Assembly: GCA_012513435.1 (NCBI GenBank)
Contig: JAAZCE010000019.1
Span: forward strand, 1 to 64,000
From: Clostridiales bacterium
Lineage (GTDB): Bacteria > Bacillota > Clostridia > Peptostreptococcales > Anaerovoracaceae
Direction of reading: 5' to 3'
DNA: 64,000 nucleotides
Shown: positions 1 to 64,000 of the stretch, piece after piece
Position numbering within the stretch: position 1 is the first letter of the stretch
How the letters are laid out: each line of letters begins with the position of its first letter
Made by a program: the position numbers and the translations under genes
The notes under the pieces: model-generated
The model's input: the letters and a program-made list of their open reading frames with translations, nothing else
Databases searched by the model: none
Told to the model about the DNA's origin: nothing

Positions 1-67
1 AAGGTGTACCTTTATTCAAAATAGACAACACACTTTTCGGGCATAATAAGCAGGGAGGTGTGTTTTA

Positions 68-673
68 ATGTGCAAAAATTTTTATGGATATATTCGCGTT
101 TCCTCGGTGGACCAAAACGAGGCGCGACAGGTAATAGAGCTGACACGGTACGGAATAATCGAGAAAAATATTTTTTTGGACAAGCAGTCCGGAAAAGATT
201 TTAATCGGCCTCAATATCAGAGGCTCAAGAAGAAACTGCGAAAGGGCGATGTCCTCATAGTCAAGAGCATTGACCGCTTGGGGCGCAACTACGAAGAAAT
301 ACAGAATGAATGGCGGCAAATAGTAAAAGAAATAAAAGCGGACATAGTCGTGCTGGATATGCCTATACTGGATACGCGAACCAACAAGGACCTTATAGGC
401 ACGCTGATTTCGGATATAGTGCTACAGCTTCTATCCTACGTGGCACAATCGGAAAGGGAAAGCATAAAGCAGCGTCAGGCAGAGGGCATAGCCGCTGCAA
501 AAGCGCGAGGCGTTCATCTTGGCCGGATTGCAGACCCCATTCCAGCGGGATTCCGAACCCTTTACGAGGAATACGAAAAGGGAGCCTTAAACAGAAAGGA
601 AGCATCTGCAAGGCTCGGCGTTTCACTGAATCAATTTGACTGGATGCTGAGAAAATATCGAAAGAAGAAATAG
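68..673 (+). CDS. Serine recombinase (resolvase/invertase family)
   Basis: A 201-residue small serine recombinase that would cut and rejoin DNA at a res- or inversion-type site through a phosphoserine intermediate. The N-terminal catalytic domain shows the YIRVSS motif with the likely nucleophile Ser12 and Arg10, and the DRLGR motif with Arg70 and Arg73. The long E-helix with ERESIKQRQAEGIAAAKARG lies at about 129-148, and a short helix-turn-helix DNA-binding tail follows at about 165-197. A strong GGGAGG ribosome binding site sits 8-9 bases before the ATG. The length matches Tn3-type resolvases and not the large serine integrases. No transposase or cargo is visible to the right; the left side lies outside the window. 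Family assignment is firm, the biological target unknown. Confidence 0.93.
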   Translation: MCKNFYGYIRVSSVDQNEARQVIELTRYGIIEKNIFLDKQSGKDFNRPQYQRLKKKLRKGDVLIVKSIDRLGRNYEEIQNEWRQIVKEIKADIVVLDMPILDTRTNKDLIGTLISDIVLQLLSYVAQSERESIKQRQAEGIAAAKARGVHLGRIADPIPAGFRTLYEEYEKGALNRKEASARLGVSLNQFDWMLRKYRKKK

Positions 674-695
674 AAGAATCCCTTTAATTTTTGAG

Positions 696-1835
696 CTAAT
701 ACACGTATACCTTGGGAAGCCTTTGGCCAAAGGCACACACGATCTCATAGTTAATAGTTCCTGTTGCCTTGGCAATATCATCGGCCAAAATCTCGTAGAT
801 ACCCTCTTTCCCCATGATGGTAACCTCGTCACCGGGGCGTACATAAGGCACATGAGTAACATCTACCATGAACTGGTCCATGCAGATGTTTCCTGCAATA
901 GGAGCCAAGACTCCGTTGACTATGACCTTGCCTACTGAAGAATATGGTCTTGGGAAGCCATCCGCATAGCCCATAGGAATGGTAGCAATAATGCTGTCAC
1001 GCTGAGCCGTGAATTTACGACCGTAGCTGATGGAGGTTCCGGTAGAAATTTTTTTAAGATGGACTATATTGGCCTTTACAGACATTACCGGTTTAATATC
1101 AAGCTGACTCTTGTCCACTTCCTCCGACGGATAGCAACCGTAAAGGATTATTCCCGGTCGGATCATGTCATAGTGAGAGGAAGGTATTTCCATAATGGCG
1201 GCGCTGTTTGCCAGTGTTCTGCAAGGAAGGGTTACGCCGGCATTGACAAGGCTCTTGTGGAACACGGCATATCGCTGTTCCTGTACTGAAGAATATGTCT
1301 TGTCAAGAGCATCGGCCGTAGCGAAGTGAGAGAAGAGTCCCTGGATTCTAAAATTAGGCAAGTCCTGAATCATCTTCACGTCTTCAATGGATGCAGCGTT
1401 GTCGGGATTGTATCCGATTCGACCCATGCCTGTGTCTACGGCAACCAGACCGTTTATCACTATGCCCGCCTTTGTAGCTGCCTTGGAAATGGCCTCTGCA
1501 TTGTGAAAGTCACAAACGACAGGGGTGAGCCTGTGTTCCACGATGGTTTCAGTGTAAGGGTCAGGAGTAAGGCCTAGTATAATGATTTCTTCAAGAATGA
1601 AGCCGGCTTCTCTCAAGCGAACAGCTTCCGTCAAGGTGGCCACTGCAAAGGATTCAACACCGTTTGCTCTGAGGACTGTGGCCATTTTCACTGCTCCGTG
1701 CCCGTAGCCGTCAGCCTTAATAACCCCGGTGATTTTTTTGTCGGGTCCGACTTTATTTCGTATCTGTTTGATATTGTAATCAATATTGGTTACGTTGATT
1801 TCTGTCCATGCGGCCCTTAGTGCTTCTTTATACAT
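696..1835 (-). CDS. alr: Alanine racemase
   Basis: Fold-type III PLP enzyme that interconverts L- and D-alanine for peptidoglycan. The PLP lysine is Lys40 in VIKADGYGHG and the second catalytic base is Tyr271 in SYGRKF; the substrate-domain motif with MGRIGY is present. At 379 residues it has normal length. I chose the ATG at 1835 because AAGGAGG lies 8 bases upstream; a longer frame reaching 1859 would overlap the preceding gene and adds an atypical N-terminus. It is the last gene of the purB-purA-hydantoinase-carbamoylase-alr operon, 4 bases after the carbamoylase stop. Context leaves open a role on other amino acids made by the hydantoinase/carbamoylase pair. Confidence 0.96.
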   Translation of the reverse strand: MYKEALRAAWTEINVTNIDYNIKQIRNKVGPDKKITGVIKADGYGHGAVKMATVLRANGVESFAVATLTEAVRLREAGFILEEIIILGLTPDPYTETIVEHRLTPVVCDFHNAEAISKAATKAGIVINGLVAVDTGMGRIGYNPDNAASIEDVKMIQDLPNFRIQGLFSHFATADALDKTYSSVQEQRYAVFHKSLVNAGVTLPCRTLANSAAIMEIPSSHYDMIRPGIILYGCYPSEEVDKSQLDIKPVMSVKANIVHLKKISTGTSISYGRKFTAQRDSIIATIPMGYADGFPRPYSSVGKVIVNGVLAPIAGNICMDQFMVDVTHVPYVRPGDEVTIMGKEGIYEILADDIAKATGTINYEIVCAFGQRLPKVYVY

Positions 1836-1839
1836 TTTC

Positions 1840-3108
1840 TTATCCCTCCTTAAGCTCATCGATGATAATATCCAACAGGAACTGAACTCCCGTTATAAGG
1901 TCTGCTTTATCTGTATTTTCTTCAGGAACGTGGCTTCGACCATTGATACTGGGTACGAAAATCATTCCTGTATCTGCGAAATTGGCTATCATGCAGGCAT
2001 CGTGAACAGCACCGCTATCCATGACCTTATAGGCTAGGTTTTGATCATTGGCCTTTGATACCATTTTGTCCATGAGCCTTTTATTAAGCCGCAGAGGAGT
2101 TGATTTTGAATGTTCTTTCATTTCACACTTGACATCTCGGCTCTCTGCAATATCAAAAATCAAGCTTTTGATTTCGTCTATGTAGAAGTCTATCTTATTT
2201 CTGTCCTTATCCCGAACCTCAAGATAAAATTTCACGGCTTCCGGTATTACGTTGGAGCAATTTGGCTTAACCTCTAGTTTGCCTACGGTGACGACAGTCC
2301 GCTTATCCGGGTCGGACCTTACCATATCTTCAGCGGTAGTAATGCATTGAGCCGCTACACTTAGAGCGTCAAAGCGTTCTGTCATGGGAGTGGCTCCTGC
2401 GTGGTTGCCTACTCCGGTCAAAATCACTTCGATGACCCTCATGCCGAAGATGGATTCAACGATTCCCAGAGACAGCTTCTGTTGATCCAAAACCGGTCCC
2501 TGTTCGATATGAAGCTCAAACATAGATTTGATTCTGTTAAAATCCCAGCGAATGTTGGAAACATCTAGGGAAGATGATCCGTCCACTTTTTTGTTAAAGT
2601 CGAGGAGAACATCTCTGAGAGATTCCCCGATATCATTGCGAAGAGAATCCAGAGTGGATTCATCGTAAAACCCTGTAATAAACTTGCTTCCGGTCATAGT
2701 GGAGTCAAAATTAGAGCCCTCTTCTTCAGCAAAGATCACCATTTCGTAATTGTTATGAAAGGAAGCGCCGCTTTTTGCAAGAGTCTCAATTACTTCCATA
2801 GCACCGCAGACGCCGTATATGCCGTCGAGCCAGCCGCCGTTTTTAACCGTATCTATATGAGAGCCTGCCACAACTGTCTTCTTGTGAGTACTGTTGTCTT
2901 TGAGCCCTATGCGAAGATTGTGCAGTGCATCCTCATGTACTGAGCAGCCGGCGGCGGAGACCTTGCTTGCTATATATTCCCTGGCCTTTATATCTTCAGA
3001 GCCATAGGAAAAACGAGTCACGCCTTTTCCGGGAGTGTCTGTGAATTTTTTAAGATTGTTTAAATTATCAAGAAGTCTTTTGGCGTTGATTTTCATAGCG
3101 CTTACCAC
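1840..3108 (-). CDS. M20-family N-carbamoyl amino acid hydrolase / beta-ureidopropionase-like amidohydrolase
   Basis: Zinc amidohydrolase of the hydantoinase/carbamoylase branch of peptidase family M20, which removes a carbamoyl group giving an amino acid (or beta-alanine), CO2 and ammonia. Metal and catalytic residues are visible: His84 and Asp86 in GSHIDTV, Asp95, the catalytic/metal Glu129-Glu130 in AEEEGSNF, His200 in HIEQGP, and the C-terminal GRSHVPEE His. The 422-residue length is normal. The GTG at 3108 overlaps the hydantoinase stop by 7 bases; an ATG at 3096 is the alternative start. Adjacent dihydropyrimidinase argues for N-carbamoyl-beta-alanine or N-carbamoyl amino acids as substrate; allantoate amidohydrolase is a close relative and cannot be excluded from sequence alone. 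Confidence 0.9.
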   Translation of the reverse strand: MVSAMKINAKRLLDNLNNLKKFTDTPGKGVTRFSYGSEDIKAREYIASKVSAAGCSVHEDALHNLRIGLKDNSTHKKTVVAGSHIDTVKNGGWLDGIYGVCGAMEVIETLAKSGASFHNNYEMVIFAEEEGSNFDSTMTGSKFITGFYDESTLDSLRNDIGESLRDVLLDFNKKVDGSSSLDVSNIRWDFNRIKSMFELHIEQGPVLDQQKLSLGIVESIFGMRVIEVILTGVGNHAGATPMTERFDALSVAAQCITTAEDMVRSDPDKRTVVTVGKLEVKPNCSNVIPEAVKFYLEVRDKDRNKIDFYIDEIKSLIFDIAESRDVKCEMKEHSKSTPLRLNKRLMDKMVSKANDQNLAYKVMDSGAVHDACMIANFADTGMIFVPSINGRSHVPEENTDKADLITGVQFLLDIIIDELKEG

Positions 3109-4502
3109 TGATAAGCAGCACCAAAAGGTTTACCGTGAACCAGACGGCCTTGACCCTTGTAGCCTATATACTTGGCATGCTCTACTATTTTCTGTCCACG
3201 GAGCAAAACAGTTTCGGCTCTGCCCTTCTGTTCAAACCCTTCAAAAGGGCTGTAGTCAACGCCCTCGGAGTTGGTTTCAGCGCTTATGATGCCTTCATAG
3301 GTAGGGTCGAAGATAACTATATCCGCATCAAAGCCTATGGCAAGCTGGCCCTTTTTATCAAGGCCGTTAATCTTGGCAGGCGTAGTGGCATACAGGTCTA
3401 CAAGTCTGCTTCTGGAAAGCTTTCCGGGGCAAACTCCGTAGGTCCATAAGATATTAAGTCTGTTCTGCAAGCTTGGGGCACCGTTAGGAATATCCGCAAA
3501 GGAATTGCCTTCTCCGTAGCCCATATGCTTTTGCTGAGCGTAGTCAAAACCGCAGTGGTCTGAACTTATGGCATTGAGCCACTTTCTGTCCACAGCCTCC
3601 CAGAGGGCTTCTCTGTGTTCTTCAGTTCTCAGAGCAGGGGAGCATACGTATTTCGCACCTTCAAATCCCGGCTTTGCCAAATCTGACGTATCGAGAACAA
3701 GATAGTGAGCGCAAGTTTCGCCGAAGACCTTCTGTCCTCGCGTGTAGGCGGCCTTGACCTCTGCCAGCGCCTCTTTACATGTAACGTGAACTACATAGAG
3801 GGGAGCATCAGCAAGCTCGGCCAGATAAATGGCTCTTCTCGTTGCTTCCGCCTCTACTACAGGAGGACGGCTGACCGCATGATAGTAAGGTGCGGTTTTG
3901 CCCTCTGTGATGAGCTGCTTTGTCAAGGTGTCTATCATATCGGCGTTTTCGGCGTGGACCATAACCGTAACTCCTGCTTCCTTGCCCTTTTGCAGAGCTT
4001 TGAGTATAGCGTCATCATCGGCATGAAAGAACTGACCCTTGTATGCCATGAAAAGCTTCATTGTTGGATATCCAGCTTCCGCCAGCTTAGGTATGCCTTC
4101 TATTACTTCATCTGTGGGGTCAGTCATAACGCTGTGAAAAGCATAGTCTACCATGGCTATTCCGTCGGCATCTGTTTTCCTGTAGTCATCGATGGTTTCC
4201 ACAAGACCTTTGCCTTTTTCCTGATTGATAAATTCTATTACGGTAGTAGTCCCGCCTATTGCCGCAGCGTTGGATGTCTCGAAGCCGCGGGTTTTGCTTC
4301 CCTTGTATGTAAAAGAAAAATGAACATGCTGATCTACCCCGCCCGGCAAAATATATTTGCCTGCTGCATCTATTACCTCATCATTGTTTTTTGCCGTAAG
4401 GCCTGTACCTATGGCAGAAATGCTTTCGCCGTCTACATATACATCGGCAATGTTTTCGCCTTCAGCAGTTACAACGATACCGTTTTTAATTAAAGTACCC
4501 AT
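3102..4502 (-). CDS. Dihydropyrimidinase / D-hydantoinase
   Basis: Binuclear-zinc cyclic amidohydrolase that opens dihydrouracil or 5-substituted hydantoins to N-carbamoyl products. All metal ligands of the family are seen: His59 and His61 (HVHF), the carboxylated lysine Lys155 in FMAYKG, His183 (MVHAEN), His239 (VVHVTC) and Asp315 (SSDHCGF). The 466-residue length is standard. It starts 5 bases after purA and overlaps the downstream carbamoylase by 7 bases, so the two are translationally coupled and should act in sequence. I favour the dihydropyrimidinase role because cytosine deaminase and a dihydropyrimidine-dehydrogenase-like gene occur at 51687-55204. Allantoinase is less likely because that subgroup lacks the carboxylated-lysine motif in this form; this is an inference. 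Confidence 0.92.
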   Translation of the reverse strand: MGTLIKNGIVVTAEGENIADVYVDGESISAIGTGLTAKNNDEVIDAAGKYILPGGVDQHVHFSFTYKGSKTRGFETSNAAAIGGTTTVIEFINQEKGKGLVETIDDYRKTDADGIAMVDYAFHSVMTDPTDEVIEGIPKLAEAGYPTMKLFMAYKGQFFHADDDAILKALQKGKEAGVTVMVHAENADMIDTLTKQLITEGKTAPYYHAVSRPPVVEAEATRRAIYLAELADAPLYVVHVTCKEALAEVKAAYTRGQKVFGETCAHYLVLDTSDLAKPGFEGAKYVCSPALRTEEHREALWEAVDRKWLNAISSDHCGFDYAQQKHMGYGEGNSFADIPNGAPSLQNRLNILWTYGVCPGKLSRSRLVDLYATTPAKINGLDKKGQLAIGFDADIVIFDPTYEGIISAETNSEGVDYSPFEGFEQKGRAETVLLRGQKIVEHAKYIGYKGQGRLVHGKPFGAAYQW

Positions 4503-4507
4503 TTTCG

Positions 4508-5788
4508 TTACCTCCTTATAATATCTTCACGACCTGGACCGTTGGAAACATAGGTAATCGGAAAGCCTATGAGCTTCTCGATTTCATTGACGTAGTTTTG
4601 AGCTTGAACAGGGAGCTTATCAAATTCTCTTATGCCTGTAATATCGCATTTCCATCCGGGTAGCTTCATGAAGACCGGCTTGGCTTTTTCCAGCATTGAA
4701 GTGCAAGGGAATCTGTCGGTGACCTTACCGTCTATTTCGTAGCCCACACAAACAGGAATCTCGTCCAGATATCCGAGAGGGTCAAGAACGGTAAAGGCTA
4801 CCTGGGTAGTTCCCTGAATCATGCAACCGTATTTGGTAGCAACGGCATCAAACCAGCCGACTCTCCGAGGTCTTCCTGTAGTAGCTCCGTATTCTCCTCC
4901 ATCTCCGCCACGCTTTCTCAGCTCCTCGGCGCTGACAGGGTCCAATATTTCGCTGACAAAGGCACCGCCGCCTACAGCGCTTGAATAAGCCTTGACCACG
5001 GTAAGAATATCTTTGATTTCGTAAGGAGGAACTCCGGCACCGATAGCACCGTAAGCAGCAAGTGTGGAAGAAGAAGTAACCATAGGATAGATACCATGGT
5101 CAGGGTCCTTCAAAGCACCCAGTTGCCCTTCAAGTAAAATCTCCTTGCCGTTGGTAATAGCCTCATTTAAGAAAAGCGACACATCACATACATAAGGAGC
5201 CACCTTTTCCCTGTATTCCGTCAAGGTCTTCATTATTTCTTCCGGGTCCAGCTCCGGCTTGTTGTAAAGGTGCTTCAGTAAGACGTTTTTCTGGGCGCAG
5301 ACTCTTTGCACCTTGTCAAGCAAAAGGGCCTCGTCCATAAAGAGCTCCTGAACCTGAAAGCCTATTTTGGCATATTTATCCGAATAGAAGGGAGCGATGC
5401 CCGACTTGGTGGAGCCAAAGGCCTTTCCTCCCAGACGCTCCTCTTCGTACTGGTCGAAGAGAATGTGGTAGGGCATGAGAATCTGAGCCCTGTCAGAAAC
5501 AAGAATTTTTGGCATTGGCACGCCTCCGTCTACAATGTCTTGTATTTCGTCAAACATGTAAGGGATGTTTAAAGCCACGCCATTGCCCAGAATACTGGTG
5601 GTGTGGTCGTAGAATACCCCCGAAGGCAGCATGTGCAGTGCAAACTTGCCGTAATTGTTTTTTATGGTATGGCCAGCGTTGCTACCTCCCTGGAATCTGA
5701 TGATAATATCAGCGTCCTTAGCTAGCATATCCGTTATCTTGCCTTTTCCTTCGTCGCCCCAGTTAGCGCCTACGATTGCTCTTATCAT
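4508..5788 (-). CDS. purA: Adenylosuccinate synthetase
   Basis: Joins IMP and aspartate using GTP to form adenylosuccinate, the first committed step to AMP, in the cytosol. The N-terminal GDEGKGK loop at 11-17 carries catalytic Asp12, and His40 lies in GGSNAGHTI. The GATTGRPRRVGW segment and the C-terminal NGPGRE base-recognition region are intact. The 426-residue length is normal. It begins 11 bases after purB, and a hydantoinase gene follows after 5 bases, so AMP synthesis is co-transcribed with a cyclic amidohydrolase. The start follows an AAGGAG-type site. Assignment is secure. Confidence 0.98.
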   Translation of the reverse strand: MIRAIVGANWGDEGKGKITDMLAKDADIIIRFQGGSNAGHTIKNNYGKFALHMLPSGVFYDHTTSILGNGVALNIPYMFDEIQDIVDGGVPMPKILVSDRAQILMPYHILFDQYEEERLGGKAFGSTKSGIAPFYSDKYAKIGFQVQELFMDEALLLDKVQRVCAQKNVLLKHLYNKPELDPEEIMKTLTEYREKVAPYVCDVSLFLNEAITNGKEILLEGQLGALKDPDHGIYPMVTSSSTLAAYGAIGAGVPPYEIKDILTVVKAYSSAVGGGAFVSEILDPVSAEELRKRGGDGGEYGATTGRPRRVGWFDAVATKYGCMIQGTTQVAFTVLDPLGYLDEIPVCVGYEIDGKVTDRFPCTSMLEKAKPVFMKLPGWKCDITGIREFDKLPVQAQNYVNEIEKLIGFPITYVSNGPGREDIIRR

Positions 5789-5799
5789 TGTAATCTCCT

Positions 5800-7236
5800 T
5801 TATACATTTATTTCGGCAGTAAGACCGAGATCCTTACGGTTATCCTCAAGGACAGGGCCGATTATTTCTTTAAGAAAGGCTTCAGTCTGGCTTTCGGCAC
5901 AGCCTGTAAAGTTTTCGGGCTTCATCAGCGCCAAAAGCTTCGCCTTTGTCATATGAAAATCCTCATCATCGGCAATGCGGTCAAGGAGGTCGTTCTCTGC
6001 GCCATCTTCTTTGACGCGCCTGCCGGCGTCCATGGAATACTGTCTAATTTTTTCATGAAGAACCTGTCTGTCTCCGCCGGCTTTAACGGCGTCCATCATA
6101 ATATTCTCCGTTGCCATGAAAGGCAGTTCTCCTGCAAGCCTTCCCTCTATGACCTTAGGGTAGACCACAAGGCCGGAGGTAATGTTCATGTAAAGCTCCA
6201 AAATGCCGTCGGCAGCGAGAAAGCTTTCCGAAACGCTGAGCCGCTTGTTGGCGGAATCGTCCAGGGTTCTTTCAAACCACTGGGTAGAGGCAGTGATTGC
6301 AGGGTTTAACACTCCAGAAATTACGAAATTGGAAAGAGCCGCTATCCTTTCGGAACGCATAGGGTTTCTTTTGTAGGCCATAGCAGAAGAGCCAATTTGA
6401 TTTTTTTCAAAGGGTTCCTCTATTTCCTTGAGATGCTGCAAAAGCCTGATGTCATTGCTAAACTTGTGGCTGCTCTGGGCGATGCTCGAAAGGACGTTCA
6501 GCACCCTGCTGTCGATTTTTCTTGAATACGTTTGGCCGGACACAGGATAGCAGTCGTCAAAGCCCATTTTTTTTGCAATGAGCCCGTCAAGTTCGCGAAC
6601 CTTTTCTATATCTCCGTCAAAGAGCTCCAGAAAGCTTGCCTGAGTTCCCGTAGTTCCCTTGGAGCCTAGCAGCTTCATGGTATCGAGGACATGGTCAAGG
6701 TCTTCAAGGTCTAGCACAAGGTCGTGAAGCCACAGGGTGGCTCTCTTTCCTACGGTGGTTGGCTGAGCCGGCTGGAAATGTGTAAAGCCCAGAGTTGGCA
6801 GTCCTTTATATTTTTCAGCGAAAGCAGCCAGATTGGCTATTACGTTGAGAAGTTTCTTTTTTATGAGTTTGAGAGCCTCTGTCATGATGATAAGGTCAGT
6901 GTTGTCTCCTACATAGCAGGAGGTGGCTCCTAGATGAATGATGCCCTTCGCCTTAGGACACTTGAGACCGTAGGCGTACACATGGGACATAACATCGTGG
7001 CGAACTTCCTTTTCACGTTCCTTGGCTGCATCGTAGTCAATGTCTTCGGCGGCAGCCTTAAGCTCGTCTATCTGTTCCTGTGTAATGGGAAGACCAAGCT
7101 CAGCTTCGGTTTCGGCTAGGGCAATCCAAAGTTTTCTCCAGGTTCTGAATTTCATTTCCGGAGAAAAAAGATATTTCATTTCCTTGCTTGGATAGCGCTC
7201 GGATAATGAACTGGTATAGCTTTGTGTATTTTGCAT
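5800..7236 (-). CDS. purB: Adenylosuccinate lyase
   Basis: Fumarase-superfamily lyase that releases fumarate from adenylosuccinate (AMP synthesis) and from SAICAR (IMP synthesis). The superfamily signature GSSAMAYKRNP, including the flexible catalytic serine loop, is present, as are the HLGATS and GFTHFQPAQPTTVGKR segments. At 478 residues it belongs to the longer purB subfamily (about 475 residues) and not the 430-residue Bacillus type. First gene of the five-gene minus-strand operon, with AAAGGAG upstream of its ATG and a recognisable promoter at 7276-7305. Confidence 0.97.
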   Translation of the reverse strand: MQNTQSYTSSLSERYPSKEMKYLFSPEMKFRTWRKLWIALAETEAELGLPITQEQIDELKAAAEDIDYDAAKEREKEVRHDVMSHVYAYGLKCPKAKGIIHLGATSCYVGDNTDLIIMTEALKLIKKKLLNVIANLAAFAEKYKGLPTLGFTHFQPAQPTTVGKRATLWLHDLVLDLEDLDHVLDTMKLLGSKGTTGTQASFLELFDGDIEKVRELDGLIAKKMGFDDCYPVSGQTYSRKIDSRVLNVLSSIAQSSHKFSNDIRLLQHLKEIEEPFEKNQIGSSAMAYKRNPMRSERIAALSNFVISGVLNPAITASTQWFERTLDDSANKRLSVSESFLAADGILELYMNITSGLVVYPKVIEGRLAGELPFMATENIMMDAVKAGGDRQVLHEKIRQYSMDAGRRVKEDGAENDLLDRIADDEDFHMTKAKLLALMKPENFTGCAESQTEAFLKEIIGPVLEDNRKDLGLTAEINV

Positions 7237-7275
7237 AGTTTTGCTCCTTTGAGAATTACCAATACATACACAATA

Positions 7276-7305
7276 AGTATATCATATTTGGGATGTCGAA
7301 TACAA
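7276..7305 (-). promoter_or_regulatory. Putative sigma-A promoter of the purB operon
   Basis: Reading the minus strand, TTGTAT (7305-7300) is followed by an 18-base spacer and TATACT (7281-7276), about 40 bases ahead of the purB ATG. The -35 box overlaps the region just past the end of the upstream exporter gene. No purine box or riboswitch fold was recognised in the short leader. Confidence 0.5.
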
Positions 7306-7308
7306 GAA

Positions 7309-8178
7309 TTAGGAGTCAGCTTTACTTCCTGATAAGAAATAAGTGATGGCAGCGGCGGCAATTACCAGTCCACAGCCGATAAAGGAGGTGATATCGAGGA
7401 CTTCATCAAGAAAAAAGTAGCCCAGTATAATGCTGAACACTATGCCCGAGTAGTTGTAGATGCTTATTTCTGCAGCAGCAGCCATGCGGTAGGAATAGGT
7501 TAGAGCGATTTGCCCCAGGCCGCCGAATATGCCGATAAGAATAAGTAGGAAAAATTCTTTCAGAGTAGGTATGGTAAAGTCGTAGATTATGAAAGGCAGA
7601 GTGGCCAGAACACAGAAGGTGGAGAAGTGCATTATTATGGTCATGGCGTCCACCTTGTTTTTGAAGTAGGCAAGCAAAGTATAGGACACGCTGGAAAATA
7701 TAGCGCAGAGAAAGGCCATAAAGAGAGGGAAAAGGTTGGAATTAAAGGCAGGGTTGGCGACGAAAGCAGCTCCTGCGAAAGCAATCAGCAGAGCAGGGAG
7801 CTGTACCTTTTGTATCTTTTCCTTGAGAAAAATAGCCGCCCATAGGGTGATGAGAAAGGGCGACAGCTTCATCAGCGTGCTTACATCTCCCTGATTGGCG
7901 TGAGCGGAGGCGTAGAACATAGCTACGAGACCGAAAAACCCAAAGGAAGAGCGCACAAAAAGAAGGGGCTGGTGCTCCTTGGTTCCAAAAAGCAATCCGC
8001 CCGTTCTTTTTATAATTATGAAACTGATGATAAGGCTCACAATGTTTCTAAAGAAAACCTGCTCCATTAGAGGAACCGTGTTTCCCGACATCTTGATGGC
8101 TATCTGCATTGAAGAAAACATCAAAGCCGACAGGCACATGAGCAGTGCCCCTTTATTTCTGTTAGTGTCCGTAGTCAT
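7309..8178 (-). CDS. EamA/DMT-family transporter
   Basis: Ten-helix drug/metabolite transporter of about 289 residues with the two repeated EamA halves. The first half carries LMCLSALMFSSMQIAIKM and the second ends in IFGGLGQIALTYSYRM and the ILGYFFLDE motif typical of RhaT/RarD/YdcZ relatives. Substrate cannot be read from sequence; exporters of this family move amino acids, nucleosides or metabolites. I placed the start at the ATG at 8178, one base after the stop of the small upstream gene, which implies translational coupling. A longer frame back to 8271 would run through that gene in another frame and adds a charged non-membrane segment, so I rejected it. Confidence 0.88.
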   Translation of the reverse strand: MTTDTNRNKGALLMCLSALMFSSMQIAIKMSGNTVPLMEQVFFRNIVSLIISFIIIKRTGGLLFGTKEHQPLLFVRSSFGFFGLVAMFYASAHANQGDVSTLMKLSPFLITLWAAIFLKEKIQKVQLPALLIAFAGAAFVANPAFNSNLFPLFMAFLCAIFSSVSYTLLAYFKNKVDAMTIIMHFSTFCVLATLPFIIYDFTIPTLKEFFLLILIGIFGGLGQIALTYSYRMAAAAEISIYNYSGIVFSIILGYFFLDEVLDITSFIGCGLVIAAAAITYFLSGSKADS

Positions 8179-8179
8179 A

Positions 8180-8482
8180 TTATGAGATTTTTTCCAAAGG
8201 CTCCATTTCTTCCATTCCCGCGGAGCACACAGCGTGCTTGACCCTATCTCTTTCTTCCGCTGATTTGGCATCGTTCCAGTGGTCCATCGTTCCCACTAGA
8301 TATCCTGTGATTCTTCTTATTCTTTCAAAGGATACGGGCGAGAATTTATAGTTCAAGTCAACGAATTCTCCGTCAATCTGTATATCCAGCTTGTCTAGCT
8401 TGCGATTGTATTTTTCCTGAAGATAGTCTACATAAGCCTGAGCTTCCCTGGGGTCTGCGTTTCCTGTAATAATCAATGACAT
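8180..8482 (-). CDS. Small protein resembling the C-terminal zinc region of anaerobic ribonucleotide reductase
   Basis: A 100-residue protein whose segment VSFERIRRITGYLVGTMDHW followed by AKSAEERDRVKH resembles the C-terminal part of class III ribonucleotide reductase NrdD (the RITGYL and FN-K-E-RVKH segment after the zinc Cys motifs). Short stand-alone proteins of this kind are annotated as NrdD-like in other Clostridia. Neither the glycyl-radical motif nor a four-Cys zinc motif is present, so it cannot be a reductase. AGGAGG lies 8 bases before the ATG at 8482. It is coupled to the DMT transporter. Function unknown; a regulatory or fossil role is possible. Confidence 0.7.
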   Translation of the reverse strand: MSLIITGNADPREAQAYVDYLQEKYNRKLDKLDIQIDGEFVDLNYKFSPVSFERIRRITGYLVGTMDHWNDAKSAEERDRVKHAVCSAGMEEMEPLEKIS

Positions 8483-8646
8483 TTTGGTGCCTCCTTGCAA
8501 ATATTCCGAATAAATAAGATTTCACATCATATAGACATTATTATACATCATTACACTACATTTTGTATATAAAAAAACAAAAAAACATAAAAAAGCAATA
8601 AGGCTACTTCGCCTGGATGCATGGAAAAGCCCCTTACAAAACCCAT

Positions 8647-9405
8647 TTACTCTTCTTCGGCCTTCGCTTCTTCGGCCTGTAGCTTTCTTACGCCGCCTAT
8701 TATTATATTTTCCACCGTATCCATGAGCGCTTTCTCCTCTTGGCGGCTTATGCCTTCCGTAGGAATAGGCGGATGAATTATCATGCCTATATCAGCACCC
8801 TTGATACGCCCGTCGTCTTCAAACATGCGATATGTTCCGTTTATGGAAACGGGTACGATAGGAACTCCCGGCTTGGTTGCCAGCTTCAGGGCGCCTTTGA
8901 GAAACAGCCCCGGTTCCGGACCTCTGCTTCTTGTCCCTTCTGGGAAGATTACGAGAGAAAACCCGTCTTCTATATATTTGATGCCTTCGTTAATAGCTTT
9001 TAAGGAAGCTCTGGCATCATCTCTTTCTATAAACACGCTTCTGATACGGCCGATCCAAGGGCCGTAGAGAGGAATCTTGGACAGCTCTGCTTTTGCAACA
9101 AAACCAAACTGGAATTTTTGGAAAGCAACAGAACAGGCGGCTATATCCGCATAGCCCTGATGATTAGATACGATTACCACCGGACCGCTGTCAGGCAGGT
9201 TTTCCAGACCGGATATGGACAGATTGCTTCCGAATGCATCCATGAGATGGGGCCCCCATATGCGGGTGGATTTCAGAATGTGTTCCCGTTCGTTTTCGTA
9301 ATCACCGGCAGCCCTGGCATCTTCGATTATCTTCTTGTTCACGCTCAAGTACTTCAGGCAGGTAATAAGCCTTACAAAGCCGGGCAGATTGGCAAATATT
9401 TTCAT
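8647..9405 (-). CDS. plsC: 1-acyl-sn-glycerol-3-phosphate acyltransferase
   Basis: PlsC/LPLAT-family acyltransferase that adds the second acyl chain to make phosphatidic acid at the inner membrane face. The catalytic HX4D motif is His82-Asp87 in NHQGYAD, and the glycerophosphate-binding motif is FPEGTRSRG at 154-162. PIVPVSINGTY, the usual fourth motif, follows. The 252-residue length is typical. The start has AGGAGG 7-8 bases upstream. It is transcribed alone or with the genes upstream; a weak stem (AGGC/GCCT) followed by T runs at about 8575-8625 may end the transcript. The C-terminus is Glu/Ala rich. Confidence 0.94.
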   Translation of the reverse strand: MKIFANLPGFVRLITCLKYLSVNKKIIEDARAAGDYENEREHILKSTRIWGPHLMDAFGSNLSISGLENLPDSGPVVIVSNHQGYADIAACSVAFQKFQFGFVAKAELSKIPLYGPWIGRIRSVFIERDDARASLKAINEGIKYIEDGFSLVIFPEGTRSRGPEPGLFLKGALKLATKPGVPIVPVSINGTYRMFEDDGRIKGADIGMIIHPPIPTEGISRQEEKALMDTVENIIIGGVRKLQAEEAKAEEE

Positions 9406-9446
9406 AAATGTTCCTCCTATGGAATGTAGTCAGCGAATCAATTATA

Positions 9447-10058
9447 TCATACTTTGGCAGAGCCTACCACTATGGCGGCTATTCCCAGGCACCATCCTCC
9501 AAGAACGTCTGTAGGGTAATGGACACCTAGATATATGCGGCTGAGACCGATGAATATCATTGGAAGGGCCAAAAGAAGGATAAGAACGTTGGCAAGTTTT
9601 CTGTTCTCCACATTCCTGCGCACCAGGTAGATGAGCATGCCGTAGACAAACATACTAATTATGGAATGCCCGCTTGTGAAGGAAAACCCGCCCTCATCTA
9701 TGAGATGAAGAATATCCTCAGGCCTTGGTCTTGCCACCATGTGTTTGATAACCTTGTTTATAAGGGTTACGAGGGCAGCACCTATGGAAACAGGTATGCC
9801 GTAGGTCACCCTCGTAGGCTTGATAATGAGAAGGGCAAGACAAAGCACCCCTATGAACTGCCAGTTGCCCATATAGGTGATTATTTTAACAAAAGGCGTA
9901 AGGCTTTCATTTCTCCAGCTGTAAAAAAGCTGTCTTACAGGGTCGTCAAGCCAGCCAGCCTTTGATGCTGTAACCCAATAAAATATTGCGGCAAAGACCG
10001 TCAATGCCGCAATAATAATAAACAGTTTACTTTTAGAGGAATTTAACGGCTGTTCCAT
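9447..10058 (-). CDS. PAP2-superfamily membrane phosphatase
   Basis: Integral membrane acid phosphatase related to undecaprenyl-diphosphate or phosphatidylglycerophosphate phosphatases. The three catalytic motifs are visible: KHMVARPRP, FTSGHS with the catalytic histidine, and SRIYLGVHYPTDVLGG with the nucleophilic histidine. Five or six membrane segments surround them. The ATG at 10058 (203 residues) is preferred to an upstream TTG. The gene overlaps the end of the UPF0145 gene by 26 bases. Next to plsC, a phosphatidic-acid phosphatase role is reasonable, but lipid-carrier recycling is as likely. Confidence 0.9.
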   Translation of the reverse strand: MEQPLNSSKSKLFIIIAALTVFAAIFYWVTASKAGWLDDPVRQLFYSWRNESLTPFVKIITYMGNWQFIGVLCLALLIIKPTRVTYGIPVSIGAALVTLINKVIKHMVARPRPEDILHLIDEGGFSFTSGHSIISMFVYGMLIYLVRRNVENRKLANVLILLLALPMIFIGLSRIYLGVHYPTDVLGGWCLGIAAIVVGSAKV

Positions 10059-10344
10059 AAGCAATTATCTCCGCAGTTCCGTCCATAACAGAAGAGGATG
10101 TGAAGTTCAAGCCGATAATAGCATCTGCTCCCAGCGCTTCAGCTTCCTTCTCCATTCTAGCAGTAGCGATTTGTCTGGCCTCAGTCATCATTTCTGTGTA
10201 GCTTTTGATTTCTCCACCGGCCATTCCCTTAAGTCCCGCCATTAAGTCTCTTCCGATGTTTTTCGCCTGAACAACGTTTCCTTTAACAAGACCGATAGCT
10301 TGAATTTCACGTCCAGGAACATCATAAATAGTTAATTTTAACAT
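10033..10344 (-). CDS. UPF0145/YbjQ-family protein
   Basis: A 103-residue protein of the UPF0145 (YbjQ) family, recognised by VKGNVVQAKNIGRDLMAGLK, the EARQIATARMEKEAEALGAD stretch and the IIGLNF core strand. Members form small oligomeric beta-rich domains; no activity is established. It is preceded by AAAGGAG and overlaps the PAP2 gene that follows, so the two are coupled. Confidence 0.9.
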   Translation of the reverse strand: MLKLTIYDVPGREIQAIGLVKGNVVQAKNIGRDLMAGLKGMAGGEIKSYTEMMTEARQIATARMEKEAEALGADAIIGLNFTSSSVMDGTAEIIAYGTAVKFL

Positions 10345-10388
10345 AATACTTCTCCTTTTATAATTATAAAAATTACTTTAATGTACAT

Positions 10389-10425
10389 AAAAAACCACTA
10401 AGAATCAATAAGATTCATTTTAGTG
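10389..10425 (-). terminator. Rho-independent terminator after the DUF2148 gene
   Basis: On the minus strand CACTAA..GAATC pairs with GATTC-TTAGTG around a short loop, followed by a run of T. It lies 7 bases past the DUF2148 stop codon. Confidence 0.75.
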
Positions 10426-10431
10426 AGTCTG

Positions 10432-10980
10432 CTATACGAGGACGGCACCTGGATCTCTGTCAAAGAAAATGCTCTTAGAGGAGGTGCTGAGAGGAATTCC
10501 AAAGCAAATGTTTACATCGTCTCCAAGAAGATTCATTCTCAGTGCAGCCTTTCCTGCTGAGAAAAGAACGCGGTTATCTATCCTGTTGTCGGCGGCAACG
10601 GAAACAGCCGAGCCTATTGCTATACCCATATCGGTAATGTTAAAGGCGCAGTTGGCTCCGGCAGCTATGGTCTGCGCACAGTCCTTAAACCCGCAGAGGC
10701 TGCAGTCCTCCAGAAGTATAGGATTATTCTTTACACCTATAACAACTACGCAGTGGCTGTTATCTAGGTTGCCTGCATCTCTTTCAAAAAAATCGGCGCC
10801 TGTTTCTCTGGCAATGTCTCTCATGTGCCTCGCCATAACATCCTTCTCTTTACCGTCGATGATACAGGCAGCGATATTGTCTATGCCGCATCCTTTAGGT
10901 GCCGTCACGGCAGCAGCTATCATGTTCTGAGCAACTCTCATGGCAACTTCTTTAGCCGTTTTTTCCCTGTCGTAAATCAT
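10432..10980 (-). CDS. DUF2148 domain protein (ferredoxin-like, Cys-rich)
   Basis: A 182-residue DUF2148 protein. The Cys cluster CSLCGFKDC with further cysteines (CGIDNIAAC; GANCAF) suggests iron-sulfur or other metal binding, and DMGIAIGSAVSVAADNRIDN is the conserved domain core. The ATG at 10980 has AAGGAGG at the proper distance; the frame also runs open back to 11151 but this overlaps the preceding gene and lacks a start signal. Members are common in anaerobes and archaea; no function is established. It is paired with the shikimate-kinase-like gene upstream. Confidence 0.85.
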   Translation of the reverse strand: MIYDREKTAKEVAMRVAQNMIAAAVTAPKGCGIDNIAACIIDGKEKDVMARHMRDIARETGADFFERDAGNLDNSHCVVVIGVKNNPILLEDCSLCGFKDCAQTIAAGANCAFNITDMGIAIGSAVSVAADNRIDNRVLFSAGKAALRMNLLGDDVNICFGIPLSTSSKSIFFDRDPGAVLV

Positions 10981-10993
10981 ATAAGCGTCCTCC

Positions 10994-11473
10994 TTAAATA
11001 TATTTTTTAAAAAAAGCAAGTTGTCTCTCATAAAGGTCTGAAAAAGCCTGTGTTCTCCTATCCTCGTCTGTGTGATACATAAAGGCATGACACGGGTTCT
11101 CAATGGAATTGGCTCCTTGCCAAAGACCTTCTTTCGTCTGGTCGGCGCCAAGGATTATAAGCTTGTATTTTAAAATAATATCCCGTGACATTTCATCCAG
11201 CAATACACCATCACTACAGGCGATAACAGCACCGCTCCAGGCAATGCCTGATTCGCTGTCCTCCTCTATACGAAGCAGAGCTTCATATTCTTTATTCCTG
11301 TATTCATGCTCTCCCATAATCATGCAGATGTTTCGGACGCTGCGACCATCCGATTTTTGAATCTCATCATCAAGGGAAATGCAAGGGAGCTTTTTTTCAG
11401 CGGCCAGGGTACGGGCCATTTTCATAACAGGTGCACCGAAAAACCCTGTAACAAAAGTCAAATCGCTTTTCAT
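10994..11473 (-). CDS. Shikimate-kinase-like protein with altered P-loop
   Basis: A 159-residue protein laid out like AroK: a leading strand and glycine loop (TFVTGFFGAPVMKMA), a substrate Asp strand (CISLDDEIQ), the S-x-R-x-I stretch followed by MGEHEYRNKEYEALL, and a C-terminal lid-like part. The loop reads GFFGAPVMK, so the canonical GxxGxGKT/S is not met: the third glycine and the Ser/Thr after lysine are missing. This argues against ordinary ATP binding. No other shikimate-pathway gene is nearby. It may bind a different ligand or act with the DUF2148 protein, whose start lies 13 bases downstream. Confidence 0.6.
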   Translation of the reverse strand: MKSDLTFVTGFFGAPVMKMARTLAAEKKLPCISLDDEIQKSDGRSVRNICMIMGEHEYRNKEYEALLRIEEDSESGIAWSGAVIACSDGVLLDEMSRDIILKYKLIILGADQTKEGLWQGANSIENPCHAFMYHTDEDRRTQAFSDLYERQLAFFKKYI

Positions 11474-11598
11474 GTCAACTTGTTTTCCCCTTCATTAGTA
11501 TGCTAACATTATACAGTTTTAAATATCATAAAGCAAGAATTTGTACACAGGATATATCAATCATGATATAATCTCTTGAGAAGCAGGAGGTAGACGAA

Positions 11599-12528
11599 AT
11601 GAAAACAAAAGACAAGCCGACATTGATAATAATGGCTGCGGGTATGGGTTCAAGATACGGCGGACTGAAACAGGTTGACAAGATTACAGATACAGGAGAG
11701 ATAATTCTCGACTTTTCTCTTTATGATGCCATGATGGCTGGATTTTCCAGAGCGGTCTTCGTAATAAGGGAGGAGCATAGAGAAATATTTAAGGAGCTGG
11801 TGGATGAAAGAGCTGGACGCTTCATGGATATAGAATATGCCTACCAGAGTCTTACGGATATACCAGAAGGTATTGATATACCCAAGGGCAGAGAAAAGCC
11901 TTGGGGTACGAGCCATGCAGTACTGGCATGCAGAGATCTTGTGAAAGGTCCCTTTGCAGTAATAAATGCCGACGATTACTACGGGCCCAGTGGATTCATA
12001 TCAATCTATGAATACCTTACGGCTCATAAGGACGGAGAGAAGTGCGAATTTTGCATGATAGGCTACAAGCTTGAGAACACAGTTACAGAAAACGGCCATG
12101 TTGCCAGAGGCGTTTGCGAAACCGATGAAGAAGGCTACCTGAAGCAGGTCACGGAGCGAACGAAAATCATGCACAGACCGGAGGGCATTTCATACACGGA
12201 GGACGACGGCAACACTTGGACAAAGCTGCCTGAAGGCTCAATAGTATCTATGAATTTCTGGGGATTTTCACCAAGCATGATGGAGGAGCTTAAAGAAGGT
12301 CTTCCTGAATTCTTTGAAAAGGTTATTCCGGGGAATCCTTTGAAGGGCGAGTACCTTCTGCCTAACACAGCCGACAAGCTGATTAAAGAGGGCAAGGCCC
12401 GCATCAAGGTGCTGCCAACTCAGGACAAGTGGTGCGGCGTTACATACAAGGAAGATAAGGAAAGCGTAAAGGCATCTTTGCAGTCCATGAAGGACAAGGG
12501 CATGTATCCTGAAAAGCTGTGGAAATAG
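11599..12528 (+). CDS. Sugar-phosphate nucleotidyltransferase family protein
   Basis: A 309-residue nucleotidyltransferase of the GT-A-like NTP_transferase fold. The signature AAGMGSRYGGLKQ lies near residues 13-25, with the catalytic lysine, and VINADDYYG holds the metal-binding Asp. HAVLACRDLV is the usual sugar-binding helix. The C-terminal 80 residues with FWGFSPSMMEEL are typical of a Clostridial clade annotated only as nucleotidyltransferase. The sugar cannot be identified; cell-wall or capsule precursor supply is the obvious guess. AGGAGG precedes the ATG. Monocistronic between a promoter with TATAAT near 11566 and the terminator at 12532. Confidence 0.85.
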   Translation: MKTKDKPTLIIMAAGMGSRYGGLKQVDKITDTGEIILDFSLYDAMMAGFSRAVFVIREEHREIFKELVDERAGRFMDIEYAYQSLTDIPEGIDIPKGREKPWGTSHAVLACRDLVKGPFAVINADDYYGPSGFISIYEYLTAHKDGEKCEFCMIGYKLENTVTENGHVARGVCETDEEGYLKQVTERTKIMHRPEGISYTEDDGNTWTKLPEGSIVSMNFWGFSPSMMEELKEGLPEFFEKVIPGNPLKGEYLLPNTADKLIKEGKARIKVLPTQDKWCGVTYKEDKESVKASLQSMKDKGMYPEKLWK

Positions 12529-12531
12529 AAT

Positions 12532-12577
12532 AAAAAATGGTTGACTTCAAGTAAGACATTGAGGTTGACCATTTTTA
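12532..12577. terminator. Bidirectional terminator between convergent genes
   Basis: AAAAATGGT pairs with ACCATTTTT, extended by G-U-containing pairs, around an 18-base loop, with A and T runs on both flanks. It lies just past the nucleotidyltransferase stop and downstream of the convergent glucosaminidase gene. Confidence 0.8.
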
Positions 12578-12642
12578 TTGGCTGAAAAAGTCTATTAAGA
12601 CAGGCCGCGAAAATGCAGTTCGCTTTTGCCGGTTTTGTTCTT

Positions 12643-13365
12643 TTATTTCAGTTTCTCCAGTGCCGCGTTATGATTCTTGCTTATCACCGAATAGTAGTAG
12701 GTCATCTTGTTGGCTACCTTATCGTCCCAAGTAGAGCTGGCGGCATATCTCTTGTTAACATCGGAGATTGTCTTGCCGCGGTACAGTCCGCCGCTTGAGC
12801 TGAGATAGTCGTGAGCAAGGGATTCCGATACAGTGTCTATACACTCGGCCTTTGAGGAAAAGCTCAGACCGCCGAAACCAAACATGTTGTTGGGAGCATA
12901 GCACATGGTGCCGTTAGCGCTTTCTATGGAAGCTATGGCCATAACGAAGAGACAGTTGACACCGTAGTCTGCTTCTCCTTTTGCGAAGGAATCTTCAAGG
13001 CCGACTAGGGCACCGGCAGTTACCAGCTTCAGGTCTTCCTCTGTGGCTCCGCTTGGCTGGCTCACATCCATGCTACGAACCTGTGCGTTGGAGTAGGCAG
13101 GGATAGCTTCTCTGTCATATACCACATTGACGGTGCTTGTTCTCAAGGCGTTAGCCAAATCCACGTCCTCGGCTACGGAGGTTTTTTCCTTTATGAGCTT
13201 GGCGTTGGCTGACTTAGATGCGTCGTTTATTTTATTTACCGCAGCAACAGTTCCCACCGTAAGGAGAAGGAGAGAGAGAGCCACCCCGATGACCACAAGA
13301 CTCATGGCTCGTCGTGACAATGCAAGGTTGGGTTTTTCTTTAAATATCGATTTAAATCCTTTCAT
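12643..13365 (-). CDS. Membrane-anchored glucosaminidase-domain protein
   Basis: A 240-residue type II membrane protein: a short cytosolic N-terminus, one hydrophobic segment (about residues 17-42, AMSLVVIGVALSLLLLTVGT) and an extracellular glucosaminidase domain. The domain shows AIASIESANGT with the catalytic glutamate, then NNMFGFGG and a Trp/Tyr-rich end. It would cut the glycan strand of peptidoglycan. The ATG at 13365 follows AGAGG; the frame is open further upstream but without a start signal. It lies opposite and adjacent to the exported protein at 13460, with a shared intergenic promoter region. Confidence 0.82.
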   Translation of the reverse strand: MKGFKSIFKEKPNLALSRRAMSLVVIGVALSLLLLTVGTVAAVNKINDASKSANAKLIKEKTSVAEDVDLANALRTSTVNVVYDREAIPAYSNAQVRSMDVSQPSGATEEDLKLVTAGALVGLEDSFAKGEADYGVNCLFVMAIASIESANGTMCYAPNNMFGFGGLSFSSKAECIDTVSESLAHDYLSSSGGLYRGKTISDVNKRYAASSTWDDKVANKMTYYYSVISKNHNAALEKLK

Positions 13366-13459
13366 ATTAGACCTCTTTTGACACTGTGACTTGAAAAACT
13401 CATTGTTTTTATATATTATAGAGAATATACAGTAAAAAAACAACCTTTTATGGAGGTAC

Positions 13460-14068
13460 GTGGAAGCAGTCATGCATTACATTATAAAAATGATAGCTAC
13501 ATTGATGATACCTATTTTCATGCAGACCAGCGTAGTGAACATTGTGGACACCACACCGCGGGAGGCAATAGATGATTTTTTCGCGGGATTGACCACCGGA
13601 GACGACCAGGTGACGGAACGGTATATGGACAACACCTATGTCAATCTGCTTGAAAATATCACAGGAGATGAAGAAGTAGTGGACAGGATGTACGCTGCTG
13701 TTTTTGATAAGTTTTCCTATAAGGTAGAAAAAATCGTCGAAGAGGATGAGGTTGCCGCTGCTAAGGTCACAGTTACAAGCAGCGATTTCAGCAAGGTATT
13801 GGATGCCTACAACGAAGCATCCTATGCCTATGTTATGGACAGCCTCTACACCGATGAGATTGCCGATAAGGAGGCTCTCAACGCTAAGTGTCTGGGGATG
13901 TATGTTCAGCAGATAGAAGCCGCCGCCCAAAGTGAGACAACGGTGGAGACCGTCATATACCTTCCTCTTGCAGATGACGGATATTATGGGTGGAGTATAC
14001 TGCTCACCGACGAACTGATGAAATCTATTGTAGGCAATCTGGCTATGCCTATAGATATAAGCAACTAA
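13460..14068 (+). CDS. Exported protein of unknown function
   Basis: A 202-residue protein with an N-terminal hydrophobic segment (MIATLMIPIFMQTSVV) that looks like an uncleaved anchor or signal peptide without a lipobox cysteine. The remainder is acidic and resembles DUF5105-type extracellular domains, with the DDFFAGLTTGD and YMDNTYVNLL segments; I do not recognise a catalytic motif. A GGAGG sits only 3 bases before the GTG at 13460 and 15 bases before an in-frame ATG at 13472, so the start is uncertain. It may be co-transcribed with the trpB gene 51 bases downstream. Confidence 0.7.
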   Translation: MEAVMHYIIKMIATLMIPIFMQTSVVNIVDTTPREAIDDFFAGLTTGDDQVTERYMDNTYVNLLENITGDEEVVDRMYAAVFDKFSYKVEKIVEEDEVAAAKVTVTSSDFSKVLDAYNEASYAYVMDSLYTDEIADKEALNAKCLGMYVQQIEAAAQSETTVETVIYLPLADDGYYGWSILLTDELMKSIVGNLAMPIDISN

Positions 14069-14119
14069 AGAAATAAAATGAAGAAGTAAAATAAAGCATC
14101 GAGAAAGAGAGGAAAAGCA

Positions 14120-15331
14120 ATGGACTACAAAACATATCTAAGAAATTATCCTGATAAAGACGGAAGATTCGGCCCTTACGGCGGAGCCTACCTGAGCGAC
14201 GAGCTGAGACCGGCCTTTGAAGAAATAACAGAAGCTTACTACAACATCTGCTATTCATCGAGATTCATAAACGAGCTGAGAAGGATACGCAGGGAATTCC
14301 AGGGACGACCTACACCTGTATACCACTGTGAAAAACTTTCCAATCAGTATGGAAAGTGCCAGATATATTTAAAGAGAGAGGATCTGAACCACACAGGAGC
14401 TCATAAGCTGAACCACTGCATGGGCGAAGGCCTTCTTGCAAAATTCATGGGCAAGAAACGACTCATAGCGGAGACAGGCGCTGGACAGCACGGTGTTGCT
14501 CTTGCAACTGCCGCCGCATATTTCGGAATGGAATGTGAGATACATATGGGTGAGGTGGACATAGCTAAGCAGGCGCCTAACGTAACGAGAATGAAGATAC
14601 TCGGTGCCAAGGTAGTCCCCGTAAGCCACGGGCTGAAGACTCTGAAGGAGGCCGTTGATTCGGCATTTGAATCATATGCTAAAAACTACAAGGATTCTAT
14701 ATACTGCATAGGTTCGGTTCTCGGACCACATCCTTTCCCCCTTATGGTTAGAGATTTCCAAGCTGTAGTAGGTCACGAGGCAAGAGAACAGTTCATGGAA
14801 ATGACCGGAGGAATGCCTGACGAGGTTTGTGCATGTGTAGGCGGCGGCAGCAATGCTATGGGGATGTTCATTCCTTTTCTTGATGACCCTGTTGAGATTA
14901 CTGGAGTGGAGCCTATGGGAAGAGGCTCTACGCTGGGAGACCACGCAGCTTCTATGATGTTCGGAGAAAAGGGCGTTATGCACGGTTTTGAAAGTATTAT
15001 GCTGAAGGACGAAAGGGGCGAACCTGCGCCGGTATATTCTATAGCTAGCGGTCTTGATTATCCGTCGGTAGGCCCTGAACATGCATTTCTTCACGACCTG
15101 CAAAGAGTAAAATATGAGGCCATAGGTGACGAGGAAGCCATGGACGCGTTTTTTAAGCTGTCAAGGCTTGAAGGAATAATCCCTGCTATCGAAAGCTCCC
15201 ACGCTCTTGCCTATGCAATAAAGCGCGCAAAGGAAAAGAAAAGAGGTTCTATCCTGGTGAATCTAAGCGGACGGGGTGACAAGGACATAGATTACGTTGT
15301 TGAGCATTACGGATATGGCGAAGGAAGATAA
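14120..15331 (+). CDS. trpB: Stand-alone tryptophan synthase beta-chain (TrpB) homologue
   Basis: Fold-type II PLP enzyme, 403 residues. Catalytic features of TrpB are intact: Lys96 in HTGAHKLN binds PLP, Glu118 is in [17 protein letters not shown] holds the phosphate, and [12 protein letters not shown] and NLSGRGDKD match the family. It would condense indole with serine, or carry out a similar beta-replacement. There is no trpA, trpC or other trp gene in the window, and no T-box or Trp leader upstream. Its last 17 bases overlap the MurE-like ligase, so the two are translationally coupled. Indole salvage is one explanation; supply of an unusual amino acid to the ligase is another. Confidence 0.88.
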
Positions 15332-16832
15332 AAAATTGAAACAGTATACTATCGAACAATATATTGAAATGCTGAAAGAAGCAGAACTGCTTGACAAGTA
15401 TGAGCTTTGGGGCAGAGGCGGTGAAGTCATTGCCTCTCTTACCTACGATTCAAAGGAGGCAGAGGAAGGCACCTTGTTCATATGCAAAGGCGCGGCCTTC
15501 AAGGCAGAGTACCTCCAGGAGGCTGTAAGCAGGGGGGCGTATTGCTATGTGGCGGAGAAAGCCTTTGAGGTTTCGGGTAGCATACCTTTCCTTATTGTAA
15601 AGGATATTCGCAAAGCGATGGCTCTTCTCGCCAACAAGTTCTACGACGAGCCATGGAGAGACCTTAAGGTTATAGCCTTTGGCGGAACCAAGGGCAAGTC
15701 AACATCGGTCTACTATATGAAATCCATTATTGACGGATATATTAAGACTCTAGGCAAGAAGGAGAGCGCCGTCATTTCTTCCATAGACATATACGACGGG
15801 AAGACAAGAGAAGAGTCTCATATTACCACGCCGGAAGCCCTTGAACTTCAAAGATATATTCGCAATGCGGCAGACAGCGGCATAGAATACCTTGGTATGG
15901 AGGCCTCGTCTCAGGCATTCAAGTATGGCAGGACTGATGGAATGAGATTCGATATAGCCGCCTTTTTGAACATATCCGAGGACCACATAAGCCCTGTGGA
16001 GCATGAGGATTTCGAGGATTATTTTTCATCTAAGCTGAAAATGTTCCAGCAGACGGATACAGCCATAGTCAATCTCGACACCGATCACATCCAAAGGATT
16101 CTTGAGGGCGCCAAGGCCGCAGGCGAAGTGGTGACCTTCAGCACGAAGGACGAAAATGCGGATTACTACGCATACGATATTAAGAAGGATGAACACAGCA
16201 TTAGCTTTAGAGTAAGGTGCAGGGATTTTGACGAAGATTTTATCCTGAACATGCCGGGTCTCTTTAATGTAGAAAACGGTCTGTGTACCATTGCAGCCGC
16301 AGGGAAGTTGGGAATCCCCAAGGAATACATTAAGTCGGGGCTTTCCAATGGCAGATCCAAGGGCAGGATGGAGCTTTTCATGAGTCGCGACAGGAACACC
16401 TTAGCCATCGTGGATTACGCCCACAATAAGCTGAGCTTTGAGAGACTTTTCGCTGCCATGAAGGAGGAATATCCTCAGTACAGGATAGTGTCCATATTTG
16501 GCTGTCCGGGGAAAAAGGCCCTCAACAGAAGAAAAGAGCTGGGGACTATTGCAGGTCGCAATGCCGATTACGTCTATCTGGTGGCGGAGGACCCAGGGCA
16601 GGAGCCGGTGGAGAAGATTTCCGGAGAAATAGCCGAATACGTCAAGGCGCAGGGCTGCCCCTACGAAATAATTGAAGACAGAGGCCAGGCCATAAAGAAG
16701 GCCATAGATATGGCAAGGGGCAAGACACTGCTTCTGATAACGGGTAAAGGCCAGGAAACGAGGCAGAAGTACGGAACACAGTATCTAGACTATACATCTG
16801 ACACCGAATACATCGAGAAATATTTGATATAA
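15315..16832 (+). CDS. MurE-like Mur ligase with altered amino-acid recognition motif
   Basis: ATP-dependent amide ligase of the Mur family, 505 residues, with N-terminal UDP-sugar-binding ([18 protein letters not shown]), central ATPase (GTKGKST at 124-130, [19 protein letters not shown], and the lysine of YFSSKLKMF that is carbamylated in the family) and C-terminal domains. The DNPR motif that recognises meso-diaminopimelate in MurE is replaced by DPGQ at 426-429, and the Lys-type sequence is also absent. The third substrate is therefore unlikely to be meso-DAP. The ATG at 15315 lacks a clear SD; a TTG at 15336 with GAAGGAAG before it is an alternative start. It overlaps trpB by 17 bases. 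Confidence 0.85.
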
Positions 16833-16878
16833 CGAAATAGACAGGCAAAAGGGATAAACTTAACATGCGAGGCTGGAT

Positions 16879-18123
16879 ATGGGAATAAAAAAAGCACATA
16901 CGAAGAAGACCATTATCACAATAACAATGCTTGCTGTTTTTATTATAGCAGGAGGGTGTTGTGCTATTTATTACTATACCACTCAGCTGGCATTATCCCT
17001 AAAAGGGTCTGCCAGCGAAACCGTTGGCCGTTATAGCGTATACGAGGATAAAGGTGCAAAGGCAAGGCTTCATGGAAAGGATGCTTCTGACAAAGTCAAG
17101 GTCAAGGGCTCCGTAGACACGTCTAAGCCGGGAGATTACACCATCGAATACACCATGGCAAACCTGTCCGTTAAGAGAACAGTCAAGGTAATGAATAAGA
17201 TGAATCCTGCCATAAACCTTACGGGTCTGGGTACAGTGGAAATGGTTCTGGGGGACAAGTACGAAGAACCTGGGTATGAGGCTATAGATGAAAAAGGAAA
17301 GAGCATAACCGACAAGGTGGAGATTTCCGGAGCCGACTTTAAGAAGGCCGGTGAGCAAAAGGTCATATATACGGTAAGCGATAACAAGGGAAACACTACC
17401 AGAGTGTCCAGAAGCGTGAATATAGCACCTAATACGGACTATGCTTCGCCGGGAGTTCCTGTGTGCATGTATCATTATGTTTACGATGAAAACAATCCCC
17501 CTGATGATTTGAATCAGAGGTTCGGCAACTATATTTCCATGCAGGATTTAGAGGAAGAGCTTAACTGGCTTAACGAAGAGGGCTATTACTACCCTACATG
17601 GAAGGAGCTTAGAGACTATGTAGACGGTAAGCAGCTTCTGCCAGAAAAGAGCATAATCATTTCCTTTGACGATGGAGCCATGAGCTTCCTTCAAAACGGT
17701 ATACCCGTTCTGGAAAAGTGCAAGGTGCCGGCCACCTGCTTCATGATAACCTCCTCAAACGGAGAAAGCAAGATAGCCGAACATAAGAGCAAGTATGTGA
17801 CGTACCAGTCCCACACTCATAATATGCACAGACCAGGAGGACATATAGGCCACGGAGGAATCTTCACAGCCATATCCAATGAAGAGGGTTTGGCGGACCT
17901 TAAGGAATCCATAAGAATATGTGGAACCAGCGATGCTCTGGCGTATCCATATGGTGATTACAACGACAGCAGCATAAAGATGGTAAAGGATGCCGGTTTC
18001 CTGTGCGCTGTCACAACGCAGCCGGGAAAGGCCTATCCAGGAGATGACCCTCTGCTTCTGCCGAGAGTCAGGATGGTTATGGGACAGAGTTTGGCTACAT
18101 TCAAAGATGATGTGAGGCCCTAG
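16879..18123 (+). CDS. Membrane-anchored polysaccharide deacetylase with two Ig-like domains
   Basis: A 414-residue cell-surface protein. One transmembrane anchor at about 13-35 is followed by two bacterial Ig-like (DUF5011-type) domains at about 50-110 and 112-192, then a NodB-type carbohydrate esterase family 4 domain. The esterase carries the Asp264-Asp265 pair in SFDDG and the His312 and His317 metal ligands in SHTHNMH, spaced as in PgaB/IcaB enzymes. ALAYPYGDY is the third motif. Likely role: N-deacetylation of peptidoglycan or a secondary cell-wall glycan, which would raise lysozyme resistance. It lies 47 bases after the MurE-like gene and may be in the same transcript. Confidence 0.9.
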   Translation: MGIKKAHTKKTIITITMLAVFIIAGGCCAIYYYTTQLALSLKGSASETVGRYSVYEDKGAKARLHGKDASDKVKVKGSVDTSKPGDYTIEYTMANLSVKRTVKVMNKMNPAINLTGLGTVEMVLGDKYEEPGYEAIDEKGKSITDKVEISGADFKKAGEQKVIYTVSDNKGNTTRVSRSVNIAPNTDYASPGVPVCMYHYVYDENNPPDDLNQRFGNYISMQDLEEELNWLNEEGYYYPTWKELRDYVDGKQLLPEKSIIISFDDGAMSFLQNGIPVLEKCKVPATCFMITSSNGESKIAEHKSKYVTYQSHTHNMHRPGGHIGHGGIFTAISNEEGLADLKESIRICGTSDALAYPYGDYNDSSIKMVKDAGFLCAVTTQPGKAYPGDDPLLLPRVRMVMGQSLATFKDDVRP

Positions 18124-18193
18124 ACGAGTTAGCAGGGCATTGGAGAGAAGGGATTAGGCATCGGAAAACAGGCAATAAATTTCGCTATGCGGC

Positions 18194-18222
18194 TTGACTA
18201 TTTGAATTTCAACGTATATACT
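18194..18222 (+). promoter_or_regulatory. Strong sigma-A promoter of rpsF-ssb-rpsR
   Basis: TTGACT (18194-18199), exactly 17 bases, then TATACT (18217-18222). Transcription should begin near 18229, about 72 bases before the rpsF ATG. Confidence 0.85.
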
Positions 18223-18228
18223 ATTTAA

Positions 18229-18290
18229 GCGTGCATTTCGGCACGAAATCCTTGCGATGGCAGGAGGCCATCGCCATTTAGTCCACAGGG
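18229..18290 (+). promoter_or_regulatory. Structured 5' leader of rpsF, candidate S6:S18 autoregulatory site
   Basis: Two adjacent hairpins fill the leader: CGTGC-ATTTCG-GCACG (18230-18245) and an 8-bp perfect stem GCGATGGC/GCCATCGC with an AGGAG loop (18254-18274). The rpsF ribosome binding site follows at 18287-18293. S6:S18 leaders are known in many bacteria and carry a conserved CCG bulge; I do not see that motif in its usual setting, so identity with that class is only suggested by position. The AGGAG in the loop could also act as a decoy or alternative ribosome binding site. Confidence 0.5.
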
Positions 18291-18300
18291 AGGTGAAAAC

Positions 18301-18588
18301 ATGATAAAATATGAAGTGATGTTCATTCTCGACCCTACATTGGACGACGAGAAAAAAGATGCTACTGTTGAAACAGTAAAGGGCATCATCGCTACTGAAG
18401 GCGAAGTCGGCAATGTAGACGTTTGGGGAATGAGAAAGCTTGCGTATCCTATCGAGAAGAAGAACGAAGGATACTATGTTGTCATCGAGTTTAAGGCACA
18501 GCCTACACTGCCAAAAGAGCTCGACAGAAGACTTAAGATTTCTGACAACGTTATGAGACATTTAATCGTAAACAAAGATGAGAAATAG
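18301..18588 (+). CDS. rpsF: 30S ribosomal protein S6
   Basis: A 95-residue S6, starting MIKYEVMFILDPTLDDE and containing WGMRKLAYPIEKKNEGYYVV, the RNA- and S18-contacting core. Preceded by GGGAGGTG. First gene of the conserved rpsF-ssb-rpsR unit. Confidence 0.98.
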   Translation: MIKYEVMFILDPTLDDEKKDATVETVKGIIATEGEVGNVDVWGMRKLAYPIEKKNEGYYVVIEFKAQPTLPKELDRRLKISDNVMRHLIVNKDEK

Positions 18589-18602
18589 AAGAGGTACGCA
18601 GT

Positions 18603-19031
18603 ATGAATAATGTTGTACTAATCGGTAGATTGACCAGAGACCCTGAAGTCAGATATGTTTCAGAGAGTCAGATGGCTGTAGCCACCTTTACGGTAGCTAT
18701 TGACAGACCTGTAAGAGCAGGACAGGAAAAGAAAACGGACTTTCCGCGAGTAACTGTCTTCGGAAGACAGGCTGAGAACTGCGAAAGATTTCTTGCAAAG
18801 GGAAGACTTGTTGGTGTGCAGGGAAGAATCCAGACGGGAAGCTATACCAATAAGGACGGACAGACTGTCTATACTACGGACGTGGTTGCGGACAGAGTAG
18901 AGTTTTTAGAATGGGGCGACAGAAATGAGAGAGCAGGCGGAGGACGCCCGGCTCCGCAGCAGAGCACCGCTAAGGATGAAGGAATTCCTGACGGCTTTCA
19001 GGCTATTGAGGACGACGACATACCATTCTAG
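18603..19031 (+). CDS. ssb: Single-stranded DNA-binding protein
   Basis: A 142-residue SSB with an OB fold (MNNVVLIGRLTRDPEVRY to VEFLEW, about 1-108), a short flexible Gly/Gln linker and the acidic tip DDDIPF that binds partner proteins such as PriA and RecO. The linker is short but within the range seen in Firmicutes. It lies between rpsF and rpsR as usual, 14 bases after rpsF. Confidence 0.98.
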   Translation: MNNVVLIGRLTRDPEVRYVSESQMAVATFTVAIDRPVRAGQEKKTDFPRVTVFGRQAENCERFLAKGRLVGVQGRIQTGSYTNKDGQTVYTTDVVADRVEFLEWGDRNERAGGGRPAPQQSTAKDEGIPDGFQAIEDDDIPF

Positions 19032-19046
19032 GAGAGAGGAGACATT

Positions 19047-19283
19047 ATGGAAAACAATAAAAGACGCGGCGGCATGAGAAGAAAAAAAGTTTGTCAGTTC
19101 TGCGCAGATAAAACAGAAACTATAGATTACAAAGACGTTGAAAAACTGAAGAAGTATGTAACCGAAAGAGGCAAGATTTTACCTAAGAGAATAACAGGTA
19201 CTTGCGCTATCCACCAGAGAGAGGTTACTAGGGCAATCAAGAGAGCAAGAATCGTTGCTTTACTGCCTTACACAGCTGACTAG
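19047..19283 (+). CDS. rpsR: 30S ribosomal protein S18
   Basis: A 78-residue S18 with the [12 protein letters not shown] zinc-type N-terminus (two cysteines, CxxC), the [14 protein letters not shown] signature and the C-terminal ARIVALLPY. The paired cysteines suggest a zinc-containing C+ form; a full four-Cys ligand set is not evident. Last gene of its operon. Confidence 0.98.
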
Positions 19284-19302
19284 TATATGATTTAAAAACA
19301 CG

Positions 19303-19339
19303 AAACAGAGGGCGCTTGGAAAAGTGTGCTCTGTTTTTT
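19303..19339 (+). terminator. Terminator of rpsF-ssb-rpsR
   Basis: AAACAGAG (19303-19310) pairs with CTCTGTTT (19329-19336), extended inward by CGCTT/AAGTG, followed by a T run. Confidence 0.85.
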
Positions 19340-19371
19340 CTTAGGTATTGCCATTAAGAAAGTAGTATAAA

Positions 19372-20229
19372 ATGATACAAGATATAAGCCCCTATACACT
19401 GGATAATCACTACAAGAACATAAGCCCTGATCCGAAATCAAAGGTTTTGTTTATCAAAGACAATTCCCTGCTCTTAAAAATACATGAGGGAACTATTGAG
19501 TTCCCCTGCTTTGAGCAAATGGCAGACTGCGAAATAGATATGATATATTTGTTCAGCATAAGCGGTCAGATATTTTTTCTTGCAAATGCCAACGAAGCCC
19601 AATATTGTCAGGTATCCCAGAAGCTGGCGATGGTCGGCTACGCTTTACACGGAATAAAGAGCATGACAGCTCGAAAGCCCAAGTGGCTCAGCTTTGCAGC
19701 AATGGTAGGGTATCAGATTGGTAAGTGGTATGATGGTAACAAATATTGCGGAAAGTGCGGGAATAAACTTTATCCTTCGCAAAATGAGAGGGCAATGTGC
19801 TGTCAGGCCTGCGGCAATATTATATATCCTAAGATTTGCCCCGTTGTTATAGTAGCTGTTGTAAATGGAGACAGGGTATTGTTGACAAAATATGCTGATA
19901 GAGGTCATTATGATAAGTATGCCCTAGTGGCAGGATTTACCGAAGTAGGTGAAACCATTGAAGAGACTGTACAGCGTGAGGTAATGGAAGAAACAGGAGT
20001 CAAGGTGAAGAATATAAGATATTACAAATGTCAGCCTTGGCCTTTTTCGGATTCCTTGCTATTTGGATTTTTCTGCGACCTTGACGGTTCCGATGAAATC
20101 GTTATGGATCCAGGAGAATTATCGGTGGCTCAGTGGGTTTGCAGAGACGAGATGCAAGTTGAGAAAGAGGATATAAGCCTGACCAATGAGATGATGGTCA
20201 AGTTCAAAAATGGATTAGAAGTGAACTAA
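19372..20229 (+). CDS. nudC: NADH pyrophosphatase (NUDIX)
   Basis: A 285-residue NudC-type hydrolase that splits NAD(H) into NMN(H) and AMP and can remove NAD caps from RNA. The four-Cys zinc ribbon CGKCGNKLYP...CCQACGNIIYP precedes the Nudix box GFTEVGETIEETVQREVMEE and the specificity motif CQPWPFSDS (family consensus SQPWPFPxS). The N-terminal domain is shorter and more variable, as in the family. The ATG lies 32 bases after the rpsR terminator, without a strong ribosome binding site in front of it, so the start is less certain than the function. Confidence 0.95.
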   Translation: MIQDISPYTLDNHYKNISPDPKSKVLFIKDNSLLLKIHEGTIEFPCFEQMADCEIDMIYLFSISGQIFFLANANEAQYCQVSQKLAMVGYALHGIKSMTARKPKWLSFAAMVGYQIGKWYDGNKYCGKCGNKLYPSQNERAMCCQACGNIIYPKICPVVIVAVVNGDRVLLTKYADRGHYDKYALVAGFTEVGETIEETVQREVMEETGVKVKNIRYYKCQPWPFSDSLLFGFFCDLDGSDEIVMDPGELSVAQWVCRDEMQVEKEDISLTNEMMVKFKNGLEVN

Positions 20230-20356
20230 TGGTGATGCGGGGGCCGCTGGAAATCAGTCCCATTTGCAGGTCTTTAGGTCTACGTGAAAATCTCCCTTCA
20301 TTTTGTTACTCCGCAATTTTAATAGGATGTTTTAGCAGACCATTTTAGCTCTGATT

Positions 20357-20393
20357 AAAACAAAGGCCTCCCAAGGGACGGCAAGGAGACCTC
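20357..20393 (-). terminator. Terminator downstream of the FtsX-type permease gene
   Basis: On the minus strand AGGTCTCC and GGAGGCCT form a stem around TTGCCGTCCCTT-type loop bases, followed by TTTGTTTT. It lies about 57 bases past the permease stop. Confidence 0.7.
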
Positions 20394-20449
20394 TATACAC
20401 TAACATGCTACGGTTTTGGGTGTGCCACCGCTGAAAACAAGCCTCATCA

Positions 20450-23056
20450 TCAAGTCATATCATCCCGAAGGGCTTCGATAATGTTTTCCTTTTTAATCTT
20501 GCTGACGGCGTACATCATGGTGACAAATATTACAAGGAGCACACTGAACACGCTGATTCCAATGCTGGCCCACGGGAAGACGAAGTCGATATTGTCGGCT
20601 CCGCCTATGAACATTCCCTTATATATCAGCCAGGAGAATGCTGCCGCTATCGGAAGGCCGAAGAGCAAAGCTTTCATGCCGTAAAAGGCACATTCAAAAC
20701 GCATCATCTTATTGAAAGAGCGGTCGGACATTCCTACAGAGCGAAGCATGGCAAGCTCTCGCCGACGCAGTTTAATATTCGTAGATATGGTGTTGAACAC
20801 ATTGGCAACCGCTATTAGTGAAATCATAATGATAAAGGTATAAGCGAACACATTGGCAATGAAGATGTAATTGCGGCTCTCGTCCAGCATTTTCCCCATA
20901 TCGTATACGGAACAGTCGGTGGTGAGCCCTTCAGTGTCGATGATATCCTTCATATCCGCAGTTGTCTGGGTGGAGGTATCAGAGCTGAAGGTCAGCCCCT
21001 GACTGACCACAGGAGTGTCAGGGGTCATAATTGTTTTCTTGAGGGAATAAGGCGCTATCACCTGAAAAATGTATGACTGTTCATTGGCTTTTGTGGTTTC
21101 TGAAGTTTCCGTTAAAACCGGCAGACTATCCGGCGCTATGAATTTGGCAAAGGTCAGGCTTACATTCCGACTTTTTTCTGATGATGACCTATCGTCGGCT
21201 TCAGGCGTAATGAAAAGCTCCCCATGGGAATCTGCGAAGAGACTCTCAAAGTCCTCCAGCATCATGGTCCTATCGCTTTTACCCTGCATTACCGCGCCGG
21301 CGACAAGTTTTGCGTTTGCTCCCGTATATTCCTCAGCAGGCAAATTCAGGTTGTCGATGATTCCCAGATAAGCCTCGTCGTCAAGAAACTGCAGCTGCAA
21401 ATACAGCTTAACAGGGTCATCCGGTGAAAGGGACTGCTGGCTTTGCCGGAAAGCATCGGAAAGTTCTCCTGCGTTGACTGTGCTGGTATAGTTCGCCAGC
21501 GTTTGATAGGAGCTTTCGGTAACTCCGACGACGGTTTTAAGCTTATCGTAGAGCTGTATCATTTCACTGTCGTCCATACCCTGGGTAGTGACACCGATGT
21601 CATAGGTTGTAAACACCGTTGCCCGTTCCGATGCCTGCTGTAAATCTGTTACAAACGCACTGGTGGATATGAACAGGACTACGCTTAAAACAAGCGACAG
21701 TATAATGCTGCGGTATCGCTTCTTGTTTCTCTTGAAATTCTTCAGTGCAAAAGTTCCCTCCAGGCCGCAAATACGTTGTGACAGAGCTGAAGTTTTCATC
21801 TTCTTTGAGTCCACCTTTATCTCACTTGTCTGGCGGATACAGGCCATTACCGGTGTGTTGGCGGCCTTTTTGGCCGGAATATATGCTGAAATCAAAATTG
21901 TAATCATGCTGACCACCGCCGCAACCAGAATTGCAGGGATAGACACTGTCAGAACCAAAGGGACATTATGGTATAGAAGATTTACGAAATTTTTGGCCAC
22001 GACGGAAATCACAAGTTTGGTACTGCCTATACCAACGAGTACACCAATGGGGATACCGACGGCACCGATACAAAGTCCCTCAAACAGCACGGAATTTCGC
22101 AGCTGTTTTGCAGTAGAACCTACCGACGAGAGAATTCCGAACTGGTGCTTGCGCTCGCTCAAGGAGATGTTGAAGGAATTGTATATTAGGAATATGGAGC
22201 CAATCATGATGATGGCAATTACAATACCGCCCACCGAGTACATAAGCATACTGAACAGCTTATCACCCGAAGAGCCGGAAAGACCCAGAAAGCGCAGTAC
22301 AGAATTATTCAAAACGTAAGAATGGCTGCCGGCAGTGTTTTTTGCGTAAGAAGAAACCTGGCGAGGATTTTTTAGCTTAACGAACAGGCTGAGGTCACCG
22401 GTGGCGGACGCCCTATCGGAAGCCGTGATTACGGTGTATCCCGGTGCTAAATCATTCTCGAAGCGAGGGGATTGGCAGATACCGACCACCGTGTAGCTCC
22501 TCTTACTTTCAGAGGCAAGGGTCTCATGGTCTGAGGTATACGGGTCACACTGACCTAGCTTCTCACTTCCTTCCATGCGGCGACCTACATCGAGGGTAAG
22601 CGTATCGCCCACTGCCATTGGGACGCCGCCTTTTGTTGCAATACGTCCTGAAACGACAATCTCCCCGCTGTTTTCAGGCAGCCTGCCCGAAAGCAGGTTG
22701 AGGGGCAAGGTATCGAAGGTCTCTTTGCTGAATCCGGCTATAAAGAGATAGGGCTTGCTTGGGTCCTTGCCACCGTCAAGCTTCGCATAGCCGATATTTT
22801 CAAATGTTGTGGTATTGGCAACCCTTTCGTCGCAGGCTTGTTCCTGTGCGAAAGATGAATTGACATCGGAAAACGCCACGTGCCAGTCGCCGTATTTTTG
22901 AGCCGCGCCGTTTGCCATATAGTGCAGTAGAGAAACACCGAAGGTAGCAACTGCCGTAATCATGGCGGCTGACAGAATAACGCCAATAATCGTTACGACC
23001 GTTCGGGTCTTGCTCTTTCTTAGTCCCTGCAAGGCAACTTTATTAAGGATGTTCAT
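20450..23056 (-). CDS. FtsX-type ABC transporter permease
   Basis: A large 868-residue MacB/FtsX-family permease. Layout: an N-terminal transmembrane helix (about 17-37), a periplasm-side MacB_PCD-like domain, a block of three helices (about 270-400, FLIYNSFNISLSERKHQFGIL-type), a second anchor (SIILSLVLSVVLFISTSAFV), a second extracellular domain and a final three-helix FtsX block. It is the membrane half of a mechanotransmission-type ABC system, commonly for antimicrobial-peptide resistance or lipid/lipoprotein handling. It overlaps the ATPase gene by one base (TAATG). With the adjacent two-component system, peptide-antibiotic sensing and resistance is the most likely role. Confidence 0.9.
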   Translation of the reverse strand: MNILNKVALQGLRKSKTRTVVTIIGVILSAAMITAVATFGVSLLHYMANGAAQKYGDWHVAFSDVNSSFAQEQACDERVANTTTFENIGYAKLDGGKDPSKPYLFIAGFSKETFDTLPLNLLSGRLPENSGEIVVSGRIATKGGVPMAVGDTLTLDVGRRMEGSEKLGQCDPYTSDHETLASESKRSYTVVGICQSPRFENDLAPGYTVITASDRASATGDLSLFVKLKNPRQVSSYAKNTAGSHSYVLNNSVLRFLGLSGSSGDKLFSMLMYSVGGIVIAIIMIGSIFLIYNSFNISLSERKHQFGILSSVGSTAKQLRNSVLFEGLCIGAVGIPIGVLVGIGSTKLVISVVAKNFVNLLYHNVPLVLTVSIPAILVAAVVSMITILISAYIPAKKAANTPVMACIRQTSEIKVDSKKMKTSALSQRICGLEGTFALKNFKRNKKRYRSIILSLVLSVVLFISTSAFVTDLQQASERATVFTTYDIGVTTQGMDDSEMIQLYDKLKTVVGVTESSYQTLANYTSTVNAGELSDAFRQSQQSLSPDDPVKLYLQLQFLDDEAYLGIIDNLNLPAEEYTGANAKLVAGAVMQGKSDRTMMLEDFESLFADSHGELFITPEADDRSSSEKSRNVSLTFAKFIAPDSLPVLTETSETTKANEQSYIFQVIAPYSLKKTIMTPDTPVVSQGLTFSSDTSTQTTADMKDIIDTEGLTTDCSVYDMGKMLDESRNYIFIANVFAYTFIIMISLIAVANVFNTISTNIKLRRRELAMLRSVGMSDRSFNKMMRFECAFYGMKALLFGLPIAAAFSWLIYKGMFIGGADNIDFVFPWASIGISVFSVLLVIFVTMMYAVSKIKKENIIEALRDDMT

Positions 23057-23742
23057 TACCGTCCCACCTGCCTCTCATCACGCACCACTTTTCCGTCGGC
23101 TATGCAGATAATGCGGTCAGCCTGCAAGGCAATGTTTTCGTCATGGGTGACAAGTAGCAGAGTCTGTCCATATTTTCTGTTGCTTTCCTTCAAAAGCTTG
23201 ATGATTTCCTGCCCGTTGCGGCTGTCCAAGCTGCCGGTAGGCTCGTCAGCAAGCATGACTGACGGAGCGTTCATCAAGGCACGGCCTATAGCAACACGCT
23301 GTTGCTGGCCGCCTGAAAGCTGATTGGGCAGATGGGTTTTGCGATCATGAAGTCCGAGCATTTCCAGCAGGTCCTTAAGCCGCCGTTCGTTGACCCTTCT
23401 TTTGTCCATCAGAATGGGCAGGGTGATGTTTTCGACTACATTGAGAGTAGGGATTAGATTGTGAAACTGGTAGATAAGCCCCACCTGGCGTCTGCGAAAA
23501 ATAGCCAGCTTTTCATTGCCTTGGGCATATACATCCTGCCCCTCCAAATACACTTTACCGCTTGTGGGCATATCAACGCCGCCGATGATGTGAAGCAAAG
23601 TGGATTTACCGGAACCGGAGGAGCCGATTATAGCGGTAAATTCTCCCTTTTCGATGGTAAGGGAAACATGGTCAAGGGCGGTAACCTGGTTTTCGCTCTT
23701 GCCGTAGGTTTTACATAGATTTTCGATTTTTAAAAACTCCAT
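23056..23742 (-). CDS. ABC transporter ATP-binding protein (MacB/LolD type)
   Basis: A 228-residue ATPase partner of the FtsX-type permease. Walker A GSSGSGKST, Q-loop LIYQFHNLIP, signature LSGGQQQRVAIGRAL, Walker B VMLADEPTGSLD and the H-loop LLVTHD are all intact. The LIPTLNVVENI helix after the Q-loop and the SLDSRNG D-loop are typical of MacB/LolD/BceA. GAAAGGAG precedes the ATG, and a response-regulator-type promoter lies upstream. Confidence 0.95.
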   Translation of the reverse strand: MEFLKIENLCKTYGKSENQVTALDHVSLTIEKGEFTAIIGSSGSGKSTLLHIIGGVDMPTSGKVYLEGQDVYAQGNEKLAIFRRRQVGLIYQFHNLIPTLNVVENITLPILMDKRRVNERRLKDLLEMLGLHDRKTHLPNQLSGGQQQRVAIGRALMNAPSVMLADEPTGSLDSRNGQEIIKLLKESNRKYGQTLLLVTHDENIALQADRIICIADGKVVRDERQVGR

Positions 23743-23774
23743 TATGTGAGTCTCCTTTCTGATGGTTTACCCAT

Positions 23775-23829
23775 ATAATAGAACCTTTAACTTACATCTT
23801 CGTGACTTTAAAGTGAGAGATCTGTCACT
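23775..23829 (-). promoter_or_regulatory. Promoter and probable response-regulator operator for the ABC exporter
   Basis: On the minus strand a TATTAT -10 box (23780-23775) has no recognisable -35 at the right distance. Instead, the near-palindrome containing ACTTTAAAGT (23802-23818 with flanks) and the inverted pair AGTGA..TCACT (about 23812-23829) lie where an OmpR-family activator would bind. The region overlaps the end of the histidine kinase gene. Inference from layout. Confidence 0.5.
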
Positions 23830-24814
23830 TTGGAAAGCGTATGGCAAACACTGCGCCGCCGTGAGGGTGATTCTTTGCCGTAACAGTTCCTCCCTGCCGG
23901 GTTATTATGGTTTTGCAAAGGGCAAGCCCTATGCCGTACCCCGAAGCGCCTTCGTTTTTTCCGCGGTAGAATCGGTCGAAGATATGAGGCAAGTCATCTT
24001 TTTCAAAGCCCTTGCCGTTATCGTGAAAGGTGATTTCGGTGAAAAGGGGAGTGTCCTGGCAGAGTATTTCGATTCTGCCATTATCCCCGGTGCTTTCAAT
24101 GCAGTTTTTGAGAATGTTTTGAACAGCCTCCGAAAGCCAGCTTGAATCCCCTGAAATCCTTACATTCTCCGGAGCATCTATGTGCAGGTCAATATTGTGA
24201 AGCTCCATTGAAATCAGCAAAGGACGAAGGGAGGTATTTATCAGCTCCTTCACGTCTGTCTGTACGCTTTGGAAGGTAACAATGCCCGCATCTAAACGGG
24301 ACAGCTTCAGAAGAGAATTAAGGAGCCATTCCATTTGTGCAAACAATCCTTCCGTTTCACGTATTAATTCCTTCCGCTGATTTTCATCGTCGCTGTTTTC
24401 CAGCAATGAAAGAATAAGGTTGGCGGCGGTTAGAGGCGTGCGGAGCTGGTGAGCTATGTCTGCCAAAGAGTCTGCAAGGTGTTCTTTTTCCCTTTTCAGT
24501 GCATCGTTTTTCTCCCGAATGCGGAGAGTCATTTTTTTTATCTCGCTTTGGAGTATGGAAAGCTCACCCTCGTCGGCTTCGCCGATATAGAGATGGTCGG
24601 CGTTGTGAAGGACCAGGTCTATTTCCTCGGAAATACGCGCAATGCTTCTGTATCGAGCTCCGGTGAAGACAAAAAAAGTAACCCCAAAGGCAGCCGCAAA
24701 AGCTAGGACAAGAATTCCGGCTTTCGTATCTATTGTGAATCCCAGTATTGCGGCGGCAATGGTTATCAGGGAAAGGATAAGCGCCAGCTGCCGAAGTTCG
24801 CGATTTCTAAACAT
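23825..24814 (-). CDS. Intramembrane-sensing sensor histidine kinase
   Basis: A 329-residue kinase with two closely spaced membrane helices (about 11-27 and 34-51) joined by only a few residues, so it has almost no outer sensory loop, as in BceS-type kinases. The phosphorylated histidine is His122 in ADIAHQLRTP, and the HATPase domain has N (VQNILKNCIES), G1 (DNGKGF), F (FDRFYRG) and G2 (GYGIGLALC) boxes. It overlaps the response regulator by 8 bases. The structure suggests that it reads the state of the neighbouring ABC transporter rather than binding a ligand outside. Confidence 0.93.
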   Translation of the reverse strand: MFRNRELRQLALILSLITIAAAILGFTIDTKAGILVLAFAAAFGVTFFVFTGARYRSIARISEEIDLVLHNADHLYIGEADEGELSILQSEIKKMTLRIREKNDALKREKEHLADSLADIAHQLRTPLTAANLILSLLENSDDENQRKELIRETEGLFAQMEWLLNSLLKLSRLDAGIVTFQSVQTDVKELINTSLRPLLISMELHNIDLHIDAPENVRISGDSSWLSEAVQNILKNCIESTGDNGRIEILCQDTPLFTEITFHDNGKGFEKDDLPHIFDRFYRGKNEGASGYGIGLALCKTIITRQGGTVTAKNHPHGGAVFAIRFPK

Positions 24815-25487
24815 GACCGCCTCCCAATCGATATCCCGTCCCGCGAACGGTAAAGATAATCTGAGGGTCGGCGGGGTTGTCTTCGATTTTTTCCCGCAGC
24901 CGCTTGATATATACGGTCAATGTATTGTTATTGACAAATTCGCCTGCCGCGTCCCATAATTCGTCAAGCAGTTTGGCCCGTGTAATTATGATTTTAGGGT
25001 TATTGATAAATACCAGCAGAAGACGGTATTCCAAAGCGGAGAGAAAAATTTCCTTGCCGTCTTTCTTTACGATACCGCTTGCCGTGTCCACGTGAAGCCC
25101 GCGGATTTCAAAGTCCGATTCGGAGGAGCCGCTCTTTCGCAGGGCAGTTCCGATTCGTGCAATCAGCTCTCGTGGGCGAAAAGGCTTGGTGATATAGTCG
25201 TTTGCTCCCATGTTGAGCCCGGTAACAACGCTGGATTCATCGCCGGAAGCGGTAAGGAAAATGAGGGGAATATCCTGATTCTCTTTGATTTCCGTGCAGA
25301 CAGCGAAGCCGTTCCCGTCGGGAAGGGAAATATCCACCAGTGCCAAGTCAAATCGGTTATCGGCAATCATGGCAACAGCCTCTCTTTGAGTGGGGGCGTG
25401 GGTAACGGCAAACCCTTGAGATTGAAGCAAAAGCGTAAGATTCTTGGCGATTTCCTTGTCATCCTCAACTAAAAATATACGTTTCAT
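24807..25487 (-). CDS. OmpR-family response regulator
   Basis: A 226-residue two-domain regulator. The receiver has the acidic pair EDD at 8-10, phosphoacceptor Asp52 in LVDISLPDG, the T of FLTASG and Lys of YITKPF. The C-terminal winged helix (about 130-226, with LSALEYRLLLVFINNPK and VRGTGYRLG) binds DNA. The ATG at 25487 follows CGGAG; an open frame to 25571 is not supported by a start signal. It should control the ABC genes through the operator near 23802. Confidence 0.95.
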   Translation of the reverse strand: MKRIFLVEDDKEIAKNLTLLLQSQGFAVTHAPTQREAVAMIADNRFDLALVDISLPDGNGFAVCTEIKENQDIPLIFLTASGDESSVVTGLNMGANDYITKPFRPRELIARIGTALRKSGSSESDFEIRGLHVDTASGIVKKDGKEIFLSALEYRLLLVFINNPKIIITRAKLLDELWDAAGEFVNNNTLTVYIKRLREKIEDNPADPQIIFTVRGTGYRLGGGHV

Positions 25488-25588
25488 TGGTTTTCTCCGT
25501 CCTTTGTCATCGTATAAGTCGTGTAAAACTCTCCTACGCCACACTATACTTCTTTTTAAAAAAATATGCAAGGCAGGTGCGAGAATGT

Positions 25589-25642
25589 AAAAAGAGGTCG
25601 TACCTCAGAGAGTATTGTCTCTTGGCGTGTCGACCTCTTTTT
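25589..25642 (-). terminator. Terminator between the membrane-protein gene and the two-component operon
   Basis: AAAAAGAGGTCG (25589-25600) and CGACCTCTTTTT (25631-25642) form a 12-bp stem around about 30 bases that can fold further. Located 24 bases past the end of the minus-strand membrane-protein gene. Confidence 0.8.
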
Positions 25643-25666
25643 ATTTCCTTTTTTTGTGGTCTAGGG

Positions 25667-26146
25667 TTATTTTTGATCTTCTTCCTTGGTGTTTTCTTTA
25701 GTAGCGTCTTGCTTGTCAGCACCTTCTTTTGTAGGCTCTTTACCGTTCATCTCTTCTACAGAATCTTCCGCAGATTGACTTTCATTTGAAGAGTTCTCGG
25801 CCTTTCCCGGTTTTTCATCTGACTTTTCCGTGGAGGAATAATCCTTCGTTGCAGTAAGCTCCGTCTGTTTTGGCCCTCGTCCCTGCAGAAGCCCCAGACA
25901 CTTTGTTATGCCGAAGATGATGGTGGCGTATGCAAGCCAACTAAAGGAATTGAGAAGGATGTACTGGATGCTGTCTCCCATCATATCCGAAACGGAGACA
26001 CCGTAGGAGGCGGCGTAGTTAACGATGTACATTATCGAAGAATAGAGGGCGTAAACGAAGAGAGCTGCCATAACAGCAGATACGACGTATAACAGGGTTA
26101 CCAGCCCCGACCTGCCGGTGTTTGAAATATTGGATTTTTTGCGCAT
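25667..26146 (-). CDS. Small membrane protein with a charged C-terminal tail
   Basis: A 159-residue protein with two or three hydrophobic segments in the first 85 residues (LVTLLYVVSAVMAALFVYAL and a second near SFSWLAYATIIFG) and then a 70-residue low-complexity tail rich in Glu, Lys, Ser and Asp. I do not recognise a family. The tail is expected to be disordered and cytosolic or extracellular depending on helix count. It is transcribed alone, divergently from the DHH phosphodiesterase gene at 26413. Confidence 0.7.
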   Translation of the reverse strand: MRKKSNISNTGRSGLVTLLYVVSAVMAALFVYALYSSIMYIVNYAASYGVSVSDMMGDSIQYILLNSFSWLAYATIIFGITKCLGLLQGRGPKQTELTATKDYSSTEKSDEKPGKAENSSNESQSAEDSVEEMNGKEPTKEGADKQDATKENTKEEDQK

Positions 26147-26343
26147 AAATATTACCTTATATAATACCTTTCTTAAATTTGTTTATCTCCACTATATTAT
26201 TGACTATAAATATGTTTGTTTCATGGTAATAATTTCAAGTAATGTATAGATTCTGTGGAGTTTTGGAGATGGGAAGCATTATTATATACTTGCAACGGAA
26301 GATTTTGTAAGAGAAGGGGAATGTGATAAGAAAGAAGACAAGA

Positions 26344-26363
26344 ATATCATAATATGATATAAT
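26344..26363 (+). promoter_or_regulatory. Promoter of the DHH phosphodiesterase-rplI-dnaB unit with overlapping palindrome
   Basis: TATAAT at 26358-26363 is overlapped by the inverted repeat ATATCAT-AAT-ATGATAT (26344-26360). The -35 region is weak. A regulator binding the palindrome would block or remodel the -10 region. The palindrome is AT-rich and could be chance. Confidence 0.4.
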
Positions 26364-26412
26364 AAATGCGTATACCCATAAACCGGAAGGGTCATTTTGA
26401 CAGGAGAGAGAT

Positions 26413-28179
26413 ATGTATGTTGGAAGAATAGAAAGACTGTTGGCACATTACTCGCCTTTGCCTATGTGTATAATAAACGCACAGGGGAAGGTAACTAGAG
26501 CCAGCAGCAAGATAGATGAAGTATTTAAGTATGACGGCATTGTCGATGGTGATATTTTCGCGTTGACAGGAATTAAACTGTGCGAAATCACAAAAGCCGC
26601 TTCGGAAGGAACGGCCCTGTATCTGAAGAGGAACGATAAGAGCTTCAAGGTACTTGCCGATTCCATAGGTGGAGATGACGTTTCGTCTATCATGCTCCAC
26701 TTTATAGATATGACGGCATACGATAATTTGAAGGATTTGTATAATAACGATAAGCTCTGCATAGCCCTGGTCAACGTAGACAATTTTGACGAGTTGACAT
26801 CCAGCGCGGGGGAAGACAGAGAAATGAAGCTTTCGGGAGAAATTGACAGACTCATCAGAGATTGGGCACACAGCATGGAAGCCGGTGTTTCCAGATACAG
26901 AGATCATCTTTATGAGATAGTGCTGACCAATAAAAACTATAAATGGCTTGTGAGCAACAAGTTTTCCATATTGGACGAAGCCAGAGAGATAGAAACGGAA
27001 GCTGATTTTCCGGTGACCCTGAGCATAGGCATAGGATTATACGGAAAAACTCCCGCGGAAAGCGAAGCCTACGCCCAGGATGCCTTGGATCTTGCTTTGG
27101 GGCGAGGTGGAGACCAGGCTGTGGTAAAGAATGTAAAGAACTTTGAGTACTACGGGGGCAAGACCCATAGCGTGGAAAAAAGTAATAAGGGCAAGTCCAG
27201 AATAATAGCTCATGCTCTCAAGCTTCTTATGAGCCAGGCATCAAAGGTATTCATTATGGGTCATAAGAATCCCGACATGGATTGCTTCGGAGCATCTTTG
27301 GGGATACACAGGCTGGCTGCCAGCATAGGCAAGGAAACATATATAGTAATAGATTCCTATAATGATGCGCTTACTAGCATATACGAGGACGCTAAGGATT
27401 CGGGAGAGTACGACTTTATATCAAGCGAAAGGTCCTTGAGCCTGCTTGACGGCAACTCTATGGTAGTAGTTCTTGACACTCACAGACCGGTTCTTGCAGC
27501 CTGTCTGGAGCTTGTGGAAAGGGCTGAAAAAACCGTAGTCATAGACCACCACAGGAAGGCGGAGGACGCCTTTACGGGAACTATACTTTCGTACATGGAA
27601 TCCTATGCGTCATCTACCTCGGAGCTGGTTACGGAGGTGATACAGTATGCCTGCGAGAAAAAAGCTCTCAGTAAGATGGAGGCGGATGCACTTCTTGCCG
27701 GAATAATGGTGGATACCAACAGGTTTGCCGTCAAGGCAGGAGTGAGGACCTTCGAGGCAGCATCTTGGCTTAGGAGAAACGGTGCAGATCTTGAGAAGGT
27801 CAGACGGTATTTTCAGGCTGATTCCAACAGCTTTAAGATGAGAGCTAACTGCATAGCCAACGCCGGATTTTATGAAGGCGGTATTGCAATGTCCATATGC
27901 ACAGGCCTAAACCCTAATTCACAGATAATAAATTCTCAAGTGGCCGACGAGCTTCTTACAATCAAGGGCATCAAGGCCAGCTTCGTAGCAGGGCAGAACG
28001 AATGTGGCAGAACGGTTGTCAGCGCCAGGTCTCTAGGAGATATAAACGTACAACTGATAATGGAAAAATTTGGCGGAGGTGGCCATTTTAACACGGCAGG
28101 CGCTCAGAGCGACCTTTCGCCGGAGGATATTTTAAAGCAAATTTCTTTAGAACTTCACACAAGGAGGATAAAATCATGA
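26413..28179 (+). CDS. GdpP-like c-di-AMP phosphodiesterase (PAS-degenerate GGDEF-DHH) lacking membrane segments
   Basis: A 588-residue DHH/DHHA1 phosphodiesterase related to GdpP. Order: PAS-like domain (about 5-95), a degenerate GGDEF domain (about 105-250, ending [11 protein letters not shown]), then the DHH domain with His284, Asp288 and Asp290 in HKNPDMDC, Asp355 in VLDTHRP and the DHH triad at 378-380, and DHHA1 with [11 protein letters not shown] and His558. Classical GdpP has two N-terminal membrane helices before PAS; here the protein begins directly at the PAS domain, so it should be soluble. It is expected to hydrolyse c-di-AMP to pApA. Its stop overlaps the rplI start (ATGA), and rplI-dnaB follow as in other Firmicutes. 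Confidence 0.92.
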
Positions 28180-28619
28180 TAGTTATACTTACTAAAGACG
28201 TAAAGGGAACGGGCAAGGCAGGAGAAGTGGTAAAGGTTAACGATGGATACGCCAGAAACATGCTTCTTCCCAAGGGGCTTGCAAAGGAAGCAACAGAGGG
28301 GAATGTAAGAAGCCTTGAAAAGCAAAAAAACATAGCTGCCGAGAAGATTGAAGAGCAGAAGGAAGCGGCAAAGGAGCTGGCTAAGAAAATGGAAGCCATG
28401 AATCTTCAGATAATTTCAAAAGGCGGAGAAAGCGGTAAACTTTTTGGTTCTATAACATCCAAGGACATCGCTGAAGCCCTTGAAAAGCAGGGTGGAATCA
28501 AGGTGGATAAAAAGAAGATTGAGCTTGCGGGTCCTATCAAGCAGACGGGAACCACACATGTAACGGTAAAGCTGTTTCCCGAAGTATCGACAAAATTAAA
28601 GGTAACGGTTACAGTATAG
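28176..28619 (+). CDS. rplI: 50S ribosomal protein L9
   Basis: A 147-residue L9 with the N-terminal rRNA-binding domain ([32 protein letters not shown]), the long Lys/Glu helix and the C-terminal domain. Overlaps the phosphodiesterase stop by 4 bases (ATGA), so it is translationally coupled. Confidence 0.98.
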
Positions 28620-28641
28620 TTATATCAGCGGGAGAGTAAAC

Positions 28642-29979
28642 ATGGAACAAAGAATTCCTCCTCATAGCATTGAAGCGGAAAAATCTGTTTTGGGAGCAGC
28701 CCTGCTTTCTAAGGATGCTCTTTTTGACGTTATAGAAGTGGTTAGAGCCAATGATTTTTATGACCAGAATCACAAGGAAATATTCCAGACCATATTGGAG
28801 CTGAATAAGAGAAACGCTCCTGTTGACTTCCTGACGGTCTGCGAAGAGCTGAAGAAGAGAAACAGCCTCAATATGGTGGGAGGCAGAGCATATGTGGCTT
28901 CCCTTTCTTCCGGAACCCCGACTACATCCAACGCTACGGAGTATGCCAAGATAGTTGCAGAAAAAGCCTCCCTGCGCAGACTTATCAGCATGGCTGATGA
29001 TATTGTGGTTAAAGGATACGAGGACAATATGGGAGCCGAGCAGATGCTGGATTACGCGGAGAGCGGTGTCTTTGAAATATCTCAGGCCCGCCAAAAGGGG
29101 CAGTACACTCACATCAAGGATGTGCTACTGCAGAATATTGAAATAATTGATAAAGCATCACAGATGGACGGGGGCCTTACGGGAATAACCACGGGGTTCA
29201 AGGATCTCGATGAGAAAACATCGGGATTGCAAAAGTCGGATTTAATAATTCTTGCGGCCAGGCCGGCTATGGGCAAGACGGCTTTTGCCCTCTCACTGGC
29301 TCTCAGCACAGCTATAAAAGGAAAAGCATCGGTCATGGTTTTTAGCATGGAAATGTCCAAGGAACAGCTTGGGCAGAGACTGCTCTCCATGGAATCCAAG
29401 GTTCCTATGCAGAGCTTGAAGACAGGCAGACTTGAAAGGAGAGACTGGGACGATATCAACATTGCCCTGGACAATCTTTCCAAAACAAAGATACATATAG
29501 ATGATACAGCAGGCGTAGGCATAATGGAAATGAAGAGCAAGTGCAGAAGGCTCAAGGCGGAAGAAGGGCTTGACCTTGTGATAATAGACTATCTTCAGCT
29601 TATGAATCCTGAGGGACGGGCCGACTCCAGGAACCAGGAGATTTCTGTGATTTCAAGAAACCTCAAGCTTCTGGCAAGGGAGCTTGACTGCCCTGTAATC
29701 GTTCTATCCCAGCTTTCCCGAGCACCTGAGACCAGAACGGACCACAGACCTATGCTCTCCGACCTCAGAGAATCCGGCTCCATAGAGCAGGATGCGGACA
29801 TAGTGCTGTTTTTGTATCGTGATGAATACTACAACGAGGATACGGAGTTTCCGGGACAATGTGAAGTAATTGTCGCCAAACAGAGAAGCGGTCCGACAGG
29901 AAAATTCAATGTTACATGGCTTGAAAAGATGACTAAATTCGTAGACAGCGCTGCAGGAGGCAGTGTCGGTGGTATGTAA
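28642..29979 (+). CDS. dnaB: Replicative DNA helicase
   Basis: A 445-residue DnaB-type hexameric helicase. The N-terminal domain begins RIPPHSIEAEKSVLGAALL; the RecA-like domain has Walker A in ARPAMGKTAFAL, Walker B in LVIIDYLQLM, and the downstream SRAPETR and SGSIEQDADIVLFLYRDEYY motifs. No intein interrupts it. It needs a loader; the next gene is the likely partner. Confidence 0.98.
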   Translation: MEQRIPPHSIEAEKSVLGAALLSKDALFDVIEVVRANDFYDQNHKEIFQTILELNKRNAPVDFLTVCEELKKRNSLNMVGGRAYVASLSSGTPTTSNATEYAKIVAEKASLRRLISMADDIVVKGYEDNMGAEQMLDYAESGVFEISQARQKGQYTHIKDVLLQNIEIIDKASQMDGGLTGITTGFKDLDEKTSGLQKSDLIILAARPAMGKTAFALSLALSTAIKGKASVMVFSMEMSKEQLGQRLLSMESKVPMQSLKTGRLERRDWDDINIALDNLSKTKIHIDDTAGVGIMEMKSKCRRLKAEEGLDLVIIDYLQLMNPEGRADSRNQEISVISRNLKLLARELDCPVIVLSQLSRAPETRTDHRPMLSDLRESGSIEQDADIVLFLYRDEYYNEDTEFPGQCEVIVAKQRSGPTGKFNVTWLEKMTKFVDSAAGGSVGGM

Positions 29980-29993
29980 AACCGGAGGAAATG

Positions 29994-31265
29994 ATGAACT
30001 TTAAGAAAGAGAATATCAGAGATTATTTCCTGCTGGATACCGGCGTGGAAAATATTTTTATAAATGAATATATGGTGACTGCCCCCGGTGATTTTATCAA
30101 AGTGTATCTGTTTGCTTCCATGTATGCCAACTTGGAAACAGATGTTAACAACGAGGATATTGCCAAGCATCTGTCCCTCGAATACGAGGACGTTTTGAAG
30201 GCTTGGAACTACTGGGAACGTTTGGGGGCAATAAGAAAGATAAAGAAGGACCCAGATGATAAATTTCTCTACGATGTTGAATTTGTTTCTCTCAAGGAAC
30301 AGCTTTACGGGGAGAAGAACAGGAAGAAGACCTATTCTCAGGATCAGAGCGTTCAGGATTTCATGGCAGATAAAGAGATACAGGGAATGTTCAGTACCAT
30401 AGAGAAAATAGCCGGACGGGTTATCAACGGAACGGAAATCATGGAGATATTGTCCTGGATAAGCGATTTTAACGCCACACCAGAGATAATCGTCTACGGA
30501 TATTCCTACTGTGTTCAGAGGAAAAAGAAAAATCTCAAGTACATCGGGGCCGTTATCAACAACTGGGTAAAGGAAGGCCTCTATGATGTTATTTCTGTGG
30601 AAAAGTATTTGAGCGAAAATGATAAGAAGCAGCATTTGTACACAAGGGTTTTTCAGGCTCTTGGCTTCAGCAGGCAGGCAACGGAGGAGGAAAAGCGCAT
30701 AATGGATTCATGGTTTGAGACCATGGAGTTTTCATTAAGTAAGGTTCTTGAGGCGTGCAGCAAGACTTCAGGAATATCCAACCCCAATATCAATTACGTT
30801 AACAAGGTCCTGGTAAACTGGTATGAAGAACATAATCACATCGGCGGCAAGAAGAGCGGTGACTTGACAACAGGGGATATTATGGGATATTATGAGACCT
30901 TGCAGAGCATGGAAGAAGGGGAGGCCGAAGAGCGAAGGCGAAAAGTCTACGATGCGGTTCCCAGGATAAAAGCCATAGAGGAAGAATTAAATTCGCAGAG
31001 TGCAGGGCTTTCTAAGATAATTATTTCGGATACTATCGACAAAGGTGAAGCGATGAAGCGGATTAAGGCCAGAATAGAAGAGCTCAACAGGGAAAAAGCA
31101 TTTCTGTTGACGGATAATGGCTTTGAACTTGATTATATGGATATAAAATACAGATGTCCTAAATGTAAGGACACAGGAATGTTAGAAACAGGAGAAAGAT
31201 GTCAATGCTTTGGAGAAATAACAAAGGAAAAAATAAACCTGACAACCAAACAGAAAACAGAATAG
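29994..31265 (+). CDS. DnaD-like primosome protein fused to a DnaC-type N-terminal zinc domain
   Basis: A 423-residue protein in the helicase-loader position after dnaB. It has an N-terminal winged-helix-like region (about 1-100) and two DnaD/DnaB2-type helical repeats (YIGAVINNWVKEGLYDV and NYVNKVLVNWYEEHN). The last 110 residues match the N-terminal part of Clostridial DnaC/DnaI: a helical stretch (VYDAVPRIKAIEEELN), then YRCPKCKDTG and CQCF with Cys388, Cys391, Cys403 and Cys405 as probable zinc ligands. The AAA+ ATPase that normally follows is missing: the frame ends 20 codons later. Start taken at the second ATG (29994), which suits the GGAGG; 29991 is possible. The end overlaps the next gene by 67 bases. 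Confidence 0.88.
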   Translation: MNFKKENIRDYFLLDTGVENIFINEYMVTAPGDFIKVYLFASMYANLETDVNNEDIAKHLSLEYEDVLKAWNYWERLGAIRKIKKDPDDKFLYDVEFVSLKEQLYGEKNRKKTYSQDQSVQDFMADKEIQGMFSTIEKIAGRVINGTEIMEILSWISDFNATPEIIVYGYSYCVQRKKKNLKYIGAVINNWVKEGLYDVISVEKYLSENDKKQHLYTRVFQALGFSRQATEEEKRIMDSWFETMEFSLSKVLEACSKTSGISNPNINYVNKVLVNWYEEHNHIGGKKSGDLTTGDIMGYYETLQSMEEGEAEERRRKVYDAVPRIKAIEEELNSQSAGLSKIIISDTIDKGEAMKRIKARIEELNREKAFLLTDNGFELDYMDIKYRCPKCKDTGMLETGERCQCFGEITKEKINLTTKQKTE

Positions 31266-33712
31266 CTCCCGAAACCGATGTCAACGACTACGTCAATGAG
31301 ACTGTCAGCGATGATATCGATGATAAAGAAAGGCTTTTAGAAGAAAACGAAGATGCTAAGAGAATGTATGAGGAGATACAGGCTTTGCGTCAGAGTATTG
31401 CTGCATTAAAAACGCCGGAGGAAGAAATCCCGCTGGCTGAAGCAAAAACACCGGAAGGGGCTAAGGCTTCCCAGGCTGTAAGCACGGAGGATACAGGGGA
31501 GTTATTCAAAGAGACCGAGGAGATAAGACTGGCCAAGCAGGCTATAATGGAGCAGGCTCGGAAGGACGAAGTGGAAAAGGCTAGACAGGCAAAGGAAGCA
31601 AGGCTAAGGGAAATCCAGGTACAGAAGCAGCAGCAGGAGGCTTTGGAAGCTCAGAGAAGGGTTGCCGCCGTGCAGCAGGAGGCTGAGCGAAAGAGATGGG
31701 AAGCCGAGGAAGCGGAAAGACGCATGAGAGAGGTTTCCATAAGAAATGTTGTAAAGGAAACCCAGGAGCAGACTGAGCAGGCTAAGCTAAGAGCAGAGCG
31801 GGAAGCCTTTTTCATGGAAGAAAAAAAGGGAATAGAAGAATTCGCTGCCAGGAAGAAATCAGACGAGGAAAAGGACAGAGACCTTACCGAAGCCAAGGCC
31901 GAGCTTCTTTCTATACAGAAAGAGCAACGAACGACCAACAGGGAAATTGAGGCACGGAAAAAACGAGAAAACAAAGTTAGGAGAGCTGCGGAAAAAGCAG
32001 AAAAAGAAGAGATAAAAAGAGCGAAAAAAGCGGCTGCCATCAGTGAAAAGGAACGGCTTGCAGCAGAGCGCAAGGCCGCCGCCGAATTAGGTGCCGGTAT
32101 TGTAAACATCAAAGGCGTCAAGGTGACCACAGAGCTTAACGAGGAGCCTACGGTTTCATGGAAGGATTTCTTCGGTATAAAGGGCAGAGAAGAAAGAAAA
32201 GCGATAAAAGAGGCAAGCAAAGAAGAAAAAATGGCCCTTGAAAGAGAGCGTGAGGCCAGGAAAGAGGAAGCAAGACTCAAGGCCGAGATGCTCAGCAAGC
32301 AGAGGCAGGAGAAGTATAGAAGCAGCAGACACGGGATACTGATGGGTAGATTCAAGAGGTACTGCGATAAGCATAAAGTTGCCTTGCTTACGGTTTTTGG
32401 AGTCGTACTCATAGTTGCCGTAGGCACAGCGGGGATATTTAATTATTGCACAGCCTACGAATATTCATACAACGGCAAAGCTCTGGGGTACGTTAAGGAA
32501 AAGGATGAGGTCCTTAGAATCACGGACCTTGTTCAGGGCGCTTTGACAGAGGACAAGAAGGTAGACGTTGTCATAGATGCCAAGGACGATATTGAGTTCA
32601 AGAGAGTTCCCGCCATGGGACAAATTGATATTGACACATCAGATGACGTGCTGAAAAGATTGTCCTACATGGGTGATGTGAATGTCAAGGCCATGGGGAT
32701 ATACATAAATGGAGAAAAGATCGGAGCGGTAGACAACAAGAGCACTGCCGCAAAGGTTCTGGAGCATATTAAAGAAGAGTACTCCTGTAAGGAGGACGGA
32801 GCGAAGACAGAGGAAGCTGTATTTATTGAAAACGTTGAAATAAAACGTAGCAATACTTCTCTTCAGGACATTTCTTCGGAGAAGGAAATGGTGGATGTTC
32901 TCTGCACCAGCGGAGAAAAGGAATCCATACATAAGGTTGTGGTGGGAGAGACTCTGGCAGATATAGCCAAGCTCTATTCCATGGCAGAGGATGATATTCT
33001 GAAGGACAACACGGATATAGATCCTAAGAAGCTGGAGGTGGGGACATCCCTGGTAATAAGACAAAACGCACCTATCCTTACGGTGAAGATTACATATGTC
33101 ATTACTCACGATAAAGTAATCGAGCATAAGGTCAACAAGAAGGATGCGCCTGACATATATGAAGGATATACAAAAACCCAGCAGGCAGGTAAGGATGGTC
33201 TTAACGAAGTTACGGAAAGGGTAACCACCGTAAACGGAGAATCCATAGAGGCTAAGGCCTTGTCTACCACCATCAAGGAAGAGCCTGTAACAGAGGTTAT
33301 CCTCATAGGAACTAAGGAGAGACCGCCTACGGTAGGTTCAGGCAAGTATATATGGCCAATTTCAAGCGGATATACTCTTACCTCTGAATTTGGGTATAGA
33401 TGGGGCAGCCTTCACGAAGGAATAGACCTTGGCGTACCTACTGGGACGACCGTTAAAGCTGCCGACGGTGGCACGGTAGTATCATCCGGCTATGAAGGGG
33501 CCTATGGATACTGTGTCATAATAGACCATCAGAATGGTATGAAGACAAGGTATGCACATAATAGTCGGAACCTGGTAAGCGTTGGAGAAAAGGTCTTCCA
33601 GGGACAGGAAATAGCCTTATCGGGAAATACAGGACGAAGCACGGGACCACATCTTCACTTTGAGGTAATAGTCGGAGGAGAACCACAGAATCCACTCAAC
33701 TACTTGCCGTAG
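31199..33712 (+). CDS. M23 peptidase with cytosolic coiled coil, transmembrane helix, LysM and G5 domains
   Basis: An 837-residue bitopic protein. Residues about 45-385 are highly charged (Glu, Lys, Arg, Ala, Gln) and predicted coiled coil on the cytosolic side. One transmembrane helix lies at about 393-415. Outside come a beta-rich region, a LysM domain (about 578-620, VVGETLADIAKLYSM), a G5 domain (about 629-707) and a C-terminal M23 endopeptidase (about 717-837) with His739 and Asp743 in HEGIDLG and His818/His820 in HLHFE. All zinc ligands are present, so it should be active on peptidoglycan cross-links. It starts within the 3' end of the dnaD-like gene in another frame, after an AGGAG. 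M23 proteins of this group usually lack such a long cytosolic coil. Confidence 0.9.
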   Translation: MSMLWRNNKGKNKPDNQTENRIAPETDVNDYVNETVSDDIDDKERLLEENEDAKRMYEEIQALRQSIAALKTPEEEIPLAEAKTPEGAKASQAVSTEDTGELFKETEEIRLAKQAIMEQARKDEVEKARQAKEARLREIQVQKQQQEALEAQRRVAAVQQEAERKRWEAEEAERRMREVSIRNVVKETQEQTEQAKLRAEREAFFMEEKKGIEEFAARKKSDEEKDRDLTEAKAELLSIQKEQRTTNREIEARKKRENKVRRAAEKAEKEEIKRAKKAAAISEKERLAAERKAAAELGAGIVNIKGVKVTTELNEEPTVSWKDFFGIKGREERKAIKEASKEEKMALEREREARKEEARLKAEMLSKQRQEKYRSSRHGILMGRFKRYCDKHKVALLTVFGVVLIVAVGTAGIFNYCTAYEYSYNGKALGYVKEKDEVLRITDLVQGALTEDKKVDVVIDAKDDIEFKRVPAMGQIDIDTSDDVLKRLSYMGDVNVKAMGIYINGEKIGAVDNKSTAAKVLEHIKEEYSCKEDGAKTEEAVFIENVEIKRSNTSLQDISSEKEMVDVLCTSGEKESIHKVVVGETLADIAKLYSMAEDDILKDNTDIDPKKLEVGTSLVIRQNAPILTVKITYVITHDKVIEHKVNKKDAPDIYEGYTKTQQAGKDGLNEVTERVTTVNGESIEAKALSTTIKEEPVTEVILIGTKERPPTVGSGKYIWPISSGYTLTSEFGYRWGSLHEGIDLGVPTGTTVKAADGGTVVSSGYEGAYGYCVIIDHQNGMKTRYAHNSRNLVSVGEKVFQGQEIALSGNTGRSTGPHLHFEVIVGGEPQNPLNYLP

Positions 33713-33750
33713 TAAATTATTCGCCATAGGCGAAAGAACAATGTAAGCAT

Positions 33751-33785
33751 AACAGGAAAGTCCATATAGACTTTCCTGTTTTTGT
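33751..33785 (+). terminator. Terminator after the M23 peptidase gene
   Basis: AACAGGAAAGTC (33751-33762) and GACTTTCCTGTT (33769-33780) form a perfect 12-bp stem with a 6-base loop, followed by TTTTTG. A second short palindrome TTCGCC-ATA-GGCGAA (33720-33734) lies just upstream, right after the stop. Confidence 0.9.
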
Positions 33786-33835
33786 TCTATAGGAGATCTT
33801 CTCTCAATATAATTACAAAAAGAGGAGGAGAACCT

Positions 33836-34096
33836 ATGGCTAATCATACAGTTACCATAGATAACAGAGAGAAGCTGACCATAACGGAAATCGCAGATGT
33901 GGACAGCTTTGATGAAGAAGAGATAAGAGCTACTCTTTTGAAGGGCGCCATGGTCATTAGAGGAGAGAAGCTGCACATTCAAATGTTGGACCTGAAAGAA
34001 GGAAGTGCGGTGATAACGGGAACGGTTAACTCCATAATGTACGTGAAAGTTCGCCAAAAGGGAGAGGGCGGATTTCTAGCTAAAATAATAAAATAG
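33836..34096 (+). CDS. yabP: Sporulation protein YabP
   Basis: An 86-residue YabP/YqfC-family protein (ANHTVTIDNREKLTITEIAD; VVI and GSAVITGTVNSIMY segments). In Bacillus it is expressed in the mother cell and needed for spore formation. Start at 33836 chosen because AGAGGAGG precedes it; the frame is open upstream through the terminator. yabQ starts 2 bases later. Confidence 0.92.
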   Translation: MANHTVTIDNREKLTITEIADVDSFDEEEIRATLLKGAMVIRGEKLHIQMLDLKEGSAVITGTVNSIMYVKVRQKGEGGFLAKIIK

Positions 34097-34098
34097 TC

Positions 34099-34560
34099 AT
34101 GGAGGTAACGGAACTCATTTTTCAGCAGGGAAAAACCTTCTGCGTCATGTTGGCGGCAGGGATTTTGACGGAAAGCCTTTGGCACATAAAAAAGCGTTGG
34201 AGTTTCCCCATGGCAATAGGAGAAATATTGTACTGGGCAATGGTGGCTGTAATAGTAACGATGTTTTTGTATTACAGCTCCTTCGGTCAGGTATCCTTTC
34301 ACGGAATGCTAGGGTTTTTCACAGGGCTATTATTGTGGAAAAAGATATGCTGTGATATAATTTCTCCATGGGTAAAAACAGGAGAAGCAAAGAGTACAAA
34401 AGCAGCAGCCGCGTCATCGGCATGGAGGAAGCCAGGAAGAGGCGGCTTGAAAAAAGACGGTCGGAAAAGCTTAAGGAAGAGGAGCGCGCGCGTTACGCTG
34501 CAAGCCAGCAGACCAGAGGAAAAAGAGCCATTAGAAAAAGCCAAAACAGACGGCGGCTGA
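34099..34560 (+). CDS. yabQ: Spore cortex biosynthesis protein YabQ
   Basis: A 153-residue membrane protein with three hydrophobic segments in its first 95 residues (FCVMLAAGILTESLWHIKK; IGEILYWAMVAVIVTMFLYY; GMLGFFTGLLLWKKI), matching YabQ, needed for the spore cortex in Bacillus. The final 60 residues are low-complexity and basic, and are encoded in the region that overlaps divIC in a different frame by 193 bases. That tail is likely a by-product of the overlap. No strong ribosome binding site of its own; it depends on yabP translation. Confidence 0.88.
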   Translation: MEVTELIFQQGKTFCVMLAAGILTESLWHIKKRWSFPMAIGEILYWAMVAVIVTMFLYYSSFGQVSFHGMLGFFTGLLLWKKICCDIISPWVKTGEAKSTKAAAASSAWRKPGRGGLKKDGRKSLRKRSARVTLQASRPEEKEPLEKAKTDGG

Positions 34561-34814
34561 TAATAGCTCTCGTTGTCGTCCTTATAATAGTTTTGCTGGG
34601 AGCTACTATTTTCAAAATTGTTTCCCTGAACAAAGAAAAAATTGACACCCAGAAGCACCAGGCAGAGTTGATAGAGGAAAAGAAGACCCTTCAGAAGCAG
34701 CTTGATAAAATAAACGACCCCAAGAATTTGGAGGAACAGGCAAGAGATCAGCTGAGGCTTATAAAACCGGGAGAGGTTCTTTATATGTTTCCGGAGGAAA
34801 TGACAGGAGACTGA
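34368..34814 (+). CDS. divIC: Septum formation initiator DivIC
   Basis: A 148-residue DivIC/FtsB-type division protein: a basic, Arg/Lys/Glu-rich cytosolic N-terminus, a single membrane helix (about 64-84, LIIALVVVLIIVLLGATIF) and a coiled coil (IDTQKHQAELIEEKKTLQKQ) ending EEQARDQLRLIKPGEVLY, the family's conserved tail. The ATG at 34368 gives a long overlap with yabQ; a later start such as the Met at residue 19 is possible and would still overlap. It overlaps rnmV by one base (TGATG). Confidence 0.9.
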   Translation: MGKNRRSKEYKSSSRVIGMEEARKRRLEKRRSEKLKEEERARYAASQQTRGKRAIRKSQNRRRLIIALVVVLIIVLLGATIFKIVSLNKEKIDTQKHQAELIEEKKTLQKQLDKINDPKNLEEQARDQLRLIKPGEVLYMFPEEMTGD

Positions 34815-35350
34815 TGATAGTAAAAGAAGTAATAATAGTAGAAGGCAGAGACGATACCAATGCGGTCAAAAAAAGTGTGGATGCCGTCACAATAGAAACA
34901 CATGGATATGGTATAACCAAGGAGACCTGGCAGCTTATAGACAAGGCCTACCAAGGCCCGGGAATTATTGTCTTCACTGATCCAGACCATGCGGGAGAGC
35001 AGATACGGAGAAGGATAACAGAGAAATTCCCCAATGCTAATCAAGCATTTCTTGACAGAACATGCGCTACAAAGGCCGGAGATATAGGCATAGAAAATGC
35101 TGCCCCGGATGCTATCAGGGAAGCACTGAGCAAGGCTAAGTGTTCCTTTGAAGAATCCTCAGAGGCCGTTTTTGCTGTGGAGGATTTGCTTGTCGCCGGA
35201 CTGGTAGGGCAGGCCAATTCCGCGGAAAAAAGGCATAAGCTGGGCAAGATATTGGGCATAGGATACGGCAATGGCAAAACTCTGGTTCAGAGACTCAATA
35301 AATATGGAATAGATATAGAGGACTTCAAAAAAGCCCTTAAGGAGCTATAG
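34814..35350 (+). CDS. rnmV: Ribonuclease M5
   Basis: A 178-residue Toprim-domain nuclease that matures 5S rRNA. Catalytic Toprim motifs are IIVEGRDD (Glu and Asp-Asp region) and TDPDHAG (DxD); the GDIGIENA segment and C-terminal GYGNGKTLVQRL are typical. Its stop codon is directly followed by the rsmA ATG, a conserved arrangement. Confidence 0.96.
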   Translation: MIVKEVIIVEGRDDTNAVKKSVDAVTIETHGYGITKETWQLIDKAYQGPGIIVFTDPDHAGEQIRRRITEKFPNANQAFLDRTCATKAGDIGIENAAPDAIREALSKAKCSFEESSEAVFAVEDLLVAGLVGQANSAEKRHKLGKILGIGYGNGKTLVQRLNKYGIDIEDFKKALKEL

Positions 35351-36232
35351 ATGAAATTATATTCACCTACAACGATTTCGGACATTAAAGCACGACATGA
35401 CTTTAAGCTCTCCAAAAGTCTTGGACAAAACTTCATAACGGACAGAAACGTAATAGAGAAAATAGTGGAAGGAGCGCAGATAGGACCGGAAGACATGGTT
35501 ATCGAAATCGGGCCCGGAATCGGCGTGCTTACAGCAGAGGCGGCAGAATCAGCTGCCAAGGTTGTAGCGGTGGAAATAGACAAGAAGCTCATTCCTATTT
35601 TGGGAGAGACTCTTAGAGAATACGACAATGTGCAAATAATCAATCAGGATATACTTAAAACTGATTTGAACGAAATAATAAGAGAGCGACGAAAGGCACA
35701 AGATTTTACGGGAGAGGTTAAGATAATAGGAAATCTCCCCTACTATATCACTACCCCTATCGTCATGGATATTCTTGAAAAGGGTGTTGAAGCCGAGAGC
35801 ATTACCATCATGATGCAGAAGGAAGTGGCTGATAGAATAAGCTCCCCGCCGGGAGGGAGGATATACGGAGCTATTTCCGTTGCCGTCCAGTATTACTGTC
35901 AGGTGGAAAAGATAATCAACGTATCCAAGGAGGTTTTCATACCACGACCCAAGGTGGATTCCACCGTATTAAGGCTTTTGCTGAGAAAGGAAAAGCCCGT
36001 GGAGCTTAGGGATGAAAAGACCTTTTTCGCGTGTATCAAGCACGGCTTCGGTCAGAGGAGAAAGACTCTCCTCAACTCACTGACGGGAGTAAATGGACTG
36101 GATAAGGACGGCGTGAAGGAAGCGCTGACGGATGCGGGAATAGATTGGATGAGAAGGGCCGAGACCCTGAATATAAATGAATTTGCCGACATAGCGAATC
36201 AAGTGGCAAAAAAGACATTGGCACAGGAGTAG
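35351..36232 (+). CDS. rsmA: 16S rRNA dimethyladenosine methyltransferase A
   Basis: A 293-residue KsgA-type enzyme that dimethylates two adjacent adenines near the 3' end of 16S rRNA. SAM motif VIEIGPGIGVLT, the acidic VVAVEID, catalytic NLPYYIT, and the C-terminal domain with HGFGQRRKTLLN are all present. It abuts the rnmV stop codon without a gap. Confidence 0.97.
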   Translation: MKLYSPTTISDIKARHDFKLSKSLGQNFITDRNVIEKIVEGAQIGPEDMVIEIGPGIGVLTAEAAESAAKVVAVEIDKKLIPILGETLREYDNVQIINQDILKTDLNEIIRERRKAQDFTGEVKIIGNLPYYITTPIVMDILEKGVEAESITIMMQKEVADRISSPPGGRIYGAISVAVQYYCQVEKIINVSKEVFIPRPKVDSTVLRLLLRKEKPVELRDEKTFFACIKHGFGQRRKTLLNSLTGVNGLDKDGVKEALTDAGIDWMRRAETLNINEFADIANQVAKKTLAQE

Positions 36233-36238
36233 AATGGA

Positions 36239-38224
36239 ATGAGCAAGTTAAAGGCATTTTTTGAAAAAGATTTGAAGCATTATGTGTTGCTGGTATTTAT
36301 TGCATCTGTATTGCTGGATTTGATAATTGAAACATTGGGCAGACATTCACTAATTGGGAGCATTGGGTTCATGGTTCAGCATCCTCTCGTTTTTTTCTGT
36401 AATGTGATGCTGGTTTTTGCGGTGCTGTCCCTTTCACTGCTTTTCAGGAAGAGAATATTCATGATGTGTGTCTTCGGAATGGCGTGGCTGGTAGTAGGCA
36501 TCATCAACGGAGTAATACTTTTTAACAGGATGACGCCTTTTACCGTAAAAGACCTTAGCAACCTGGAGGACGGACTTTCCATAGTTACCACTTATTTTTC
36601 CGTAAAGACTTTGATTTTCGTCATTATAGGTGCGGCGCTTCTGGTGGTAGGCCTTATTCTCCTTTACAGAAAAACCCCTAAAATACAGGAAAAAATCAAC
36701 TTTAAGAAAACCATTGCTGTTATCATAATAATCTTCCTGGCTACCATCGGTGCCATTCAGGGAGCCATGAAGGTAGGTATTCTAGATACATTTTTCGGCA
36801 ACCTGGCCTATGCGTACAGAGACAACGGCGTTACATACAGCTTTTTTATTACATGGGTCAAGGAAGGTGTAGATAAGCCCGATAATTATTCAAAGGCAGA
36901 GATTGAAGGCATCTTTACTGGTGGCGAGTTGGGAGACGATAACGTATACACGCCGGGAACCGATGATGATACGGACGTGGATAGTACGCCTAATATACTA
37001 TTTTTGCAGCTTGAATCATTTGTTGACCCTACCATGATGGAGGGCGTGGAATATTCCAAGGACCCTATACCTAATTATAGGAAGCTGCTGGAGAATTATT
37101 CATCGGGATATCTGATGGTACCTGCGGTAGGTGCCGGTACAGCTAACGTTGAATTTGAAGTGATGACAGGTATCAGCGTTAAGTTTTTCGGGCCGGGAGA
37201 ATATCCTTACAAGAGCGTTTTGAGAGATGTGACCTGTGAAAGCTCGGCTTATGATGTTAAGCAGATGGGATATACAGCTCACGCTATCCACAACCACAGA
37301 GGAGCATTTTACGGAAGAAACAAGGTCTTTGCGGACTTGGGATTCGATACATTCACAAGTCTTGAATACATGAACAACGTGACTAAGACTCCGAAGAACT
37401 GGGCTAAGGATGGTATACTGACGGAAGAAATACTGGCGGCCCTTCAAAGCACAGAGGGGCAGGATTACATTTATACCATATCCGTGCAGGGGCACGGTAA
37501 ATATCCGACGGAGCAGGAGATAGAAAATCCTGCAATAACAGTAACCAAGGCTGCCTCTGATGAGGAAAAATGGACCCATGAGTACTATGCAAATCAGGTC
37601 TACGAAATGGACCTCTTTGTAAAGGAGCTGACGGACACTTTGTCAAACTACGATGAAGATGTGATACTTGTTATGTACGGCGACCATCTGCCGGCTCTCG
37701 ATATGACAGAGGAAACCATGAAGAGCGGCTCCCTGTATGAGACACAGTACATCATTTGGGATAACTTCGGAATGAAGAAGCAGGATAAGGATGTGGCTAC
37801 TTACCAGTTGAACGCGGAGGTTTTCAAGCGTCTCGGATTTACCGCTGGGATGATGAACAAATATCATCAGAACTACAGTGGTACGCCGGGGTATATGTCT
37901 AACCTTAAGATGCTGGCATACGATATGCTCTACGGAGACAAATACATTTACGCTGAAAAGAATCCTTTTCAACAAACAAAGCTTAAGATGGGCGTAAAGG
38001 AGATCAAGATAAATGAAGTCGTTCAGATAGGCGAGGATTACTATATCAAGGGCGAAAACTTTACTGAATTCAGCAAGATATCACTAGACGGCAAGGTTCT
38101 TAAGACTGTATATTTGGGGCCAACCATACTTGCCCTCAACGAGGAAGTTGACCCTGAGGATGTATCCCGTATGAAGGTCAGTCAGGTGGAAAAGAATAAG
38201 GAAGTATTGAGCACGACAGAATAA
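36239..38224 (+). CDS. LTA synthase family glycerol-phosphate/sulfatase-type membrane enzyme
   Basis: A 661-residue protein with five N-terminal transmembrane helices (about 15-165) and an extracellular alkaline-phosphatase-fold domain of the LtaS family. Metal and catalytic motifs are FLQLESFVDP, the nucleophile threonine region GAGTANVEFEVMTG, SVQGHGKYP and YGDHLPAL. The last 90 residues after the catalytic domain may form an extra beta domain (GEDYYIKGENFTEF). It should transfer glycerol-phosphate or a related group to a glycolipid; synthesis of true polyglycerol-phosphate LTA is not certain in Clostridia. Confidence 0.92.
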   Translation: MSKLKAFFEKDLKHYVLLVFIASVLLDLIIETLGRHSLIGSIGFMVQHPLVFFCNVMLVFAVLSLSLLFRKRIFMMCVFGMAWLVVGIINGVILFNRMTPFTVKDLSNLEDGLSIVTTYFSVKTLIFVIIGAALLVVGLILLYRKTPKIQEKINFKKTIAVIIIIFLATIGAIQGAMKVGILDTFFGNLAYAYRDNGVTYSFFITWVKEGVDKPDNYSKAEIEGIFTGGELGDDNVYTPGTDDDTDVDSTPNILFLQLESFVDPTMMEGVEYSKDPIPNYRKLLENYSSGYLMVPAVGAGTANVEFEVMTGISVKFFGPGEYPYKSVLRDVTCESSAYDVKQMGYTAHAIHNHRGAFYGRNKVFADLGFDTFTSLEYMNNVTKTPKNWAKDGILTEEILAALQSTEGQDYIYTISVQGHGKYPTEQEIENPAITVTKAASDEEKWTHEYYANQVYEMDLFVKELTDTLSNYDEDVILVMYGDHLPALDMTEETMKSGSLYETQYIIWDNFGMKKQDKDVATYQLNAEVFKRLGFTAGMMNKYHQNYSGTPGYMSNLKMLAYDMLYGDKYIYAEKNPFQQTKLKMGVKEIKINEVVQIGEDYYIKGENFTEFSKISLDGKVLKTVYLGPTILALNEEVDPEDVSRMKVSQVEKNKEVLSTTE

Positions 38225-38256
38225 CTCTCTGAATCATTTTGCAAGGAGATTCCTGT

Positions 38257-38820
38257 ATGGAAAAGAATAACGTTCCGACTCTGGAAACAGAAAGACTTAT
38301 ATTGAGGATGTGGAGCCGGAAGGACGCGGAAGCCCTTTACAATTATGCCAAGAATCCCAACGTGGGACCTCATGCAGGATGGAAGCCCCATGAGAGCGTG
38401 GCTGAATCCAGGCTTGTAATAAAAACTTTGTTTTTTCCCAACATGGTGTGGGCTATGGTTGATAAAGAGACGGGGAGCATTATAGGCAGCATAGGACTTG
38501 ACCTTGATAGTATAAGGCCGGATGTGGCCAGCAAGGAGCTGGGCTATTCCCTTGATGAGAGCTATTGGGGCAGGGGACTGATGACCGAAGCGGCCAAACG
38601 CCTGATATGTTACGCCTTTGAGGAGCTGAAGCTGACTGTTTTAATGATAAGAACAAGTGACAGCAACAGGAGAAGCCAGAGGATCATAGAAAAATGCGGA
38701 TTTTTTTATGAAGGAACCTTCAGGAGAGCCTACAAGACCTATGATGGAGGCGTGAGAGAAATGCGCTGCTATTCCATGCTGAGGGAAGAATATGAGAGGC
38801 AGCTTGCAAACTTGACATAG
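38257..38820 (+). CDS. GNAT-family N-acetyltransferase (RimJ/RimL type)
   Basis: A 187-residue acetyltransferase opening with LETERLILRMWSRKDAEAL, the RimJ/RimL pattern, with the acetyl-CoA site in LGYSLDESYWGRGLMTEA and the S-N-x-R-S-Q-R-IIEKCGF motif. The substrate may be a protein N-terminus or a small amine. The ATG at 38257 follows AAGGAG; an upstream TTG at 38239 is unlikely. Confidence 0.92.
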   Translation: MEKNNVPTLETERLILRMWSRKDAEALYNYAKNPNVGPHAGWKPHESVAESRLVIKTLFFPNMVWAMVDKETGSIIGSIGLDLDSIRPDVASKELGYSLDESYWGRGLMTEAAKRLICYAFEELKLTVLMIRTSDSNRRSQRIIEKCGFFYEGTFRRAYKTYDGGVREMRCYSMLREEYERQLANLT

Positions 38821-38884
38821 TACGTGATATGATATAGACTAATTGAGTACAGTATATAGAAATAGTGGGAAGACAGGGGCACAT

Positions 38885-39658
38885 ATGAGTTTAGTCAGAA
38901 AGATGATATTGGTCATAAGTTTAATAGTATTTGTAGGAGCTGCAGGGGTGCTTCTTGACTACTTTCTCGACGGAATGAAGGAGCAAGGAGACCTTGATGA
39001 TGTATCTAAGATGAAGACGGAACGTGAGGATCTTGTTACTGATAAGGGAACCGTTGTCGGCAAATATGTGGATATGTATTTAGCCAATAAGGATATAATC
39101 GGCTGGATAAAGATAAAGGATACAAAAATTGATTATCCTGTAATGCAGACACAGGATAATCCTGAATATTATATACACAGAAATTTTAAAAAGGAAGTTA
39201 CTGATGCAGGTACGCCTTTTATGGATGGGGTCAGCGATATATTCATACCGACCTCCAATTTCATGATATACGGACATAACATGAAAAACGGGACCATGTT
39301 CCATGACTTGCTTCAATATAAGGACAAGAGCTTTTTTAAGCAACATAAGACCTTTAAGTTCGATACCATATACAAGGGAGGACAAGGTAAGTATGCGGTG
39401 GTAGCCGCCGGGTATTCTCAGATATACTCCGCCGATTCCACCAAGTTCAAATATTATCAACACGCAGGCATGACCTCGGAGTCCGACTTCAATGAATTCA
39501 TAAGGGGCGTCAAGTCCCTGTCGGAATATGACACGGGAGTTACCACCGAGTACGGCGATCAGCTGGTCACATTATCCACCTGTGCATACCATGTAAAAAA
39601 CGGAAGGTTCTTCGTGGTAGCTAAACGTATAGATGCGAAACAGGTAAAGCCACAGTAA
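38885..39658 (+). CDS. srtB: Class B sortase
   Basis: A 257-residue membrane-anchored transpeptidase. One N-terminal helix (about 7-27) is followed by the sortase beta barrel with catalytic His131 (YGHNM), Cys233 (LSTCAY) and Arg241 (NGRFFVVAKR), and the long SrtB helix FKQHKTFKFDT. It should attach proteins bearing a sorting motif such as NPQTN-, SPKTG- or PPKTG-like signals to the wall; no protein with an LPXTG-like tail was noticed in this window. The ATG at 38885 follows AGGGGC; the frame runs back to a TTG at 38843. Confidence 0.94.
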   Translation: MSLVRKMILVISLIVFVGAAGVLLDYFLDGMKEQGDLDDVSKMKTEREDLVTDKGTVVGKYVDMYLANKDIIGWIKIKDTKIDYPVMQTQDNPEYYIHRNFKKEVTDAGTPFMDGVSDIFIPTSNFMIYGHNMKNGTMFHDLLQYKDKSFFKQHKTFKFDTIYKGGQGKYAVVAAGYSQIYSADSTKFKYYQHAGMTSESDFNEFIRGVKSLSEYDTGVTTEYGDQLVTLSTCAYHVKNGRFFVVAKRIDAKQVKPQ

Positions 39659-39676
39659 AGAAAAGAGAGTCGTAGT

Positions 39677-40540
39677 ATGAAGGAAAACAAAAGAAGACCT
39701 TTGCTTGCAATATTCGCAGTCAATTTTATCTGGGGATTTGATTTTGTTGCAATAGATTATATGATGGATTACGTCACGCCCATTGTGTTTACCATGTCAA
39801 GACTTGTCATCGGGTGTGGGCTCTTGCTTATATTATCCTTTGTCAAGAACAAGGGCGTGCATATTAAAAAAGAGGATTTGCTCAGGGTGCTTATATGCGG
39901 CGGACTGGGTATGGGTATATATTTTTCTATAGAAAACTGGGGAGTTGGGCTTACATCGGCATCATTTTCATCCCTGATAATGGCTACTTTGCCTATTTTC
40001 GGGATGATTGCAGACAGATTGTTTTTTGGAAACAAGATAACCCCTGTCAAGGTGGTATGCGTTATCTTCTCCGTTTTGGGAGTATATCTTCTCGTTTCGG
40101 GGGAACCTTTGGGGATGAATCTGAAGGGGCTTTTTGTAATGATACTGGCTGCTGTTATATGGACGGTTTACATGGTAATGGTAAAGCCTCTCTATGAAAA
40201 GTACGACCTGCTTACCCTGCTTACTGGGTTGTTTATTGCGGGGCTTATTGTGGAAACTCCCATACTCTTGTTGAGCAATCCTACGGGACTTGAGATAACA
40301 GGCATTGGAATAATCATTACAGTAGCTACTACCTTGGTGTGTTTTGTACTGGGAGAGCTGGCGTATACCTATGCCTTAGGCAAGCTGTCAGTAACGGTGG
40401 TTGCATCCTTTGAAAATGTGCTGCCTATAGTGGCCTGCGTACTGTCTTTTATTATATTCGGAACAATGCTGACGGGAATGCAGATTATAGGCGGACTTAT
40501 TATCATGACTGCAGTGACTACCATTGCATTTAAGGGGTAA
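39677..40540 (+). CDS. EamA/DMT-family transporter
   Basis: A 287-residue, ten-helix transporter of the EamA family: repeats begin IFAVNFIWGFDFVAIDYM and LFVMILAAVIWTVYMVMVKP, and the last motif is YALGKLSVTVVASFENVLP. Substrate unknown. Its 3' end overlaps or adjoins the Rrf2-type regulator, which may control it. It is not close in sequence to the DMT gene at 7309. Confidence 0.92.
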   Translation: MKENKRRPLLAIFAVNFIWGFDFVAIDYMMDYVTPIVFTMSRLVIGCGLLLILSFVKNKGVHIKKEDLLRVLICGGLGMGIYFSIENWGVGLTSASFSSLIMATLPIFGMIADRLFFGNKITPVKVVCVIFSVLGVYLLVSGEPLGMNLKGLFVMILAAVIWTVYMVMVKPLYEKYDLLTLLTGLFIAGLIVETPILLLSNPTGLEITGIGIIITVATTLVCFVLGELAYTYALGKLSVTVVASFENVLPIVACVLSFIIFGTMLTGMQIIGGLIIMTAVTTIAFKG

Positions 40541-40964
40541 GCAAGAGGAGGTGAGCCCTGTTTTAATCATTAAGGAAGTTGAATACGCGATAAGGATAAT
40601 AGAAGAACTTAATAGAGAAGCTCCATTGTCGGCTGCCAGGCTTTCTGATAGACAGGACATACCGTCCCCCTTTATCTACAGGATATTGAAGAAGCTGGAG
40701 TCAGGCGGGATAGTGGAAATAAAAAGAGGTGCTAAGGGAGGCTATAGGCTAAAGGTTCAATGCAGTCATCTTACCTTGTATGATGTAATCTGCGCCTTTG
40801 AAAATACCTTTCTTGTCATCGAATGTATGAAATCAGGATATGACTGCGAGAACATCAAGGACATCGATTGCTGTATGCACAAGGAGTTCGCGCGAGTGCA
40901 GAGTCTGTTGAAGACGGAATTCAAGAGAAACAGCCTGGAAAAACTTTTAGAAAAGCGCCCCTAG
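40524..40964 (+). CDS. Rrf2-family transcriptional regulator with uncertain start
   Basis: Winged-helix regulator of the Rrf2 family (VEYAIRIIEELN; HTH SARLSDRQDIPSPFIYRIL; wing KRGAKGGYRL). The region ECMKSGYDCENIKDIDCCMH holds several cysteines where IscR and NsrR bind iron-sulfur clusters, so redox or Fe-S sensing is possible. The start is odd: a strong AGAGGAGG (40544-40551) is followed by no ATG, GTG or TTG at a suitable distance; the codon at the ideal position is GTT (40560). The open frame reaches a TTG at 40524. The interval given uses this TTG. Confidence 0.85.
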   Translation: MHLRGKQEEVSPVLIIKEVEYAIRIIEELNREAPLSAARLSDRQDIPSPFIYRILKKLESGGIVEIKRGAKGGYRLKVQCSHLTLYDVICAFENTFLVIECMKSGYDCENIKDIDCCMHKEFARVQSLLKTEFKRNSLEKLLEKRP

Positions 40965-40982
40965 AACAAGGGACGCTTTTTA
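40950..40982. terminator. Bidirectional terminator between Rrf2 gene and spoIIR
   Basis: AAAAGCGCCC(C) and GGGACGCTTTT pair around a short loop, with A and T flanks on both sides. It includes the last codons of the Rrf2 gene and lies between convergent genes. Confidence 0.85.
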
Positions 40983-41008
40983 AATGTGTCTGATCTTATA
41001 GAGAGTGG

Positions 41009-41605
41009 CTAGTTCTTATTAAGCAGTTTAATAAGTTTCCATCTCAGCTCTAGCCTTTGGTCCTCCGACAGGTTGCTGCTCACAGCTGTGTTATTTTTGT
41101 CTGAGTCTGTCATTTCGCAACCTTCCTCAAGAAGACACAGAGGTGGGAACAACACACACCACCAGTTTTCTCCTTCACCGTCGCCGATGGTGACGTTTAA
41201 CGCTTCATAGTTTCCGGCAGGAAAGGTAATCTCTCCGTAGTTCTTTTCAGGAATATACCTGACTCCCAAGGTGACGCCCGCCGGGTAGTTGTAGCCTTCG
41301 GAGGCTATGACTCCTTCGGCTATCTTTTCAAACCTCTCCGTATTATCCTTCAGATATTCCTCTGTTTCAGCCGCAGTAACGGTCTGAGCATTTTTTTCCA
41401 TGTGTTTTATTATTGCATCCCGCACCTTGAGCTTGAGAGCCTGATCGCCTACGGTGTTGCTGTTGGCAATTACATGGAGCCTTATTATGCCTTCGTGGTC
41501 GTTTTGCCCTTCGTCATCGGCATATGTATAGAATAACAGTACACCCATGAGGATGACAAGGGCAAAGCATATTATGCATTTTTTTTCATCAGAAATATTT
41601 TTCAT
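41009..41605 (-). CDS. spoIIR: Stage II sporulation protein R
   Basis: A 198-residue protein with an N-terminal membrane signal (IICFALVILMGVLLFYTYA) and the family hallmark IRLHVIANSNTVGDQALKLK. SpoIIR is exported from the forespore and triggers SpoIIGA to process pro-sigma-E in the mother cell. The ATG at 41605 follows GGGGAGG. The C-terminal WWCVLFPPLC motif is typical. A sigma-F-like promoter lies upstream. Confidence 0.96.
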   Translation of the reverse strand: MKNISDEKKCIICFALVILMGVLLFYTYADDEGQNDHEGIIRLHVIANSNTVGDQALKLKVRDAIIKHMEKNAQTVTAAETEEYLKDNTERFEKIAEGVIASEGYNYPAGVTLGVRYIPEKNYGEITFPAGNYEALNVTIGDGEGENWWCVLFPPLCLLEEGCEMTDSDKNNTAVSSNLSEDQRLELRWKLIKLLNKN

Positions 41606-41636
41606 TTTTTCCTCCCCTAATTTCTTGGTGTAAAGC

Positions 41637-41666
41637 AAGTCTTATCAAGAAGAGGAAATATTATAC
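41637..41666 (-). promoter_or_regulatory. Putative sigma-F promoter of spoIIR
   Basis: On the minus strand GTATA (41666-41662), a 15-base spacer and GATAAGACTT (41646-41637) match the sigma-F/G consensus GywTA-N15-GgnrAnAnTw at all but one defined position. spoIIR is known to depend on sigma-F in Bacillus, so position and identity agree. Confidence 0.75.
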
Positions 41667-41683
41667 ACTTTACAGGAAATTTT

Positions 41684-43612
41684 TTAGCTTCGCATAACCA
41701 GAAGCTTCATGCCCTCCATCAGCGCAGAGTCCGGGCTGATGTCGTTTAGTTCGGCTATGGTCTTGCAGTCGCTCTTGTATTTCTTGGCAATATCCCAGAG
41801 AGTATCGCCCTGACTTACAACGTACAGAGCCAGAGGAATCCTCTTACTTGTAGTTTCCTGTTGAACAAAGCACAGATTTTCAGGAGTTTTAAAAGATAAG
41901 GTGTTTACTATCCAGACGTTAATGCTCACTCCGGCATTTATTTCTATCTGATGGCCGTTGATTTCGTCAAACCAGAAATCTCTTACGCATCCCGACATAT
42001 CTATGGAGGTTTCGCCCTCTAAGGAATCAATAGCTTTTTGGGATTCCAGAGAACCTCTCAAAGGTATTTTGCGGCTTATTACGAAAGGCGATCCCGACAT
42101 ATCTTCGGCAAGAATTTTTGCGTGCAAAAGGCCCTCTATGGATATTCGGCCCTTTTCCGAGGAACCCTTGAGCCCGAGGATATGGCAGGAGCCGCAGAGC
42201 AGGGTGACGGAATCTGTGTTAAATGCCTCCAGGCTGACCGTCTCTCTGGCAGATATTTCTCCACATATAACGTCGCCTGCAAAGGAAAGGGGCTGCTCTT
42301 CCATGACAAAGGAAATATCACGCCCCTTGTGATAGATGTCCGAAACCATTTGGAGCTCTCTGTTTTCGTAGACACAGATGAGAGTGCGGACGTGTCCTTC
42401 AAGCATGAATTTATCGTTCTCTGCAATGGTAACCTTCAAATCATCACAGCTGAAGTAGGTGCTTATCAGATCCACGTCAGCGTTTTCCGTCAAGGGGATA
42501 AACTGAGTAAAGTCCGTTTTGTTGCTGACACAGCAGACCTTAGTTTCACCCTCCAGCTCGCCCTTATACAGAATGCTGGAATGTATGGTACCGTTGATAA
42601 CCAGCTTGCCGGAGGTTATCTGTTTGTGATTTTCCACCACTCGAATATCCTCTTTCAAAATTCTCTGAGGGAGAGGGCTTCCCTCCTTTACATTTATCTC
42701 CTGAGATATTTCCGTAGATTCTTCCTTTTCAAAGCTGAGGTTTGTAACGGATACAGGAGTTTGGGATACTACGAAGTCAGGGTCCTCCACCCCCTTAAAA
42801 ACCTTAAGCTCGTGCTTTAATATTTCCGTGAAGCAAATAGATAGCTCGACCTTTGCAATGAATTTTCTTTCATTGAGAAGCTCGCAGTCAATGTTTTTGA
42901 GCCGCACTGCAGCCTTAAAGGAATCACAGGAAGAATCGCCCCAGCATTTATCCGTTCTAAATGGAATGGTGGATTTTATAATATCGATATTACTTTTTGA
43001 TTCCGGTTTATATACTGTATAGAGAGTGATGTCGCCGGAAAGGCTGTCGCCCTTTTCGTAACTGAGCTTACAGCCTTGAGAAAGGTTGACCTTTCCTTCT
43101 GCAAAAAGTATTTCCGAAATATCGGCCATGGTATCAGGCACAAGGAGGGTTTCCTCGAAGGAGAGAGTAAAATCTCTTTTGCCATAGCGGTTTTTTAAGG
43201 AAAGCTTAGTGTACTGGGCGGGCTTGGGCAAAGGTTCTGTTTTAGCAGGGGAGGATATTTCCCTTCGGGCTTCGGGCTTTGCAGGCTCAAAAGCAGGCTG
43301 CGGGGTCTTCTGGGAAAGCTTCTCCGGTTCCTTGGCGGACTTTAAGGGCGCCTGGGCATATTCCTGAGCAGGCGCTTCAGCAGAAATACTGCCTGGATCA
43401 TTTGCAGGTATTTCTGCGGTAGCGATGTCCGAAGCCTTTGCTGACGTTTCGGCAGAGATGCCCGCGGGAGCGTTGGCAGAGGCATCTGGGGAAGCATTAT
43501 CAGCCATGCTTGCGGATGTTTCAACCAGGTCCTCCATAGGTACTTCAACGTATTCCAAAGGTTTAGGTTCCCGGCCTTTTACGGGGAGATTATCATAAGG
43601 CGATACAGTCAT
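41684..43612 (-). CDS. SPOCS-domain (DUF3794) spore protein with C-terminal LysM
   Basis: A 642-residue protein. Residues about 30-135 are an Ala/Ser/Pro/Glu-rich, probably disordered linker with loose repeats (APA, SAE, PAK). SPOCS (DUF3794) domains occupy about 150-590, with characteristic strands such as YKPESKSNIDIIKSTIPFR and VLVP-type turns. A LysM domain ends the protein (VVSQGDTLWDIAKKYKSDC). Such proteins are found in spore coats or cortex of Clostridia. The ATG at 43612 is set by AGGAGG; an upstream ATG at 43675 has none. Divergent from the zinc-ribbon gene at 43737. Confidence 0.88.
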   Translation of the reverse strand: MTVSPYDNLPVKGREPKPLEYVEVPMEDLVETSASMADNASPDASANAPAGISAETSAKASDIATAEIPANDPGSISAEAPAQEYAQAPLKSAKEPEKLSQKTPQPAFEPAKPEARREISSPAKTEPLPKPAQYTKLSLKNRYGKRDFTLSFEETLLVPDTMADISEILFAEGKVNLSQGCKLSYEKGDSLSGDITLYTVYKPESKSNIDIIKSTIPFRTDKCWGDSSCDSFKAAVRLKNIDCELLNERKFIAKVELSICFTEILKHELKVFKGVEDPDFVVSQTPVSVTNLSFEKEESTEISQEINVKEGSPLPQRILKEDIRVVENHKQITSGKLVINGTIHSSILYKGELEGETKVCCVSNKTDFTQFIPLTENADVDLISTYFSCDDLKVTIAENDKFMLEGHVRTLICVYENRELQMVSDIYHKGRDISFVMEEQPLSFAGDVICGEISARETVSLEAFNTDSVTLLCGSCHILGLKGSSEKGRISIEGLLHAKILAEDMSGSPFVISRKIPLRGSLESQKAIDSLEGETSIDMSGCVRDFWFDEINGHQIEINAGVSINVWIVNTLSFKTPENLCFVQQETTSKRIPLALYVVSQGDTLWDIAKKYKSDCKTIAELNDISPDSALMEGMKLLVMRS

Positions 43613-43736
43613 ATTACAGCCTCCTATTCTATTATCCTTATATTCTTCGTATATATTATTCAGTTCAAGAATCATTTATGATATAATAAGAAATCATATT
43701 TGTTAGTTCACAAAAAAGAAACATGAGGTGAAAACT

Positions 43737-44501
43737 ATGCTAAAAGCTTTTACAAGGAATTATGAGGATAATTCCACGGAAGCCGGATACCAGTTTACAT
43801 TTTACTGCGACATTTGTGGAGACGGATTTAAGTCGACATTTATAGAATCCACCACCTATAAGAAGGGTGAAAGCGTACGCAGGCTGACAAGAGGCGTAAG
43901 GGTACTTGGAGATGTTTTTGGCGGTGCGGCAGGAAATTTAGGATGGAATATGGAGCGCGGAGGAGATGTTATATCTGAGCGTTTTGATGGTAGAAGCCCG
44001 GAATGGCAGAAGGAACATGAGAGAGCTTTTAATATGGCTCAGGAAGAAGTTCAGCAGCATTTTTACAAGTGCCACGGCTGTCAGAAATGGGTATGTGACA
44101 ATGATTACAACGAACAGGAGGGTATGTGTATAGAATGCGCCCCTAGGCAGGATGTTTATGTTGCCAAAGCTAGAGCAGAGGCTATGAAGAGAAATATAGA
44201 CGAAGCCGGGGAATCGGCTACGGTTTGGCAAGGAAATATAGAAAGCAAGACTACCGTATGCCCGGTTTGTGGTAAGCCTACCGGTAATGGCAAGTTCTGC
44301 AACAACTGCGGAGCCAATCTTGAACTTAATGTATGCCCTAACTGCGGAGCCAAGAATTCTCAGGAAGTGAAGTTTTGTAGCAACTGCGGAACTCCTTTGG
44401 GAGGCAGTGAGCCTGTAGCGATGACGGCCTTTTGTCCGAGTTGCGGTAGTAAACTGGAGCCGGGAATGAAATTCTGCGGTAAGTGCGGTACCAAGATATG
44501 A
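43737..44501 (+). CDS. Multi-zinc-ribbon protein of unknown function
   Basis: A 254-residue protein. The N-terminal half has a Cys pair FYCDICGDGFKS, a glycine-rich hydrophobic stretch (VLGDVFGGAAGNLGWN), and a second cluster CHGCQKWVCDND...CIEC. The C-terminal 80 residues hold three double-CxxC zinc ribbons (CPVCGKPTGNGKFCNNCG, CPNCGAKNSQ..CSNCG, CPSCG..CGKCG). Such modules mediate protein or nucleic acid contacts. GAGGTG precedes the ATG. The next gene's ATG overlaps its stop (ATGA), so the two proteins are probably a complex. I do not recognise a function. Confidence 0.85.
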   Translation: MLKAFTRNYEDNSTEAGYQFTFYCDICGDGFKSTFIESTTYKKGESVRRLTRGVRVLGDVFGGAAGNLGWNMERGGDVISERFDGRSPEWQKEHERAFNMAQEEVQQHFYKCHGCQKWVCDNDYNEQEGMCIECAPRQDVYVAKARAEAMKRNIDEAGESATVWQGNIESKTTVCPVCGKPTGNGKFCNNCGANLELNVCPNCGAKNSQEVKFCSNCGTPLGGSEPVAMTAFCPSCGSKLEPGMKFCGKCGTKI

Positions 44502-45754
44502 GCTTGGAATACAAGGGGACGATAAAGTCGAATTTTTTTAAGGGTGAAGCCCAGCTCTTTGTAGAGGAGGACAGCCTTCGCATGGACTGGCTCTTTGACA
44601 ATGAGGTTATTCCGTACAATCACATAAATGAAATATATCTTAATGATTATAAGGTTGTCTTGGACTGCAGAGAGGGTAATATAGAAATATCTCGTTTGGG
44701 ACATTCTTGTGACTGGTTTTTTAAGGAATTGGGAGAGGTTTATAACAAGAAAACCCTTACCGCCATGTCTGTGAAGGAAGAGCCTTTATTCAGAGGCAGG
44801 GGTAACTATGCCTATGAAGGCAAAAATGGTAGCTGTGTTCTTGAGATTTTTGAGGATGCTTTTTGCATTTTGTCGGAGGATGCTGGCGGAAGGCGCGTAC
44901 CCTTTGTATTTATCAATGGTATGGTAAATCAAGATTATAGCCTGACCTTTACTCTCAGTACAGGGGAGAGTTATAGGCTTTTCATGATGGGGCGTGACTT
45001 TGACCCCTTTGAAAGGGAGATAAAATCAGGAATCAGAGAGCTTCAGGTTAGAAATAAAGCCTTTGTCAAGGATCTTTGCAACGATCTTTTAGGTCAGGAG
45101 CTGGAAATGTGCGGCAGGCTTTTGCCTGATGGAATAGCCGTTTCTTTACAGGAGATTGAAGAAAAAATCCCTGCTCTTTCTACGGTGCTTAAGGGCAAGA
45201 TAGGAAACAGTAAAATGAAGGAAACCTTCAGAGTCATGATGGGGGTCTGCGACGGAAGCCAGACTGCGGTAGGGATAAACAGGCTTTCGGAGGAGGATTT
45301 TAATAAGCTGGTGGAAAGCCTTGAAAATGAACGAGCAGAGAATGCGCAGGCGGAGGGCGTTCAGGGTGCAGGCGAAGGGGCAATAGAGCTTACGGAAGAA
45401 GAGCTAGATGCTCTTAGGTGGAAAATATGGGCGGCCGTACCGTCAAAGGACGGATCTAAGGCCATTGTGGAGTTTGCTTTTCCAGATGAAGCGGCGGCTA
45501 CCTACGTATTTGAAGTCAAGGAGACCTGGAATAGTTTTCTTACAGTTCTTAACAGAGGTATGGAAGCTGTCAGCCTGGCTCGTGAAGTCATATCTCTTTC
45601 CGATGAAGAGCTTGCAGGCGAAAAGTACGCCAACTATCAGATAGCCATTAGCAGAACACCGGCACTTGCACAGCTGAGAAGTGCCTACGAAGGGAAAATA
45701 ATACACCGCTCACTTCAGAGCTGGCAGGAAGGGTTGCTGAAGACATTGGGGTGA
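44498..45754 (+). CDS. PH-like-domain protein coupled to the zinc-ribbon protein
   Basis: A 418-residue soluble protein of unknown function. The first 95 residues (GTIKSNFFKGEAQLFVEEDS; VIPYNHINEIYLNDYKVVL) and the next 100 (SCVLEIFEDAFCIL; PFVFINGMV) look like two PH/GRAM-like beta domains; a helical middle and a third beta-rich part (KAIVEFAFPDEAAATYVFEV) follow. No membrane segment or catalytic motif is apparent. It overlaps the zinc-ribbon gene by 4 bases (ATGA). A terminator at 45886 closes the pair. Confidence 0.75.
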   Translation: MSLEYKGTIKSNFFKGEAQLFVEEDSLRMDWLFDNEVIPYNHINEIYLNDYKVVLDCREGNIEISRLGHSCDWFFKELGEVYNKKTLTAMSVKEEPLFRGRGNYAYEGKNGSCVLEIFEDAFCILSEDAGGRRVPFVFINGMVNQDYSLTFTLSTGESYRLFMMGRDFDPFEREIKSGIRELQVRNKAFVKDLCNDLLGQELEMCGRLLPDGIAVSLQEIEEKIPALSTVLKGKIGNSKMKETFRVMMGVCDGSQTAVGINRLSEEDFNKLVESLENERAENAQAEGVQGAGEGAIELTEEELDALRWKIWAAVPSKDGSKAIVEFAFPDEAAATYVFEVKETWNSFLTVLNRGMEAVSLAREVISLSDEELAGEKYANYQIAISRTPALAQLRSAYEGKIIHRSLQSWQEGLLKTLG

Positions 45755-46073
45755 GTAAATAGCAAAAACACACCCCCTCCATAAGTTTTTTGGCTCTCAC
45801 TGGCCAAAAGAATCGGGTTATGGGGCAAGGGATAGGTTTTATTGGCGATTAGAAGGGTTAATACTGAGTTTTTAGTTGTTGCTCTAAAAAAGCACCGGTT
45901 CACAGAGCGTGACCGGTGCTTTTGATGACCATTCGTTAGAAAAGTCAGTGTTTGCACTCAAACGGGGTATCCATATTGAAAATAATGATAATTATGCGGT
46001 GTTTTCTTGGCGTATCTTTAAAAAAACTCAGTGTGCAGTTATTGGAGGGTTAATACTTGCCATCCAATATCTG
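45755..46073. other. 319-bp intergenic region without a convincing gene
   Basis: It holds the bidirectional terminator at 45886-45925 and nothing else I can support. The short plus-strand frame 45909-46169 lacks a ribosome binding site and runs into the antisense of the monooxygenase gene. The phrase AGGGTTAATACT occurs twice (near 45853 and 46046), which may be chance. Confidence 0.6.
45886..45925. terminator. Bidirectional terminator
   Basis: AAAAGCACCGGT and ACCGGTGCTTTT form a 12-bp stem around a 12-base loop with A/T flanks, between the PH-like gene and the convergent monooxygenase gene. Confidence 0.88.
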
Positions 46074-46355
46074 TTACTCGTACTTTATTATAGTTTTAAC
46101 ATCGTAGCGGCTTTTTATCTCGCTCAGTTTAATGAAATGGCCGAGGGTCGCATGGTGCGCTTGAGCTGACTTGTCAACCCACCTTTCAAGAAGAAAAAGC
46201 TCGTTATCCACATCAGCAGGGAGGTAATAATCGTAGCTGATATTGCCTTCTTCGGCCCTGGATGCGTCAATTATGCCAGATTTTTCAACTTCTTTATAGA
46301 AGTTTTCTGCAGTTATTTTATCTTTAGCAATATAAGTAACAAAAATAGTAAACAT
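46074..46355 (-). CDS. Antibiotic biosynthesis monooxygenase (ABM) domain protein
   Basis: A 93-residue dimeric alpha-beta barrel of the ABM/YgiN family, recognised by EEGNISYDYYLPADVDNELF, LLERWVD and AHHATLGHF. Members act on quinols or small aromatics, often without cofactor; substrate unknown here. The ATG at 46355 is preferred; a GTG at 46367 is possible. Transcribed downstream of the GntR-type regulator, about 60 bases away. Confidence 0.85.
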   Translation of the reverse strand: MFTIFVTYIAKDKITAENFYKEVEKSGIIDASRAEEGNISYDYYLPADVDNELFLLERWVDKSAQAHHATLGHFIKLSEIKSRYDVKTIIKYE

Positions 46356-46428
46356 ATTGGTTCTCACCTTTCTTAATAACTACAGAAACATCCCTATATG
46401 TATAAAGGTTGTGTCGCAATATAACTAA

Positions 46429-47100
46429 TTATATGTGCTTCTGGGTTACACCTTCTCCTATTACAAGTTCCTTGAGCCTGTCGATGTGGACATCTGCCAT
46501 TTTTCTGGCAGCATCCGTATCTCTGCTTTCGATGGCCTGGAGTATGCGAAGATGCTCTTCAGGCATATTTTCCGCTCTGCGAAAGTTATCATAGTATATG
46601 TAACGGAATCTAAGTACAAGCTCCTGAAGCTGTTCAATCATCTGCACCAGAATCTTATTATTGCAGGATTCTACTATGATGCGGTGAAATCTGGTGTCAT
46701 ACTTTATCATGTTTTCCATGCTTCCCTCAGATACAGCCTTATTGTACTTGTTTGATACGTCCTTAAGCTCGCTCATCTGCTGAGGGGTCATTCTGGAAGC
46801 TGCAAAATAGGCGGCAAGGCCCTCCATGTTCTGGCGCACTTCAAGTATTTCCACCATATCTTCTGTAGAAATCTGAGAAGCGTAGGCTCCGCGCCGAGGC
46901 TCTATTACTACCAAACCTTCCTTTTCCAGCTTTCTTATGGCCTCTCGTATAGGAGTCCTGCTAACACCCATTTCATCAGCCAGCTCAACTTCCATCATTC
47001 TCGTGCCGGGAACTATGGCTCCGGTCAATATCTGCATTTTTAATTCTTCATAAACCATTTCACGAAGTGGTCTGTGGTTTTGTATGTCAAAATTCAACAT
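46429..47100 (-). CDS. GntR-family regulator (FadR/FCD subfamily)
   Basis: A 223-residue repressor. Winged helix with ELADEMGVSRTPIREAIRKLEKEGLV, then an all-helical FCD ligand domain with metal-binding histidines in TRFHRIIVESCNN and PEEHLRILQAI and DVHIDRLKE. FCD regulators usually sense acidic metabolites. The ATG at 47100 lies after AGAGG; the frame is open upstream into ispE. It follows ispE by 29 bases, so it may be part of that transcript. Confidence 0.92.
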   Translation of the reverse strand: MLNFDIQNHRPLREMVYEELKMQILTGAIVPGTRMMEVELADEMGVSRTPIREAIRKLEKEGLVVIEPRRGAYASQISTEDMVEILEVRQNMEGLAAYFAASRMTPQQMSELKDVSNKYNKAVSEGSMENMIKYDTRFHRIIVESCNNKILVQMIEQLQELVLRFRYIYYDNFRRAENMPEEHLRILQAIESRDTDAARKMADVHIDRLKELVIGEGVTQKHI

Positions 47101-47129
47101 AGTTTTCTGCCTCTCTTTGTTAGATTGTG

Positions 47130-48089
47130 CTACCATGTGGTTCTGGTCCAATAGCTTTCTTTGTTATCCTTAAGCATCTGTTTGCATATATATTTTGCTT
47201 CCTTCATACTGTCACAGAGACCAAATACTGTAGGGCCGCTTCCGCTCATGAGCACACAACCTGATTTGCATAAATATTGTATTTTGTTCTTTGTATACAC
47301 TATCATAGGATAACTCTTTAACGTGAAATTTTCAAGTACATTGACCATATTTTTTTTAATAGTTTCTCTATGATTTATTTCCAGGGCATCAAGGAGGGCA
47401 TCATTGTCGGGATGGGCGGGAATCTCTACCGTATCAATACCCTTGTAGACCTGAGCCGTAGATACGGCAATGGGAGGCTTGGAAAGAACCAGATGGCTTT
47501 TCAGACCCTTTATAGGCCGAAGCTCCGTTCCTGTTCCCGTAGCTAAAGCACAATGACAGGCCAAAGGGTCATCCTTATAGCCTGTCATTAAATTATGGTT
47601 TGCTGCGGCCTGCCCCATTATGCAGAACGGGACATCTGAGCCTAGCTTTGCACCTAAAATACAAAGTTCACTTATCGAAAGGTTCAGATTCCAGAGCCTG
47701 TTAAGTGCATGGAGCACAGCTGCGCCGTCGCTGCTGCCCCCGGCAAGACCGGCGGCAACGGGGATACGCTTTTTAATATCAATTTTTACAGTGCCGCCAG
47801 AAACCCAGGCAGCACCATCTGAACCGCTGAATTCATCACCCATAAGTAGGGCGGCCTTGTAAGCGAGATTGCGAGCATCCTTTGGCAGATAATATTTGTT
47901 TGTGGACAAAAGAATGTCGATGCCACTTTTGTACTCAGAAGGTGCCCAGCACACAGAAACATCATCGCACAGAAGTATCTGCTGCATTACCATTTCTACC
48001 TTGTGAAAGCCGTTATCCAGAAGTCCTTGGACATCTAGACTAAGATTAATCTTAGCAAAGGCTTTGAGCTCAATTTGCTTCGGATTCAT
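47130..48089 (-). CDS. ispE: 4-diphosphocytidyl-2-C-methyl-D-erythritol kinase
   Basis: A 319-residue GHMP kinase of the MEP isoprenoid pathway. ATP site PVAAGLAGGSSDGAAVL, N-terminal KINLSLDV with the catalytic Lys/Asp region, and the C-terminal MSGSGPTVFGL are all intact. Overlaps the Ig-domain gene by one base (TAATG). Shows that this organism uses the MEP route to isopentenyl diphosphate. Confidence 0.96.
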   Translation of the reverse strand: MNPKQIELKAFAKINLSLDVQGLLDNGFHKVEMVMQQILLCDDVSVCWAPSEYKSGIDILLSTNKYYLPKDARNLAYKAALLMGDEFSGSDGAAWVSGGTVKIDIKKRIPVAAGLAGGSSDGAAVLHALNRLWNLNLSISELCILGAKLGSDVPFCIMGQAAANHNLMTGYKDDPLACHCALATGTGTELRPIKGLKSHLVLSKPPIAVSTAQVYKGIDTVEIPAHPDNDALLDALEINHRETIKKNMVNVLENFTLKSYPMIVYTKNKIQYLCKSGCVLMSGSGPTVFGLCDSMKEAKYICKQMLKDNKESYWTRTTW

Positions 48090-49009
48090 TATTTCTTAGT
48101 ACTCTTCTTTTTTGAATTCTTTTGTTTGCCGGTCTGGTTCTTAGGGTTGGTCGTATTTTTCTTTTCGGTAGCCTTAGAAGTTGATTTTTTAACCTTGACC
48201 TTATAGGTGCTTCCTGCCTTGGAAATAGGCTTTGCGGAGGAAACCCTCTTGTTGAGTGCTTTTTTCTTCTCCTCTGCTATTAAGGCGTCGTACTCTGCGT
48301 CCTTGGCTCGCTTCTTGGCAGCTAGCTCGGCTTCTTTAATCTTCCTCTGTTCATCACGCTTAACAATTTCTTCCACGGATTTACCTGTCTTCTTGGCCTC
48401 CTTATAAGGGTTTACGGTCTCCGTCTTGCCGGTTCCCTGTCTTTCCTTTTCGGCTGCCTTCTTGGCACTTCTGGTTGTGAAGAATATCATGCCGACTATC
48501 ATAACGCCCATCATAACCATATATACAGTCGTGGATTTTGACTGGTCAAGAGTCTTAAAGGAAATATTCTCCTTGCTACCCAGTTTAGAACCATCACTTG
48601 CCTGCAAATTACCGCCTATGGTAAGTTTGTAATCGGTAGCACCCTCAATTTTAATGTCCTTGCCAACGATATCGGAAACTACCATCATGAGGCCTTTTTC
48701 CTTGTGGCTGTAGTACACTTTAATAGGGATTTTCTTGCCCTTTGAGTTTGTAAGTTTGAACTGCTTCGCGTTTGCTTCTCTGATAGCCTTAGAATCGGAA
48801 TCAGGAAGCATATCTGTGCTGAAATAAAGTTTAACACTGAGGTTTTCAACAGATACTCCGTCAGCTCCGTTCTGCGGAGTAGAAGATACTATGTTGAAAT
48901 TACCCTTGGTGGCTGTAGTGGAATCGTTTTCGTTAGCGGCGAAGCACGCCGGTGCCAGCACGGATACCACCATAATCATAAGGCAAACAAATACACCTAT
49001 TCTTTTCAT
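48089..49009 (-). CDS. Exported Ig-like (Big_5) protein with membrane helix and basic tail
   Basis: A 306-residue protein with a signal peptide (about 1-25, LMIMVVSVLAPACFAA), one Big_5/SbsA-type Ig-like domain (SSTPQNGADGVSVENLSVKLYFS to FKTLD, about 40-155), a transmembrane helix (about 163-182, VYMVMMGVMIVGMIFF) and a long Lys-rich, low-complexity C-terminus (SKATEKKNTTNPKNQ) that would be cytosolic. Function unknown. It is coupled by one-base overlaps to tadA before it and ispE after it. Confidence 0.8.
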   Translation of the reverse strand: MKRIGVFVCLMIMVVSVLAPACFAANENDSTTATKGNFNIVSSTPQNGADGVSVENLSVKLYFSTDMLPDSDSKAIREANAKQFKLTNSKGKKIPIKVYYSHKEKGLMMVVSDIVGKDIKIEGATDYKLTIGGNLQASDGSKLGSKENISFKTLDQSKSTTVYMVMMGVMIVGMIFFTTRSAKKAAEKERQGTGKTETVNPYKEAKKTGKSVEEIVKRDEQRKIKEAELAAKKRAKDAEYDALIAEEKKKALNKRVSSAKPISKAGSTYKVKVKKSTSKATEKKNTTNPKNQTGKQKNSKKKSTKK

Positions 49010-49473
49010 TACTGTTTTTCCTCCAACTTCCTATTTCTTAGTTGCTTAAAGAATTCTTTCATTAGGCTGCTGCATTCTTCTTGCATAAGCCCGGATTCTA
49101 TTTCTACATAATGGTTCAGCTTGCGCTCCTGAGGGATGTTGAATATCGAACCGCAGGCACCTGCCTTTGGGTCCATGGTTCCTATGTAAAGCTTCTTGAT
49201 TCTGGACCATACGATAGCCCCTGCACACATGCTGCAAGGTTCGGCGGTAACAAACATACAGCAGTCGGTAAGCCTCCAGCCACCCAGAGCTTTTGCCGCC
49301 TGTCTGATGGCTAAAATCTCCGCATGGGCGGTAGGGTCCTTGCGAGTCTCGGTTTCGTTGTGAGCACTGCTGATGATAATGCCGTCTTTTGTTATTACTG
49401 CGCCTACGGGAATTTCACCTGCCTCCGCAGCCTTTTGGGCCTCATTGAGAGCCGCTTGCATGTACTTTCTCAT
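49009..49473 (-). CDS. tadA: tRNA adenosine-34 deaminase
   Basis: A 154-residue zinc deaminase that makes inosine in the wobble position of tRNA-Arg(ACG). Zinc and catalytic residues: His50 and Glu52 in TAHAEILAI, Cys80 and Cys83 in EPCSMCAGAI. Normal length and intact. First gene of tadA-Ig-ispE-GntR. Confidence 0.95.
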   Translation of the reverse strand: MRKYMQAALNEAQKAAEAGEIPVGAVITKDGIIISSAHNETETRKDPTAHAEILAIRQAAKALGGWRLTDCCMFVTAEPCSMCAGAIVWSRIKKLYIGTMDPKAGACGSIFNIPQERKLNHYVEIESGLMQEECSSLMKEFFKQLRNRKLEEKQ

Positions 49474-49607
49474 ATACCTTACAATGTTATCATAGTTTTA
49501 ATTGTCTATCAAGGAAAAAACATATTATTTGTGAGGCTCTTGCGTTTTAATTATAAGTAATATTCACTACAAAATCATAGTGCTAAACATAAAGGAGGAC
49601 TATTACT

Positions 49608-50010
49608 ATGAAAATGGTAAATGTTTATGACGAATCCACAAACAAAGTCGTTGGTTCCGTTACAAAGTATGATGAAAAAGAAATTGCAGAAATGGTAGAT
49701 AGAGCATACGCTATGCAGCCTGCAATTCTTGACAATGCAAGCAGGGATATTGATATCGCAAGCGATATGGAAGTGTTTGGACTTATTATTCCAATCATTT
49801 TATTTGATACTGATGAAGAAGCGGTTGAAATAGCCCAATAGAGGCTTCCGTCGTATGGATTAATGACACAAGCGCACTTCGCCATGATGACCAGCCTTTT
49901 GAGTTGTTTCCCCTAAGAAAAGTCTTGCCGGAGAAACGCTTAATATTTATGAAACAATAGGAATTGGCAAGCAAATGGCTGATGTAGAAAAGCTTTTAAA
50001 AGATCAGTAG
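49608..50010 (+). pseudogene. Aldehyde dehydrogenase relic with internal deletions
   Basis: The first open frame (77 codons, 49608-49841) starts after AAAGGAGG like a live gene. Its first 45 residues match the N-terminus of an aldehyde dehydrogenase (VYDESTNKVVGSVTKYDEKE), but it then jumps to the C-terminal part DMEVFGLIIPIILFDTDEEA (compare EEVFGPVV-type motif). After the stop, another frame gives ASVVWINDTSALRHDDQPFE (about 49844-49903), which matches the VxINDSxxxRxDxxPF stretch near the end of the same family. The catalytic Cys and NAD-binding domains are gone. A later short frame (49924-50010) is unassigned. Confidence 0.8.
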
Positions 50011-50094
50011 CTCCATAACATATAGCTGTACCGTGCAAATTGTTTTAAAAAATCACGAATTTTTTACAGGCGTTTGACTAAGACAGGAGAAAAG

Positions 50095-50129
50095 TCCCGA
50101 TTCTCAAAATACAGAAAATCGGGATTTTT
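50095..50129 (+). terminator. Terminator downstream of the aldehyde dehydrogenase relic
   Basis: TCCCGATT (50095-50102) and AATCGGGA (50117-50124) form an 8-bp stem, followed by TTTTT. Confidence 0.8.
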
Positions 50130-50220
50130 GCGTCTCGAAAAAAACATATAATATTTTTGACTTAAATCAATTTAAAGCAGAAAAGACTTGCAAAGATTAG
50201 AAGTATCTGATAACATGATG

Positions 50221-50314
50221 ATGAAAATATTTTCATAAGGCAAAATCAAGTAATTTCAACCTTCATATTTAATAAATTGTTTTAAAAAGAAAACATAAAT
50301 GAAAATATTTTCTG
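50221..50314 (+). promoter_or_regulatory. Pair of palindromic operator candidates upstream of codB
   Basis: ATGAAAATATTTTCAT is a perfect 16-bp palindrome at 50221-50236, and ATGAAAATATTTTCTG at 50299-50314 shares its 12-bp palindromic core. The centres are 78 bases apart, and the second copy ends just before the -10 box. The LacI-family gene at 53042 is a natural binding partner, though the sites lack the usual central CG. Confidence 0.5.
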
Positions 50315-50347
50315 ATATTATACCTTTTATAAGAATAGGAGAAAACT

Positions 50348-51670
50348 ATGGGAGACACAAATTTAGAAAAGAAAAAAGTAGTAGACCAAGATTACCCCTT
50401 GGACCATGTGCCTAGAAGCGCAAGACGCAGTCTTTTGTCAATAAGTTGCGTGTTAATCGGCTTCACGTTCTTCACGCCGACCATGGCATCAGGAGCTTCA
50501 CTGGGAGCAGCATTCACATTTGACCAGCTCATACTGATAATAACTGCCGGAAGTTTGATTTTGGGAGTATATGTAGCGGCTATGTGCTGGATTGGAGCAA
50601 GAACGGGATTGACTGCAGTACTTCAGTCCAAGTACACCTTTGGTAAAGTAGGCGCTAAGTGGTCAGATATAATACTGGGAGGTACTCAGGTATTTTGGTA
50701 TGCTATAACCGGAGAATACATGGGAAGCCTTTTCGCTATGGCTTTAGGGCTTGATTCCTTCGGCTGGAAGGTATTCTTCATATTGCTTTGGGGCCTCATT
50801 ATGGGTATAACTGCATTGTACGGAGTTAAGGCGATGACCATCGTATCATACGTTGCTATCCCTCTTATGGCAGTACTTATGATTATGGTAATAGTTATGG
50901 CAGTAAATAAAGCAGGAAGCCTTGATGCTATCAGAGATATTGTACCGACATCAGAGATGACGGTCGCATCTGCGATTACAGTTATTGTAGGAACCTTCGC
51001 TTCCGGCGGAACTCAGGCAGGAAACTGGGCAAGGTTTGCCAGAACGGGAAAGACTGCATTTATCGCAGGACTTCTGGGATTCCTTGTAGGAAATGGTGTT
51101 ATGATTTTCTCGGGAATGTTAGGCGGACTGGTATTCGCAACGGGCGATTTGATTGAGCTTATGATTTCCATGGGAATCGTATTTTGGGCATTGATTATAT
51201 TGACTCTTAACATCTGGACAACCAATAACGCAACTGCATATGCCTTTGGTATGGCAGGTGCCGAATTCTTTGGCAAGAATAACAAGAAGCCTTTCATCAT
51301 TGGAGGGATAATCATAGCGTTGATTATGGCGGTTTGTGGCATTTCAAGCTACTTTATCCCAATGCTAAACTTACTGGGAACATTCGTTCCACCTCTTGGA
51401 GGGGCTATTATAGGGGACTATTTATTCGTATCCAAAGGCAGGATTCCTATGCTGCAGTATGTACATTTCAAGAACTGGAGAATAGCTCCGGTAATATCAT
51501 ATATCCTGGGATGTGCGGCAGCGTATTTCGGAGGAATGTTCAACATAGGCATATCTTCCTTACAGGGAATATTAATAGCCATGATACTTATGCCGGTTGT
51601 GAACGCTATATTGACTAAGTGCGGTATAGACGACAGCCATAAGGTAGATGAGGATGCAGAGTATGTGTAG
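50348..51670 (+). CDS. codB: Cytosine permease (NCS1 family)
   Basis: A 440-residue, twelve-helix symporter of the nucleobase-cation family 1. VPRSARRSLLSISCVLIGFTF is the typical start; GASLGAAFTFDQLI and GGTQAGNWARFARTGKTAF are family motifs with residues that contact the base. It takes up cytosine with a cation. Followed after 16 bases by cytosine deaminase, which confirms the substrate. An AGGAG precedes the ATG. Confidence 0.95.
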   Translation: MGDTNLEKKKVVDQDYPLDHVPRSARRSLLSISCVLIGFTFFTPTMASGASLGAAFTFDQLILIITAGSLILGVYVAAMCWIGARTGLTAVLQSKYTFGKVGAKWSDIILGGTQVFWYAITGEYMGSLFAMALGLDSFGWKVFFILLWGLIMGITALYGVKAMTIVSYVAIPLMAVLMIMVIVMAVNKAGSLDAIRDIVPTSEMTVASAITVIVGTFASGGTQAGNWARFARTGKTAFIAGLLGFLVGNGVMIFSGMLGGLVFATGDLIELMISMGIVFWALIILTLNIWTTNNATAYAFGMAGAEFFGKNNKKPFIIGGIIIALIMAVCGISSYFIPMLNLLGTFVPPLGGAIIGDYLFVSKGRIPMLQYVHFKNWRIAPVISYILGCAAAYFGGMFNIGISSLQGILIAMILMPVVNAILTKCGIDDSHKVDEDAEYV

Positions 51671-51686
51671 ATATTAGGAGGTATTG

Positions 51687-52961
51687 ATGAGTACATTATT
51701 GATTAAAAATGCAAAATTAAGATATGAAGAAGGACTGAAGGATATCTTAATAGAAAACGGGAAGTTCAAAGAGATTGCAAAGGCGATATCTGAAAAACCC
51801 GGAACGGAAGTAATTGACGCCGCAGGCAGTCTGGTTACTCCTCCTATAGTCGACCCTCATGTACATCTGGATGCAGTTTTGGTGTCAGGGCTGCTTACGC
51901 GAAAGAACGAAACGGGAACCCTGCTTGAGGCCATAGATATCTGGAGTGATTGGAAGGTGGGCTTGACCAAGAAAATGCTTAAAGAAAACGCCAGAAGAGT
52001 AATCGACTGGTACATAGCAAACGGAGTTTTGAGAGTAAGGACTCACGCCGACTGTACGGACCCTACTCTTCTTACGGTTGAAAGCCTCCTTGAGTTTAAG
52101 GAGGATGTCAAGGACCTTATAGACATTCAGGTGGTGGCATTCCCTCAAAACGGAATACTTACGGACCCTCAAAACATTGATTTATTAAAAAAATCAATTG
52201 AAATGGGCGTTGATGTTATCGGAGGCGCTCCTCACATAGAATATACACGAGAGGATGGAGTAAAAGACGTTGAGATGGTATATGATTTGGCTGAGAAACA
52301 CGACAAGCTAATTGATATCCACATTGATGAAACGGGAGACCCTCATTCGAGATTTGTTGAAGTGATGGCTAAGGAAAGCATCAACAGAAATATGGGCGAA
52401 AGGTCAACTGCAAGCCATACGACGGCCATGCATAACTACAACAATGACTATGCATATAAGCTTATAGGGAATATTGCGAAAGCAAAGCTGAACATGATTA
52501 CTAATCCTTTTGATAACGCTGTCCTGCAAAACAGGATGGATGGATATCCGAGAAAGCGCGGTCTCACCAGGGTAGATGAAATGCTGGCAAGAGGTATAAA
52601 CGTATCCATAGGACACGATTCCATAATGGACCCGTGGTATTCAATGGGAAAAGGGAGCATGGTTCAGGCGGCATTTCTCCTGCTTCATATGGGACAGCTA
52701 AACGGAGCCACGCAGGTTCAGCAGCTCTTCGATATGATTACTCATAGCTCTGCCAAAACAATGAATTTGGATGACTATGGGATAAAAGAAGGCAATACGG
52801 CTGATATGGTTATCTTTGATGCCAAAACGGAAGATGATATAATAAGACTGCAATCAGAATGTACCCATGTAATAAGGAAGGGCAAAGTGATATGCAGAAC
52901 AACGCCTGCAAAGCGACAACTTGAATATGACACCGGTAAACACGTTGACTTTAAGATATAA
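51687..52961 (+). CDS. codA: Cytosine deaminase
   Basis: A 424-residue amidohydrolase that converts cytosine to uracil and ammonia with a single metal ion. Metal ligands and catalytic motifs: DPHVHLDA, RTHADCTDP, HIDETGDPHS, ASHTTAMHN and GHDSIMDPW. Length matches E. coli CodA (427). The ATG at 51687 is better placed after AGGAGG than the TTG one codon before. A hairpin (52969-53002) follows. Confidence 0.95.
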   Translation: MSTLLIKNAKLRYEEGLKDILIENGKFKEIAKAISEKPGTEVIDAAGSLVTPPIVDPHVHLDAVLVSGLLTRKNETGTLLEAIDIWSDWKVGLTKKMLKENARRVIDWYIANGVLRVRTHADCTDPTLLTVESLLEFKEDVKDLIDIQVVAFPQNGILTDPQNIDLLKKSIEMGVDVIGGAPHIEYTREDGVKDVEMVYDLAEKHDKLIDIHIDETGDPHSRFVEVMAKESINRNMGERSTASHTTAMHNYNNDYAYKLIGNIAKAKLNMITNPFDNAVLQNRMDGYPRKRGLTRVDEMLARGINVSIGHDSIMDPWYSMGKGSMVQAAFLLLHMGQLNGATQVQQLFDMITHSSAKTMNLDDYGIKEGNTADMVIFDAKTEDDIIRLQSECTHVIRKGKVICRTTPAKRQLEYDTGKHVDFKI

Positions 52962-52968
52962 CACCGGA

Positions 52969-53015
52969 ACAAAAGGGTTTGTGTGTGTACAAACCCTTTT
53001 GTTTAATGTTATAAT
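52969..53015 (+). promoter_or_regulatory. 14-bp perfect hairpin overlapping the lacI-type gene promoter
   Basis: ACAAAAGGGTTTGT and ACAAACCCTTTTGT flank a GTGTGT loop (52969-53002). A TATAAT at 53010-53015 follows, and a weak -35 (TGTACA, 18-base spacer) lies in the right arm. The stem could end codBA transcription or serve as an autoregulatory operator. Confidence 0.6.
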
Positions 53016-53041
53016 CAAACAAAAAGCAATGGGGGCATCAG

Positions 53042-54061
53042 GTGAATATAAAAGAAATTGCCAAAAAATCAGAAGTTTCGATTACAACAGTATCCAGAGT
53101 ATTAAACAATCCTGAAATGGTTTCCGAAGAAACAAAGAATAGAGTATTAACCGTAATAGAGGAATTAAATTACACGCCTAATTGGTTTGCAAGAAATCTA
53201 CAGAATTCAAAAACCAATTTAATAGGTATGCTTGTTCCGGATATGCTTGAGGCTTCAAATATGGAAATGGCCAAGGGCGTTGAAAAAATCGCCCGAAGTA
53301 AGAAAAACAGCGTTATTCTCTGTGATACGGATTTTGATAAAAATACAGAACTTGAATATATAAACACCCTAATCGACAGAAAAATCGACGGACTGATACT
53401 GGCCTCCTCTCAGATAGATGAGAAGGACGCGATAAAGCTTAAGGAGAGAGAGGTTCCCTTTGTTTTGATAGGCAAGTCCGCCTTTTGCCAGCAGGAGAAC
53501 ATAGTATATACCAATTACGACACAGCGGCAGAAGAGGCCGTGGATTACCTTATCAAAACCGGGAGAAAAAGGATAGCCCTTATATTGACCCAGTATCCCG
53601 TTCTCGACAGTCAAGAGAAGCTGGAGGGCTATAAAAGAGCTTTACATAAAAATATGATGAAAGTTGACCTGGATATAATTTTTAAAACTGGGAACAACAT
53701 AGAAGGTGGATTTGAAGCGGCAAGCAAGCTGTTGGAATCAAAGGAAGTGCCCGACGCCTTTTTTATCGCCACAGATACTATGGCATTTGGAGCAATAGAA
53801 AGAATTAAACAGAGCGGACTGACCCCGGACAAGCTTGCGGTCATAGGCTTTGATGACCTTCCTGCAGGAGCGGTCATGGAGCCTAAGCTCACCACTGTGA
53901 CCAAGCCATCCTATAGAATGGGGCTGACTGCCGCAAGGCTTCTTTTTGACATAATTGAAGAGCCTGATTTGAATAAGGAGGCTCAGGCAATCATGCTGCA
54001 ATCCAGGCTCAAGATAAGAAAATCATGTGGCAACAAAGAGAGACTAAAAGAGATCTGGTAA
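53042..54061 (+). CDS. LacI-family transcriptional regulator
   Basis: A 339-residue repressor. The first 25 residues form the LacI helix-turn-helix with hinge (IKEIAKKSEVSITTVSRVLN), and the rest is a periplasmic-binding-protein-like domain. The GTG at 53042 follows GGGGG. It sits between codA and the PreA-like gene, so it most likely responds to a nucleobase or degradation intermediate, in contrast to the sugar ligands usual in the family. Confidence 0.93.
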   Translation: MNIKEIAKKSEVSITTVSRVLNNPEMVSEETKNRVLTVIEELNYTPNWFARNLQNSKTNLIGMLVPDMLEASNMEMAKGVEKIARSKKNSVILCDTDFDKNTELEYINTLIDRKIDGLILASSQIDEKDAIKLKEREVPFVLIGKSAFCQQENIVYTNYDTAAEEAVDYLIKTGRKRIALILTQYPVLDSQEKLEGYKRALHKNMMKVDLDIIFKTGNNIEGGFEAASKLLESKEVPDAFFIATDTMAFGAIERIKQSGLTPDKLAVIGFDDLPAGAVMEPKLTTVTKPSYRMGLTAARLLFDIIEEPDLNKEAQAIMLQSRLKIRKSCGNKERLKEIW

Positions 54062-54070
54062 GGAGGAATT

Positions 54071-55204
54071 ATGCTTAAGACCAATATTATGGGAATCCCT
54101 GTTGACAATCCTGTAGTCATAGCCTCAGGGCCCTGGACAAGAGGAGTAAAAAAACTTCGCAAGGCGCTGGACAGCGGAGCAGGAGCCGTAATAACGGAAA
54201 CCATAGTCGGGGAAATTTTTCCGGACGCCTGCCCTCAATACACATATAATAAAACTAGCAGAGGGCTGCAGAATATTCGGCTTTATACAGGACATGAGTT
54301 TGAAAATTGGATACAGGACTTATATGAGATAAATAAATGCAAGGAAGAAAAATCCAATTGTAAACTTATAGCGTCCATCATGGGCTCCACTGCCTCCGAG
54401 CTTTGTTATATTGCCAAGAAAGTAGAGAAAACAGGAATAGATGGTATCGAAATCGGGCTTGCCTGTCCAATGGGCGAAGGCGTGGAGATAATAGCAAGCA
54501 ATCATGAGAAGGTATATGAATACACCAAATGCGTGGTGGATACCGTTAACGTGCCAGTTGCCGTGAAGCTCAGTGGTACTATTGGGAATCTGCCTCTGGT
54601 AGTGAATGCGGCAGAAAGAGCAGGAGCTGCCGGAATAACGGGAATCGATACCATCAGATGTGTATTGAATGTAGATATCGAGGAGAGAAGACCAACTCTG
54701 CCAACATACGGCGGTTATTCAGGTTCTCCCATTCGTCCCATAGCTCTGGCAACGGTGGCGGGGATAGTTCAGAGTACCGGCCTTCCCGTTATTGGCATGG
54801 GCGGCATCGAAAACTACAGTAACCTCATTGAGTTTATTATGCTGGGAGCTTCAGCCGGAGGAATAGGAACGGGGATATTGCTGAACGGATATCCTGTAGT
54901 CAAGGATATATTAGACGGACTGAAGCAATGGATGCAGGAGCATGAGATAGGCTCCATAGAAGAGATACGAGGCCAGGCACTGGATGAACTTAGGGCATAT
55001 AAGGAAATCAAGATAAAGAACAAAAAAGCCCATATGATTCAGGCCTGCGGAGATGTGAATTGCGGAATGTGCGCCAACTGTTGCATAGAAGATGCCATAG
55101 TCATTGAAGACGGGCTTTTTAAGCTGCATGATGATATGTGTACAGGTTGCGGAATATGCGTAGATGTCTGCCCTAAGGAAAAGATTAAGCTTACTTGGAG
55201 ATAA
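54071..55204 (+). CDS. Dihydropyrimidine dehydrogenase (PreA)/dihydroorotate dehydrogenase-like protein with ferredoxin domain
   Basis: A 377-residue FMN-dependent TIM-barrel enzyme (MLKTNIMGIPVDNPVVIASG; GLACPMGEG with the candidate active-site Cys; VIGMGGIENYSN phosphate site) with a C-terminal ferredoxin-like domain. The last cluster motif CTGCGICVDVCP is canonical; the first, CGDVNCGMCANCC, has unusual spacing. The architecture matches NAD-dependent dihydropyrimidine dehydrogenase subunit PreA. Location with codB, codA and a LacI-type regulator supports uracil reduction to dihydrouracil; dihydroorotate oxidation is the alternative. A PreT partner is not adjacent; a PreT/GltD-like gene lies at 62664. 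Confidence 0.85.
   Translation: MLKTNIMGIPVDNPVVIASGPWTRGVKKLRKALDSGAGAVITETIVGEIFPDACPQYTYNKTSRGLQNIRLYTGHEFENWIQDLYEINKCKEEKSNCKLIASIMGSTASELCYIAKKVEKTGIDGIEIGLACPMGEGVEIIASNHEKVYEYTKCVVDTVNVPVAVKLSGTIGNLPLVVNAAERAGAAGITGIDTIRCVLNVDIEERRPTLPTYGGYSGSPIRPIALATVAGIVQSTGLPVIGMGGIENYSNLIEFIMLGASAGGIGTGILLNGYPVVKDILDGLKQWMQEHEIGSIEEIRGQALDELRAYKEIKIKNKKAHMIQACGDVNCGMCANCCIEDAIVIEDGLFKLHDDMCTGCGICVDVCPKEKIKLTWR
55149..55204 (+). repeat. Duplicated 3' end of the PreA-like gene, copy 1
   Basis: These 56 bases, the end of the PreA-like coding sequence, are repeated at 57061-57116 with three differences. A related hairpin terminator with ACTACAACA follows both copies. Confidence 0.9.
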
Positions 55205-55240
55205 ATTCTGGGGAAAACTCTCAAGGTAAATACAGACAAT

Positions 55241-55282
55241 AAAAAACTACAACACTCTAAAAGGATATGCTGTAGTTTTTTT
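55241..55282 (+). terminator. Terminator after the PreA-like gene
   Basis: AAAAAACTACA and TGTAGTTTTTT form an 11-bp stem around about 19 bases, with a T run. Confidence 0.85.
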
Positions 55283-55318
55283 AAATAGAGGAGCATATAT
55301 CCATACATTTTAAACAAT

Positions 55319-55347
55319 TTGACTGCACAGAAAAAGTATGATAAGAT
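55319..55347 (+). promoter_or_regulatory. Promoter of the MATE gene
   Basis: TTGACT (55319-55324), a 17-base spacer and TAAGAT (55342-55347). Start of transcription expected near 55354, ahead of the tandem operator. Confidence 0.6.
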
Positions 55348-55368
55348 GAAATCCGTAGTTTGGTGAAA

Positions 55369-55416
55369 CTAGTTACATGCGTTAGAACACAGGGAAGTCT
55401 AGTTACATACGTTAGA
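55369..55416 (+). promoter_or_regulatory. Tandem 18-base direct repeat, likely repressor operator of the MATE gene
   Basis: CTAGTTACATGCGTTAGA (55369-55386) and CTAGTTACATACGTTAGA (55399-55416) differ at one base and are spaced 30 bases apart. Each is an imperfect palindrome around CTA..TAG. They lie about 15-62 bases downstream of the expected start, a position suited to a repressor road block. No regulator gene is adjacent. Confidence 0.7.
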
Positions 55417-55492
55417 GAATCAGAAAGCAGCCAAATTTTACAAACCTTTATTTGTTGCACGCAATTTTAGTTTGGCATAAGGAGGTAGTAAA

Positions 55493-56821
55493 ATGACTAA
55501 TAACAATAAAATGGCAACAAAACCGATGCTTCCGTTGATAATCAGTATGGCATTACCTCCGCTGTGCTCCATGTTTATGCAGTATACATACAATTTTGTG
55601 GACTGTATTTTTGTTTCATGGATTAGTGAGGATGCCCTCACTGCCGTATCTTTATCATTTCCTATCACGACGCTTATGATCGCATTGTCCATATGGCTGG
55701 GAGTAGGTATAAATGTATTGATTGCCAAAGCACTTGGAGCAGGTAAACCGTATTTGGCTGACAGTGTGGTAACCCATGGACTTATTATTTCTTCAGTGGT
55801 GGGAACAGCTCTAATTATTATTTTGCTTATCATAATTAAACCGTATTTCCTGACCTTCGTAGATGATCCGATAATTTACGATTCTTGTCTTGAGTACATG
55901 TATATATGTGCATTTTTTCAACTTCCCAATATGGTGCATATTGCTATCCAAAAAATTATTCAAGGTACAGGCAATATGCTGTCCCCTATGTTGTTCCAGA
56001 TGGCTGGAGTTGTGCTGAATTTTATACTCGATCCTATTCTTATTTTTGGCATAGGATTTTTTCCGGAAATGGGTGTAAAGGGTGCTGCTGTTTCAACACT
56101 TGCGGGATATACTTTTTCTATGCTTCTTGCATTTTACGTACTGCTTTGTACAAAGCAGAAAGTCAAAATAAAAACCAAAGGATTTAAAATCGATTGGGAG
56201 ACCTTCAGAGATATTATAGTCATAGGCCTGCCTTCCTTTATAATGAATGCCTTGGGAGCCTTTATGGTAACCTTTGCAAACATATTCCTCATTGGTTATT
56301 CGACTACGGCAGTGGCATTTTTTGGCGCTTATTTCAAAGCCCAACAGATGATTGTTATGACAGTCAATGGACTGATACAAGGGTGCATTCCTATTATGAG
56401 CTTTAACTATGGTGCAAAAGATAAGAACAGGCTGCAGCAGGCTTTTAATTATGGGACTACTATTGCAGTAGTAATAATGGGATTTGGAGCATTGCTTCTT
56501 TGGGTGTTTCCTGAAGTTATATTGAGGATATTTATGGCATCACAGGAAATGATATCCTTTGGTGTGCCTGCAATGCGAATAATGGCAATCAGCTATGTGT
56601 TTAATGGAATCGCTACTATGGTAGCTTCTTATATGCAGTCTTGTGGGATGGTCAGATACAGCATTATTATCAATATCCTTCGTCAACTCGGATTGCTGCT
56701 ACCTGCCATGTGGATTTTGACATCATTGATGGGAATGAGCGGTGTGTGGTATGCGTTTATTGTAGCGGAAGTGCTGACTTGCATATATTGTGCTTATGTA
56801 TATAAAAAGAATCATATTTAA
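55493..56821 (+). CDS. MATE-family multidrug/cation efflux transporter
   Basis: A 442-residue, twelve-helix exporter of the MATE family (DinF/NorM-related). Motifs include MALPPLCSMFMQYTYNFVD at the start, GVGINVLIAKALGAGKP, IIQGTGNMLSPMLFQMAG and GCIPIMSFNYGAKDKNRLQQ, the last matching the family's ..PLIGYNYGAK.. signature. It should expel cationic drugs in exchange for Na+ or H+. AAGGAGG precedes the ATG. It lies between copies of the preA 3' end, so it appears to be an insertion with its own promoter and operator. Confidence 0.95.
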   Translation: MTNNNKMATKPMLPLIISMALPPLCSMFMQYTYNFVDCIFVSWISEDALTAVSLSFPITTLMIALSIWLGVGINVLIAKALGAGKPYLADSVVTHGLIISSVVGTALIIILLIIIKPYFLTFVDDPIIYDSCLEYMYICAFFQLPNMVHIAIQKIIQGTGNMLSPMLFQMAGVVLNFILDPILIFGIGFFPEMGVKGAAVSTLAGYTFSMLLAFYVLLCTKQKVKIKTKGFKIDWETFRDIIVIGLPSFIMNALGAFMVTFANIFLIGYSTTAVAFFGAYFKAQQMIVMTVNGLIQGCIPIMSFNYGAKDKNRLQQAFNYGTTIAVVIMGFGALLLWVFPEVILRIFMASQEMISFGVPAMRIMAISYVFNGIATMVASYMQSCGMVRYSIIINILRQLGLLLPAMWILTSLMGMSGVWYAFIVAEVLTCIYCAYVYKKNHI

Positions 56822-57046
56822 TTACTTCCATTTACAAACGAAAGCAGACCATTGATTAGTGTATTCTGTACTTTGCACCATTGTTGTGAACGGTTTTAAA
56901 AGGAGAAGTTTTATTGTTTTCGATACAGTGCTGTAATCGTCGTCCTTTATTTCAAATGTTATAAAATCATCTTCGTTCGATGTAGCAATTATTTCTTCTA
57001 ATATTGCTCTTAGATGTTCAAGTGTATTGGGAATTTTGAACAGCAC
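56822..57046 (-). CDS. Short hypothetical protein or gene remnant
   Basis: A 74-codon frame on the minus strand that ends directly against the MATE stop codon and starts a few bases before repeat copy 2. Composition is protein-like (NTLEHLRAILEEIIATSNED; DDYSTVSKTIKLLL) and has no membrane segment. There is no strong ribosome binding site in front of the ATG, and I do not recognise a family. It may be a piece of a larger gene carried in with the MATE gene. Confidence 0.35.
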   Translation of the reverse strand: MLFKIPNTLEHLRAILEEIIATSNEDDFITFEIKDDDYSTVSKTIKLLLLKPFTTMVQSTEYTNQWSAFVCKWK

Positions 57047-57060
57047 CTCTATTACATTCA

Positions 57061-57116
57061 GCGGAATATGCGTGGATGTCTGCCCTGAGGAAAAGATTAA
57101 GCTTACCTGGAGATAA
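57061..57116 (+). repeat. Duplicated 3' end of a PreA-like gene, copy 2
   Basis: 53 of 56 bases match 55149-55204 and would encode the last 17 residues (GICVDVCPEEKIKLTWR) plus stop. No preceding coding part remains; a few more upstream bases (ACA..) also agree. Confidence 0.9.
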
Positions 57117-57143
57117 TTCCTGAGTATAAATATAGCTGATAAT

Positions 57144-57183
57144 AAAAACTACAACACGTTAGGGAGTCATGTTGTAGTTTTTT
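57144..57183. terminator. Terminator following repeat copy 2
   Basis: AAAAACTACAACA pairs with TGTTGTAGTTTTT (13 bp) around GTTAGGGAGTCA-type loop bases. It is a diverged counterpart of the terminator at 55241-55282 and also lies at the end of the convergent minus-strand gene. Confidence 0.85.
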
Positions 57184-57237
57184 GTTGCAGGATATGTCGG
57201 AGATTTCTCATATTGCGAGACCCTAAAATCTCCCGGC

Positions 57238-58113
57238 CTAAGTCAACACCTCCTCTATGCGGCCGTTGTATCGGTTTATTGCGGCTATCCAATAGCCGTA
57301 AGTATTCTTTCGTCTTTCTTCAATGGGTAGGGCGGTATCGTCCTCCCTATCCTCCATACCCGCAATAGGCTGCCAGTACACGAAGCCTGAGGTTCCCTTG
57401 TCAGGCTGCTCTTTTTGGAGGAATCTGCCCGGTATACCGATGAAATAATAGGAATCGTTCCATCCGAATATGAAATGGCCGTACTCGGTCATGGCCTCCT
57501 TGGAGCCGGGGGATATCATAGGCAGAATGGTACAGTCGGTAATTTTTTTCCATTGGGCCTCGGTAAAATCCTTTTTAAAAGGAAATATGTCTACGAAATC
57601 CTTTTGCATTTTGGCTATTGATACGCAGCTGTCCAAGACGAATTTGTTGTAAAAGGGACTGTAATCCTTGGCTGTGGCCTGAATTTTCTTGCCCTTTTCG
57701 GGGGATATAGAAAAGTTTCCCTTGAGAACAGGATGCAGGGATTCCTTGGGGTTGACAGTTGAGACGGCGGCGATTATTGCCGTCGAAAAATCCCAGAGTG
57801 CCATGCCGTGTCCGTCCAGGTCGTGAGAGTTGACTCTGAAGCTGCCCTCACCCTTGCCGTAGGCGGACAGAGAGATATTGCCTACCATGTGATACTGCCT
57901 TTTTTCGTTTTTTGTTCCGGCGAAAATCAGTTTATATACATATTCTCCCTTCGGAAAAAACTTTACATTATCCACGATGACCACTATAAGACCTTTGTCA
58001 TCGTCCTTTTCCATTTTTGCATAGCCGCGCATCTGCCTGCCGGGGTCCATTGCAAATTGTCTGTTTTCTTCTTTCAGTAAGACAGGACTCTTTTCAACAT
58101 TTGAGTAATCCAT
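57238..58113 (-). CDS. Conserved hypothetical protein
   Basis: A 291-residue soluble protein of unknown function. It has an N-terminal beta-rich part with MDPGRQMRGYAKMEKDDDKG, VVIVDNVKFFPKGEYVYKLI and SFRVNSHDLDGHG segments, and a C-terminal half ending in SGFVYWQPI and NTYGYWIAAINRYNGRIEEV. No signal peptide, membrane helix or known catalytic motif was seen. The repeated pattern of a decorated metabolic-looking beta domain recalls Clostridial proteins of unknown role near cell-surface genes. AGGAGG-type site upstream of the ATG. Divergent from dapB. Confidence 0.75.
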   Translation of the reverse strand: MDYSNVEKSPVLLKEENRQFAMDPGRQMRGYAKMEKDDDKGLIVVIVDNVKFFPKGEYVYKLIFAGTKNEKRQYHMVGNISLSAYGKGEGSFRVNSHDLDGHGMALWDFSTAIIAAVSTVNPKESLHPVLKGNFSISPEKGKKIQATAKDYSPFYNKFVLDSCVSIAKMQKDFVDIFPFKKDFTEAQWKKITDCTILPMISPGSKEAMTEYGHFIFGWNDSYYFIGIPGRFLQKEQPDKGTSGFVYWQPIAGMEDREDDTALPIEERRKNTYGYWIAAINRYNGRIEEVLT

Positions 58114-58261
58114 TTATGGGCCTCCTTATGATTTGATATTTTATAGAATATATGAAAATATGCTATTGGCTATTCATAGAGCAGGAATTTTGGCGGCCTG
58201 CCGAGAATAGAATATGTATGGACATGAAACAACGGTCGTTCATATATGAAAGGAGAGAGCA

Positions 58262-58999
58262 TTGAAGGTAGGAATATTAGGCAAGGGCGCAATGGGAAAG
58301 GCCCTTTGCGAGATTATCGCCTGGAGAGACGATGTTACGCTGGTGGGATGTATAGAGCCTTTGGCGTCAAAGGGGCCAGAGGAACTGATAAAGGCGGAGG
58401 TAATAATTGATTTCAGCCATCCCGACAACCTTTGCAAGCTGGTCGAATTTTGCAAAAAAAACTGCAGCGCCGCAGTTATCGCCACCACAGGCTACAGTCA
58501 GGCTCAGACTGAAGAAATAAAGAGACTGGGAGAGTTTGTGCCGGTTGTGTTTTCCGCCAATTATTCCAGGGGAATAAACGTTATGAACCATATAGTAGCC
58601 GACATAACTCCTGTTCTAAGGGACAGCTTCGATATGGAAATAGTCGAAAAGCATCACAACAGGAAGCTGGATTCCCCAAGCGGAACAGCCGTAGCTCTTA
58701 TAGATGCCGTTGACAGGAAAAACGAGTACAAAAAAATTTATGGTCGAAAGGGTAACGGCAGGAGAGAAAAGGAAATAGGCATACATTCCATAAGGGGAGG
58801 AACTATTGCCGGGGAGCATACTATCATATATGCTGGAGGAGAAGAAGTCCTTGAGATTACTCACAGAGCTGCTTCGAAGAAGGTCTTCGCAGAAGGGGCT
58901 CTGAGGGCGGCAAAGTTTGCAGTCCAAGCACCTGCGGGATTTTATACTATGGACGATGTGCTGTTTAACAGTACCTACATGGGAGCCTGCATTAGGTGA
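58262..58999 (+). CDS. dapB: 4-hydroxy-tetrahydrodipicolinate reductase
   Basis: A 245-residue DapB of the lysine/meso-DAP pathway. N-terminal nucleotide motif GILGKGAMGKALCE, active-site EKHHNRKLDSPSGTA and the tetramer-domain GEHTIIYAGGEE are present. The start is a TTG at 58262 with AAAGGAGAG upstream; no in-frame ATG lies nearby. dapA is not in the window. Confidence 0.96.
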   Translation: MKVGILGKGAMGKALCEIIAWRDDVTLVGCIEPLASKGPEELIKAEVIIDFSHPDNLCKLVEFCKKNCSAAVIATTGYSQAQTEEIKRLGEFVPVVFSANYSRGINVMNHIVADITPVLRDSFDMEIVEKHHNRKLDSPSGTAVALIDAVDRKNEYKKIYGRKGNGRREKEIGIHSIRGGTIAGEHTIIYAGGEEVLEITHRAASKKVFAEGALRAAKFAVQAPAGFYTMDDVLFNSTYMGACIR

Positions 59000-59069
59000 T
59001 CGGGAAGAAATCGAAGAATTCCCTTTGACTTCTTTTAATTTACATAAAAATAATATATAATATCCCATT

Positions 59070-59762
59070 ATGATAAGAATACTGTGGAGAATAGTAAACA
59101 TAATAGTCTTAGCTGCAGTTCTGATTATAGGAGGCAGCATTTTTGTGGTGGCAAGGACATCGGACCAAATTGCCGCTACCTTTGATTCCACTGATTACCA
59201 GCTGAGCGGCGAGGAAGCCGCCGACTTAAAAACCATTGAGCCTGAATGTATTATGGTACTGGGAGCCTCTGTCAAATCTGATGGAACGCCCAGCAGCATA
59301 TTGCAGGACAGGCTGGATGTTGCCCTTTCCCTGTATAAGGAAGGAATCGCGCCTAAGATTCTCCTGACGGGAGACAACGGGCAGGTTGAGTACAACGAGG
59401 TTAATGTAATGCGCAGCTACATGGAGGGAAAGGGAGTTCCTCCTGAGGACATTTTTCTAGACCATGCCGGATTCTCCACCTATGAATCGGTTTACAGGGC
59501 CGGATATATATTTGAAATTAAGAAAATGATAGTAGTCACCCAGAAATACCATCTCTACAGAAGTCTGTACGGCTGTGAAAGCATGGGAATAGAAGCTCTT
59601 GGCGTGGCATCGGACCAGAAGAGTTATGAGGACGCCGCCGGCAGAGAGATAAGGGAGATATTGGCTCGCGACAAGGATATGGTCAAGTGGATTATCAAGC
59701 CTGAACCTACCTATCTGGGTGGAGCATTCCCCATAAACGGCAACGGTATCACAACACATTAG
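59070..59762 (+). CDS. SanA/YdcF-family (DUF218) membrane protein
   Basis: A 230-residue protein with an N-terminal membrane helix (about 7-28) and an extracellular DUF218 domain: MVLGASVKSDGTPS, LDVALSLYKEG, ILLTGDNG, DHAGFSTYESVYRA and VVTQKYHLYRSLY. SanA/YdcF relatives affect envelope permeability, for example vancomycin sensitivity at high temperature in E. coli. 12 bases before the DUF362 gene. Confidence 0.9.
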   Translation: MIRILWRIVNIIVLAAVLIIGGSIFVVARTSDQIAATFDSTDYQLSGEEAADLKTIEPECIMVLGASVKSDGTPSSILQDRLDVALSLYKEGIAPKILLTGDNGQVEYNEVNVMRSYMEGKGVPPEDIFLDHAGFSTYESVYRAGYIFEIKKMIVVTQKYHLYRSLYGCESMGIEALGVASDQKSYEDAAGREIREILARDKDMVKWIIKPEPTYLGGAFPINGNGITTH

Positions 59763-59774
59763 ACAGGAGAGGAA

Positions 59775-60953
59775 ATGAATATAGGCTCTAAGGTTGCGCT
59801 TGTTTCTTGCGACAGCTATGATTATGATAAGGTAAAGGAAGCAGTTGACAAAGCCTTCGATTTGCTTGGAGGTCTTAACCACCTTTTGAATATGCCTAAG
59901 GAAAGCAGTCTGCTGCTAAAGCCTAATCTTCTTGCAAAGGTAGGAAGGGAAAAGGCATGCACCACAGACCCAGCAGTCTTCGCTGCCGTGGGAGAGGCTT
60001 TGCAGGAGAGCGGATACAAAAACCTGACCTATGGAGATTCTCCTGGAAACCCTATGGTGCCAGGAGAAAAAGTAGCTGAGGAGTGCGGCATAAAGGACGC
60101 AGCACACAGGCTCCGTATTCCCGTAGGACAATTTGACGAAGGTCTGCAAGTGGATTTTCCCCAAGGGAGAGTAGAAAATAAATTCATCCTTTGCAGGGAA
60201 GTGACAGAAACAGACGGAATAATAAATATATGCAAGATGAAGACCCACCAGCTTGAGAGGATAACGGGAGCAGTCAAGAATACCTTTGGGTGCGTGTACG
60301 GCCTTAACAAGAGCGCCGCCCATGCCCGTTACGCCACGGCAGAGGTATTCGGCAAGATGATAGCGGACCTGAACAGGCTGCTAAAGCCTAAGCTCCACAT
60401 AATGGACGGTATCGTGGCAATGGAGGGAAACGGCCCTCAGTCGGGAACGCCCAAGGCTATGAACCTGGTTCTTGTATCCAAGGACCCGGTGGCGCTGGAC
60501 GGATTATTTTGCCATCTGGTAAGCCTTAACCCTGAGCTTGTTCCCACCAATGTAAGTGCTATGGAGCAGAGCGTGGGAACATACCGGGACATCCAGGTGG
60601 TTACTGAGGAAGGAATCCTTACCGCCAGTGAAGCAGGAGCAAAATACGGAGACAAATCCTTCGATGTTCAGAGAAGCTCAGGATACAGAGGAACTTTGGC
60701 ACCGCTTAAGCTGCTGGCTCCCCTCCTTGAGAAAAAGCCTATTGTAAAGAAAGCGCTTTGCATAGGCTGCGGAATATGCGTAAGCAGCTGTCCACTGAAG
60801 AAGAAGGCTATAGAGATATCAGAGGGCAAGGCTGTCTATGATTACAGCCGGTGCATCAAGTGCTACTGCTGTCAGGAAATGTGTCCGGAGGAAGCCATAA
60901 CTGTGAAGAAATCCCTTATAGCTAGAATAGCAGACAGAAACTGGATGCTGTAG
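59775..60953 (+). CDS. DUF362 protein with two 4Fe-4S clusters
   Basis: A 392-residue DUF362 protein. The domain spans about 30-270 (LLLKPNLL; YGDSPGNP; ICKMKTHQLERITGAVKN; MDGIVAMEGNGPQSG) and the C-terminal ferredoxin domain has CIGCGICVSSCP and CIKCYCCQEMCP. Members are found across anaerobes and are often annotated as iron-sulfur proteins; the reaction is unknown. Translation is probably coupled to the YdcF-like gene by closeness. Confidence 0.9.
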   Translation: MNIGSKVALVSCDSYDYDKVKEAVDKAFDLLGGLNHLLNMPKESSLLLKPNLLAKVGREKACTTDPAVFAAVGEALQESGYKNLTYGDSPGNPMVPGEKVAEECGIKDAAHRLRIPVGQFDEGLQVDFPQGRVENKFILCREVTETDGIINICKMKTHQLERITGAVKNTFGCVYGLNKSAAHARYATAEVFGKMIADLNRLLKPKLHIMDGIVAMEGNGPQSGTPKAMNLVLVSKDPVALDGLFCHLVSLNPELVPTNVSAMEQSVGTYRDIQVVTEEGILTASEAGAKYGDKSFDVQRSSGYRGTLAPLKLLAPLLEKKPIVKKALCIGCGICVSSCPLKKKAIEISEGKAVYDYSRCIKCYCCQEMCPEEAITVKKSLIARIADRNWML

Positions 60954-61015
60954 CACCAGGCTTTGAATTAAGACGGACTATGTGACTTTCACCTGAAACT
61001 ATGTATAAACATATT

Positions 61016-61048
61016 ATGATATAGGCATTTTGCCTGTATCATTTTTTT
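61016..61048 (+). terminator. Terminator after the DUF362 gene
   Basis: ATGATATAGGCA and TGCCTGTATCAT form a 12-bp stem (one G-T) with a TTT loop, followed by seven T. The next gene begins 25 bases later. Confidence 0.88.
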
Positions 61049-61072
61049 ATTATGAAATTTGGAGGAACGTAT

Positions 61073-62218
61073 ATGATTTACCTGGATAACGGAGCCACAT
61101 CCTACCCCAAGCCGCCGGAGGTAATAGAGAGCTTCATGGATGTAATGATGAACTACTGCGCTAATCCCGGAAGAGCAGGGCATTTCATGGCAGCCAGAAC
61201 TTCTCAGGAAATATTCAAGACAAGACTGGTCCTCGCCCGGCTCTTTAACATCGACACGCCGGGACAGATAGTCTTCACCAAGAACTGCACCGAAGGGCTC
61301 AACATGGCCTTTAAGGGGATACTTAGGGAGGGGGAGCATGTGGTGACTACCTCTATGGAGCACAATTCTGTAGTGCGTCCTCTCAAAGCTCTTGAGAAGA
61401 AGGATATTACAACCACCATAGTTCCGTGCAGCAAGACAGGAGAGCTGTCTGTTGAGGCAGTCAGAAAGGCCATACGCCCCAACACGCGAATCATTGCAGT
61501 CACCGCCGCCTCCAATGTGACGGGAACTAAGATGCCTCTTGAAGAAATAGGCAGACTGGCGCTACGACTTGGAATACTGATGATGGTAGACGGAGCCCAA
61601 GGGGCGGGACATATGGAGATAGATGTAAAAAAGCATCGCATAGACATATTGGCAGTTCCCGGCCATAAGGGATTGATGGGGCCTCAGGGAACAGGGCTGC
61701 TCTACGTGCGAGAGGGGATTCCCGTCAGACCACTGCTGGAGGGCGGAACGGGCAGCAGATCCAACCAGCTTGACCCGGAGCTTACTTTTCCCGAAAGCTA
61801 TGAAGCTGGGACAGTCAATGCACCGGGAATAATAGCTCTCGGAGAGGCCGCAAGAGTGTTAAACAAGATAGGGGTTGGCGCAATAGAGAATCATGAAAGA
61901 AAGCTGACGGAAAAACTTCAGGAGGGCATAAAGGACATTGCCGGAGTGACGCTTTATGGTCCGAAGAATTACAAGAAGAAGACAGCCGTAGTGGCAATGA
62001 ACATAGATGATATGGATTGTGAAAAAGTTGCATCGCTGTTAAACGATAAGTATGGAATTGCAGTAAGAGCAGGGTTCCATTGTAGCGGACTTGCACATAA
62101 GACCATGGGAACGGAGAGAACAGGCTGCGTGAGAATGTGTCCTGGATTTTATACCTCCGAAAAAGAGATAAACGATACCATAAAAGCAATAAAGGATATT
62201 GCCCTGTCGGAGAAGTAA
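61073..62218 (+). CDS. Class V aminotransferase / cysteine desulfurase family protein
   Basis: A 381-residue PLP enzyme close to the cysteine desulfurase family. YLDNGATSYPKPPEV, TKNCTEGLN, VDGAQGAGH and VPGHKGLMGPQGTG (PLP lysine) are present, and RAGFHCSGLAHKTMG holds a cysteine where type II desulfurases have their catalytic Cys. The ATG at 61073 is placed by GGAGG; an upstream ATG at 61052 lies within the T run of the terminator. No iscU or sufU is adjacent, so the sulfur acceptor is unknown. It may donate sulfur to the iron-sulfur enzymes around it. Confidence 0.92.
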   Translation: MIYLDNGATSYPKPPEVIESFMDVMMNYCANPGRAGHFMAARTSQEIFKTRLVLARLFNIDTPGQIVFTKNCTEGLNMAFKGILREGEHVVTTSMEHNSVVRPLKALEKKDITTTIVPCSKTGELSVEAVRKAIRPNTRIIAVTAASNVTGTKMPLEEIGRLALRLGILMMVDGAQGAGHMEIDVKKHRIDILAVPGHKGLMGPQGTGLLYVREGIPVRPLLEGGTGSRSNQLDPELTFPESYEAGTVNAPGIIALGEAARVLNKIGVGAIENHERKLTEKLQEGIKDIAGVTLYGPKNYKKKTAVVAMNIDDMDCEKVASLLNDKYGIAVRAGFHCSGLAHKTMGTERTGCVRMCPGFYTSEKEINDTIKAIKDIALSEK

Positions 62219-62279
62219 AGCCGTTTGTGATTTTCACCAATATGTTGTATTATATAACCATAGACGAGGAGGTGGTCAT

Positions 62280-62654
62280 ATGCCATTGAATTCAGGTGGT
62301 TTTGAAGGACGACGAGGACAAAAAAGACTGCGGGAAATAGAGAATCAAATAGAGGCGTTCAGAGCCGAAATCAACTGCGCCTACGATGATACTCCGGAGA
62401 TGATTTTTTTACAGGAGCAGGTGCTTTGGGAAGAAAGAGCTAAGCTCCATTTCACCATAGCCTTGAAGGACGTTCATACTCAGTGGGACGCAGTGAGGGA
62501 CTACGGATTTATCAGGCTCAGTGTGAAATGGATAAAGGACAGGAAGCAGCAAGCCGTAATGCAGGGTGATGTCATTGCCATGGTGAAGGATATTTTGCCG
62601 GCCGCCTTTGCAGAAGAAATCGAAGAAGAAATAGACGCACTTGAAATATACTAG
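62280..62654 (+). CDS. Small hypothetical protein
   Basis: A 124-residue, mostly helical, soluble protein (RRGQKRLREIENQIEAFRAE; FIRLSVKWIKDRKQQAVMQG; EEIEEEIDALEIY). I do not recognise it. The ATG at 62280 follows GAGGAGG; the longer frame reaching 62199 overlaps the aminotransferase. It precedes the flavoprotein gene by 9 bases and may be its accessory subunit. Confidence 0.75.
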   Translation: MPLNSGGFEGRRGQKRLREIENQIEAFRAEINCAYDDTPEMIFLQEQVLWEERAKLHFTIALKDVHTQWDAVRDYGFIRLSVKWIKDRKQQAVMQGDVIAMVKDILPAAFAEEIEEEIDALEIY

Positions 62655-62663
62655 GAGGGCACT

Positions 62664-64000
62664 ATGAATTTCAATTTAACGATAGATAAGCAGCTCCAGG
62701 CGGTCATACATAGGAAACAATGCATCAACTGCGGGAAATGCGAGGACATTTGCCCTACGGGAGCCATCGCCGAGTTCCAGAAGACCTTATCCTGTAGCGA
62801 ATACTTTACGGAGGACAAGAGGGTTTCTTTGGATTTCGCCTGCTCTGCAGGGTGCCCTTTGGGGATAGTTCCCCAGGCTGTATCGTCTCTTGTAAAAATG
62901 GGGAACCAGGAGGGCGCTTTAGAGCTTCTCTACAGCAAGAATCCTATGCCTTGGACAGCCTCTCAGGTCTGTGAGGAAAGCTGCATGAACCAGTGCAAGA
63001 GGGGCGAGCTGCTGGATGAAGGGCTTAACATGGGGGCCTTGGAGAGATATATACTTCATGATTTGAAGTCGAGACAATACAAATTTATCAAGAAGTATCA
63101 CCAGAGGATAGCAATCATAGGAGGCGGCCCTGCCGGGCTTGGCGCAGCCTTCCAGCTGTCCAAGATGGGATACGGTGTTACTATATTTGAAAAGGATAAA
63201 GGCTTAGGCGGTGCCATGAGATGGGGCATACCTGAATTCAGACTGGACAGGACCAAAATGAACGAGGAAATTGACAGCATTATATCCGCAGGTGTGGAGA
63301 TGCGCACAGGCATAGAGATAGGCAAGGATATTTTTATGGAAAACATTTGGGAGGAGGGTTTTGCCGCGTGTCTCATTGCCGCAGGATCCTCTCATGGGGA
63401 AATGCCGGCTCTGCCGGGGTCTGAGGGCGCTATGGTATATGACATGGTTACCGTAATGAGATATTTAAACCACGCCATGAGCCATGATGAAACCGTGCCT
63501 GTAATAGGCAACAAGGTGGTTATTTCAGGGAGGGAAGGTCTGGCCCTTGACGCTGCAAGAAGCATGGTACGGCGGGGAACGGAGGTCAGCCTCATAACTC
63601 CATATACCCCTGAGGAACTACCTATTTCATTGGAGGACAAGGAGACAGCACTGGCTGAAGGAGTCAAGTTAAAAACGGGAGTTTTCCTGAGTCAGATAAT
63701 AAGAGAGGGAGATGTTGTGAAGGCTGTGGAGCTTGTTACGGAAGACGGAGAAAAAACCAACTTCTTCTGTGACACGGTGATTTTAGTGGAGGAACAGGTA
63801 AGCAGGCCTACGGACATAATAAATGCAGAGACTTATCCCGACGGGAAGATAAAGATAAACGACCAATACAGCACCAACAAGGAAATGGTATTCGCTTGCG
63901 GCGATATTACAGGGGAAAGCGATTCCGTAGTGGGAGCCTTGGACCAGGGAATGAGAGCGGCAAAGCATATGGACAATGTACTTCAAGGGCGAGTGCTGGC
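62664..64000 (+). CDS. GltD/PreT-like FAD-NAD(P)-binding iron-sulfur oxidoreductase, 3'-truncated by the window
   Basis: At least 445 residues, running off the right edge. Order: an N-terminal 4Fe-4S motif (CINCGKCEDICP, about 20-31), the Cys-rich domain that precedes the flavin domains in GltD, PreT and DPD (PLGIVPQ; VCEESCMNQCKRG), the FAD site (IAIIGGGPAGLGAA, about 150-163), EKDKGLGGAMRWGIP, and a second NAD(P)-site segment (NKVVISGREGLALDAARS; the usual GxGxxA is altered). DIINAET..FACGDIT is typical near the end. It resembles small subunits of glutamate synthase or dihydropyrimidine dehydrogenase. AGGAGG is 8 bases before the ATG. Which catalytic partner it serves cannot be decided here. 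Confidence 0.88.
   Translation, partial: MNFNLTIDKQLQAVIHRKQCINCGKCEDICPTGAIAEFQKTLSCSEYFTEDKRVSLDFACSAGCPLGIVPQAVSSLVKMGNQEGALELLYSKNPMPWTASQVCEESCMNQCKRGELLDEGLNMGALERYILHDLKSRQYKFIKKYHQRIAIIGGGPAGLGAAFQLSKMGYGVTIFEKDKGLGGAMRWGIPEFRLDRTKMNEEIDSIISAGVEMRTGIEIGKDIFMENIWEEGFAACLIAAGSSHGEMPALPGSEGAMVYDMVTVMRYLNHAMSHDETVPVIGNKVVISGREGLALDAARSMVRRGTEVSLITPYTPEELPISLEDKETALAEGVKLKTGVFLSQIIREGDVVKAVELVTEDGEKTNFFCDTVILVEEQVSRPTDIINAETYPDGKIKINDQYSTNKEMVFACGDITGESDSVVGALDQGMRAAKHMDNVLQGRVL

Follow-up and report, generated by a model that had tools for sequence, protein, structure and literature searches.

The question raised by this locus is whether a stand-alone tryptophan synthase beta chain (TrpB) and the MurE-type ligase encoded next to it work together. 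Both genes lie in a window of 64,000 nucleotides, the whole stretch of DNA that was analysed (Clostridiales bacterium, assembly GCA_012513435.1, contig JAAZCE010000019.1, positions 1 to 64,000, forward strand). The original prediction saw TrpB as the source, by synthesis or recycling, of an amino acid that the neighbouring ligase attaches to a muropeptide or related nucleotide. Both predicted open reading frames were confirmed where they had been placed, and both pass the cut-offs of their families (Table 1): TrpB reached 528.6 bits against TIGR00263 (cut-off 392.45), while the ligase, which also has a MurE fold, reached 307.7 bits against TIGR01085 murE (cut-off 257.3).

Table 1. Features of the TrpB–ligase locus. 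Positions are those of the window; residue numbers of the ligase run from TTG 15297.
Feature	Position	Strand	Basis
TrpB, 403 aa, stand-alone (TrpA-less) clade	14120..15331	+	ORF and TIGR00263
MurE-type ligase, EDPG clade, start uncertain	15315..16832	+	ORF, TIGR01085, AlphaFold model, tree
P-loop GTKGKS of the ligase, residues 130-135	15684..15701	+	130-134 invariant, 135 nearly so (19 sequences)
Tyr210, column of E. coli Gln190	15924..15926	+	Y in 118/121 clade rows
Lys246, column of the catalytic (carbamylated) lysine	16032..16034	+	K in 121/121 clade rows
Lys407, column of Arg389	16515..16517	+	K in 120/121 clade rows vs R in 58/58 other MurE rows
E-D-P-G (431-434), columns of DNPR	16587..16598	+	alignment with DNPR enzymes
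Glu487 (in KGxE), aligned with E. coli E468 and S. aureus E460	16755..16757	+	E in 113/121 clade rows
Polysaccharide deacetylase with Ig-like repeats, neighbour only	16879..18123	+	ORF and profile match

The sequence upstream of the TrpB ATG is GAGAGGAAAAGCA. The two genes had been described as overlapping, and their tight spacing is real, but an overlap of 35 nt needs the ligase to start at TTG 15297, while its homologues start further in. Two other starts fit better, ATG 15315, giving a 17-nt overlap, and TTG 15336, which lies behind GGAAG and would leave a 4-nt gap; whichever of the three applies, translational coupling of the two genes is possible. Scans for promoters and terminators returned about as many sites as in shuffled sequence. 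The deacetylase said to follow the pair is indeed present in the window, but none of 86 other ligase loci has this deacetylase within five genes, so far as their contigs extend.

The proposal of a functional pair had been made to depend on conservation, and the pair proved not to be conserved. Besides the window, 100 loci were fetched, of which 10 without a ligase ORF and four duplicates were removed; in the 86 that remained, and over the length of their contigs, TrpB was never five genes or fewer away from the ligase, and neither was the window's nucleotidyltransferase. TrpB was likewise not beside the ligase in any of the six other ligase-bearing members of the genus. The two genes occur independently, the ligase being present in 11 of the 16 genomes with a window-like TrpB and in 89 of 148 overall (p = 0.59; among the matches listed), and many genomes in which the ligase is the only MurE match are without a window-like TrpB (again among the matches listed). 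The tight spacing, together with the N-to-H and Q-to-E changes near the PLP lysine that are fixed in the TrpB clade, would fit a TrpB that supplies the ligase's substrate; non-conservation and the absent co-occurrence nevertheless led to the rejection of this role, which we regard as highly improbable. The gene arrangement of the window is probably derived. Among the matches listed in a literature search that covered mainly openly available papers, no report of a TrpB–ligase pair was found.

The catalytic residues of TrpB had been predicted to be intact, and those checked (K, E, D, E and S) are all present in the alignment. When 14 sequences of its clade, one of them without the N-terminal part, were compared with 16 TrpA-linked sequences (residue numbers here being taken to follow Salmonella TrpB), the active-site lysine, the two glutamates, the aspartate and the serine were kept wherever letters exist; besides the two changes near the PLP lysine, 12 columns were fixed differently in the two sets. 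The protein thus resembles TrpB1 (TIGR00263) in the catalytic residues checked, and differs from it in those clade-specific changes and in the company it keeps: among the matches listed, TrpA above its cut-off was found in none of the 16 genomes with a window-like TrpB (73-80% identical to that of the window; 16 of 148 family genomes), while it was present in 39 of the 40 genomes with the other TrpB (50-56% identical), the exception being G105. The 16 include fragments in G027, G053 and G057, as well as G087, which also carries a partial TrpB of the other kind. The reported lack of TrpA was borne out for the whole of the own assembly, in which trpA (the one other trp gene searched for) gave no match, whereas 14 of 14 control genomes were positive. 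Since this TrpB belongs to a TrpA-less clade and keeps the catalytic residues checked, ordinary indole salvage, originally put forward as the null hypothesis, remains the best reading. On its sequence, TrpA-independent but otherwise ordinary TrpB chemistry is the simplest reading, and the enzyme would most likely join salvaged indole to serine; an altered nucleophile is possible.

The AlphaFold model of the ligase (pLDDT 91.9) includes the N-terminal domain, and its first 33 matches in the PDB were all MurE enzymes or the plastid protein that resembles MurE (highest TM, by query length, 0.86). An alignment was built of 121 rows of the ligase's clade, in which some genomes are entered both from a named and from an unnamed collection, together with three solved enzymes and 58 MurE-type rows from outside the clade; the columns of the catalytic Lys224 and of R192 (E. 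coli numbering) are kept in 121/121 clade rows. After fragments and near-duplicates had been removed from the tree input (182 rows reduced to 173), the ligase fell, as one side of a branch with an SH-aLRT of 100, into a clade of 113 rows (quick method, unrooted tree), with the MurE enzymes of S. aureus and T. maritima outside. Its members come from Lachnospiraceae, the window's own family, Oscillospiraceae, Coriobacteriia, Arcanobacterium, Gleimia and Helcococcus, and Alloscardovia joins them on a long branch. The subgroup of the window (12 rows, support 95) comprises genus mates, two other members of the family (G072 and G130) and, from Lachnospiraceae, one metagenome genome and the three isolates (Claveliimonas, Mordavella and Sellimonas), whose ligases are 64-67% identical to that of the window; this grouping with Lachnospiraceae suggests transfer between families. 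In one family genome (G110; L086:7980-11064) two ligases of the clade stand in tandem.

The ligase had been predicted to have exchanged the DNPR motif for DPGQ. The motif has indeed changed, but the letters differ from those given, the D-N-P-R columns holding E-D-P-G with Q as the next residue; in the 121 clade rows they read mostly E/D, D, P/A/S and G. In detail, the D413 column has E in 95 and D in 24 rows, N414 is replaced by D in 119, and R416 by G in 97 and by A in 16, whereas other MurE rows keep R416 in 56 of 58. Both features of a meso-DAP MurE, the DNPR motif and Arg389, are thus absent from the ligase, which has EDPG and Lys407. The sections available of PMC9434261 describe that in DAP enzymes R389 binds the carboxylate of the L-centre and R416 both carboxylates, and that Gln190 of E. 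coli MurE is among the residues binding the UDP-MurNAc-peptide. With meso-DAP MurE of the DNPR type the ligase shares three domains, the ATP site and most UDP-MurNAc residues; it differs in the replacement of R389, N414 and R416. With the L-Lys MurE of S. aureus (PDB 4c12, 4c13) it shares the fold, the catalytic lysine, KGxE and the lack of an Arg at the end of the DNPR columns, but the S. aureus enzyme has the Arg389 equivalent and DNPA and lies outside the clade. Among L-Lys enzymes the DAP-binding residues are described as varying more, and for S. aureus MurE contacts of L-Lys with R383, D406 and E460 are reported (PMC9434261, same sections); here the corresponding columns contain Lys407, Glu431 next to Asp432, and Glu487. 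Since the Arg that contacts L-Lys (R383) is a Lys, and Gln190 a Tyr, the two substrates might each be something other than the classical one.

The motif is no strict guide to the substrate, since the MurE of T. maritima, which adds Lys and can use DAP in vitro (PMC9434261, sections available), keeps the Arg of DDPR. A substrate call from the NCBIfam models had to be abandoned, as neither a DAP nor an L-Lys equivalog was passed: the ligase missed the cut-offs of all the DAP equivalog models examined, and reached 359.6 bits against the L-Lys model NF010628, below its cut-off of 536. Throughout the clade, an acidic pair (E431, D432) and a glycine take the place of the residues for meso-DAP binding, and the two acidic residues, together with Glu487, would suit a distal amine. 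We infer that the ligase is a MurE and that the third residue it adds to UDP-MurNAc-L-Ala-D-Glu is an L-diamino acid with a single carboxylate, L-lysine or L-ornithine. An Orr-like racemase near some copies of the ligase (three of 86 loci, and four of six genus mates) may point to ornithine.

The ligase is not the only MurE of its genome, the opposite outcome, together with the use of meso-DAP, having been named as speaking against the original prediction; three MurE-type genes are present. The second enzyme that had been asked about, of DNPR type, was found in part: the full-length one, on contig C83, reads ENPR (34% identical to the ligase; 451.4 bits against the DAP-ligase model NF001126, cut-off 373), while the copy reading DNPR (G000:C42:5286-6398; L003, L213) is MurE-like but has no UDP-binding domain at its N-terminus. 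Matches equal in extent to the latter occur in G034, G047, G059, G071, G110, G123 and G129 (among the matches listed), genomes in which dapB and the EDPG ligase are also present; four of these proteins (C42, G047, G071 and G129) were found to have DNPR. In the own genome DapB is encoded in the window, at 58262-58999, and dapB matches lie on three contigs, C108, C49 and C101 (two pieces).

The own assembly is estimated to be 100% complete, in 109 contigs, with 7.41% contamination. Contamination as the source of the window's contig was rejected: its eight stretches agree in tetranucleotides with C83, C104 and C49 (mean r 0.88-0.94), and r was 0.92 and 0.89 for two further contigs of the genome, C97 and C42. 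Outsiders gave lower values (genus mate G127, 0.67-0.72; three Lachnospiraceae fragments, 0.61-0.75), and against single fragments r was 0.75 for C. aminobutyricum and 0.84 for Gallibacter. Because the profiles agree, the window and C83 enzymes were assigned to one genome despite the 7.41%. Window positions 26001-45000 were matched in all 20 other genomes of the genus. A viral origin was also rejected, no relative having been found in viral contigs in one scan with a single protein as query. About 10-17 kb downstream of the ligase, at 26413-33712, the window carries dnaB, DnaD-like and M23 peptidase kinds of genes; in two family members (L067 and L068) the ligase lies directly behind such a block, so this chromosomal region may be common to them.

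Across the family, the EDPG-clade ligase was found in 89 of 148 genomes, among the matches listed. By the same matches it is the only MurE match (E 1e-40) in 55 of 148, and in 27 of the 87 that are at least 90% complete; it is accompanied by a full-length enzyme like that of C83 in 23 and by another second match in 11 (for seven of these the place is listed and the N-terminal domain is absent; for the other four the place is unlisted). The C83-like type occurs alone in 33, a third type in nine, and no MurE match in 17, among the matches listed. The C83-like class was set by similarity and place; its motif was read in 35 of 56 genomes, as DNPR in 31, ENPR in the own genome and xHNR in three (G060, G124 and G131), and in G062 the second enzyme may lack the N-terminal domain, as its match begins at residue 94. 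In 43 of the 55 ligase-only genomes the single match is the ligase itself; in five its place is unlisted (G012, G096, G102, G114 and G125) and in seven there is no match at E 1e-40 (G001, G026, G050, G081, G091, G105 and G112), the class of the seven and the five resting on the other ligase search and the lack of a further match. Incomplete genomes weaken every absence in these MurE and dapB counts. The third type (L201-L205, L207 and L216, from five genera), with motifs such as EEDPRDE and a GKRD loop in six of seven, is the sole MurE match of each genome, among the matches listed.

These counts bear on a ligase that acts off the wall and, with an ATP-grasp protein and a racemase, builds another peptide or polymer. 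Such a role would accord with Q190Y at the acceptor site, with a slight similarity to cyanophycin synthetase (72.4 bits against a cut-off of 850) and with the presence, in 23 of 148 genomes (among the matches listed), of a full-length enzyme like that of C83 beside the ligase in the genome, but many near-complete genomes, which need a MurE, have the ligase as their sole MurE match (among the matches listed), the structural model includes the N-terminal domain and R192 is unchanged in 121/121 rows; we consider it unlikely.

Among the matches listed, dapB was found in 27/55 ligase-only genomes, 23/23 with ligase and C83-like enzyme, 11/11 with ligase and another second match, 30/33 with the C83-like type alone, 4/9 with the third type and 7/17 with no MurE match. 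The difference between the ligase-only and C83-like-only classes (p = 6e-5) was also seen at 90% completeness (13/27 versus 16/17; p = 0.003) and was not significant at 95% completeness or more (7/14 versus 7/8; p = 0.17), all among the matches listed. With one genome of at least 90% completeness per genus, dapB was found in 28/28 genera that have a C83-like match or a different second MurE match (27/27 without G060) and in 10/19 ligase-only genera (p = 7e-5; among the matches listed), and for these 10 lysine synthesis alone would be an explanation. Carriage of the C83-like, mostly DNPR, MurE thus tracks dapB, while that of the EDPG-clade ligase does not. That the ligase still adds meso-DAP, through a differently built pocket, is very unlikely in our judgement: altered motifs do occur in other family members too, and 27/55 ligase-only genomes have dapB, but both DAP-binding arginines are replaced across the clade and 28/55 ligase-only genomes gave no dapB match (both counts among the matches listed). 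The original interpretation therefore fared differently in its two halves, the loss of meso-DAP recognition and the use of another amino acid being supported by the pocket replacements, the clade and the dapB pattern, and the role of TrpB as supplier being unsupported.

Within the genus, seven of 49 genomes have the ligase, 36 have other MurE matches without it (motifs mostly unread) and six have none. G182 (99% complete) carries both kinds, and in G175 (98%) the EDPG-clade ligase is the only match at E 1e-40; this distribution looks like gain and replacement.

In relatives, the ligase often has other neighbours. Within five genes of it, 37 of the 86 loci encode an ATP-grasp protein, 29 an Asp/Glu-type racemase, 23 both and 43 either. 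The ATP-grasp gene (E 1e-30) was found in 62/89 ligase genomes versus 6/59 others (p = 2e-13; among the matches listed, some of them just 32-42% identical). It lies one or two genes upstream of the ligase in four of six genus mates, and one such protein, compared over 405 columns, shares 35% identity with a Latilactobacillus curvatus carboxylate-amine ligase whose gene adjoins that of an amino-acid racemase, to which a cassette racemase is 36% identical. The L. curvatus pair would correspond to AslA/RacD; in L. lactis, AslA, an ATP-grasp D-Asp ligase acting on L-Lys, is encoded in an operon with RacD (PMC4155827, sections available). The cassette differs from that of lactic acid bacteria in that a MurE-type ligase joins it, and the window locus has neither partner, the ATP-grasp protein having no match in the own genome. 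Because a D-aspartate-ligase-like ATP-grasp gene and, less often, a racemase gene lie near the ligase, the residue added would probably receive a D-amino-acid bridge in relatives, giving an A4-type wall; two cassette racemases exceed the cut-off of the cysteate racemase CuyB, so the D-acid may be one other than D-Asp. The gene order in Claveliimonas bilis is ATP-grasp, racemase, EDPG-clade ligase and DNPR MurE, and in L087 and L112 a DNPR enzyme immediately follows the ligase. Downstream of the ligase, genus mates L267, L268, L270 and L271 encode a C_GCAxxG-type protein, an acyl-CoA-synthetase-like protein (both named from sequence alone) and the Orr-like ornithine racemase, three of the four carrying also a FAD-enzyme-like ORF.

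Two strains of Atopobium, a genus listed with an A4-alpha wall (PMC11382707, sections available), carry the ligase; the parts available of PMC3681970 and PMC6113628 give no wall type for the clade's genera. A third residue other than Lys or Orn, for instance that of a group B wall whose D-diamino bridge would come from the racemases, seems unlikely. It would agree with the Orr-like racemase close to some ligase copies and with the listing of Eubacterium under B2-alpha walls, among others (PMC11382707, same sections), and less well with the two acidic motif residues and Glu487, which would suit a distal amine, or with an ATP-grasp homologue of the D-Asp-ligase kind. Among the matches listed in the literature search, which covered mainly openly available papers, no gene set of MurE-like, ATP-grasp and racemase genes was found.

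Taken together, TrpB and the ligase are likely to be unrelated genes that are neighbours by chance, the former a TrpA-less enzyme of indole salvage and the latter a MurE for L-Lys or L-Orn, whose product in relatives would carry a D-residue bridge. Since the cassette partners are absent from the window locus and an ENPR-type MurE is present in the genome, the ligase would here be either a second MurE giving mixed stems or the remnant of a cassette, and two third-residue chemistries may coexist. Tentatively, one cell might have two working MurE enzymes, one for meso-DAP and one for Lys or Orn, and mix or switch its wall, the non-DAP enzyme being mobile, often together with the D-Asp-ligase-like protein and the racemase, and replacing the DAP enzyme in some genus mates; this is a possibility to which we give less than even weight. 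In the same search of mainly openly available papers, no bacterium with MurE enzymes of two specificities was found among the matches listed.

Cross-linking depends on the third stem residue, which also has a bearing on the host receptor by which wall fragments are sensed, Lys and Orn muropeptides having been discussed in connection with the host receptor NOD2 (PMC11382707, sections available). The signature K389, D414, G416 and Y190 (E. coli numbering) marks a widespread, probably non-DAP, clade of MurE, and would aid the prediction of wall type from genomes; Table 1 of PMC11382707, as available, has no wall-type entry for 10 of 14 clostridial genera. Genomes with both kinds of MurE would provide naturally occurring examples of walls that are mixed or can be switched.
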